33,137 nt of DNA from Zoogloea sp. (GTDB lineage: Bacteria > Pseudomonadota > Gammaproteobacteria > Burkholderiales > Rhodocyclaceae): positions 1 through 33,137 of the forward strand of contig JAEUNU010000115.1 of the NCBI GenBank assembly GCA_016789125.1, in the 5' to 3' direction. Within the stretch, counting starts at the first letter, position 1. Each line of letters opens with the position of its first letter. Both the position numbers and the translations under genes were made by a program. This document shows positions 1 to 33,137 of this stretch, piece after piece. The notes under the pieces are model-generated. The model saw only the letters and a list, made by a program, of their open reading frames with translations. It searched no databases and was not told where the DNA came from.

Positions 1-122
1 GCGGCTTCCTCGCCCGCCGACATGACGGCGAACCGGGCGCCAAAACCATCTGGCTGGGGCTCCAGGAGATCGCCGTCTTTGTAGAAGGCGCCCGCTATGC
101 GCGGCAGTTCGGGGAGGGCTGA
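1..122 (+). mobile_element. IS4/Tn5-like transposase gene, C-terminal fragment
   Basis: Reading from base 3, an open frame runs in from outside the window and stops at TGA 120-122. It begins GFLARRHDGEPGAKTIWLG, which matches the conserved C-terminal segment of IS4-family (Tn5/IS50-like) transposases (a GFL-[AG]-RK-DGEPG-KT-W-G-Q pattern). About 39 residues are visible; the rest, including the catalytic DDE residues, lies to the left. The following bases (about 121-142, containing GTGTGTAATGGG) resemble the ACACA-type terminal inverted repeat of Tn5-like elements when read on the other strand, so the element probably ends just before the stop codon of the neighbouring glycosyltransferase gene. 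The IS boundary and target duplication are inferred; the left end of the element is not visible. Confidence 0.72.
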
Positions 123-143
123 GATGTGTGTAATGGGATGCCT

Positions 144-3100
144 TCATGGCCCGTAGGCGGCAAACCAGCTTGCCGCATGGTTCTCGAGGATGAAGCCGTC
201 GTGAACCCAGCGCTGTAGGGCCAGCCCGGCTTCGCGCAGAGCCTGGGGTTCGGCGAGCTGCTCGCGGATCGCCTTGATCCATTTTTCCGGTTCGTTGGGC
301 AGCCGGGTCACCGGCGCGTTCTGGTAGGGATGGATGTCGGTGCAGATCACCGGCCAGCCCATCGCGCCGTATTCGAGGAGGCGCAGATTGCTTTTTGCCT
401 CATTGAAGGCGTGCACCTCGAGGGGGGCGATGGCGAGGTCGAGGTCAAGGCGGGCCAGCGCCTTGGGGTAGGCGGTGAAGTCCAGCTCGAAGCCGTGGGA
501 TTCGTGCACGAAGGGCTTGAGTGGCTCCGGACACATGCCCATGAAGATCCAGTCGACCTCGTTGGCCAGGGCTTCGACCACCGGGTAGATGAGTTCCAGG
601 TCGCCCAGGTGCTGCTGGGCGCCGGCCCAGCCGACGCGGGGCTTCTTGCGGGGGAACCGCAGTGGAGCCACGTCGCCCCACAGGGACCACTCGAGGCAGT
701 TGGGCATGACCCGCACATCGTCGATCATGTCGGTGCACAGGTCGGCCAGGGGGCGGGTGCTGACGACGAGGCGGTCGGCCAGGCTCAGGCTGCGGCGCAG
801 CCGCGGGCGGGCGTCGCGGGGGCGCCGTTTGAAGGATGGATTCTTTTCGGGCAGCGCGGTGACCAGGTCGTCCATCGTGATGATGCGTCGCACGTGGGGC
901 AGGAAGCGGGCATAGCTCTCGAGGGCGTCGGTCTGGGGGTCGTCCACGGGCTGGTGCATGATGATCGCGTCGGGCGCGGCGCGGGCCAGTTCGACGGGGG
1001 TGAGTATGCGCACCGAGAAGGCCACCGGCGGCTCGCAGATCATCGTCTGGGCGAGGCCGGCCTTGGCGACAGCCCTCAGCGGGGCGCGCAGCCGGTACTC
1101 GCCGGCTCCGCCGGTGAGCGGGACGCCGAGGATGCGCGGCCGGTCGTGGAAGTTCGGGTCCCAGTCGATGGGGGCTACGTGCTCGACCTTGTAGGGCTCG
1201 ACGAGGCTCAGGTTGCGGTTGTAGGCCGGGTCGTGGGCCAGACGCGGTAGCCATTGCTCGAGGAGCTGGTCGTTGGCGTTGCGACTCTCGAGGATGAAGC
1301 GGAGCATGCCTTCCGGCTTGCGCTGGCTGGCGTGCATCGACACGCCGTTGAAGTGGATCAGTGTCGAGTAAGGTGTCCATACGATGCGGCTGCCGGCCTC
1401 GCCGGTGCGCAGGCACAGGTCGAGGGCGCCGTGGATCAGCGGATAGCGCGCGGCGTCCATTCCGCCGAGGCGGTCGAACAGCGATTTCCGGACCAACAGT
1501 GCGGAGCCGCTGACGGCGCTGACCTCCTGGTCGCAGAGGGCGCGGTCCATGTAGCAGGGCTCTGTGATCCCGGTGGTGTTGTTCCATGGGCTGCCGGCGC
1601 TGCCGCCGAGGCCGAGCACCCAGCCGGTATGCTGGACCTTGGCGGTCTCGGGATAGGTGAGGCGGGGCGCGACGATGCCGACCTCGCTGCGTTGGGCGAT
1701 CCCCATCAGGCGATCCAGCCATTCCTCCTGCACCACGTAGGTGTCGTTGTCGAGGAACAGCAGGTAATCGCCTTGCGCCACGGCGGCGCCGGTGTTGGCG
1801 CCGGCCGACCAGTTGAATTCGTCGGGTCGGGCGACGACCCGCGCGCGGCCCACCCACGGCGCGTCTGTCTCGAGGGTGGCGAGGAAGGCGAGGGTGTCGG
1901 GGTCGGTGCTGCCGTTGTCCACCACGATGATCTCGTAGTTGGGGTAGCGGGTGCGGGCGTGGATGCCGTCGAGCAGCGGGCGGAGGTATTCCTCCCGGTC
2001 GCGGGTCTGGATGACGATGCTGACGAGGGGAGCGTCGGGCCAGCGGTAGAGGACGCGCCGGACGCCGTCGGAGGGGCCGTCCAGGATGTCGGCCGAGAGG
2101 CCGCGCCGCGCGAGGTGATCGGCGAGGGCCGACTTTTCGGCCTCCGCGGCGACGGGCCGCGGGCGGCCTGCCGGGCGGTGGGCCAGCATCTGGCTGATGT
2201 GGCCGATGGCGGCGTCGCCGGCCTGGTCGATGACGCGCAGGGCGAGGTCGTAGTTGTGGGCGCCGGCATGGGCGCCGTAGCGCCCGGCGGACAGGAAGCT
2301 GTCCTTGGCGACCAGGGTGAAGCTGCCGAAATAGGCCTGGGCCCGCAGCAGGTCGAGGTTGAAGTCGGGCTTGAAGCGGGGCTGTACGTAGCCTGCCTCG
2401 GCGCCTCCAGCGGTGTCGAGGCTGTCCTCGTCGGGGTAGATGAGCTGCCAGCCGGGCTGGAGGTTGATGTAGTCGGCGATTACCTGCAGTGCATGGGGCT
2501 CGAGGGTGAGCCCCGGCTCGATGCGGGCGAGCCAGCTGCCCGGTGAGTTGGCTGCCATCTCGTCGATCACGTAGTCGATGTGGGCGGCGTCGCGCAGGGC
2601 CAGCCACTGCAGCTGGGGCGTGTCGGCGATGCCCTCGGGGGTCGGCAGGGCGGTGACGACGGTGAGCAGCCACTCGGGGTAGAGCTGGGCAGCGAGGCTG
2701 TCGAGGGTGTCGGCGAGCAGGCTCTCCTCGCCGGGCTGGAGGGCCAGCAGCAGGTGGGTGCCGGGGCGGCGATCCCATTTGAGCACCATGCGCTCGGCGA
2801 GGAGCTGGCCGTCGATCTCCTGGAGGGTCTGGCGGGAGCGCCAGATTTCGTAGAGAGCGTCGTCGGGCGTGGCGTCGGCCTTGCCCCGGCTTTGGGGCAA
2901 TGATGTGATCTGGCGCCTGTCCGGCGTGTTGGGGCTGGTCGCGGAGGGAGCGGGGGCCTGGCGCACCAGGGCGAGCACGGCGCGAGCTTCGTCGATGAAG
3001 CGTGCCTTCTCCGTGTGGATGGCCGGGAGCAGGCGGGCATTGTTGGCGCTGGCCGCGTCGGGGTCGGTTAGCAGCTGCAGGATGCGTTCGGCGACGCTGT

Positions 3101-3947
3101 CCAGGTGCCAGGGGAACACACGGTCTTCGGGGGCCAGCGTGTAGTCTTCGGGAGTGCTGCCGGCCCCGGCATCTGCGACGATCACTGCGCAGCCGAGCAG
3201 CGCGGCTTCGCGGGCGAGGCGGTCCTTGCCGGGGAAGTTGCCGAGGTCGACGAACACCCGGGCGCTGCGCAGGGTGTCGAGCACCTCGTTACGGCTCATC
3301 TTGACGATGCGCTTGATCTGCACGTCTGGCCGGGCGGCGGTGAGGCGTGCCTCGAGGGCGTCGAGGTCGACCACCACCTTTATCCCGGCATTGAGGGCGA
3401 CGCACGGCGGGCGGCTTTCCTGCGGGGTGCCGCCCGCGAAGCGCTCAGGTGTGTAGTCCGACAGGTGGCCGGCGTGCTTCAGCCCGAGGGCTTCGAGCAT
3501 GCGCAGGGCGTAGGCGCTCTGGGTGGCGTGGAAGACGTTTTCCCGGCGCAGGTGGTTGAGGTTGATCCGTGCGAGGGAGGCGAAGGCGTTGTCGACGCTC
3601 AGCCACCACAGGATGATGCGGGCCTGGCTGAAGTGGGCTGCCAGGTCGGCCAGCACCTCCGGAAGCACGACGATGCTGTCGGGAGTGTTGGGAATCTCCC
3701 CGGCGATGCGCAGCCGGTAGTGGGCGTATTCCTCGATCTCCATCTTGCGGGTGCCGAAGCTGATCGTGGTGCTGGCACCGATCTCGGCGTCGGGTGTCTC
3801 GCGCAGCAGGGCCACCTGGCCTTTGTCGAAGAAGACCACGAAGGTTTCGCTGTCGCCGCTGCCATGCAGCGCGTCGGACAATTGCAGCAGAGCCTCTGGC
3901 CCGCCGGTGCGGACGCCGTGGGGCAGCAGGATGTAGGTCTGGCTCAT
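144..3947 (-). CDS. multi-domain glycosyltransferase (GT4-like / GT2 / GT2 / GT4-like)
   Basis: This 1267-residue protein carries several glycosyltransferase folds. Residues about 1-330 are GT4-like (starts ILLPHGVRTGGPEALLQLS; ends with a C-lobe segment around REAALLGCAVIVAD). Residues about 390-620 form a divergent GT2 domain with YPDEDSLD near 502. Residues about 638-900 form a canonical GT2 domain (VSIVIQTRDR, VVDNGSTD, and the DXD-like LDNDTY near 730). Residues about 935-1267 form a second GT4-like domain (VGWAGAQQHLGDLE near 1104; NLRLLEYGAMGWPVI near 1190). Such large fusions extend O-antigen or other surface glycans at the cytoplasmic membrane; no transmembrane segment is obvious. 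It is the last gene of the glycan operon, its ATG overlaps the glf stop by 4 bp, and its own stop lies about 20 bp from the IS4-like transposase stop. Donor and acceptor sugars cannot be read from sequence. Confidence 0.88.
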   Translation of the reverse strand: MSQTYILLPHGVRTGGPEALLQLSDALHGSGDSETFVVFFDKGQVALLRETPDAEIGASTTISFGTRKMEIEEYAHYRLRIAGEIPNTPDSIVVLPEVLADLAAHFSQARIILWWLSVDNAFASLARINLNHLRRENVFHATQSAYALRMLEALGLKHAGHLSDYTPERFAGGTPQESRPPCVALNAGIKVVVDLDALEARLTAARPDVQIKRIVKMSRNEVLDTLRSARVFVDLGNFPGKDRLAREAALLGCAVIVADAGAGSTPEDYTLAPEDRVFPWHLDSVAERILQLLTDPDAASANNARLLPAIHTEKARFIDEARAVLALVRQAPAPSATSPNTPDRRQITSLPQSRGKADATPDDALYEIWRSRQTLQEIDGQLLAERMVLKWDRRPGTHLLLALQPGEESLLADTLDSLAAQLYPEWLLTVVTALPTPEGIADTPQLQWLALRDAAHIDYVIDEMAANSPGSWLARIEPGLTLEPHALQVIADYINLQPGWQLIYPDEDSLDTAGGAEAGYVQPRFKPDFNLDLLRAQAYFGSFTLVAKDSFLSAGRYGAHAGAHNYDLALRVIDQAGDAAIGHISQMLAHRPAGRPRPVAAEAEKSALADHLARRGLSADILDGPSDGVRRVLYRWPDAPLVSIVIQTRDREEYLRPLLDGIHARTRYPNYEIIVVDNGSTDPDTLAFLATLETDAPWVGRARVVARPDEFNWSAGANTGAAVAQGDYLLFLDNDTYVVQEEWLDRLMGIAQRSEVGIVAPRLTYPETAKVQHTGWVLGLGGSAGSPWNNTTGITEPCYMDRALCDQEVSAVSGSALLVRKSLFDRLGGMDAARYPLIHGALDLCLRTGEAGSRIVWTPYSTLIHFNGVSMHASQRKPEGMLRFILESRNANDQLLEQWLPRLAHDPAYNRNLSLVEPYKVEHVAPIDWDPNFHDRPRILGVPLTGGAGEYRLRAPLRAVAKAGLAQTMICEPPVAFSVRILTPVELARAAPDAIIMHQPVDDPQTDALESYARFLPHVRRIITMDDLVTALPEKNPSFKRRPRDARPRLRRSLSLADRLVVSTRPLADLCTDMIDDVRVMPNCLEWSLWGDVAPLRFPRKKPRVGWAGAQQHLGDLELIYPVVEALANEVDWIFMGMCPEPLKPFVHESHGFELDFTAYPKALARLDLDLAIAPLEVHAFNEAKSNLRLLEYGAMGWPVICTDIHPYQNAPVTRLPNEPEKWIKAIREQLAEPQALREAGLALQRWVHDGFILENHAASWFAAYGP

Positions 3948-5068
3948 GTTTCGTGTCCTTGTCCGGTGAAGCGCTGGATGAGGTGGCCGGCGGTGGCGAG
4001 GGCGGCGCCAACGGCCTGGTCCATGTTGTAGTAGCGGTATTCCGCCAGGCGCCCGACGAAGCTCACGTCGTCACGGGCGTCGGCCATCTCCCGGTAGCGC
4101 CGGTACAGGGCCTCGTTGGCGGGGCGGGGCACCGGGTAGTAGGGCTCGCCTTCCGCCTGGGGGTATTCGCGCACGATGGAGGTGCCGGCTGCCTGCTGGC
4201 CGGTGAGGTGCTTGAATTCGGTGATGCGGGTGTAGTCGTGGGTATTGGGGTAGTTGACGGTGCCGACGGGCTGGTATTGCCGGGTGCCGGCCAGGTGTTC
4301 GTGCTCGAAGCGCAGACTGCGATAGGGCAGCGGGCCGTGGCAGTAGTCGAAGAAGGCGTCGATCGGGCCGGTGTAAACCACGTGCCGGGCGGGGTGGAGG
4401 CTGCGCCCGGCGAGGTAGTCGACGCCCAGTTCGACGCAGATCAGTGGGTGGTCGAGCATGCGCCGGAACATCTCGGTGTAGCCCGCGGCGGGCATGGCCT
4501 GGTGGGTGTCGGTGAAGTAGCGGTCGTCGTCGTTGCTGCGGGTGGGGATGCGCGCGGCCACGCCGGCGGCGAGTTCGGAGAGGTCCAGCCCCCATTGCTT
4601 GCGGGTGTAGCCGCGGAAGAACTTCTCGCACAGGTCGTGGCCGACCGAGCCGAGCACCACCTCCTCGCTGGTCCGCGGGTGCTCGACGGGTACACGCACC
4701 GACTCGAGGTGGGCCGCCACGCCGGCTTCGTCGAGGTCAAGTCCGTAGAGGCGGTTGATGGTGGTCCGGTTGATCGGGATCGGGAGCAACTGGCCGTCCA
4801 CCTCGGCCAGCACCCGGTGCTCGTAGGGGCGCCAGTCGGTGAAGCGGGAGAGGTGGCGGAAGATGCGCCCGGCGTTGGTGTGGAAGATGTGGGGGCCGTA
4901 GCGGTGCACCTGCAGGCCGTGGGCGTCGGTCTCGTCGAAGGCGTTGCCGCCGATGTGGGGGCGGCGCTCGATCAGCTTGACGGGGATGCCGTGGTCGGCC
5001 AGCTCGCGGGCGACGGTAGCCCCGGCAAAGCCGGCCCCGACGACGAGGATGGGGAGGGTGTGGCTCAT
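3944..5068 (-). CDS. glf: UDP-galactopyranose mutase
   Basis: The enzyme interconverts UDP-galactopyranose and UDP-galactofuranose using reduced FAD, supplying Galf for surface glycans. The 374-residue length is normal for bacterial Glf. The N-terminus has the FAD-binding Rossmann motif VVGAGFAGATVARELADHG followed by an acidic residue ending beta-2 (LIERRPHIGGNAFD). Further family signatures are YGPHIFHT, the NRTTINRLYG segment, the FRGYTRKQWG segment, and the C-terminal FVGRLAEYRYYNMDQAVGAAL that closes the FAD site. The gene overlaps the GT2 gene upstream and the large glycosyltransferase downstream by 4 bp each (ATGA junctions), so translational coupling is likely. Its presence implies that the glycan made by this operon contains galactofuranose. 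Confidence 0.95.
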   Translation of the reverse strand: MSHTLPILVVGAGFAGATVARELADHGIPVKLIERRPHIGGNAFDETDAHGLQVHRYGPHIFHTNAGRIFRHLSRFTDWRPYEHRVLAEVDGQLLPIPINRTTINRLYGLDLDEAGVAAHLESVRVPVEHPRTSEEVVLGSVGHDLCEKFFRGYTRKQWGLDLSELAAGVAARIPTRSNDDDRYFTDTHQAMPAAGYTEMFRRMLDHPLICVELGVDYLAGRSLHPARHVVYTGPIDAFFDYCHGPLPYRSLRFEHEHLAGTRQYQPVGTVNYPNTHDYTRITEFKHLTGQQAAGTSIVREYPQAEGEPYYPVPRPANEALYRRYREMADARDDVSFVGRLAEYRYYNMDQAVGAALATAGHLIQRFTGQGHET

Positions 5069-6294
5069 GCTTCAGTGCTCCCGGCGGATCGGCTGCCCGG
5101 AAGCAGGTGTTCGGTGAGGTCTTCAATGCTGATGATGTCTTCGTCACCGACCACGCTGGCCAACGCCGGCCGATCTGCCTCGGCGCAGAGGAAGAGGGCC
5201 CGGCCACGCCAGGTGCCGGCTTCGTCTGTCGAATCGATTGTGGTTACGTGCCGCTTCATCACCGCGTGGATGCGTGCCAACTCGGCCTGACGGTAGAGCA
5301 CGAGCTCCTCGAGCCAGCTGCGTCCTGCGAGAATGCGTCTTGCCAGCTCAACGACGGCAAGGTGGTCCAGGCCGGCAATGCGGTCGTCGGGCCTCACGAG
5401 CTGGGCGCGCAGACGTGCGGCGAGCTCCAGCGCGTCGGCGTAACGGCCGGCGTTGAACAGGTTGTGAAAGCATTCCCCGAGCCGCGTGAGGTAGATCTTG
5501 CGGGCCGCCTCGGTCAGACGCAGCCAGGTGTTCTCGTTTACGTTCAGGTCGGGCTGCAGGAGGGCCCGGTCGACGAGAAGGTCGAGGCCGCCGCGTACGC
5601 GCTCGAGGTAGGCGGGCTGCATCACCAGCGTGGAGCCGAGGTTGACGCGTTCAGGCTCGCCTGCGTGGGTCACGATGAAGTGATAGAACGCCCGCCGCGC
5701 AAAGATGATCTCGCCGTGTGTGAGCAGGTGCGCCAGCTTGTTGAACTCGTAGAAACTGTATTCGCCGGGAATCAGCGCACGGCGGATTGCATCGCGGCGA
5801 TAGAGGCCGAGCTCGGGCCAGTGGCTGGTGCTGGCGAGGTAGTCCAGCAGCCCTGAGAAATCACCCCGGCCGATCTGGTGCACCTCCGGCACATGGTTGT
5901 AGATGAAGACTTCGTTGTTTGCCCGGTTGATATAATGGATCGGAGCGTACAGTGCGCTTGCCCACGGGCACTGGCGCATTGCGTCCAGGTAGTCCTCTAC
6001 GACCGCTGCATCGAGCTCGTCGTCGTCGCCGAGGCCGATGACGAAGTCGTGGCGGGCTTGGGCGAGGACTGCGAAGAGCTGTTCGCCGCCGCTGGTGTGG
6101 CGGGTCTGGCGGACAAGCCGCAGTTCGGGCCGGCCGGCGAAGGGGGCAAGGGCTTCGTCGTAGCCGTCGTCGGGCTGGTTGATGCAGACGACGATCTCGA
6201 GCGGGCTGCGCCAGCTCTGGGCGAACAGACTGTTGAGCGTTCTGGCGAGGAGTGCCGGGCGCTGGTAGCTCGGGATGGCGATGGTCAGGGACAT
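5065..6294 (-). CDS. glycosyltransferase family 2
   Basis: This 409-residue protein starts with the GT2 (GT-A fold) signature MSLTIAIPSYQRPALLARTLNSLF. It carries a nucleotide-sugar/metal-binding acidic cluster, IGLGDDDELDA, near residue 90. Residues about 1-230 form the catalytic domain; the remaining roughly 180 residues are mostly helical and I do not recognise them. No transmembrane segment is apparent. The start ATG overlaps the end of the transketolase C-terminal subunit gene by 10 bp, with a purine-rich GAAGGGG upstream as possible ribosome site, and the stop overlaps glf by 4 bp. It probably adds one residue of the repeat unit, perhaps the unusual sugar made by the upstream genes; this is inference from context only. 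Confidence 0.85.
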   Translation of the reverse strand: MSLTIAIPSYQRPALLARTLNSLFAQSWRSPLEIVVCINQPDDGYDEALAPFAGRPELRLVRQTRHTSGGEQLFAVLAQARHDFVIGLGDDDELDAAVVEDYLDAMRQCPWASALYAPIHYINRANNEVFIYNHVPEVHQIGRGDFSGLLDYLASTSHWPELGLYRRDAIRRALIPGEYSFYEFNKLAHLLTHGEIIFARRAFYHFIVTHAGEPERVNLGSTLVMQPAYLERVRGGLDLLVDRALLQPDLNVNENTWLRLTEAARKIYLTRLGECFHNLFNAGRYADALELAARLRAQLVRPDDRIAGLDHLAVVELARRILAGRSWLEELVLYRQAELARIHAVMKRHVTTIDSTDEAGTWRGRALFLCAEADRPALASVVGDEDIISIEDLTEHLLPGSRSAGSTEA

Positions 6295-7163
6295 GTCGGG
6301 GCCCCTTCGGGCAGGGAGGGTGATAGGGGGTGCGCGGGCGGCGGCGTCAGGGCTTCGATGGTTACCTGCGTGTCGATCCCGGCGGCGTTCTTCGCCTCAA
6401 GGAGCCAGGAGCCGAAGCCGCAGTCTGCGTAGTGGTCCTCCACGCTGACGATTGCCTGCCATGCGGCGAGCTGGTCAAGCTGCCGGGCCTTGTGGCGTGC
6501 TCCCCACAGGGGGAGTGAGTGAACCGCATGGCCAGCAAGGAGCGGATCTGCCTCGACGCGGCGCAGCGTGGCGGCAAGCGTGGTGCCGGTGCACAGGAAG
6601 CTGCGTCCGCTGCCGTCACCCTCGCGTAGCGTGAGCCATTCTCCAGGGCTGACCCTCGGTGGGGCTGCGTGCAGCGAGGGCTCTCCGGCCTTGCCTAGGC
6701 GGAGGTAGGCCGGGCCGGGGGAGTCGGCGAGGTAACGCATGCAGGCCCTCACTTCCTGCGGGTCACCCGGGGCTGCGATGAGCATGTTGGGCAGCATCCG
6801 CACCAGCCCGTAGTCCTGCACCGCGTGGTGGGAGTACCCCAGGTTGCCGTAAGCAAGACCGCCTCCGACGGCTACGATGGTCACCGGTAGCACATGGTGG
6901 TCGACGTCATTGCGCAATTGTTCGGCGCACCGGAAGGTCGGAAAGTTGGCGATTGAATAGGCGAAGACCCGGCAGCCTTCGGAGGCAAGTCCTGCAGCCA
7001 GGCCGAGCATGTTCTGCTCGGCGACGCCGGCATTGAAGAAGCGGTCGGGGAAACGTTCGGCGAAGGGCTCGATGACCGACCAGCCGAGATCTCCCACCAG
7101 GAGGACGACCTTGTCGTCGGATTCCGCCTGGGCGACGAGTTCGGCGATGAAGGCGTCACGCAT
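6285..7163 (-). CDS. transketolase-like protein, C-terminal (pyrimidine-binding) subunit
   Basis: The protein corresponds to the pyrimidine-binding and C-terminal domains of transketolase, as in split transketolases and DXS-like enzymes. Signatures are VVLLVGDLGWSV, then FNAGVAEQNMLGLAAGLA with the conserved catalytic Glu that activates thiamine diphosphate, and GYSHHAVQDYGLVRMLPNM. I place the start at the ATG ending at 7163 (292 residues) because GGAGG lies 6 nt upstream; an in-frame ATG at 7184 would add seven residues. The gene overlaps the N-terminal subunit gene by 8 bp, so the two should form one heteromeric ThDP enzyme. In this operon it may transfer a two-carbon ketol unit to a keto-sugar nucleotide rather than act in the pentose phosphate pathway; that role is inferred. 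Confidence 0.87.
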   Translation of the reverse strand: MRDAFIAELVAQAESDDKVVLLVGDLGWSVIEPFAERFPDRFFNAGVAEQNMLGLAAGLASEGCRVFAYSIANFPTFRCAEQLRNDVDHHVLPVTIVAVGGGLAYGNLGYSHHAVQDYGLVRMLPNMLIAAPGDPQEVRACMRYLADSPGPAYLRLGKAGEPSLHAAPPRVSPGEWLTLREGDGSGRSFLCTGTTLAATLRRVEADPLLAGHAVHSLPLWGARHKARQLDQLAAWQAIVSVEDHYADCGFGSWLLEAKNAAGIDTQVTIEALTPPPAHPLSPSLPEGAPTCP

Positions 7164-7983
7164 GGTGGGCCTCCAGTTCGGCAAGGGCCTGGGTGAGCTG
7201 GGCGGCGTCAGGGCTGCGATAGTGCCAGGCGACCTGGTCTTCCATGAACGAGACGCCCTTGCCTTTTGTGGTGTGGGCGATCAGGGCGCTGGGCTGGCCC
7301 GGTTGGGCCTCGCCGAGGGCTGCCTGCAGCGCCTCGTGATTGTGGCCGTCCACCTCGCGGACAGCCCAGCCGAAGGCCCGCAGCTTGTCGGCGAGGGGTT
7401 CGAGGCCGAGAGTGCGAGTGATGCTGGTGAGGCTCTGAAGCTTGTTGTAGTCGATGATCGCGTGAAGCCGGTCGAGTTTGTGGTGGGCGGCGAACATGAA
7501 GGCTTCCCAGTTGCTGCCTTCGTCCAGTTCGCCGTCGCTCATCAGCACAAAGACCCGGGAGGGCGCGCGCACTCGGCGCAAAGCGAGGGCCTTGCCGGCA
7601 CCGAAGGGCAGGCCGTGGCCGAGGGAGCCAGTGGAGAACTCTGCGCCCGGGACACTGTGGCTGATGTGGTTGAGGAGCGGGCTGTCGGGGGCGCCGTAGC
7701 TGTCGAGCCAGGCGCGTGGGAAGAATCCGGTCTCGGCCAGCGCAGCATAGACTGCGACGCAGGCGTGGCCCTTGCTCAGGATGAAACGGTCGCGCCGAGC
7801 GGCCCGGGGATTCGCCGGGTCAAGCTTCAGCACTGCGCCGTACAGCACCGCGACGATGTCGGCGATGGAGAGGGCGCTGCCGATGTGCGACGCGCGTGCC
7901 TGCGTCACCATCCGGAGGGCGTGCCGGCGGATCTGCAGCGCGAGCGTGCGGGTCAGCTGAGGAGAGCCAGGATCTGGTCGCAT
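7156..7983 (-). CDS. transketolase-like protein, N-terminal (ThDP diphosphate-binding) subunit
   Basis: This 275-residue protein matches the N-terminal third of transketolase. It has RASHIGSALSIADIVAVLY, the ILSKGHACVAVYAAL segment, TGSLGHGLPFGAGKAL, and a ThDP/Mg-binding motif SDGELDEGSNWEA followed about 20 residues later by IIDYNKLQ. The first motif residue is Ser instead of the usual Gly, a common variation in split forms. Its partner is the next gene, which overlaps it by 8 bp. The start overlaps the stop of the GNAT-aminotransferase gene by 31 bp. Split transketolase pairs inside glycan clusters usually belong to sugar modification; the expected substrate here is the CDP-4-keto-dideoxyhexose from RfbH, by inference. 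Confidence 0.88.
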   Translation of the reverse strand: MRPDPGSPQLTRTLALQIRRHALRMVTQARASHIGSALSIADIVAVLYGAVLKLDPANPRAARRDRFILSKGHACVAVYAALAETGFFPRAWLDSYGAPDSPLLNHISHSVPGAEFSTGSLGHGLPFGAGKALALRRVRAPSRVFVLMSDGELDEGSNWEAFMFAAHHKLDRLHAIIDYNKLQSLTSITRTLGLEPLADKLRAFGWAVREVDGHNHEALQAALGEAQPGQPSALIAHTTKGKGVSFMEDQVAWHYRSPDAAQLTQALAELEAHHA

Positions 7984-9707
7984 GCGTGATCCACTTCGTT
8001 GCGGGTCAGGCAGACCCCGGAAGGCAGGTTGAGAGCGGTCTCGCCGATGGCCTTGGCGACGGGCCCCACGGCCTGGCGCCTTGGCCAGATCGGGTATTGG
8101 CTGATGGCCGGGAAGACGGCTCGTGTGTCGACATGGCGGGCCTTCAGCCTGGCCATCAGCGTGTCGCGGTCGAGGCGTGCGCCAGGGCCGAGGCGCAGGC
8201 TGTTCATCCAGTAGGCACCGTAGCTGTCTGGCGGTTCGGCGTAGAGGCTGGCGTCGGCCAGCGCGCCGAGCCGCGCCTTGTACCAGCCGTAGATGCGACG
8301 TTTTGCGGCGACCATCTCCTCGATGCGTTCGACCTGGGCCAGGGCCAGGGCGGCCTGTACGTTGGACATCTTGTACTTCAGCCCATCCGCGTCGATCCAG
8401 AAGGTCCCGCTGGCCCGGCCCTGGTCCCAGATCTTGCGTGCCTTTGCATAGAGTTCGGGGTCGTCGGTGAGCAGCACACCCCCCTCGCCGGACACGGCGA
8501 GCTTGGCGCCCTGGAAGCTGAAGGCCGAGAAATCGCCGAAACTGCCCGTCATCTGCCCGGCATGGCGGGCTCCCAGCGAGGGGGCAGCATCTTCGATGAC
8601 CCGCAGGCCGTGGCGCCGGGCGACGGCCATCAGTGCCGTCATGTCGCAGGGGAAACCGTACAGGTGCACCGGGATGATGGCGCGGGTGCGTGGCGTGATC
8701 CAGGCCTCCAGACCTTGCGGGTCGAGTAGCCAGGTTGCCGGGTCGACATCGGCGAAGACCGGAGTGGCGCCGGCGTAGCGCACGGCGTTGGCGGTAGCCA
8801 CCCAGGTGGTCTCGGGGACGATGACCTCGTCCCCCGGGCCTATGCCCAGGGCGGCGAGGGCAATGTGCAGCGCACCGGTGCAGGACGAAGTGGCTAGCGC
8901 GTAGCGCACGCCGACTGTTTCGGCGATGGCGTGCTCGAAGCGGTCGAGATAGTGGCTCCAGTTGCTGTTCCAGCCGGTGCGTACCGCATCACCCACATAG
9001 ACCTGCTCGCGCAGGCCGATCGACGGTCCTGCGGTGAGGATCATGCGCTGGGGGTCATGGGGGGCGCAGCGTCCTTCCATTGTGATGTATGCGTCTGCGG
9101 CGGGCTGGCTGCCGGCTGGAACGAGCTGGCTCTCGTTGCCGTCATGGTGCCAGCGGAGGGGGCTGCGCTCGCAGTCCTGATAGCCGAGGGCGTGGTAAAG
9201 CGCGATGGCCCTGGTGTTGGATTCGAGGACGCGCAAGTAGAAGCCGTCGGTGAACAACACGGTGCGGGCCCACTCGGTGAGGGCGTGCATCGCCTGGGTC
9301 ATGACACCGCGCTCGCCTTCTGGCTTGCCGCGCAGGACGTTGTCGATCTCGAGCCAGCCCGGGCGTGCGAGACCATTGGCCAGGCCGAGATGTCCGACCA
9401 GGCGGCCTGCTTTGTCGAAGACGAGGAACAGGATGCGCAGCGGATTGCCGAGCACGGCTGTCTCAAGCCAGCGGCGGGTGCGCTCGGGGCTGATCGGGAA
9501 ACGGGTGGGATAGGCCGCGACGTGGGCCTCACGCCATTCCCCGAGCTGGCGGATGAGTTCGACGTCGTCGAGATGAAGGCGACTGAGCGGGACAAGGCAG
9601 CCGCCACCGCTGAGAGCGAGGTTGCGTTGCCAGAGTTCGGAGACGCTGGTGGCCGCTTTGGCGAAGGCTAGTTCGCGGCGGATGACTTCGTCGTGGTCGC
9701 AGGTCAT
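7953..9707 (-). CDS. GNAT N-acyltransferase / DegT-DnrJ-EryC1-StrS sugar aminotransferase fusion
   Basis: This 584-residue protein has two domains. Residues about 15-205 resemble a GNAT acetyltransferase of the RimJ/RimL type (PLSRLHLDDVELIRQLGEW; GHLGLANG; ending LRVLESNTRAIALYHALGYQDCERSPL). Residues about 221-584 are a PLP-dependent fold-type I sugar aminotransferase (ILTAGPSIGLREQVYVGDAV; ATSSCTGALHIALAALGIGPGDEVIVP; VIEDAAPSLGA; SFQGAKLAVSGEGG). The catalytic lysine is Lys402, so this is a true aminotransferase, unlike RfbH. The chain could transaminate a keto-sugar nucleotide and then N-acylate the amine. Start: ATG at 9707 with GAGAG about 7 nt upstream, 9 bp after the rfbH stop. A Met near residue 209 (MEGRCAPHD) could be an internal start for the aminotransferase alone. 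The substrate is unknown. Confidence 0.87.
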   Translation of the reverse strand: MTCDHDEVIRRELAFAKAATSVSELWQRNLALSGGGCLVPLSRLHLDDVELIRQLGEWREAHVAAYPTRFPISPERTRRWLETAVLGNPLRILFLVFDKAGRLVGHLGLANGLARPGWLEIDNVLRGKPEGERGVMTQAMHALTEWARTVLFTDGFYLRVLESNTRAIALYHALGYQDCERSPLRWHHDGNESQLVPAGSQPAADAYITMEGRCAPHDPQRMILTAGPSIGLREQVYVGDAVRTGWNSNWSHYLDRFEHAIAETVGVRYALATSSCTGALHIALAALGIGPGDEVIVPETTWVATANAVRYAGATPVFADVDPATWLLDPQGLEAWITPRTRAIIPVHLYGFPCDMTALMAVARRHGLRVIEDAAPSLGARHAGQMTGSFGDFSAFSFQGAKLAVSGEGGVLLTDDPELYAKARKIWDQGRASGTFWIDADGLKYKMSNVQAALALAQVERIEEMVAAKRRIYGWYKARLGALADASLYAEPPDSYGAYWMNSLRLGPGARLDRDTLMARLKARHVDTRAVFPAISQYPIWPRRQAVGPVAKAIGETALNLPSGVCLTRNEVDHACDQILALLS

Positions 9708-9716
9708 GGGGGGCTC

Positions 9717-11084
9717 TCAGTCAAAATGGACGCCGAGAAAGCGGCGGATGGTCGAGGCGCAGTAATCCAGCTGCGCCTCCGTGAGCCCCGGCCACACGCC
9801 GATCCAGAAGGTGTCGCGCATGATGCGGTCGGCCACCGGCAGTTCGCCGACGACGCGGAAATTGCGGCCGGCCATCGACGGCTGGCGCACCAGGTTGCCG
9901 GCGAACAGCAGGCGGGTGCCGATCTTGTGCTGGTCGAGGTACTGGAGCAGGTCGACCCGGTTGACACCGGCCTCGGGGCACAGCGTGATCGGATAGCCGA
10001 ACCAGGACGGGTCGCTGCCGGGCGTGGCTTCGGGCAGCACCAGGCAGTCCCGGGCGTCGGCCAGCGCCGCGCTGAGGTGCTCGAAGTTGCGCTTGCGGGC
10101 GGCGATGAAGCCATCCAGCCGGTCGAGCTGGGCGAGGCCGCAGGCGGCCTGCATGTCGGTGATCTTGAGGTTGTAGCCGATGTGGCTGTAGGTGTATTTG
10201 TGGTCGTAACCCTGCGGCAGGCTGCCCAGCTGCCAGCCGAAGCGCTTGCCGCAGGTGTTGTCGCAGCCGGGCTTGCACCAGCAGTCGCGGCCCCAGTCGC
10301 GGAAGGATTCGGCGATCTGGCGCAGCGTGGGGTCGCTGGTGAGCACGGCGCCGCCTTCACCCATGGTGATGTGGTGGGCGGGGTAGAAGGACAGCGTGGC
10401 GAGGTGGCCGAAGGTGCCCACCTTGCGGCCTTTCCAGGTGGAGCCGAGGGCGTCGCAACAGTCCTCTACCAGCCACAGGCCGTGGGCCTCGGCGAAGGCG
10501 CAGACGGCGTCGAGGTCGAAGGGATTGCCGAGGGTGTGGGCGATCATGATCGCCTTGGTGCGCGGCGAGAGGGCGGCCTCAAGCAGGGCTACGTCGATGT
10601 TGTAGCCGGGCAACGTCACATCGACAAAGACCGGTACGGCGCCGTTCTGGATGATCGGATTGACGGTGGTCGGGAAGCCGGCGGCGACGGTGATGACCTC
10701 GTCGCCCGGCTGGATGGCCCGCTCGCCAAGCCTGGGTGAGGTGAGCGTCGAGAAGGCCACCAGGTTGGCCGACGAGCCTGAGTTGACGGTGAGCGCATGG
10801 GCGGTGCCGACGAAGGCCGCCAGGCGCGCCTCGAAGGCCTCGTTGAAGCGGCCGGTGGTGAGCCAGGCGTCGAGGGCGGCGTCGATCATGGCGTCCTTTT
10901 CGGGGTCGCCGACGACCTTGCCGGAGGGCGGCACCGGGTCGATCCCGGGTTGCCAGGCTTGGGGCGCGGCGGCGGGCCGGGCTGGGCGGACGATGACTTC
11001 GAGCGCCTGGCCGGCGAACTCGGGGAGGTCGAGCTGCAGGTGGCCGTCGGCGTCGGGGCGCAGGGTTTTGCGGATGAGGCTCAT
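9717..11084 (-). CDS. rfbH: CDP-4-keto-6-deoxyglucose 3-dehydrase (RfbH/E1)
   Basis: RfbH (also DdhC, AscC or E1) is a PMP-dependent, iron-sulfur enzyme that removes the C3 hydroxyl of CDP-4-keto-6-deoxyglucose on the route to 3,6-dideoxyhexoses. It has the DegT fold, but the usual PLP lysine is replaced by His237 in [14 protein letters not shown], a hallmark of E1. Four clustered cysteines in [16 protein letters not shown] (near residue 265) fit the [2Fe-2S] ligands. The start is ATG at 11084, which forms an ATGA overlap with the rfbG stop; the frame is open further upstream but antisense-like in composition. The product is 455 residues, close to the family's roughly 437, with a short extra N-terminal segment. 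It normally needs a reductase partner (RfbI/E3), which is not in the window. Confidence 0.93.
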
Positions 11085-12160
11085 GGGTGGCGTGCGAAGG
11101 CGGTGATTTCGTCCAGGGTGTAGCTGCGCATGTCGGCCCCGCCGCGCCAGGCCTGGTGCCAGGCGAGTGTTCTGGCGATGGCCGTTTCGGCGTCCCAGTG
11201 GGGCCGCCAGCCCAGGCGGCTGTGGGCCTTGCTGCAGTCGAGCTTGAGGGTGTGGGCCTCGTGGGGGTGGGCGTCGGTGCTGGCGCTCCAGCGGGCGTCG
11301 GGGCCCCAGCCCCGGGCGAGGCGCTCGACGACCCAGGCGACGCTGCGTGCGTCGCGGGCGTCGGGGCCGAAGTTCCAGGCGTCGGCCCAGCTGACCTGCG
11401 GGGTGTCGATCTCCACGGCGAGCCGCCGGGCCAGCGCGAGGTAGCCCGCCAGGGGCTCGAGCACATGCTGCCAGGGGCGGATGGCGCCGGGGTTGCGCAG
11501 CAGCACCGGCTCGCCGGCGGCGAAGGCGGCCAGAACGTCGGGCACCAGCCGGGTGGCGGTCCAGTCGCCGCCGCCGATGACGTTGCCGGCGCGGGCGGTG
11601 GCCAGCGCGACGCCCTGGCCGGCCAGGAAGGCGTGCCGGTAGGAGGCGGCGACCAGCTCGGTGCAGCCCTTGCTGGCGGAGTAGGGGTCGTGGCCGCCGA
11701 GGGCGTCGGTCTCGCGGTAGCCCCACACCCACTCGTGGTTCTCGTAGCACTTGTCGCTGCTGACCACGACGACCGCCCGCACCCCCGGCGTGTGGCGCAC
11801 GGCTTCGAGCAGATTGACGGTGCCCATCACGTTGGTGGCGAAGGTGGCGGCGGGTTCGGCGTAGGAGAGCGGCACCAGCGGCTGGGCCGCCAGGTGCAGG
11901 ACGATCTCGGGGCTGGCGCTGGCGAGGGCTTCGGCGAGCCTTGTGTAATCCCGAACGTCGCCGAGCACGGAGTGCATTCCGTCCGCCACGCCGGCCTCGT
12001 CGAACAGGGCTGGCACGGTGGAGGGGGGCAGCGCGTAGCCGAAGACCTCGGCGCCGAGGTGCTGCAGCCACAGGCACAGCCAGCCGCCCTTGAAGCCGGT
12101 GTGGCCGGTGACGAAGACCCGCCGGCCGCTCCAGAAGTCGGCGCTCACCAGCTTTTCCAT
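11081..12160 (-). CDS. rfbG: CDP-glucose 4,6-dehydratase
   Basis: RfbG converts CDP-D-glucose to CDP-4-keto-6-deoxy-D-glucose, the second step of CDP-dideoxyhexose synthesis. The 359-residue length is standard. It is an extended SDR protein with the NAD-binding motif [52 protein letters not shown] and the catalytic DPYSASKGC (Tyr and Lys of YxxxK). GGAG about 7 nt upstream supports the ATG at 12160. It overlaps rfbF by 16 bp and rfbH by 4 bp, consistent with stepwise coupling of the three CDP-sugar genes. Confidence 0.96.
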
Positions 12161-12915
12161 GGGGCGGCTCCGCGGTTCCAGAGGTCTTCGAGGACGAGCT
12201 TGTCGCGCAGGGTGTCCATCGGGCGCCAGAAGCCGGTGTGCTGGAAGGCGCTCAGTTGTTCGTTCTCGATCAGCCGGGCGAGGACGGGGCCCTCGAAGAC
12301 GGTCTGGTCGCCGTCAATGAGATCCAGCACCGACGGCGACAGCACGAAGAAGCCGCCATTGATGAAGCCGCCGTCGCCGAGGGGTTTTTCGACGAAGGCG
12401 CTGACCGTGCTGCCGTTCAGTTCGAGCGCACCGAATCGTCCGGGCGGCTGCACGGCGGCGACGGTGGCGAGCTTGCCGTGGCTGCGGTGGAAGGCGATCT
12501 CGGCGCTGATGTCGATGTCGGCGAGGCCGTCGCCGTAGGTGAAGCAGAAGGCGTCGTCGTCCTGCAGGTAGTTGCGCACCCGCCCTAGGCGGCCACCGGT
12601 CTGGGTGGTGTCGCCGGTGTCCACCAGGGTGACGCGCCAGGGCTCGGCATGGCGTTCGTGGATCTCCATGCTGTTCTGGCTCATGTCGAAGGTGACGTCG
12701 GACATATGCAGGAAATAGTTGGCGAAGTACTCCTTGATCACATAGCCCATGTAGCCGCAGCAGATCACGAAGTCGTGGATGCCGTGGCTGGAATAGACCT
12801 TCATGATGTGCCAGAGGATGGGGCGGCCGCCGATGCCGATCATCGGCTTGGGCCGATTGACGGTTTCTTCGCTGATGCGGGTGCCCAGGCCACCCGCGAG
12901 GATCACGGCTTTCAT
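12145..12915 (-). CDS. rfbF: glucose-1-phosphate cytidylyltransferase
   Basis: RfbF makes CDP-D-glucose from CTP and glucose-1-phosphate, the first committed step of the pathway. The N-terminus [25 protein letters not shown] is the nucleotidyltransferase signature, followed by [17 protein letters not shown] and [14 protein letters not shown] with the metal-binding Asp. The 256-residue length matches the family. Two ATG codons are adjacent (12918 and 12915). GGAG at 12921-12924 sits 5 nt from the second and only 2 nt from the first, so I chose 12915. It is the first gene of the minus-strand operon; the 140-bp gap to the secreted-protein gene is the likely promoter region, but I see no convincing -35/-10 pair. 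Confidence 0.95.
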
Positions 12916-12920
12916 CATCG

Positions 12921-12924
12921 CTCC
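12921..12924 (-). promoter_or_regulatory. Shine-Dalgarno GGAG deciding the rfbF start
   Basis: On the minus strand GGAG is followed by CG and then two consecutive ATG codons. Spacing is 5 nt to the second ATG and 2 nt to the first, favouring translation from the second (12915), which also gives the family-typical MKAVILAGG start. Confidence 0.6.
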
Positions 12925-13026
12925 AATGGGGGATGGAGACGATGTTATGCGTGGCAGCGAAGGGGCTTAGGGTGGAACAGCGGGGGGAAAGGCGGGCTAT
13001 TCGACGGCTTGGGCCCGCCGGGCGCC

Positions 13027-13046
13027 GCCGGGCTCTTTGGCCCGGC
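13027..13046 (-). terminator. GC-rich hairpin after the secreted-protein gene
   Basis: GCCGGGC (13027-13033) pairs with GCCCGGC (13040-13046) around a 6-nt loop, 9 bp past the stop codon of the minus-strand gene at 13056. There is no T tract on either strand, so it is a weak candidate terminator separating that gene from the rfbF operon. A second 7-bp stem (12991-12997 with 13013-13019) lies next to it. Confidence 0.3.
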
Positions 13047-13055
13047 CCGTGGGGT

Positions 13056-13634
13056 TCAGCGCAGGTCGGCCTGGAGGTTGGGGGGCGTGATGCCGCAGGC
13101 GAGGTAGTCGCGGTCGGCCATGACGGGCTTGAACTCGCATGTGGGGGCGCTGGAGGCCGGGTTGCCGGTGAGGCGGGTGAAGCGCGGGTCGGCGGGGCGG
13201 GGGGCGCGATTCAGCGGCTGCGGCGGGGCCGCGTCGGGCGAGGGTTGGCCAGGTGGGGGCTGGAAGGCGAAGGACTGTGGGCCGGTGTCGTCGAGTGAGC
13301 TGCGGCCGCCGCTCCGGGCCGCCCGCTCGGCGCGACGGCGTTCCAGGATCTCGGCTTCCCGGTGGCGTTGTTCTTCCAGGTAGTGGGAGCGGAGCGAGGC
13401 GCGGGCGACGTCGCCCAGCAGGTCGCCGCCACTGTAGCGGGATTCGCCCACGGCCCGGCTGTAGGTGGCTGCGGGGGCGAGGTGGCTGTGCGGGGCCTCT
13501 GGTGCGACGTGGGGCGTCGAGACGCTGCGCTGCATGCCCACAGGCCGCCCGCCACCGAACCGACGCGCGTCGGCGGGGGCGCTGGCCACGAGGGCGATGG
13601 CGGCAAGGAGCAGGGCGGGGCGGACTGTGCGCAT
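13056..13634 (-). CDS. small secreted protein of unknown function
   Basis: I do not recognise this 192-residue protein. The start at ATG 13634 gives a clear Sec signal peptide: positive MRTVR, hydrophobic PALLLAAIALVASAP, and a probable cleavage after ADA near residue 23. The frame stays open upstream, but only as a shadow of the HAD gene. The mature part is low complexity: a Gly/Arg-rich start, a charged helical stretch (about residues 80-110, SHYLEEQRHREAEILERRRAERAAR), a Pro-rich segment, and a C-terminal part with two cysteines (PTCEFKPV and YLACGI) that could form a disulfide in the periplasm. It is transcribed in the same direction as the HAD gene upstream and the rfb operon downstream, with about 110-140 bp on each side. 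Confidence 0.72.
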   Translation of the reverse strand: MRTVRPALLLAAIALVASAPADARRFGGGRPVGMQRSVSTPHVAPEAPHSHLAPAATYSRAVGESRYSGGDLLGDVARASLRSHYLEEQRHREAEILERRRAERAARSGGRSSLDDTGPQSFAFQPPPGQPSPDAAPPQPLNRAPRPADPRFTRLTGNPASSAPTCEFKPVMADRDYLACGITPPNLQADLR

Positions 13635-13741
13635 GATGGGTATCGGCCCGGTGCCAGGGGCGTGGCACGCAGGACGGAAGGATCTCGGAACCCCCGATTC
13701 TACTGAAGGCTCGTGCGTGATGCCAACGTGCTGTGGCGTGC

Positions 13742-14398
13742 TCAGCCGGCCAGCAGGAGGGCGCCGAGTTCGGCCGGGGATGCGGCGGTCCGCCAGTGTC
13801 CGGCCATCGCCGCCGCCTCGATGCTGCCGTAGCCCCAGGTGGCAGCGATGAAGGGAAGGGCGTTGGCGTCGGCGGATTCGCCGTCTTCGCTGCGGTCGCC
13901 GATGTAGATGGAGGCGTCCTGCGGCAGTTCGTGGTCGGCCAGCAGGCGGGCGATCATGGCGGCCTTGTCGGGCAGGCGGGGTTCGAACAGGTCGAGGGCG
14001 TAGATGTGCTCGAAGTGGTCGAGCCAGCCCAGGTGGGCGAGAATCAGGCGGGTCGGCAGGATGCGCTTGTTGGTGGCGATGGCGAGCTGGAGGCCGGCAC
14101 CGCGCAGCGCGGCGAGCATCGTACCGACGCCGGCGTAGGCGGCGGTCTGCTTGTAGCCTTCGCTGTCGTAGCTGGCCTTGAAGCCGTCGGCGAGGCGTTC
14201 GATGAGGGCCTTGTCGTGGCTGCCGGTGAGAAGCTGCAGGGTTTCGACGAGGGGTGGGCCGACGATGCTTTCGTCGATGCTGTGCGCCGGTGTGACGCCG
14301 CAGTGGGCAAAGGCGTCGCGGTAGCTGGCGAGGATGGCCGGGGCGGAGTCGATGCGGGTGCCGTCGAGGTCGAAGAGGATGTGCTGGTAGCGGGGCAT
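13742..14398 (-). CDS. HAD-family hydrolase, phosphoglycolate phosphatase-like
   Basis: This 218-residue protein belongs to HAD subfamily I (Gph/PGMB-like), soluble phosphatases of small phosphate esters. Motif I is ILFDLDGTRIDSAP near residue 8, with both catalytic aspartates. Motif II is AIATNK near residue 105 and motif III/IV is IYIGDRSEDGESADANAL near residue 165. The helical cap lies between motifs I and II. The motif I Leu usually seen after DGT is Arg here (DGTRIDS), which is unusual but next to, not in, the catalytic set. Start is ATG at 14398, giving a standard family N-terminus; the longer frame upstream runs antisense into tcdA. It is divergent from tcdA. The natural substrate cannot be assigned. 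Confidence 0.88.
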   Translation of the reverse strand: MPRYQHILFDLDGTRIDSAPAILASYRDAFAHCGVTPAHSIDESIVGPPLVETLQLLTGSHDKALIERLADGFKASYDSEGYKQTAAYAGVGTMLAALRGAGLQLAIATNKRILPTRLILAHLGWLDHFEHIYALDLFEPRLPDKAAMIARLLADHELPQDASIYIGDRSEDGESADANALPFIAATWGYGSIEAAAMAGHWRTAASPAELGALLLAG

Positions 14399-14524
14399 GG
14401 GCTTGGCGGGGATGGGCGGGACGGGCGTGATTATCGCGCCGCGGCTGCAATGTGTGGGGCGCGCTGGAGCGTGGGCGGTGTCCTGGCGGATAATCCGGGG
14501 CTTCTCACAAGGACCGCCCGACCG

Positions 14525-15310
14525 ATGGAAACCACCGACCTCTCCGCCACCGACGACCCCCGCCGTTTCGGCGGCATTGCGCGCCTGTACGGCGAGGACG
14601 GGCGCGCCCGGCTGGCTGCGGCGCGGGTCTGCGTGGTGGGGATCGGCGGGGTGGGCTCGTGGGCGGCGGAGGGGCTGGCGCGCAGCGGCGTCGGGCAGCT
14701 CACGCTGATCGACCTGGACCACGTGGCCGAATCCAACATCAACCGCCAGATCCACGCCGCCGACGCGACCCTCGGCCAGGCCAAGGTGGAGGCCATGCGC
14801 GAGCGCATCGCCGGCTACAACCCGGGCTGCCTGGTGACGGTGGTGGATGATTTCGTGACCGCCGACAACACCGCGGCGCTACTGGGGGCGGGCTTCGACT
14901 ACGTGATCGACGCCATCGACGCGGTGCGCGTGAAGGTGGCGATGATCGCCTTCTGCCGCGGGGCCGGGGTGCCGGTGGTGACTTGCGGTGCGGCGGGCGG
15001 ACAGATCGACCCGACGCAGATCCGCGTCGACGACCTGTCGCGCACGGTGCAGGACCCGCTCCTCGCCAAGGTGCGCGGGCAACTGCGCAAGGGCCACGGC
15101 TTTGCCCGCGATCCGAAGAAGAAGTTCGGCGTGGAGGCGGTGTATTCCACCGAGCCTCTGCGCTACCCGCAAGCCGGCGCAGCCTGCGACCTGCCCCAGG
15201 GCGGGCCGGCCGGCCTCAACTGCGCCGGCTTCGGCTCGGTGGTGACGGTGACGGCCACGGTCGGGCTGTTTGCCGCGGCGCGGGCGATCAACGCGCTTTC
15301 GGCGGGATGA
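14525..15310 (+). CDS. tcdA: tRNA threonylcarbamoyladenosine dehydratase
   Basis: TcdA (formerly CsdL/YgdL) is an E1/ThiF/MoeB-like ATPase that dehydrates t6A37 of ANN-decoding tRNAs to cyclic ct6A. The 261-residue protein starts with RRFGGIARLYGEDGRARLAAARVCVVGIGGVGSWAAEGLARSG, containing the ATP-binding GxGGVGS loop. The family-typical LIDLDHVAESNINRQIHA with the nucleotide-contacting Asp and the NRQ motif follows, then DYVIDAIDAVRVK. Start is ATG 14525; the frame is open upstream but there it only shadows the opposite-strand HAD gene. A GATAAT box at 14489-14494 is a possible -10. Its 3' end overlaps the convergent M23 peptidase gene by 23 bp. Confidence 0.93.
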   Translation: METTDLSATDDPRRFGGIARLYGEDGRARLAAARVCVVGIGGVGSWAAEGLARSGVGQLTLIDLDHVAESNINRQIHAADATLGQAKVEAMRERIAGYNPGCLVTVVDDFVTADNTAALLGAGFDYVIDAIDAVRVKVAMIAFCRGAGVPVVTCGAAGGQIDPTQIRVDDLSRTVQDPLLAKVRGQLRKGHGFARDPKKKFGVEAVYSTEPLRYPQAGAACDLPQGGPAGLNCAGFGSVVTVTATVGLFAAARAINALSAG

Positions 15311-16148
15311 TGAAGAGGGCCGGGTCGACGGCGGCGCCGTTCAAATAAACGCTCCAGTGCAGGTGCGGGCCGGTGGCGCGGCCGCTGCTGCCGGCGTCGC
15401 CCAGGCGCTCGCCCCGGGCCACCTTCTGGCCCACCTCGACGCGGGCCTTGTCAAGGTGGCAGACCATGCTGACGAAGCCCTGGCCGTGGTCCACGAAAAC
15501 CGTTTTTCCGTTGAAGTAGAAGTCGTCCACCAGGCTCACGACGCCGTCGGCCGGGGCGCGGATGGGGGTGCCGGTGGGCACCGCCACGTCGAGCCCGGTG
15601 TGGGGCGCCCGCGGTTCGCCGTTGAAGATGCGGCGCAGGCCGAAGCGGCTGGACAGGCGCCCGTCGGCCGGCAGGTCGAGGTCGAGCCGGCTCACCGGCA
15701 CGTCGCGGAAGCGGCTGCGGATGGCGAGCTGGCGGTCGCGCTCCTCGGCGATTCGGGCGAGCTCTTCGGCGGGCGGGGTGACCATCTTCGGGTTCTTGAT
15801 GGTGAGGCGCTGCTCCGGGTAGGCCTTGGGGCCGACCGCGAAGCTTTGTGGGCGGCTGTTGCCCTCGGGGCCGACCTGGAGGGTCTGCTCGCCGACCGGC
15901 GTGTCGAGGGACAGGCCGACCACCGCGTGCCAGCCGTCGGCACGCTGGCGGAGGAGCACCGGGCGGCCGTCGAAACGCACTTCTGGGCGCGGGCTTGCGG
16001 CCGCCGCGACGTGGATTTCGGCGACCCCGCCAGGGACCGCTTCGGGGCGGAGATCGGCGCGGGCCGCGGAGGTCAGGAGTGCGGTACCGAGGGCCGCGGC
16101 GGCGATCGCGGGAACGAAAGCCTTGTTCTGAGGGACTATGTCACACAT
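15288..16148 (-). CDS. secreted M23-family metallopeptidase (LytM-type)
   Basis: This 286-residue protein has an N-terminal Sec signal (hydrophobic residues about 11-30, ending SAARA) and a C-terminal M23/LytM domain (about residues 165-280). The zinc ligands are visible: His and Asp in PHTGLDVAVP near 183, and the HLH motif of TGPHLHWSVY near 257. It should cleave cell-wall peptide cross-links in the periplasm. Residues 30-130 look like the beta-rich N-terminal domain found in similar proteins. There is no good Shine-Dalgarno before the ATG at 16148, but no better start lies within the signal peptide. The gene is convergent with tcdA and overlaps its last 23 bp, leaving no room for a terminator between them. 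Confidence 0.9.
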   Translation of the reverse strand: MCDIVPQNKAFVPAIAAAALGTALLTSAARADLRPEAVPGGVAEIHVAAAASPRPEVRFDGRPVLLRQRADGWHAVVGLSLDTPVGEQTLQVGPEGNSRPQSFAVGPKAYPEQRLTIKNPKMVTPPAEELARIAEERDRQLAIRSRFRDVPVSRLDLDLPADGRLSSRFGLRRIFNGEPRAPHTGLDVAVPTGTPIRAPADGVVSLVDDFYFNGKTVFVDHGQGFVSMVCHLDKARVEVGQKVARGERLGDAGSSGRATGPHLHWSVYLNGAAVDPALFIIPPKAR

Positions 16149-16322
16149 GGCAGCAGGAAGTGAGGCGCGAACACGAATTTCACCATGAATGCCGCTTTTG
16201 GCGGTTTAACATCTTGTAAAGCTTAATGAAGCGCGGCCTCGGAAGGCCCTGCCCTGGTGGCTGGGGTAGGGCACCGGATAATGCTTATTTTATCGTCATC
16301 GAGGCCGGCTGGAGAGACAAAA

Positions 16323-16688
16323 ATGTCAGTGGAATCAATCGTCCTGTTCGCCCACGGGGCACGGGACCCGGACTGGGCCCTGCCGGCCCAGCGCGTTGCT
16401 GCGGAGGTCCGACGGCTGCGTCCGGAGGCGAAGGTGACAGTCGCTTTTCTCGAGTTCATGGAACCCAATCTGGTGGATGCGGTGGACGAGGCCGCGCGCG
16501 CCGGGGCCGAATCGGTCCGGGTCGTGCCGCTGTTCCTGGCCCAGGGCGGGCACCTGAAACGGGATGTGCCGACGCTCATGGAAGAGGCGCGGCAGAAGCA
16601 CCCGGGCTGCCGTATCGAGCTGGTGTCGGCGGTTGGTGAGGACGATGGCGTCGTGCGCGCCATGGCCGCGTATTCGGCAGGAGCCTGA
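16323..16688 (+). CDS. short CbiX/SirB-like chelatase
   Basis: This 121-residue protein matches the small CbiX(S)/SirB single-domain class II chelatases, which insert cobalt or iron into sirohydrochlorin. The N-terminal IVLFAHGARDPDW carries the first active-site His and RVVPLFLAQGGHLKRDVP carries the second. Two copies would be needed for an active site, so it should act as a dimer. Start is ATG 16323 with GGAGAG (16311-16316) 6 nt upstream; an in-frame ATG at 16257 lacks this. The 174-bp divergent gap to the M23 gene holds two small hairpins (16235-16248 and a 6-bp TGCCCT/AGGGCA stem) but no cobalamin-riboswitch box. No other tetrapyrrole gene is nearby, so the true metal and substrate are uncertain. 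Confidence 0.85.
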   Translation: MSVESIVLFAHGARDPDWALPAQRVAAEVRRLRPEAKVTVAFLEFMEPNLVDAVDEAARAGAESVRVVPLFLAQGGHLKRDVPTLMEEARQKHPGCRIELVSAVGEDDGVVRAMAAYSAGA

Positions 16689-16689
16689 T

Positions 16690-17574
16690 ATGTCGGTCGC
16701 GGGGGGTTGGAGGCAAGAGGGCGAAGTGTCGATGGCGTGTCGTATCTGGCTGGTGGGAAGCGATCCGGTGCTGGGGGGCGAGCTCGAGGGCTGGCTGACG
16801 GCCGCCGGCTTCGTCTCCGAACGCCTCTCCCACGCGGAGGCGCTCACCCGTCTCGGTACGGCCCGGCCGCGGGTCGACCGGGTCGTGGTGGATGGCGGTT
16901 CCCATAGTGGCAGCCTTGAGCTCCTGCCCCATTTCCGCGCGGCCGGCGTGCCGGTGACCCTGCTGCTGGAAGCCGAGGATCTGCTGGCTGTCGAGCTGGG
17001 CCTGCAGCGCGGCGTGGCCGGCTTCCTGATCAAGCCCTTCGGGCCGCGTGCCCTGGAGGCGGCGCTGGCCATGCCGGCCAGCGAGCTGTCGGCCCCGTCG
17101 GGTGGCTATTTCCCCTTCCGTACCCTCGAGGACGTCACCGGTCTGTCGCAGCTCGTGGCGGGCCTGTGCCCCGAGTCCGAGATGGTGCAGATCGCCCTGT
17201 CGGAGCTGATGCTCAATGCCGTCGAGCACGGCAACCTCGGCCTCGGCTTCGTCCGCAAGGGCGAGTTGATGAGCTGCGGCGCCTGGCGCAACGAGGTCGA
17301 ACGCCTGCTCGACCTGCCCGAGCACCTGGGGCGCTTCGCCTTCCTGCGGGTCGAGTGCCGGCCGCGGGAGATCCGCTTCCTGATCCGCGATCAGGGCGAT
17401 GGCTTCAACCCTGAGCCCTACATGCAGCTCAACCCGCTGCGCTCCGTCGAGCCCCACGGGCGCGGCATCGCGATCGCGCGGATGCTGGCCTTTCCCGACC
17501 TGGTGTTCCTCGACGGTGGGCGCTGCGTCGAGGGTGTCGTGCGCCGCGAGGCACACCTCAACCTCGCCGCCTGA
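16690..17574 (+). CDS. degenerate receiver - RsbW-like ATPase fusion
   Basis: This 294-residue protein has an N-terminal response-regulator-like domain (about 17-130) and a C-terminal anti-sigma-type HATPase (about 145-290). In the receiver the acidic pair is lost (LVGSDP instead of VVDDEP), while the presumed phospho-Asp (Asp68, VVVDGG) and the conserved Lys115 (LIKPF) remain, so ordinary phosphorylation is doubtful. The ATPase has the N box LSELMLNAVEHGNLG, the G1 box IRDQGDGFNP and the G2 box PHGRGIAIAR. It should act as a protein serine kinase or anti-sigma-like binder in partner switching. It is a paralogue of the gene at 25648. The start ATG lies one base after the cbiX stop with CAGGAG upstream; an ATG at 16732 is an alternative. 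The likely target STAS protein is not in the window. Confidence 0.82.
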   Translation: MSVAGGWRQEGEVSMACRIWLVGSDPVLGGELEGWLTAAGFVSERLSHAEALTRLGTARPRVDRVVVDGGSHSGSLELLPHFRAAGVPVTLLLEAEDLLAVELGLQRGVAGFLIKPFGPRALEAALAMPASELSAPSGGYFPFRTLEDVTGLSQLVAGLCPESEMVQIALSELMLNAVEHGNLGLGFVRKGELMSCGAWRNEVERLLDLPEHLGRFAFLRVECRPREIRFLIRDQGDGFNPEPYMQLNPLRSVEPHGRGIAIARMLAFPDLVFLDGGRCVEGVVRREAHLNLAA

Positions 17575-17601
17575 TCTGCCGCGGGCGAGAGCCCGCCTGC
17601 C

Positions 17602-17629
17602 TTGACGGCTCATAATATAAGTGTATTCT
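17602..17629 (+). promoter_or_regulatory. predicted promoter of the RND efflux operon
   Basis: TTGACG (17602-17607) as -35 and TATTCT (17624-17629) as -10 are 16 bp apart. The -10 lies at the centre of the palindrome. Transcription would begin near 17636, at or next to the ATG, which has no Shine-Dalgarno upstream; the mRNA may therefore be leaderless. Confidence 0.5.
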
Positions 17630-17643
17630 TATATTATGAGCCG
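17606..17643. promoter_or_regulatory. perfect 16-bp inverted repeat (operator) overlapping the RND start codon
   Basis: CGGCTCATAATATAAG (17606-17621) and CTTATATTATGAGCCG (17628-17643) are exact reverse complements around the 6-bp spacer TGTATT. The AT-rich core stands out in GC-rich DNA. The right arm contains the ATG of the adaptor gene. The position over the promoter and start codon, and the symmetry, fit the binding site of a dimeric repressor such as a TetR- or ArsR/SmtB-type regulator. No regulator gene is adjacent, so the regulator family is an inference. Confidence 0.72.
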
Positions 17644-18691
17644 ATATACCTTGCACGCCCGTTCGGGCCTTCTGATTGCCGGGCTGCTCCTACTGCCTGC
17701 CGCGCTCCTTGCGGCAGACGGGGATGCGGTCGTTCCCACCGTCAAGATCGAGCCCCAGCTGCGGGCGCGCAGCCATGCCAGCGAGGCCACCATCGAGGCC
17801 GTGCGCCAGGCCACCGTTGCGGCGCAGGTGCAGGGGCGGGTGCTGGAGGCGCGGGCGGATGCCGGCGCGCGGGTGCGCCAGGGCGACGTGCTGATGCGCA
17901 TCGACACCCGCGAGGCCGACCAGGCCGTGGCGGCGGCGACAGCCAATGTCGCGGCCGCCCAGGCGCGGCTGGTGGATGCCCGCGCGGCCCTCGAGCGCAC
18001 GCGCAGCCTGCGGGCGCGCAACTTCATCAGCGCGGCGGCCCTCGACCAGGCCCAGGCGGCCTTCGATGCGGCCCGGGCCCAGCACGCCGCAGCGGAAGCC
18101 GGGCGCGCCCAGGCGGACGCCTCGCGCGGTTTGGCGACGGTCACCTCGCCCCTCAGCGGGGTGGTCGCCCAGCGCCTCACCGAGCCGGGCGAGATGGCCC
18201 AGCCCGGGCGGCCGCTGATGCTGATCTACGAACCCGGCGCGCTCCGCGCGGTAGCCGATGTGCCCCAGCAGCAGCTCGCCAGCCTCGGCCGCGGGCCGCT
18301 GCAGGCGAAGGTGGAGTTTCCGGAAAGCGGGCGCTGGCTGGACGCGGCCTCGGTCACCGTGCTGCCGGCGGCCGATCCGCGCACCCACACCGCCCGCGTG
18401 CGCGTCACGCTGCCTGCCGACGCGGCCGGCGTGGTGCCGGGGATGGCGGCACGGGTGCATTTCGTGGTGGGCTCGGCGCCTCGCCTGACGGTGCCCGCCG
18501 CCGCCGTGCTGCGGCGTGGGGAGGTGACCGGCGTGTATGTGGCGGACGGCAAGGGTGGTTTCAGCCTGCGCCAGCTGCGGGTCGGCAGCACGCTGGACGA
18601 CGCCTCGGTAGAGGTGCTGGCAGGCCTGTCCGGCGGCGAGACCATCGCCCTAGACCCGGTTCGCGCCGGCCTCGTCCGACGGAAGCCCTGA
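17636..18691 (+). CDS. RND efflux periplasmic adaptor (membrane fusion protein)
   Basis: This 351-residue protein links an inner-membrane RND pump to an outer-membrane channel. The N-terminus is a signal peptide (about residues 12-28, LLIAGLLLLPAALLAA). Next comes a split lipoyl/barrel-sandwich domain (ATVAAQVQGRVLEARADAGARVRQGDVLMRIDT; the second half TVTSPLSGVVAQRLTEPGEMAQPGRPL). Between the halves is an Ala-rich alpha-helical hairpin (AAATANVAAAQARLVDARAALERTRSL and on). The C-terminal part holds beta-barrel and membrane-proximal segments (VVPGMAARVHF, LTVPAAAVLRRGEVTGVYV). The ATG at 17636 sits inside the inverted repeat; a GTG at 17621 would add five residues. The pump gene follows after 3 bp. 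Confidence 0.9.
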   Translation: MSRYTLHARSGLLIAGLLLLPAALLAADGDAVVPTVKIEPQLRARSHASEATIEAVRQATVAAQVQGRVLEARADAGARVRQGDVLMRIDTREADQAVAAATANVAAAQARLVDARAALERTRSLRARNFISAAALDQAQAAFDAARAQHAAAEAGRAQADASRGLATVTSPLSGVVAQRLTEPGEMAQPGRPLMLIYEPGALRAVADVPQQQLASLGRGPLQAKVEFPESGRWLDAASVTVLPAADPRTHTARVRVTLPADAAGVVPGMAARVHFVVGSAPRLTVPAAAVLRRGEVTGVYVADGKGGFSLRQLRVGSTLDDASVEVLAGLSGGETIALDPVRAGLVRRKP

Positions 18692-18694
18692 GCC

Positions 18695-21600
18695 ATGGGG
18701 ATCTCCGGACGTATCGCAGCGCTGTTCCAGCAGAACGCGCTGACGCCCCTTCTGGCCCTGGTGCTGATGCTCCTCGGCGTGTTTGCCACCCTCGTCACGC
18801 CCAAGGAGGAAGAGCCCCAGATCGATGTGACGATGGCCGACGTGATGGTGGCCTTCCCCGGCGCCTCCGCCAAGGATGTCGAGTCGCTGGTGGCGCGGCC
18901 GGCAGAGCAGGTGCTGTCGCGCATCGCCGGCATGGACCACGTGTATTCGGTGTCGCGCCCGGGGATGGCGGTGATCACCGTGCAGTTCAAGGTGGGCGTC
19001 AAGAACCAGGACGCCATCGTGCGCCTCTACGACACCATCCACAGCAACCAGGACTGGCTGTCGCCCCAGTTGGGCGTGCAGCCGCCCGTCGTCAAGCCGA
19101 AGGGCATCGACGATGTGCCGGTGGTGGCCCTGACCTTGTGGACCCGCGATCCGGCCCGTTCGGCCTTCGAGCTGCAGCAGGTCGGGCGGGCGGTGGAGCT
19201 CGAACTCAAGCGCGTCAAGGGCACCCGCGACGTGGCCACCATTGGCGGCCCGGGCCACGTGATGCGCGTGCTGATGGACCCGGGCCGGATGAACGCCTTC
19301 GGCGTCACGCCCCAGGATCTGAAGGGTGCGCTGCTGCTTGCCAACGCCTCCCAGCCCAGCGGCACGCTGACCCGTGACAATCGCGAGGTGCTGGTGCAGA
19401 CCGGCACCTACATCGCCAGTGCCGACGACGTGCGGAAGCTGGTGGTGGGTGTTTCGGGCGGCAAGCCGGTGTATCTGGCCGACGTGGCGGATGTGCTCGA
19501 CGGCCCGGACCAGCCCTCGCGCTTCGTCTGGCACGGGCTAGGCAAGGCTAGCGCCGGCGCGGCGGAGGCCGGCGGTGAGCGCTTTCCGGCGGTCACCCTG
19601 TCGATCTCCAAGAAGCCCGGCGAGAACGCTGCCGACGTGGCCGACGGGGTGATCCGCCGCATCGAGGCGCTGAAGGGCAGCATCGTGCCCGAGGGCGTCG
19701 AGGTGACGGTGACCCGCAACTACGGCGCCACCGCCACCGAGAAGGCCGACAAGCTGATCGGCAAGCTGGTCTTCGCCACGTCTGCGGTGGTGCTGCTGGT
19801 GTTCTTTGCCCTCGGCAAGCGCGAGGCGGTGATCGTCGGCGCCGCGGTTACCTTGACGCTGGCGGCCACCTTGTTTGCGTCGTGGGCGTGGGGCTTCACG
19901 CTCAACCGGGTGAGCCTGTTCGCGCTGATTTTCTCGATCGGCATCCTGGTGGACGACGCCATCGTGGTGGTCGAGAACATCCACCGCTGGCATCTCCTCG
20001 AGCCCGACAAGCCGCTGTGGCAGCTGATCCCCAGGGCCGTCGACGAGGTGGGCGGGCCGACCATCCTGGCCACCTTCACGGTGATCGCGGCGCTGTTGCC
20101 GATGGCCTTCGTGAGCGGCCTGATGGGCCCCTACATGAGCCCGATCCCGATCAACTCGTCGATGGGCATGTTCATCTCGCTGGCGGTGGCCTTCGTCGTG
20201 ACGCCGTGGCTGGCTGGCAAGCTCATGACGGGGCAGGCCCACGGGAGCGCCGGGCACGGGCCGGACAAGCTGACTACGCGGCTCGAGGCGCTGTTCCGCC
20301 GCATCATGACGCCGCTGCTCGACCCCCACACCGGCGGCCGGGCGCGGGCCAAGCTGTGGTTTGGCGTGGTGCTGGCGATTGCGCTGTCGGTATCGCTGGC
20401 GGTGGTGCAGCTGGTGGTGCTCAAGATGCTGCCCTTCGACAACAAGAGCGAGTTCCAGGTGGTGCTCGACATGCCGGTCGGCACGCCCGTCGAGACCACC
20501 GCCGAGGTGCTGCGCGAGATCGGCGACGAGCTGTCCCAGGTGCCCGAGGTGACCGACTTCCAGGCCTACGCCGGCACGGCCGCGCCGATCAATTTCAACG
20601 GTCTGGTGCGCCAGTATTACCTGCGCGCCCAGCCCGAGATGGGCGACATCCAGGTGAACCTGGTCGGCAAGCACGAACGCAGCCGCAAGAGCCACGAGAT
20701 CGCGGTGGCGGTGCGGGATGCGGTGGCGGCCATCGCCAGGAAACACGGCGGCAATGCCAAGGTGGTGGAAGTGCCGCCGGGCCCGCCGGTGCTCTCGCCC
20801 ATCGTCGCCGAGGTGTACGGCCCTGACTACGCCGGCCAGGTGGCGGTGGCCGGCAAGCTGCGCGCGGCCTTCGAGGCGACGTCCGACATCGTGGGCGTGG
20901 ACGACACCGTGGACGAAGAGGCGCCCAAGCTGGTGCTGCGCGTCAATCAAGCCAAGGCGGCCCAGCTCGGGGTGGCCCAGGCCGACATCGTCGAGGTGGT
21001 CCGCCTCGGCCTCGGCGGCGAGAACGTCACCCCGGTGCATGGCAGCGACAACAAGTATGAAATCCCGGTGCGCCTCACGCTGCCGGCCGAGCGCCTGGGC
21101 AGCATCGACACCCTGCTGCAGATGAAGGTGCGTGCCCGTGGCGCCGAGGCGGGCGGGGCGCTGGTACCGGTGTCCGACCTGGTGCAAGTGATCCCGACCC
21201 GGCGCGAGCAGGTGATCTACCACAAGGATCTGCTGCCGGTGGTGTACGTGACCGGCGACATGGGCGGGCGGCTCGATTCGCCCCTCTACGGCATGTTCGA
21301 CATCCGCAGCAAGGTGAAGGACCTGCCGCTGGTCGGCGAACGGCTGGCGGGCACGCTGGACGAGTGGTTCATCCACCAGCCCGACGACCCCTACGCCGGC
21401 TACGCGATCAAGTGGGACGGCGAGTGGCAGATCACCTACGAAACCTTCCGCGACATGGGCGCCGCCTACGCGGTGGGCCTGGTGCTGATCTACGTGCTGG
21501 TGGTGGCGCAGTTCCGCAGTTATCTGGTGCCGCTCATCATCATGGCGCCGATCCCGCTGACGATCATCGGCGTGATGCCCGGCCACGCGCTGCTGGGGAG

Positions 21601-21949
21601 CCAGTTCACCGCCACCAGCATGATCGGGATGATCGCCCTGGCCGGCATCATCGTGCGTAACTCGATCCTGCTGGTGGATTTCATCGACCAGCAGGTGGCG
21701 GCGGGTACGAGCCTCGCCGAGGCCACCATCCACGCCGCCGCGGTGCGTGCCAAGCCGATCGGCCTGACCGGCCTGGCGGCGATGATCGGCGCGGTGTTCA
21801 TCCTCGACGACCCGATCTTCAACGGGCTGGCGATCAGCCTGATCTTCGGCGTGCTGGTGTCCACCCTCCTCACGCTCGTCGTGATCCCGGTTCTCTACTA
21901 CGCGGCCACCCACCGGCGCGCCGCGGCCCACAACGGAGCGCAATCATGA
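18695..21949 (+). CDS. RND efflux pump permease
   Basis: This 1084-residue inner-membrane proton antiporter is of the AcrB/HAE-1-like superfamily. It shows the typical duplicated layout: TM1 near residue 15-35 followed by a large periplasmic loop (EEEPQIDVTMADVMVAFPGASAKDVE), a TM cluster near 340-520, a second periplasmic loop, and a final TM cluster near 915-1075. The proton-relay aspartates are present in TM4, SIGILVDDAIVVVENIHRW near 430. The spacing to the adaptor (3 bp) and the 4-bp overlap with the next gene indicate one operon. No outer-membrane factor gene is present, so the pump likely uses a TolC-like protein encoded elsewhere. Substrate cannot be deduced. Confidence 0.94.
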   Translation: MGISGRIAALFQQNALTPLLALVLMLLGVFATLVTPKEEEPQIDVTMADVMVAFPGASAKDVESLVARPAEQVLSRIAGMDHVYSVSRPGMAVITVQFKVGVKNQDAIVRLYDTIHSNQDWLSPQLGVQPPVVKPKGIDDVPVVALTLWTRDPARSAFELQQVGRAVELELKRVKGTRDVATIGGPGHVMRVLMDPGRMNAFGVTPQDLKGALLLANASQPSGTLTRDNREVLVQTGTYIASADDVRKLVVGVSGGKPVYLADVADVLDGPDQPSRFVWHGLGKASAGAAEAGGERFPAVTLSISKKPGENAADVADGVIRRIEALKGSIVPEGVEVTVTRNYGATATEKADKLIGKLVFATSAVVLLVFFALGKREAVIVGAAVTLTLAATLFASWAWGFTLNRVSLFALIFSIGILVDDAIVVVENIHRWHLLEPDKPLWQLIPRAVDEVGGPTILATFTVIAALLPMAFVSGLMGPYMSPIPINSSMGMFISLAVAFVVTPWLAGKLMTGQAHGSAGHGPDKLTTRLEALFRRIMTPLLDPHTGGRARAKLWFGVVLAIALSVSLAVVQLVVLKMLPFDNKSEFQVVLDMPVGTPVETTAEVLREIGDELSQVPEVTDFQAYAGTAAPINFNGLVRQYYLRAQPEMGDIQVNLVGKHERSRKSHEIAVAVRDAVAAIARKHGGNAKVVEVPPGPPVLSPIVAEVYGPDYAGQVAVAGKLRAAFEATSDIVGVDDTVDEEAPKLVLRVNQAKAAQLGVAQADIVEVVRLGLGGENVTPVHGSDNKYEIPVRLTLPAERLGSIDTLLQMKVRARGAEAGGALVPVSDLVQVIPTRREQVIYHKDLLPVVYVTGDMGGRLDSPLYGMFDIRSKVKDLPLVGERLAGTLDEWFIHQPDDPYAGYAIKWDGEWQITYETFRDMGAAYAVGLVLIYVLVVAQFRSYLVPLIIMAPIPLTIIGVMPGHALLGSQFTATSMIGMIALAGIIVRNSILLVDFIDQQVAAGTSLAEATIHAAAVRAKPIGLTGLAAMIGAVFILDDPIFNGLAISLIFGVLVSTLLTLVVIPVLYYAATHRRAAAHNGAQS

Positions 21950-22170
21950 GCCTCACCGTCAACCAGTTTGTCCGCATCTTTGCCGGCGCCTTCGTGTTGA
22001 TCTCCCTGGCCCTCGGCGTTGAAGGCAGTCCGCTCTTCGTGAGCCGCAATTTCCTGTGGTTCACGGCCTTCGTGGGGGCCAATCTCTTTCAGAGCGGCTT
22101 CACGCGCTTCTGCCCGCTGGAGAATATCCTGCGTAAATGTGGCGTGAAGGACAGCGCAGGCTGCGCCTGA
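21946..22170 (+). CDS. small DUF2892 / YgaP-type membrane protein
   Basis: This 74-residue protein has two hydrophobic segments (about residues 9-25 and 32-50) and the family-typical end FTRFCPLENILRKCGVK with a conserved Cys-Pro-Leu. It matches the DUF2892 fold seen as the transmembrane domain of the rhodanese YgaP, often near sulfur-related genes. The ATG overlaps the pump stop (ATGA), so it is the third gene of the efflux operon. Its two membrane-edge cysteines near the C-terminus (CPL and KCG) and a third at CA could be redox-active. Function is unknown; a link to sulfide or persulfide stress is only suggested by family context. Confidence 0.85.
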   Translation: MSLTVNQFVRIFAGAFVLISLALGVEGSPLFVSRNFLWFTAFVGANLFQSGFTRFCPLENILRKCGVKDSAGCA

Positions 22171-22237
22171 CTTTCGGGGGCTGACAAAGCCGGGGTTCGT
22201 CCCTCAAGCTTTGTGGCGGCGGGCCGTTCACGCCGGG

Positions 22238-25200
22238 ATGAACCCGCGCCCCGCCATCTTTCAGGAGGCCCGTCCCGCATCCGGGCTGGGCGGTGGGGTT
22301 TGTGCGGTCGGGACACGCTGGTTCGCGGTAGCGCTGACGCTGGGTTTGCTGGCCACGCTGGCGGGCTGGCTCTCCCTGCGCGAGAACGAGAGCCGCCTCG
22401 AGTCGGCCTATCACGAGGCTGCCGCAGACCGGCTGCTGCAGCAGGTGAATGAGCGCTTCGGCAAGGTCGACCTGATCCTCCGCGGCGTGGCCGGCCTGTT
22501 CAGCGCCCAGAATCTGGTCGAGCGGCGCGAGTTCGAGGACTACGTAGCCGGCCTGCGGCCGATCGATGCGTTGCCCGAGGTGGTCGGAATTGGCTTTCTG
22601 CGCCGTGTCGAAACGGCCCGGGTCGATGCCATCGAGACACTGTTGTCGGCGGCCTACGAGCGTGAGGTGCGTATCGTGCCTGTGCCCGACCCGGCACGGG
22701 CAGCGGTCATCTTTCCCGTCAATTACATCTGGCCCCAGTCGCCGCGAACCCTCGGGTCCATCGGTTACGATGGTTATGGCGACGCCCTCCGGCGGCCGGC
22801 CATGGACGAGGCCCTGCGCTCCGACCGGCTGGCAATGACCGGGCCTCTCGATCTCGCGGCGCGGGATGCCGGCCCGTCGGCCCGCGGCGTGATCCTCTAC
22901 CGCAAGGCGCTGCTGGCCGAGGAGGGGAGCGAGGCGGAAGCGCCCTACGGGATGGTGGCGGTCGGCCTCCAGCTGAAGGCGCTGTTCGACACCCTGAGCC
23001 ACGACGTGGTCCCGGGCTATGGCCTGCGCTTCGACGACGTGAGCAGCGGGCAGCCCGAGCGGCTCTATGCCACCGAGGGCCTGTCGGATGCCGGGCCCGC
23101 GGCGCTGCACCGCGAGTGGCGCTTCGGTGGCCGGGTGTGGGCCGTGTCCATCTCGCCGCCGCCGCCTTCCGGCCAGCTCGCCGCGTCCACCCTGGCCGCC
23201 GGCGGTGGTCTGCTGGCGTCGGCCTTGCTGGCCTTCCTTGTGGGCAACCTGTCGGGGCAGCAGAAGCGGGCCGAGCAGATCGCCGAGACGATGACCGCTG
23301 ACCTGCGGCGCAGCGAGAAGCGCTTCGAGCTCGCGGTGTCGGCCACGGACGAGGGGATCTGGGAGTGGGAACACGCTGCGGGCGGCCATTCGCTTTATCT
23401 TTCACCGCGCTGCGAGCAGCTGCTCGGCTACGCCGTGGGCAGCTTGCCGCGCAGCCTGAAGGGAATCCTCCGCATGGTGAGCGGGGGCGCACGCGCTGAG
23501 CTCGTGGCCGCGCTGCGCGCCCATCTCCGTCAGGGAGCCGCCCTGGACTGCGAGCTCGCGCTGCGCCGGGGTGACGGCACGCCGGCCTGGTTTCACCTGG
23601 TGGGGCGGACCGAGTTCGATGCCGCGGGCCGGCCACACCGCACCGCCGGCGCGGTGTCCGACGTGACCAGCCTGCGCCGTGCCCGCCAGGAGGTGTCGGA
23701 CTCCCACGCCCGGCTCGATTCCCTGTATCGCAACGCCTCCATCGGGATGGCGCTGGTGGATGCGGAGGGCCGCTACCTGCAGGCGAATGCCGAATTCTGC
23801 CGTATCACCGGTTATCCCGAGGAGGTGCTGTGCAGCGCCGGCTGCCCGCAGCTCACTCCGCCGGAGTTCGCCCTGCAGGACGCGCAGGCGGTGGTCGCGG
23901 CCTCCCTGGGCGAGCGGATGGGGGCTTACGAGAAGGAATACGTCCGCCAGAGCGGCGAGCGGGTGCCCGTCGTGGTGACGACCGCCGCGGTGGGGGGCAG
24001 CGAGTCGGGGCACCGCTGGGTGCTCGCCGAGGACGTGAGCGCCCGCAGGGCCGAGCAGCGGGCGATCCGCGAGGCCAACGCGACCAATGAATCGCTCATC
24101 GCGGCGATGCCCGACATGCTCTTCCAGCTCGACGGCGAGCTGCGCATCGTGCGCCATCACGCGGCCAGTGCCGGCGATCTGGCGATGCCGCCTTCGAGCT
24201 TTCTGGGGCGGCGTCTCGACGAGGTCATGTCGGCCGATACCGCCCGCCGGTTTGGCGCTGCCGCGCTGGCCGCCGCGCGCAGCGGGGGCATTCAGCGCGT
24301 CGAGTATTCCTCGGCCCGGCACGGCAGCCAGCGGCATTTCGAGGCCCGCCTGGGGGCGATCCGCACCGGCGGCACCCTGCTCGTGCTGCGGGACGTGACC
24401 GAGCTGAAGGACGCGGAGCTCGCCCTCCGCGAGAGCGAGGCCCGCTGGCAGTTTGCCCTCGATGGCGCCGGCGACGGGGTGTGGGACTGGAGCATCGCTA
24501 CGGGGCGGGTGTTCCGCTCGAGGCGCTGGTTGACGATGCTGGGCTTCGAGCCGGGCGAGCTGCCGGAGCACATCGACGCGTGGGCGGCCCGCGTCCATCC
24601 GGACGATCTGCCGGGGGCGCTGGCTGCCGAGGATGAGCACCTGCGGGGTGAGTCGCCGAGCTACGTGCGGGAAGTGCGCATGCGCTGCAAGGATGGGCGC
24701 TACAAGTGGATCCTGGCGCGGGGCCTGGTGGTCGAACGCGACGCCGACGGCAATCCCCTGCGTATGATCGGCACCCACACCGACATCGATGAGGCCAAGG
24801 CCCGCGAAGCCCAGATCCTCGACCACAACCTCAACCTGGCCACCCTCGTCGAGGCCCGCACCCACGACCTGCTGATGGCCAAGGAGGCGGCCGAGGCGGC
24901 CAACGAGGCCAAGTCGGTGTTTCTGGCCAACATGTCCCACGAGCTGCGCACGCCGATGCACGGCGTGCTCAGCTACGCCCGGCTCGGCGAGTCGCGGGTG
25001 GCCACCGCAGGCCATGAAAAGCTGAGGGGGTATTTCCAGCGCATCCTCGCCAGCGGCGACCGGCTGATGCTGCTGCTCAACGATCTTCTTGATCTGTCGA
25101 AATGCGAAGCCGGGCGGATGGTGCTTAACATGGGTGTCGTGCGCGTGGAGGTGCTCGCCCGCGAGATCCTCGGCGAGTTCGACGTCCTGCTCCAGTCCCG

Positions 25201-25651
25201 CCGGCAGCGGATCGAGTTCCGCATCGAGGCAGCTGCCACGGTGTGTGTCGGGGACGGCGCGCGCCTCGGGCAGGTGATACGCAACCTGCTTGCCAACGCG
25301 GTGAAGTTCACCCCGGAGGGCAAGACGATCCATGTGCGCATCGCCGACGGCACGACGGGCAGCGGGGCCGCGGCCCTGCGCCTGGTGGTGTCGGATGAAG
25401 GGGTGGGCATTCCACCCGACGAGCTGCTGTGCGTGTTCGACAAGTTCGTGCAGAGCTCCAGGACGCGCACCGGCGCCGGTGGAACCGGCCTCGGGCTGGC
25501 GATCTGCCGCGAGATCGTCGAGGCCCACGGAGGCCGTATCGAGGCCTGCAACAACCCGGTTGGCGGCGCCGAATTTACCGTGACATTACCCCTGGGCGCA
25601 TTGTCGGAGCACGGGCTCGCGATGCCCCAGGAAGAGGGAGAGGTTCAATGA
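22238..25651 (+). CDS. CHASE - multi-PAS sensor histidine kinase
   Basis: This membrane sensor kinase has 1137 residues. TM1 (about 27-46) and TM2 (about 313-340) flank a periplasmic CHASE domain (about 70-265; LPEVVGIGFLRRV, IFPVNYIWPQSPRTLGSIGYD). Four PAS/PAC units follow at about 355-485, 490-615, 620-735 and 735-865. Then come HisKA with His901 in FLANMSHELRTPMHG and HATPase_c (LLANAVKFTPEGK; SDEGVGIPP; GTGLGLAICREIVEAHGG). There is no fused receiver; the next gene starts within its stop codon and supplies one. I chose ATG 22238 over a TTG at 22211; the ribosome site is weak. CHASE domains sense small ligands, but the ligand is unknown. It should phosphorylate one or both of the receiver proteins that follow. 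Confidence 0.92.
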   Translation: MNPRPAIFQEARPASGLGGGVCAVGTRWFAVALTLGLLATLAGWLSLRENESRLESAYHEAAADRLLQQVNERFGKVDLILRGVAGLFSAQNLVERREFEDYVAGLRPIDALPEVVGIGFLRRVETARVDAIETLLSAAYEREVRIVPVPDPARAAVIFPVNYIWPQSPRTLGSIGYDGYGDALRRPAMDEALRSDRLAMTGPLDLAARDAGPSARGVILYRKALLAEEGSEAEAPYGMVAVGLQLKALFDTLSHDVVPGYGLRFDDVSSGQPERLYATEGLSDAGPAALHREWRFGGRVWAVSISPPPPSGQLAASTLAAGGGLLASALLAFLVGNLSGQQKRAEQIAETMTADLRRSEKRFELAVSATDEGIWEWEHAAGGHSLYLSPRCEQLLGYAVGSLPRSLKGILRMVSGGARAELVAALRAHLRQGAALDCELALRRGDGTPAWFHLVGRTEFDAAGRPHRTAGAVSDVTSLRRARQEVSDSHARLDSLYRNASIGMALVDAEGRYLQANAEFCRITGYPEEVLCSAGCPQLTPPEFALQDAQAVVAASLGERMGAYEKEYVRQSGERVPVVVTTAAVGGSESGHRWVLAEDVSARRAEQRAIREANATNESLIAAMPDMLFQLDGELRIVRHHAASAGDLAMPPSSFLGRRLDEVMSADTARRFGAAALAAARSGGIQRVEYSSARHGSQRHFEARLGAIRTGGTLLVLRDVTELKDAELALRESEARWQFALDGAGDGVWDWSIATGRVFRSRRWLTMLGFEPGELPEHIDAWAARVHPDDLPGALAAEDEHLRGESPSYVREVRMRCKDGRYKWILARGLVVERDADGNPLRMIGTHTDIDEAKAREAQILDHNLNLATLVEARTHDLLMAKEAAEAANEAKSVFLANMSHELRTPMHGVLSYARLGESRVATAGHEKLRGYFQRILASGDRLMLLLNDLLDLSKCEAGRMVLNMGVVRVEVLAREILGEFDVLLQSRRQRIEFRIEAAATVCVGDGARLGQVIRNLLANAVKFTPEGKTIHVRIADGTTGSGAAALRLVVSDEGVGIPPDELLCVFDKFVQSSRTRTGAGGTGLGLAICREIVEAHGGRIEACNNPVGGAEFTVTLPLGALSEHGLAMPQEEGEVQ

Positions 25652-26553
25652 CCCAGGCAAGAATCCTCGTCGTGGACGACGAGCCGTTCAATCTCGACAT
25701 CGTTTCCGAATATCTGGACGAGATGGATTTCGATCTGGTGATGGTCGAGTCCGGGGAGGCCGCTTGGGATGCGCTCTGCGACACGGCGCAGCCTTTCGAC
25801 CTCGTCCTGCTCGACCGCATGATGCCCGGCATGGATGGCATCATGCTGCTCAAGCGGATGAAGGCCGACGAGCGCCTTGCCGGCATTCCGGTGATCATGC
25901 AGACCGCGGCGACCTCGCCGGAGCAGATCCGCGAAGGCCTCGCTGCCGGCGCTTTCTACTATCTGACCAAGCCCTTCGAGGGCGAGGCCCTGCTGACCAT
26001 CATCCGCTCGGCCCTCGACGACATGCGGGTGCGCCGCGAGCTCACCGCCAACCTTGCGGATCATGCCCACGCGCTGGCCTGCCTGGGCGAGGGCGAGTTC
26101 GTCGTGCGGAGCCTCGACGACGCCCGCCGGCTGGCGTCCTTCGTCGCGCTGCTCGGGCCCCAGCCGGAGACGCTGGCGATGGGTCTCTCGGAGCTGCTGG
26201 TGAATGGCGTCGAGCATGGCAATCTGGGCATCGACTTCGCCGAGAAGAGCCGCCTGCGCGAGAGCGATTGCTGGGAAGACGAGATCCGCCGCCGCCTGAC
26301 CCTGCCTGAGTTCAAGGACCGGGCGGTGCGCATGCGGGTGCGCAAGGACCCGACCCGCTGGGTCTTCGAGATCTCCGACGACGGGGAGGGCTTCGACTGG
26401 CGGCGCTTCCTCGACTTCGATCCGGAGCGCGCCTTTGCGCCCAACGGGCGCGGCATCGCCCTGTCACGCCAGCTGTCGTTTTCGAGCCTCACCTACATTC
26501 CGCCGGGCAACCGGGTGGTGGTGACAGTGCCGCGCGAGCAGACCCCCGAATGA
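25648..26553 (+). CDS. response regulator with RsbW-like ATPase output
   Basis: The 301-residue protein has an intact receiver (about 1-125): acidic pair Asp10-Asp11 (ILVVDDEP), phospho-acceptor Asp56 (LLDRMMPGMDG) and Lys108 (YLTKPF). A linker leads to an anti-sigma-factor-type HATPase (about 155-295): N box LSELLVNGVEHGNLG, G1 box ISDDGEGFDW, G2 box PNGRGIALSR. As in RsbW/SpoIIAB or the kinase part of HsbR, it probably phosphorylates or sequesters an anti-anti-sigma partner under control of receiver phosphorylation. It overlaps the histidine kinase stop (ATGA) with GGGAGAGG upstream, so the pair is coupled. It is a paralogue of the gene at 16690, which has lost its acidic pair. Confidence 0.88.
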   Translation: MTQARILVVDDEPFNLDIVSEYLDEMDFDLVMVESGEAAWDALCDTAQPFDLVLLDRMMPGMDGIMLLKRMKADERLAGIPVIMQTAATSPEQIREGLAAGAFYYLTKPFEGEALLTIIRSALDDMRVRRELTANLADHAHALACLGEGEFVVRSLDDARRLASFVALLGPQPETLAMGLSELLVNGVEHGNLGIDFAEKSRLRESDCWEDEIRRRLTLPEFKDRAVRMRVRKDPTRWVFEISDDGEGFDWRRFLDFDPERAFAPNGRGIALSRQLSFSSLTYIPPGNRVVVTVPREQTPE

Positions 26554-26628
26554 GTCATCCGACGGCGCTGGCGACATCCGGCCCTGGGCCCGTCATGTTC
26601 GCGCCGCCGGCCAAGTCAGAGAACATCG

Positions 26629-28185
26629 ATGCTTGAAAACACGCTCCGGGTGCTCGTCGCCGACGACATTGCATCCAACCGAACCATCGTGGGTGCCTTC
26701 CTGGCCCACCTCAATTGCACGCCGCTGTATGCGGCGGACGGCCAGGAGGCGGTGGATATCTTCCGCTGCGAGTCGCCCGATGTCGTGCTGATGGACCTCA
26801 TGATGCCGCGCATGGACGGCTTCGAGGCGATCCGGCAGATCCGCGCGATGGAGGGCGAACGCTGGGTGCCGATCATCATCGTCTCGGCCCTCAGCGGCGA
26901 GGGCGACATCGTCCAGGGGCTGGAGATCGGGGCCGACGACTACCTGGCCAAACCGCTGTCCTTCCCGGTGTTCGCCGCGCGCTTCAAGGCCCTGCGCCGC
27001 CTGCTCGACATGCAGCGGCGCTTGTCGGGCTCCCTCGAGCAGGTCCGCGCGGTGGCCAACGGTGTGATCGACGGCATCATCTCGGCCGATGAGGACGGGA
27101 CCATCCTGTCGGTGAACCGCTCGGCCTGCCGCATCTTCGGCTATACCGCCGCCGAGATGGTCGGCCGCAACCTGCGCATCCTGATGCCCGAGCCGCACCG
27201 CAGCGCCCATGACGACTATCTCACCCGCTACGTCGAGTCCGGCGAGAAGCGTGTCGTGGGCCAGATCGTCGAGGTGAGCGGCGTGCGCAAGGACGGCAGC
27301 GTGTTTCCCCTCGAGCTGGGCGTCTCCGACATCTGCCTGCCCAATCGGCGCATGTTCATCGGCGTCGTGCGTGACGTTTCGGAGGCGCGCCGGATCCAGC
27401 GCCGACTGGCCGAGGATGCGGCGCGCCTGCAGCAGTACCACGACGAATCCGTGCGAGAGCAGGAACTCGCCATGGCGATCATGGAGCGCCAAGTCCGCAG
27501 TGACTGGCTGCGTGACAGTGCCGTCGAGTACGCCGTGATGCCGGCCCGCAACTTTTCCGGCGACGTGGTGGCGGTGGCCCGCTCCCCGGGCGATGCGCTG
27601 TACGCCATGCTCGCCGACGCCACCGGCCACGGCCTGGCGGCAGCGATCAGCGTGCTGCCGGTGCTCGGGGCTTTCTATCGCGGCGCCGCGGCCAACCTCC
27701 CGGTGTCGGCCCTCGCGGCGGATCTCAATTCGATGCTCTGCGGCCTGTTGCCGCCGGGGCGCTTCGTGGCGGCGGCGCTGGTGCGCCTGGAGGTCGGCAG
27801 CAAGCGCGGGCAGATCTGGGTCGGCGGGGTGCCGGACGTGCTCAGGGTCGACGACGAGGGGCGGGTCGTGCAGCGCTTCGTGTCGTCGCAGCTGCCCCTC
27901 GGCATCCTGCCCTCGTCGGAGATCGTCCCCCGTCACGAGGAGTTCACCTGGGATGCCCCGTGCCAGATCATGCTGTGTTCCGACGGGCTCACCGAGGCCG
28001 AGAACGGCAGTGGCGAGCCCTTCGGCCGGGCGGGGCTGGAGCGGGCCCTGCGGGGTAGCCCCCGGGGTGGTCGGGTGAATTGCCTGCGTCAGGCACTCAC
28101 GCGGCATCTCGGGCAACAGCCGGCCGGGGACGACGTGTCCGTTCTGCTTCTCGACTGCGCGCTCAAAGACACCCGGAGGGGCTAG
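26629..28185 (+). CDS. response regulator - PAS - SpoIIE-type PP2C phosphatase
   Basis: The 518-residue protein has a receiver (about 1-125; acidic Asp12-Asp13, phospho-Asp56 in LMDLMMPRMDG, Lys in YLAKPLSF), a PAS domain (about 140-265; GIISADEDGTILSVNRSACRIFGYTAAEMVG), a helical linker, and a SpoIIE/RsbU-like phosphatase (about 300-515). The phosphatase metal ligands are intact: FSGDVVAV, LADATGHG, LCSDGLTE and GDDVSVLLL. It should dephosphorylate an anti-anti-sigma protein, opposing the ATPase encoded 75 bp upstream. The two together resemble HsbR of Pseudomonas split over two genes, each with its own receiver. The PAS domain between receiver and phosphatase adds a second possible input. 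Confidence 0.9.
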   Translation: MLENTLRVLVADDIASNRTIVGAFLAHLNCTPLYAADGQEAVDIFRCESPDVVLMDLMMPRMDGFEAIRQIRAMEGERWVPIIIVSALSGEGDIVQGLEIGADDYLAKPLSFPVFAARFKALRRLLDMQRRLSGSLEQVRAVANGVIDGIISADEDGTILSVNRSACRIFGYTAAEMVGRNLRILMPEPHRSAHDDYLTRYVESGEKRVVGQIVEVSGVRKDGSVFPLELGVSDICLPNRRMFIGVVRDVSEARRIQRRLAEDAARLQQYHDESVREQELAMAIMERQVRSDWLRDSAVEYAVMPARNFSGDVVAVARSPGDALYAMLADATGHGLAAAISVLPVLGAFYRGAAANLPVSALAADLNSMLCGLLPPGRFVAAALVRLEVGSKRGQIWVGGVPDVLRVDDEGRVVQRFVSSQLPLGILPSSEIVPRHEEFTWDAPCQIMLCSDGLTEAENGSGEPFGRAGLERALRGSPRGGRVNCLRQALTRHLGQQPAGDDVSVLLLDCALKDTRRG

Positions 28186-28193
28186 CATTTCCC

Positions 28194-28238
28194 CGCGAGC
28201 CTGGGCACCCGGGAGGCGCTCGGCTCGCGCATTTTGCT
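28194..28238 (+). terminator. candidate terminator after the SpoIIE-phosphatase gene
   Basis: CGCGAGCC (28194-28201) pairs perfectly with GGCTCGCG (28222-28229) around a 20-nt loop, and is followed by ATTTTGCTTTT. It begins 9 bp after the stop codon. The long loop makes it weaker than a canonical intrinsic terminator. Confidence 0.42.
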
Positions 28239-28318
28239 TTTCGGTTCAGGTGCTTGAAGATCGGTAGCCTGTTTTCCCCGCGCTCGGGCGATAATGCGCT
28301 TTCAGGCGTTCTGCTGGA

Positions 28319-28359
28319 GGGTGTGCGCATTGTCGGCGCGCCCCCGGCTTTGTTTTTTT
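28319..28359 (+). terminator. intrinsic terminator or leader attenuator before the PP2C gene
   Basis: GGG-T-GTGCGC (28319-28328) pairs with GCGCGC-C-CCC (28336-28345) with one mismatch and one G-T pair around a 7-nt loop. Seven nt later there is a run of seven T (28353-28359). It ends only 33 bp before the GTG start of the PP2C gene. It could terminate the upstream three-gene unit or act as an attenuator in a leader starting after the GATAAT at 28290-28295. Confidence 0.5.
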
Positions 28360-28380
28360 CGGCCAGAGGGTCTTGGGTAC

Positions 28381-28385
28381 GGAGG
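28381..28385 (+). promoter_or_regulatory. Shine-Dalgarno GGAGG deciding the PP2C start
   Basis: GGAGG lies 7 nt before the GTG at 28393. The in-frame ATG at 28408 is 22 nt away, and the GTG start also gives the usual family length ahead of the GRVRxxNED motif. Confidence 0.6.
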
Positions 28386-28392
28386 GGGGCAA

Positions 28393-29154
28393 GTGGGGCT
28401 CTGGCGGATGGCGACGGAAACTCACGTGGGGCGGGTGCGGGGGCGTAACGAGGATTGCGTCTTTTGCGACGAGGCGCTCGGGATTGCCATCGTGGCCGAC
28501 GGCATGGGAGGGCACGCAGGTGGCCACGTGGCTGCACGCCTGGCCGTGGACGCCTGGGTGGCACACCTTCGGGCACGTGCGGCCGAAGGCGAGATCCGCG
28601 AGCGGGACGTGCTGGTCGCGGTGGCCGAGGCCAACAGGGCTGTGTTCTCGATGGCGTCCAGCGACCCGGGCCTGCGCAGCATGGGAACGACGCTGGTGGC
28701 GGTCTGCCTGCGGGCGGACGGCACCCTGCTGACCTGCCACGTGGGGGATTCGCGTATCTACCGCTGGCGGGACGAGGCGCTGACTTGCCTGACCCGTGAC
28801 CACAGCGTATTGCGGGAGCAATGCGACGCGGGCATGATTACCTCCCCGTCCCGGGCGGGGGCAGCCCTGCGTGGCCTGCTCACGCGGGCGGTGGGGGTGG
28901 CCGCGACGGTTGTTCCGGATGTGACCGTTTGCGGGATCCACGAGGGGGATGTTTACCTCTTGTGCTCGGACGGTCTCACGGAGATGCTGCCGGACGCCGA
29001 GATCGCCGAAGTGCTCGGAGCGCTGGGGGCAAACCCCCGGCTGGCGGCCGAACATCTGGTTGATCTGGCCAATGATCGGGGCGGCGTGGATAATATCTCG
29101 GTTGTCATCGTGTCGTCCTGCACCTCGGGGCGGCTTGGCGCTGAGCTTGGTTAA
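28393..29154 (+). CDS. PP2C-type serine/threonine protein phosphatase (PrpC/Stp-like)
   Basis: The 253-residue soluble phosphatase removes phosphate from Ser/Thr residues using two Mn/Mg ions. All PP2C motifs are present: THVGRVRGRNEDC (Arg and Asp), IVADGMGGHAGGH, SMGTTLVAV, CHVGDSRIYRW, LTRDHSVLREQ, LLCSDGLTEML and GGVDNISVVIV. The start is GTG 28393 on the strength of GGAGG; ATG 28408 would shorten it by five residues. It is followed after 24 bp by the FHA protein, which would bind phosphothreonine, so the two form a phosphorylation readout pair. No Hanks-type kinase gene is visible; it may lie to the right of the window or elsewhere. It differs from the SpoIIE-type phosphatase upstream in family and probable target. 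Confidence 0.92.
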   Translation: MGLWRMATETHVGRVRGRNEDCVFCDEALGIAIVADGMGGHAGGHVAARLAVDAWVAHLRARAAEGEIRERDVLVAVAEANRAVFSMASSDPGLRSMGTTLVAVCLRADGTLLTCHVGDSRIYRWRDEALTCLTRDHSVLREQCDAGMITSPSRAGAALRGLLTRAVGVAATVVPDVTVCGIHEGDVYLLCSDGLTEMLPDAEIAEVLGALGANPRLAAEHLVDLANDRGGVDNISVVIVSSCTSGRLGAELG

Positions 29155-29178
29155 GGCTGGTTTCAGATAGGAATTGTG

Positions 29179-29850
29179 ATGCCCAGGTTGATTTTGAGCA
29201 TGGACGGTTTGGTGCTTAAGGAGATGGTTCTCGAAAAAGAGCGTACGACCATCGGGCGCAAGCCGCACAACGATATCCAGATCGACAATCTGGCGATCAG
29301 TGGTGACCATGCGGCGATCGTCACGATTCTGAACGATGCCTTCCTCGAGGACATGAACAGCACGAACGGCACCTATGTAAACGGGCAGCCGGTCAAGAAG
29401 CACGTCCTGCAGAGCAATGACGTCATCGAGCTGGGCAAGTATCGCCTGAAGTACATCGCCGACGGCGGCGCGTCGGTGGCGGCCGACCAGGACGTGTCCT
29501 TCTCCCAGGTGTCCGACACTGACAGCGGGCGGCAGGCCGCCCCGGCCCCGGAGGCACCGCCTGCTGCGCCGCCGGCTGGCGCGGTCGGCATGATCCAGAT
29601 CCTCAGTGGCACCCACGCAGGGCGTACGCTGGAGCTGTCCAAGTCGCTCACCACGCTGGGCAAGCCCGGCACCCAGGTGGCGGTGATCACCCGGCGGCCC
29701 CACGGATACTTCATCACCCACGTGGAAGGCACCGTCTTTCCGGTGTTGAACGGGCGCTCCCTCGATGCCCAGGCCCATCGACTCAACGATAACGATATTA
29801 TCGAGATCGCCGGAGTGAAAATGGAGTTTTTCTCGCAAGCCCGGGCCTGA
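29179..29850 (+). CDS. tandem FHA-domain protein
   Basis: The 223-residue protein has two FHA folds joined by a Pro/Ala-rich linker (about 110-140). The first (about 5-95) is canonical for phosphothreonine binding: TTIGRKPHNDIQID, AISGDHAAI, and EDMNSTNGTYVNG. The second (about 140-223; TLGKPGTQVAVITRRPHGYF, VLNGRSLDAQAHRLNDNDIIEIAG) lacks the usual Arg-Ser-His set and looks like a non-binding or divergent FHA. Start is ATG 29179 with AGGA upstream; a GTG at 29176 is directly adjacent. It follows the PP2C phosphatase closely and is most likely co-transcribed, acting as adaptor for a phosphorylated partner. The partner is not identifiable here. Confidence 0.9.
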   Translation: MPRLILSMDGLVLKEMVLEKERTTIGRKPHNDIQIDNLAISGDHAAIVTILNDAFLEDMNSTNGTYVNGQPVKKHVLQSNDVIELGKYRLKYIADGGASVAADQDVSFSQVSDTDSGRQAAPAPEAPPAAPPAGAVGMIQILSGTHAGRTLELSKSLTTLGKPGTQVAVITRRPHGYFITHVEGTVFPVLNGRSLDAQAHRLNDNDIIEIAGVKMEFFSQARA

Positions 29851-30004
29851 TTTGCGTGAGACGTCCGGATCGCCGGCGAAGCGTGAAATTTGTGGTGTCT
29901 GGCCTCGTCGGCGAGTCGTATTCTGACGCGCTGGCTTTCGATTGTTTTCTGGTGCTTGGGCGTGCAGTCCGGTCGCCACGCTTGCAGAATTCCATGAGAA
30001 GAAA

Positions 30005-30775
30005 ATGAAGCTGCGGGTTCTTGGGTGCAGTGGCGGCATCGGGGGGCGCGGTCAGCGCACGACGGCCCTGCTCGTGGATGACGATGTCTTGATCGATGCG
30101 GGGACCGGGGTCGGTGACCTCGAGTTCGAGGATCTCCTGCGCATCGATCACGTCTTCGTCACCCACGCCCATCTGGACCACATCGCGATGATTCCGCTCC
30201 TCGTCGACACGGTGGGCGAGGCGCGCTCCATGCCCATCGTGGTGCACGGTTCGGCGGAAACCCTGCGGATCCTCCGCTCGCACATCTTCAACTGGCTCGT
30301 GTGGCCGGATTTCTCGTCCATTCCCGATCGGGGCAATCCCTTCCTGCGTTTCCAGGAGATGCGTACCGGCGAGTCCACCCACATCGGCGGCGGCCGTCAG
30401 ATCGTCGCGCTGCCGGCCCTGCATACCGTCCCGGCGGTCGCCTACCATCTCCAGGGGGAGGGCGGCAGCCTGGTCTTCTCGGGTGACACCGCCTACTCCG
30501 AGCCGCTGATCGCGGCGATCAATGCGATTCCCGACCTGCGCCACCTTATCGTCGAGACGGCCTTCCCGGACGCCCTGCATGAGCTCGCGCTCGCCTCGCG
30601 CCACCTCTGCCCGAGCCTGCTGGCTCTGTTCCTCGACCGGGTCAAGGTCGACCCGGAGGTCTGGATCACCCATCTCAAGCCCAGCCGTGCGCAGACCACG
30701 CTGGACGAAATCGCGAACTATCGTGGGCGCTTCACGCCCAAGGCCCTCTACAACGGCCTCGAACTCAGCTTTTAG
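30005..30775 (+). CDS. MBL-fold hydrolase, class-II cyclic nucleotide phosphodiesterase-like
   Basis: The 256-residue protein has the metallo-beta-lactamase fold. Metal ligands are seen in THAHLDHI (His54, His56, Asp58, His59), in LHTVPAVAY, in SGDTAYS and in the late ITHLKPS His. The THAHLDH variant with GSAETLRILRSHIFNWLVWPDF resembles class-II 3',5'-cyclic nucleotide phosphodiesterases (yeast PDE1, bacterial CpdP). It may hydrolyse cAMP or a related nucleotide; this is a family-level inference. Start is ATG 30005 with GAGAAG just upstream. The 154-bp gap before it contains nothing I can assign with confidence. It sits between the FHA gene and the GAF-ATPase gene on the same strand. Confidence 0.85.
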   Translation: MKLRVLGCSGGIGGRGQRTTALLVDDDVLIDAGTGVGDLEFEDLLRIDHVFVTHAHLDHIAMIPLLVDTVGEARSMPIVVHGSAETLRILRSHIFNWLVWPDFSSIPDRGNPFLRFQEMRTGESTHIGGGRQIVALPALHTVPAVAYHLQGEGGSLVFSGDTAYSEPLIAAINAIPDLRHLIVETAFPDALHELALASRHLCPSLLALFLDRVKVDPEVWITHLKPSRAQTTLDEIANYRGRFTPKALYNGLELSF

Positions 30776-30831
30776 CCCGCTTCGTTAAAGGAAAACCGGC
30801 ATTCCGCCGTTGAAGTGTTCCTAACGCATCA

Positions 30832-30858
30832 GCTGCGCCTGCCTGCCGGCGGCGCAGT
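30832..30858 (+). other. strong hairpin upstream of the GAF-ATPase gene
   Basis: CTGCGCC (30833-30839), a bulged T, and GCC pair with GGC and GGCGCAG (30848-30857) around the tetraloop TGCC: ten base pairs with one bulge. There is no T tract after it. It lies 22 bp before the ATG at 30880, so it may be a 5' UTR structure affecting translation, or part of a Rho-independent end of the upstream gene without a U tail. Confidence 0.45.
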
Positions 30859-30879
30859 CATCGGGGATTCGATAGAACT

Positions 30880-33137
30880 ATGAGCAGCGCAGCAAGCAGG
30901 TCCGGCGTCGGTGATGTCGCCAGCCGGCTGGCCTTCTTCAAGGGGCTCCAGGCGGTCACCAACCGGGTCCATGCGACCGAGAACATCGACGAGATCATCT
31001 TCGAGTTGTCGGCGGAGATATGTTCGCTGTTCGCCGCCGATCGCCTCACCATCTACGTGGTGGATGAGAGCCGCACCACCATCTCGTCGCGGGTCAAGAC
31101 CGGCCTGCACAGCATCCGCACGATCCGCCTGCCGATCGCCGAGAACAGCGTCGCCGGCTACGTCGCGCTCACCGGGCAGATGCTCAACATCCACGATGCC
31201 TACGACGAGCGCGAACTCAAGGCCATCTCGTCGCGCATGGAGTTCCGCCGTGAGGTGGACGACCGCACCGGCTACCGCTGCCACCAGATGCTCGTGGCCC
31301 CCATCGCCAGCCCGGACGACGGCGAGGTGCTCGGCGTGATCCAACTCATCAACACCCGCAATGGCGAGGTGTTTTCGGCGATTGCCGAGGAGGGCGTGCA
31401 GGGGCTGGGCCAGACCCTGGCGATCGCCTTCGCCCAGCGGCGTCATGCCCTGATCCAGCCCAAGTCGCGCTACGAGGGCCTGATCAACGACGGCAAGCTC
31501 ACCAGCGCAGAGCTCGAAGCCGCCACCAGTACCGCGCGGGAGCAGGGCGTTTCCCTCGAGCAGTATCTCATCGAGCACTTCAAGCTCAAGGCGTCCGACA
31601 TCGGCAGCGCCCTGTCGCGGTTTTTCGGGATTCCCTACGAGCCCTTCCGCCAGGATCGGGTCAAGCCCCTCGACCTGCTCAAGAACCTCAAGCGCGACTA
31701 CGTCCAGCAGGCCCAGTGGCTGCCCCTCGAGGAAAACACCGAAGGTCTCCTGATCCTCGTCACCGACCCCGAGCAGGCGATCGCCTCGCGGGTCGTGCAG
31801 AACGTCTTCCCCAAGGCCCACCCGGTTTACTGCGTGACGACCCAGGCGGAGTTCGCGCAGGCGGTTGCCCAGTTCTTTGGCACCGCCGCGGACGACGGCT
31901 CGGTGAGCGACATCCTGTCGGATCTCTCGGATGACGACGGCGACGGCACGACGACCCCCGAGGACGTTTCGGCGGCGGCCGACAACGAGCTGGTCAAACT
32001 GGTCAATCGCATCATCATCGACGCCTACCGCCAGGGCGCCTCCGACATCCACATCGAGCCGCGCCCCGGCAAGGAGAAGACCCAGATCCGCTTCCGCAAG
32101 GACGGCTCGCTGGTGCCCTACATCGAGGTGCCCGCCAGCTACCGCAGCCCCCTCGTCACGCGCATCAAGATCATGTGCGACCTCGACATCTCGGAGCGGC
32201 GCAAACCCCAGGACGGCAAGATCAAGTTCCGCCGCTTCGGCCCCCTCGACATCGAGCTGCGGGTGGCCACGGTGCCCACTACCGGCGGGATGGAAGACGT
32301 GGTGATGCGCCTGCTCGCCAACAGCGAGCCGCTGCCCCTGGAGCAGCTGGGCCTGTCGGAGGCAAACTTTGCGCGCCTCAAGGATGCGGTGGGCAAGCCC
32401 TACGGCATCTTCTTCGTGTGCGGCCCGACCGGCTCGGGCAAGACCACCACGCTGCACTCCATCCTCGGCTCGATCAACACCCCCGACACCAAGATCTGGA
32501 CCGCCGAAGATCCTGTTGAAATCACCCAGAAAGGCCTGCGCCAGGTCCAGGTGAACCGCAAGGCCGGGCTGGACTTCCCGACCGTGATGCGCTCCTTCCT
32601 GCGCGCCGACCCCGACGTGATCATGGTCGGCGAAATGCGCGACAAGGAAACCGTGTCGATCGGCCTCGAAGCCTCGCTCACCGGCCACCTGGTCTTCAGC
32701 ACCCTGCACACCAACAGCGCGCCGGAGTCCATCGTCCGCCTGCTCGACATGGGCATGGACCCGTTCAACTTTGCCGATGCCCTGCTCGGCGTGCTGGCCC
32801 AGCGCCTCGCCAAGCGCCTGTGCAGCAAGTGCAAGAAGGCCTACCACCCGGAAGAGGCCGAGATCCGCCATCTCCTCGACGAGTATTGCGAGGACCTCAT
32901 GCAGACCACGGCCTTCCGCGAAGACCCCGAGCGGGCGCGAGGCCAGATCCTCGATGCCTGGCGGCAACGCTATGGGGACAGCAAGGGCCGATTCACCCTC
33001 TACCAGCCGGTGGGGTGCGACAGCTGCACCGGCGGCTATCGCGGCCGGCTTGGCCTGCACGAACTGATGATCGGCACCGATCGGGTGAAGGAGCTCATCC
33101 AGGAGCGGGCGCGCGTCGCCAACCTGCTGTCGGTGGC
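30880..33137 (+). CDS. GAF-domain PilB/GspE-type secretion or pilus assembly ATPase (partial)
   Basis: The gene runs off the right edge; 752 residues are visible. It begins with a GAF domain (about 20-195; AADRLTIYVVDES, LGVIQLINTRNG). Next is a T2SSE/MshE-type N domain (about 205-345; SRFFGIPYEPFRQDRVKPL), and then the GspE/PilB ATPase with Walker A GPTGSGKTTT at 515-524, Asp box DIHIEPRPG near 390, Walker B DPDVIMVGEMRD near 580 and His box GHLVFSTLHTNSAPES near 605. Two CxxC pairs (LCSKCK and GCDSC) bracket a roughly 60-residue segment and fit the zinc-binding element of GspE/PilB. An N-terminal GAF on this ATPase is unusual and suggests small-molecule control. It closes the signalling island and may be its effector. 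Confidence 0.9.
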   Translation, partial: MSSAASRSGVGDVASRLAFFKGLQAVTNRVHATENIDEIIFELSAEICSLFAADRLTIYVVDESRTTISSRVKTGLHSIRTIRLPIAENSVAGYVALTGQMLNIHDAYDERELKAISSRMEFRREVDDRTGYRCHQMLVAPIASPDDGEVLGVIQLINTRNGEVFSAIAEEGVQGLGQTLAIAFAQRRHALIQPKSRYEGLINDGKLTSAELEAATSTAREQGVSLEQYLIEHFKLKASDIGSALSRFFGIPYEPFRQDRVKPLDLLKNLKRDYVQQAQWLPLEENTEGLLILVTDPEQAIASRVVQNVFPKAHPVYCVTTQAEFAQAVAQFFGTAADDGSVSDILSDLSDDDGDGTTTPEDVSAAADNELVKLVNRIIIDAYRQGASDIHIEPRPGKEKTQIRFRKDGSLVPYIEVPASYRSPLVTRIKIMCDLDISERRKPQDGKIKFRRFGPLDIELRVATVPTTGGMEDVVMRLLANSEPLPLEQLGLSEANFARLKDAVGKPYGIFFVCGPTGSGKTTTLHSILGSINTPDTKIWTAEDPVEITQKGLRQVQVNRKAGLDFPTVMRSFLRADPDVIMVGEMRDKETVSIGLEASLTGHLVFSTLHTNSAPESIVRLLDMGMDPFNFADALLGVLAQRLAKRLCSKCKKAYHPEEAEIRHLLDEYCEDLMQTTAFREDPERARGQILDAWRQRYGDSKGRFTLYQPVGCDSCTGGYRGRLGLHELMIGTDRVKELIQERARVANLLSV

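Follow-up and report, generated by a model that had tools for sequence, protein, structure and literature searches.

A split transketolase clade linked to CDP-deoxysugar genes and a putative branched-sugar operon in Zoogloea

Known carboligases and the operon of the window

In the yersiniose A pathway, RfbF, RfbG and RfbH act together with YerE, an acetolactate-synthase-like ThDP flavoenzyme that adds an acetyl unit from pyruvate. The branching job in such clusters has so far been attributed to YerE, which is unrelated to the enzyme considered here. Split-gene transketolases have been proposed to put a hydroxyacetyl group on keto sugars in miharamycin and amipurimycin biosynthesis, and a 2025 review describes the 13 split-gene transketolase sequences of its survey as all from Streptomycetes and none as characterised in vitro (PMC12247030 section 2.3). 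For Rif15a/Rif15b, another split transketolase, activity on a ketone acceptor was shown in vitro (PMC6002545). AviB1/AviB2-type pairs (avilamycin, paulomycin) are two-gene, alpha-keto-acid dehydrogenase-like enzymes proposed to form a C2 branch on sugar C4 from pyruvate (PMC4753412). We found no paper on a system like the present one in the open-access library searched, where keto-sugar branching by split transketolases is proposed only in Streptomycetes (PMC12247030).

The window analysed here is the full 33,137-nt contig JAEUNU010000115.1 of Zoogloea sp. (GCA_016789125.1). It carries one minus-strand operon with RfbF, RfbG, RfbH, a GNAT-aminotransferase fusion, the transketolase halves TktN and TktC, and glycosyltransferase genes downstream. 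The genes of the CDP-3,6-dideoxysugar precursor pathway all exceed the curated cut-offs: RfbF, glucose-1-phosphate cytidylyltransferase (12145..12918; TIGR02623, 458.6 bits, cut-off 300.25), RfbG, CDP-glucose 4,6-dehydratase (11081..12160; TIGR02622, 478.4 bits, cut-off 278.45), and RfbH, CDP-6-deoxy-4-hexulose 3-dehydrase (9717..11084; NF011936, 722.8 bits, cut-off 423). RfbH residues 22-454 of 455 align with the solved CDP-4-keto-6-deoxyglucose-3-dehydrases 3bcx and 3bb8 (E 3e-192), whose four-cysteine stretch and His-His motif are also found in the window protein. The first-pass annotation had named these three genes and two overlapping transketolase halves, and the profiles bear it out, PF00456 and PF02779 for the halves included.

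A 584-aa fusion gene (7953..9707) sits between RfbH and TktN. Its GNAT acyltransferase domain (about residues 1-205) matches PF13302, and its DegT-family, fold type I aminotransferase domain (about residues 206-584) matches PF01041 with 350 bits. Downstream, a GT2-family glycosyltransferase gene (5065..6294; PF00535) overlaps TktC and is followed by UDP-galactopyranose mutase (3944..5068; TIGR00031, 357 bits, cut-off 303.75) and a large multidomain glycosyltransferase (144..3947; PF00535, with an additional Glyco_trans_1_4 match under its cut-off). All three are syntenic in locus L005, where the mutase is 75% identical. The large glycosyltransferase is the last operon gene on the contig and, since the window is the whole contig, the operon is truncated just past it. 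The earlier annotation spoke of an IS, across which a ketoreductase gene would count against its proposal. This IS has no basis in the scanned ORFs: a Pfam scan of 20 window ORFs, a set that leaves out four likely genes (22211-25651, ~25640-26553, 29176-29850 and 30880-33135), found no transposase.

The split transketolase and its residues

The Transketolase_N and Transket_pyr domains lie on two separate chains, TktN (7156..7983; ThDP-binding half; PF00456, E 1.4e-35) and TktC (6285..7163; pyrimidine-binding half; PF02779, 95 bits, E 5.9e-27). The ORF of TktC was listed from a TTG at 7184. In nearly all relatives (alignment A2), however, the protein begins at the residue equivalent to window Met8 (ATG 7161-7163), so the listed start is probably too early and the ATG at 7163 is preferred; with this start the two genes overlap by 8 bases. 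TktN scores 123.3 bits with PF00456 against 24.6 bits with PF00676, the E1_dh family of the AviB-type alpha subunits, and its closest solved chain is the split transketolase 6yak (E 2e-90). The best PDB match of TktC, by profile and by fold, is 6yaj (AlphaFold model pLDDT 84; Foldseek E 1.5e-22), and TktC also matches DXP synthases in both ways. The split-chain transketolase of Carboxydothermus hydrogenoformans (6yaj/6yak) is thus the nearest solved relative of both halves, with about 31% identity to TktC by fold alignment; we know of no polysaccharide cluster containing it. No TPP_enzyme_N, M or C domain was found in TktN or TktC, whereas the YerE family has all three in one chain of about 570 residues.

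Residues were compared with E. coli TktA (sequence from NC_000913, whose numbering is used) over the window and 35 core loci, a core locus being one with both halves present and TktC at least 58% identical. The positions of His26, His66, His100, Gly114, Asp155, Asn185, His261, Asp381, Glu411, Phe437 and His473 are identical in the window and in 35/35 core loci. All of these but Asp381 and Phe437 we take to be ThDP- or ketol-binding catalytic residues. Ser385, His461, Asp469 and Arg520, presumably the sugar-phosphate contacts, are changed in the core loci to Tyr/Phe/Trp, Gly, Leu/Met and Lys, the window having Trp, Gly, Leu and Lys. His461 and Asp469 are both lost in the window and all 35 core members, and the 19 pairs retaining both are all outside the clade. 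Phe434 and Tyr440 are replaced by Ile and Gln in 35/35 core loci, in a part of the alignment that is uncertain. The transketolase catalytic residues are retained and several sugar-phosphate contacts lost; ketol transfer is the predicted activity. Sugar-phosphate donors may still be used, because Arg358 is kept and Arg520 is replaced by Lys.

Gene neighbourhoods and the exchange of enzymes

The window and the 35 core loci form a single TktNC clade (SH-aLRT 100), with 62-74% identity in TktN and 58-67% in TktC, in alpha-, beta- and gammaproteobacteria and a Sediminibacterium bin. The co-occurrence check proposed in the first-pass annotation was carried out: RfbF/G/H genes adjoin TktNC in 33/35 core loci, RfbF in 31 of them, RfbG in 31, RfbH in 26 and all three in 24. 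In the two others (L011, L015) the contigs end upstream of TktN, and in the two loci without RfbF and RfbG (L022, L023) they end 2.2 kb upstream of RfbH or inside it. RfbH is missing from the stretch covered in 7 of the 33; in one of these (L012), and in the divergent L208, a C-methyltransferase stands in its place. The most constant neighbours, RfbF and RfbG, make a CDP-4-keto-6-deoxysugar, which is therefore the likely acceptor of the transketolase. Three loci with TktN of 62-66% fall outside the core by its rule (L036, where the contig stops at TktN; L037, with TktC of 41%; L041, where no TktC was found), and no RfbF/G/H genes were found in 11-17 kb at any of them. TktN matches of E <= 1e-60 (44-56% identity) occur in 24 further genomes of the order, and only 3 of these have RfbH within 10 kb. 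The rfb linkage is a trait of the TktNC clade and not of split transketolases in general. In addition, a 635-aa SDR-TktN fusion lies on a Paenibacillus plasmid between a C-methyltransferase and TktC.

The RfbI-type partner of RfbH had been described as absent. No RfbI-like gene was found on the window contig at 34% identity or above, but elsewhere in the genome, contig C198 encodes a ferredoxin reductase that shares 41% identity (E 2e-60) with the RfbI-like protein of a sister cluster (L020). Since, moreover, just 7/35 core loci have an RfbI-like gene within the fetched stretch, its absence from the cluster is not diagnostic.

Of 45 loci anchored on RfbH, 5 have the transketolase, 16 an IlvI/YerE-like ThDP enzyme, 24 neither and none both; the zero is weak alone, about two double loci being expected. 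An IlvI-like gene was found in 0/41 transketolase-selected loci (35 core and 6 divergent), and the window contig likewise lacks an IlvI/YerE-like protein. TPP_enzyme_N/M/C domains were found in the IlvI/YerE-like proteins of four control loci (L175, L193, L172, L206), and that of L175 scores 603 bits to 5ahk, the next chain scoring 268. The SDR type c2 occurs in 2/5 transketolase loci, 4/16 IlvI-like loci and none of the 24 that have neither enzyme (Fisher test, one-sided, p 0.007, from six positive loci that are not independent of each other). Of the four c2 proteins from YerE-like loci, three group with a transketolase-side c2 (fork 95/84), in a tree with only 1/15 inner branches starred. 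SDR c0 at 34% identity or more is present in 0/5, 3/16 and 1/24 of the same classes. The best reading of these distributions would be that the transketolase takes YerE's place.

The finishing gene varies. In 32/35 core loci the RfbF/G/H-Tkt group contains or adjoins an SDR (class c0, c2 or c9). Class c0 is broad, with a match of only 27-29% to its representative in 7/14 core members. The GNAT-aminotransferase is found in the remaining 3 (L005, L029, L038) and in the window, and the tree requires three changes between the two. The first-pass annotation saw no finishing enzyme. Indeed no SDR of these classes, the 4-ketoreductases sought for abequose, paratose, tyvelose or ascarylose, was found on the window contig, nor one matching them in the syntenic L005; the aminotransferase/acyltransferase within the operon was overlooked. 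As the contig ends downstream, an SDR may still lie beyond that end. Lys402 of the aminotransferase, in FQGAK at the PLP-lysine position, aligns with a lysine of 3dr7 and is identical in 4/4 fusions. The genes and their order, the clade-wide linkage, the catalytic residues, and the Tkt/YerE-like and SDR/aminotransferase exchanges can be read directly from the sequences.

Predicted pathway and its alternatives

We propose that CDP-4-keto-3,6-dideoxyglucose would be formed by RfbF, RfbG and RfbH together with a reductase whose gene lies elsewhere. With thiamine diphosphate as carrier, TktN/TktC would move a two-carbon ketol (hydroxyacetyl) unit from a ketose donor to the C4 ketone, which would become a tertiary alcohol in CDP-3,6-dideoxy-4-C-(hydroxyacetyl)-hexose. 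In most relatives the next step would be reduction of the side-chain ketone by the SDR, leaving a 1,2-dihydroxyethyl branch. In the window cluster the fused aminotransferase would aminate this ketone and the GNAT domain would N-acylate the product. The resulting 4-C-(1-acylamino-2-hydroxyethyl)-3,6-dideoxyhexose would be used by the downstream glycosyltransferases beside galactofuranose. We consider it quite probable that the CDP-sugar is attacked at its C4 ketone by the transketolase and probable that the unit is hydroxyacetyl; that the operon as a whole makes a branched nucleotide sugar for a surface polysaccharide by this route we regard as fairly probable, and amination of the new side-chain ketone as somewhat probable. 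Every reaction from the transketolase onward, like the donor, the stereochemistry and the acyl group, is a prediction from gene content. We know of no polysaccharide structure from any carrier of the clade, and of no polysaccharide containing a 3,6-dideoxy-4-C-(1-acylamino-2-hydroxyethyl)-hexose.

Among solved structures the aminotransferase domain is nearest to perosamine synthetases (3dr7, 3bn1), which aminate a C4 ketone, and it could thus act at C4 instead of the side chain. The fusion would then turn CDP-4-keto-3,6-dideoxyglucose into a CDP-4-acylamino-3,4,6-trideoxyhexose and the transketolase would make something else for the polysaccharide, such as an unusual ketose; a single overlapping operon allows any role in the same polymer. 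This is unlikely, as the transketolase pair is constant while the finisher alternates between SDR and aminotransferase, and is linked to RfbF/RfbG, with an SDR-TktN fusion in existence. A C4-acting finisher would be expected also without a carboligase, yet c2, which accompanies the transketolase or a YerE-like enzyme, is in none of the 24 RfbH loci with neither. The window aminotransferase also differs from perosamine synthases in its GNAT fusion and in its CDP-sugar operon with a carboligase.

The nature of the transferred unit may also be questioned. DXP synthases use pyruvate, and the match of TktC to them, together with a c2 reductase common to YerE-like loci, which is consistent with similar side chains, would suit a DXS- or AviB-like transfer of acetyl, the branch of YerE. 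We consider this improbable, since the transketolase active-site histidines (positions of His26, 66, 100, 261 and 473) are kept in the window and 35/35 core loci, both halves match split transketolases best, and TktN fits PF00456 far better than E1_dh (123 against 25 bits). Rif15, likewise a split transketolase, turns a ketone into an ester (PMC6002545), and a ketol carbanion adduct might similarly rearrange to an O4 glycolate ester with no carbon branch. The chance of this is minimal: a C4 ester would leave the SDR or aminotransferase without a ketone, and aromatisation, the presumed driving force of the rearrangement in rifamycin, is not available to a sugar. Finally, a pentose-phosphate or catabolic split transketolase may merely be located in a polysaccharide operon, and 45/86 tree rows carry no rfb-linked label, in two cases only through contig ends. 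Neighbouring RfbF/G/H genes in 33/35 loci across three proteobacterial classes and a Sediminibacterium bin, and the loss of both His461 and Asp469 in the window and every core member, with the 19 pairs that keep them all outside the clade, make this very improbable as well.

The predicted hydroxyacetyl branching resembles the yersiniose A pathway in its CDP-sugar precursor genes, in a ThDP carboligase within an RfbH cluster, in the c2 SDR that can follow and in a predicted C2 branch on the C4 ketone. It differs in a carboligase of the transketolase superfamily encoded by two genes, in hydroxyacetyl instead of acetyl, and in the aminotransferase/acyltransferase finisher. The proposed hydroxyacetyl transfer to a keto sugar is shared with the miharamycin and amipurimycin enzymes; these and the 13 Streptomycete enzymes, compared by description, belong to natural-product clusters, whereas TktNC is mostly proteobacterial and tied to CDP-deoxysugars and surface polysaccharide. 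Rif15a/Rif15b shares the overlapping genes, and also the ketone acceptor and ketose-phosphate donor, which are shown in vitro for Rif15 and predicted for TktNC, but its acceptor is rifamycin S and its product an ester (PMC6002545). AviB1/AviB2 shares the two-gene form and the proposed C2 branch at sugar C4 (PMC4753412). The earlier proposal of transketolase-type instead of YerE-type branching gains strong comparative support from the clade-wide RfbF/RfbG linkage, the lack of a Tkt+YerE-like locus, the shared SDR and the SDR-TktN fusion, its chemistry remaining predicted.

The 33 clusters offer a well-defined likely acceptor, CDP-4-keto-6-deoxysugars, which known enzymes can make, and the question of split-transketolase branching is therefore directly testable. 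If the proposal is true, formation of a tertiary alcohol on a nucleotide sugar would be shown for a transketolase for the first time, and biocatalysis would gain a route to hydroxyacetyl tertiary alcohols. The c2-type SDR would become a candidate ketoreductase for the side chain of yersiniose, a reduction step that a 2016 paper calls uncharacterised (PMC4753412). We lean slightly towards the view that a mainly proteobacterial split-transketolase clade has replaced YerE as the CDP-4-keto-6-deoxysugar carboligase, giving hydroxyacetyl-derived C4 branches and, here, an amino-branched octose, which would account for a class of branched bacterial surface sugars that has gone unnoticed.

Operon organization and the split transketolase

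The minus-strand operon of the window encodes, in order, RfbF, RfbG, RfbH, a GNAT-aminotransferase fusion, TktN and TktC (the ThDP-binding and pyrimidine-binding halves of a split transketolase, together the Tkt pair), a GT2 glycosyltransferase, a UDP-galactopyranose mutase and a large glycosyltransferase. The genes are tightly packed: neighbouring genes overlap at 7 of the 8 junctions, by between 4 and 31 bases, and the sole exception is a gap of 9 bases between RfbH and the fusion. RfbF, RfbG and RfbH all score above the curated cut-offs of their equivalog models, and RfbH residues 22–454 align with solved CDP-4-keto-6-deoxyglucose-3-dehydrases, with which they share a four-cysteine stretch and a His-His motif. 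These cut-offs and Pfam confirm the first-pass annotation in its description of RfbF/G/H with two transketolase halves. It had omitted the 584-aa GNAT-aminotransferase fusion between RfbH and TktN, however, and the insertion sequence it placed beside the operon finds no counterpart, since Pfam detected no transposase in any of the 20 window ORFs scanned. Downstream of the operon comes the end of the contig, which has 33,137 bases and is covered in full by the window; the assembly amounts to 3.54 Mb in 307 contigs and is about 81% complete. Upstream of RfbF, an ORF on the minus strand (13056–13640) begins with a signal-peptide-like sequence and matches no Pfam family.

Our proposal is that the Tkt pair, instead of YerE, the acetolactate-synthase-like ThDP carboligase of yersiniose, would transfer a hydroxyacetyl branch from a putative donor to the C4 ketone of CDP-4-keto-3,6-dideoxyglucose. 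The active site was compared with that of E. coli TktA in the window and in 35 core loci, which are relatives drawn from the best 80 of 173. His26, His66, His100, Gly114, Asp155, Asn185, His261, Arg358, Asp381, Glu411, Phe437 and His473 are kept in the window and in 35/35 core loci. Four other positions, which contact the sugar phosphate and the hydroxyl beside the reacting carbonyl, are altered: Ser385 is replaced by Tyr in 32 core loci, Phe in 3 and Trp in the window, Asp469 by Leu in 34 core loci and Met in 1, and His461 and Arg520 by Gly and Lys, respectively, in all 35. Phe434 is changed to Ile and Tyr440 to Gln, at positions where the alignment is uncertain. The changes at 385, 461, 469 and 520 would be compatible with an acceptor other than a phosphate or an α-hydroxyaldehyde. 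His461 and Asp469 are both retained in 19 of 49 other split pairs, and these 19 are the distant lineages of the tree. A separate split-transketolase lineage in Bacteroidota (L050, L051, L056 and related Cytophagia loci) carries Ser-Ser-Leu-Lys at the same four positions, in a seemingly conserved operon without RfbF/G/H.

The AlphaFold model of TktC (pLDDT 84, pTM 0.86) finds its best match in a split-transketolase C-terminal chain, 6yaj (E 1.5e-22), with DXP synthases second. An ordinary pentose-phosphate transketolase is rejected on the residues together with the clade linkage described below, and a pyruvate-dehydrogenase-like pair on Pfam scores.

Linkage of the transketolase clade to RfbF, RfbG and RfbH

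TktN relatives were collected by scanning a species-genome collection with six TktN peptide patterns, a procedure that favours close relatives. The search found 173, the best 80 of these 173 loci were kept, and 35 qualified as core loci by possessing both halves with a TktC identity of at least 58%. The 35 and the window form one clade (SH-aLRT 100), whose hosts, among the best 80 of 173, are alpha-, beta- and gammaproteobacteria, a Magnetococcales bin and a Sediminibacterium bin. RfbF, RfbG and/or RfbH adjoin the Tkt pair in 33 of the 35 (RfbF in 31, RfbG in 31, RfbH in 26, all three in 24; best 80 of 173). The contigs of the two unlinked loci, L011 and L015, stop about 1.3 kb and about 0.5 kb upstream of TktN, and for the linked loci without RfbF and RfbG, L022 and L023, the contig breaks off 2.2 kb upstream of RfbH or within that gene. 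The absence of RfbI, the Fer2/FAD/NAD reductase of class c3, had been taken as a clue; it loses that value, as an RfbI-like gene was found in only 7 of the 35 (stretch examined; best 80 of 173).

The commonest order among the core loci is RfbF-RfbG-RfbH-[X]-TktN-TktC. Among sphingomonads the genes run TktN-TktC-RfbF-RfbG-SDR; RfbH follows farther along in L016 and L034, and none was found in the stretch examined of six other sphingomonad loci. In core locus L012 a C-methyltransferase (PF08421/PF08484) occupies the RfbH position, as it does in the Paenibacillus plasmid locus L208, which is more divergent (TktN 45%, TktC 42%) and lies outside the tree. From the linkage counts and the C-methyltransferase loci, the most constant partners of the Tkt pair appear to supply a CDP-4-keto-6-deoxysugar, which points to the C4 ketone as the probable acceptor, irrespective of processing at C3.

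The core rule dropped three loci with TktN identities of 62–66%, and RfbF/G/H are seen in none of them: L036, whose contig ends at TktN, L037, whose TktC identity is 41%, and L041, where neither TktC nor RfbF/G/H was detected in 16.9 kb. The L041 TktN (9977–10837) is 64% identical to that of the window and has an FkbM-type neighbour. Distant TktN relatives are mostly unlinked, with RfbH within 10 kb in 3 of the 24 other genomes of the order that have a TktN match at E ≤ 1e-60. A plasmid search with TktC returned 86 records, every one below 60% identity, and the neighbourhoods of L208 and L209 were inspected. In L209, on Azospirillum argentinense plasmid AbAZ39_p5, the split transketolase is flanked by B12-binding radical SAM and cobalamin-dependent proteins; the neighbourhood includes transposases and has no rfb genes annotated. 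The TktC proteins of the window and of L005, sisters in the tree, have no C-terminal tail of the type VCGxVGxQ...GGL (window 6285–6345), which is present in the other 18 sequences of the TktC alignment.

Exchange of carboligases and finishing enzymes

A set not selected for transketolase was assembled from all RfbH matches in 369 genomes of the class and 260 of the order, excluding the window, and comprises 45 loci (10 + 35) from 43 genomes. TktN and TktC occur in 5 of them, an IlvI-like ThDP enzyme in 16, both in none and neither in 24; five of the 45 (L188, L190, L196, L205 and L213) are shorter than 8 kb at contig ends and could hide a carboligase. Likewise, an IlvI-like gene occurs in 0 of 41 loci selected by Tkt (35 core, from the best 80 of 173, and 6 divergent), so that no locus with both types of carboligase was found in the sets examined. 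Presence was called at thresholds of our own choosing (identity, for instance, of 45% for c2, 34% for c0 and 22% for IlvI), and the 16 YerE-like assignments rest on 24–33% similarity to E. coli IlvI. All four IlvI-like proteins scanned with Pfam have three TPP_enzyme domains. The one from L175 falls below the acetolactate synthase cut-off (419 vs 538 bits) and scores 603 bits against PDB entry 5ahk, the Pseudomonas protegens YerE, and 268 against the next chain. The distance from RfbH to the IlvI-like gene, measured in 15 of the 16 loci, is under 50 bases in 5 and over 4.5 kb in 4 (L186, L193, L198, L199).

The SDR class c2 is shared between Tkt loci and YerE-like loci. In the RfbH set it is present in 2/5 loci with Tkt, 4/16 with the IlvI-like enzyme and 0/24 with neither; the one-sided Fisher p of 0.007, from six positive loci, is a guide value since the loci are related. 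In the c2 tree, 3 of the 4 proteins from YerE-like loci share a fork (95/84) with the protein that L004 contributes from the Tkt side, and the fourth could not be placed; the tree demands at least 2 partner changes, with 1 of its 15 inner branches starred. On the natural reading, Tkt and YerE are interchangeable at one pathway step. The c2 enzyme would then reduce the ketone of the branch put on by either, making it a candidate side-chain ketoreductase of yersiniose-type sugars. No NCBIfam model matches c2 (L175:5622–6644, L031:4790–5731) at E ≤ 1e-10; the absence of any c2 match at E ≤ 1e-50 from a search of 369 genomes of the class is uninformative.

Two further loci bear split transketolases. 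L149, from the same genus as the window, has the order RfbF-RfbG-RfbH-Tkt-c2, with a divergent Tkt pair (37–38% identical to that of the window) in the same position and a c2 70% identical to that of L031. The RfbH locus L170 has two split pairs separated by about 12 kb, of which just one adjoins RfbF/RfbG and c2.

The finishing gene in or beside the RfbF/G/H-Tkt group of the core loci (best 80 of 173) is an SDR of class c2 in 10, c9 in 8 and c0 in 14, c0 being a broad class in which 7 of the 14 match the representative at only 27–29%; an FkbM methyltransferase accompanies 6 of these 7. The SDR does not in every case adjoin Tkt: it comes after RfbG in c9 loci and 2.3 kb downstream in L019. Core loci L005, L029 and L038 (best 80 of 173), like the window, have a GNAT-aminotransferase fusion instead of an SDR of these three classes. 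L035 carries a second, distant c0-type SDR farther downstream, and L029 a further NAD-dependent epimerase-like gene upstream of RfbF. The SDR and aminotransferase states exchange on the Tkt tree, requiring 3 changes. When 260 genomes of the order were searched for the fusion, the copy in the window was the sole match at E ≤ 1e-100.

Ketoreductase and transaminase offer two different routes from one ketone. The aminotransferase domain, in which the PLP lysine is kept, would convert the ketone of the hydroxyacetyl branch to an amine, which the GNAT domain would then acylate. Side-chain amination is the simplest reading and a reasonably probable one, but the closest solved relatives of the aminotransferase are perosamine synthetases, which act at C4. 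With amination of the side chain, the final sugar would be a branched, acylated amino sugar, presumably destined for a polysaccharide.

The succession of carboligation and reduction gains independent support from L208 on Paenibacillus cellulosilyticus plasmid NZ_CP054609, where the reductase is fused to the carboligase half. The 635-aa protein (L208:7097–9004) consists of an SDR (Pfam Epimerase, residues 19–247) and TktN (residues 383–612), and is preceded by RfbF, RfbG and the C-methyltransferase and followed by TktC. A TylF-type methyltransferase also lies beside it.

Precedent and novelty

Rif15 is a split transketolase encoded by overlapping genes; in vitro it moves a two-carbon keto unit taken from ketoses onto a ketone of rifamycin S, giving an ester (PMC6002545). 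It resembles the proposed system in its overlapping split genes and ketone acceptor, and differs in its ester product. Branching of keto-sugars by transketolases has been proposed for miharamycin and amipurimycin in a 2025 review, which describes a bioinformatic survey that found 13 such transketolases, all split-gene and all from Streptomycetes, none of them characterised in vitro, and assigns branching in LPS to YerE-like enzymes (PMC12247030). In a virome study, "transketolase" and "glucose-1-phosphate cytidylyltransferase" are separate rows of a gene table (PMC3877843). No paper tying a transketolase to RfbF/G/H clusters is apparent in the open-access literature, outside which most subscription journals fall and a prior report is possible. 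As the search found no such link, transketolase-based branching in these clusters is probably novel: it would represent YerE-type branching carried out by another enzyme superfamily, and its branch chemistry is predicted to be new.
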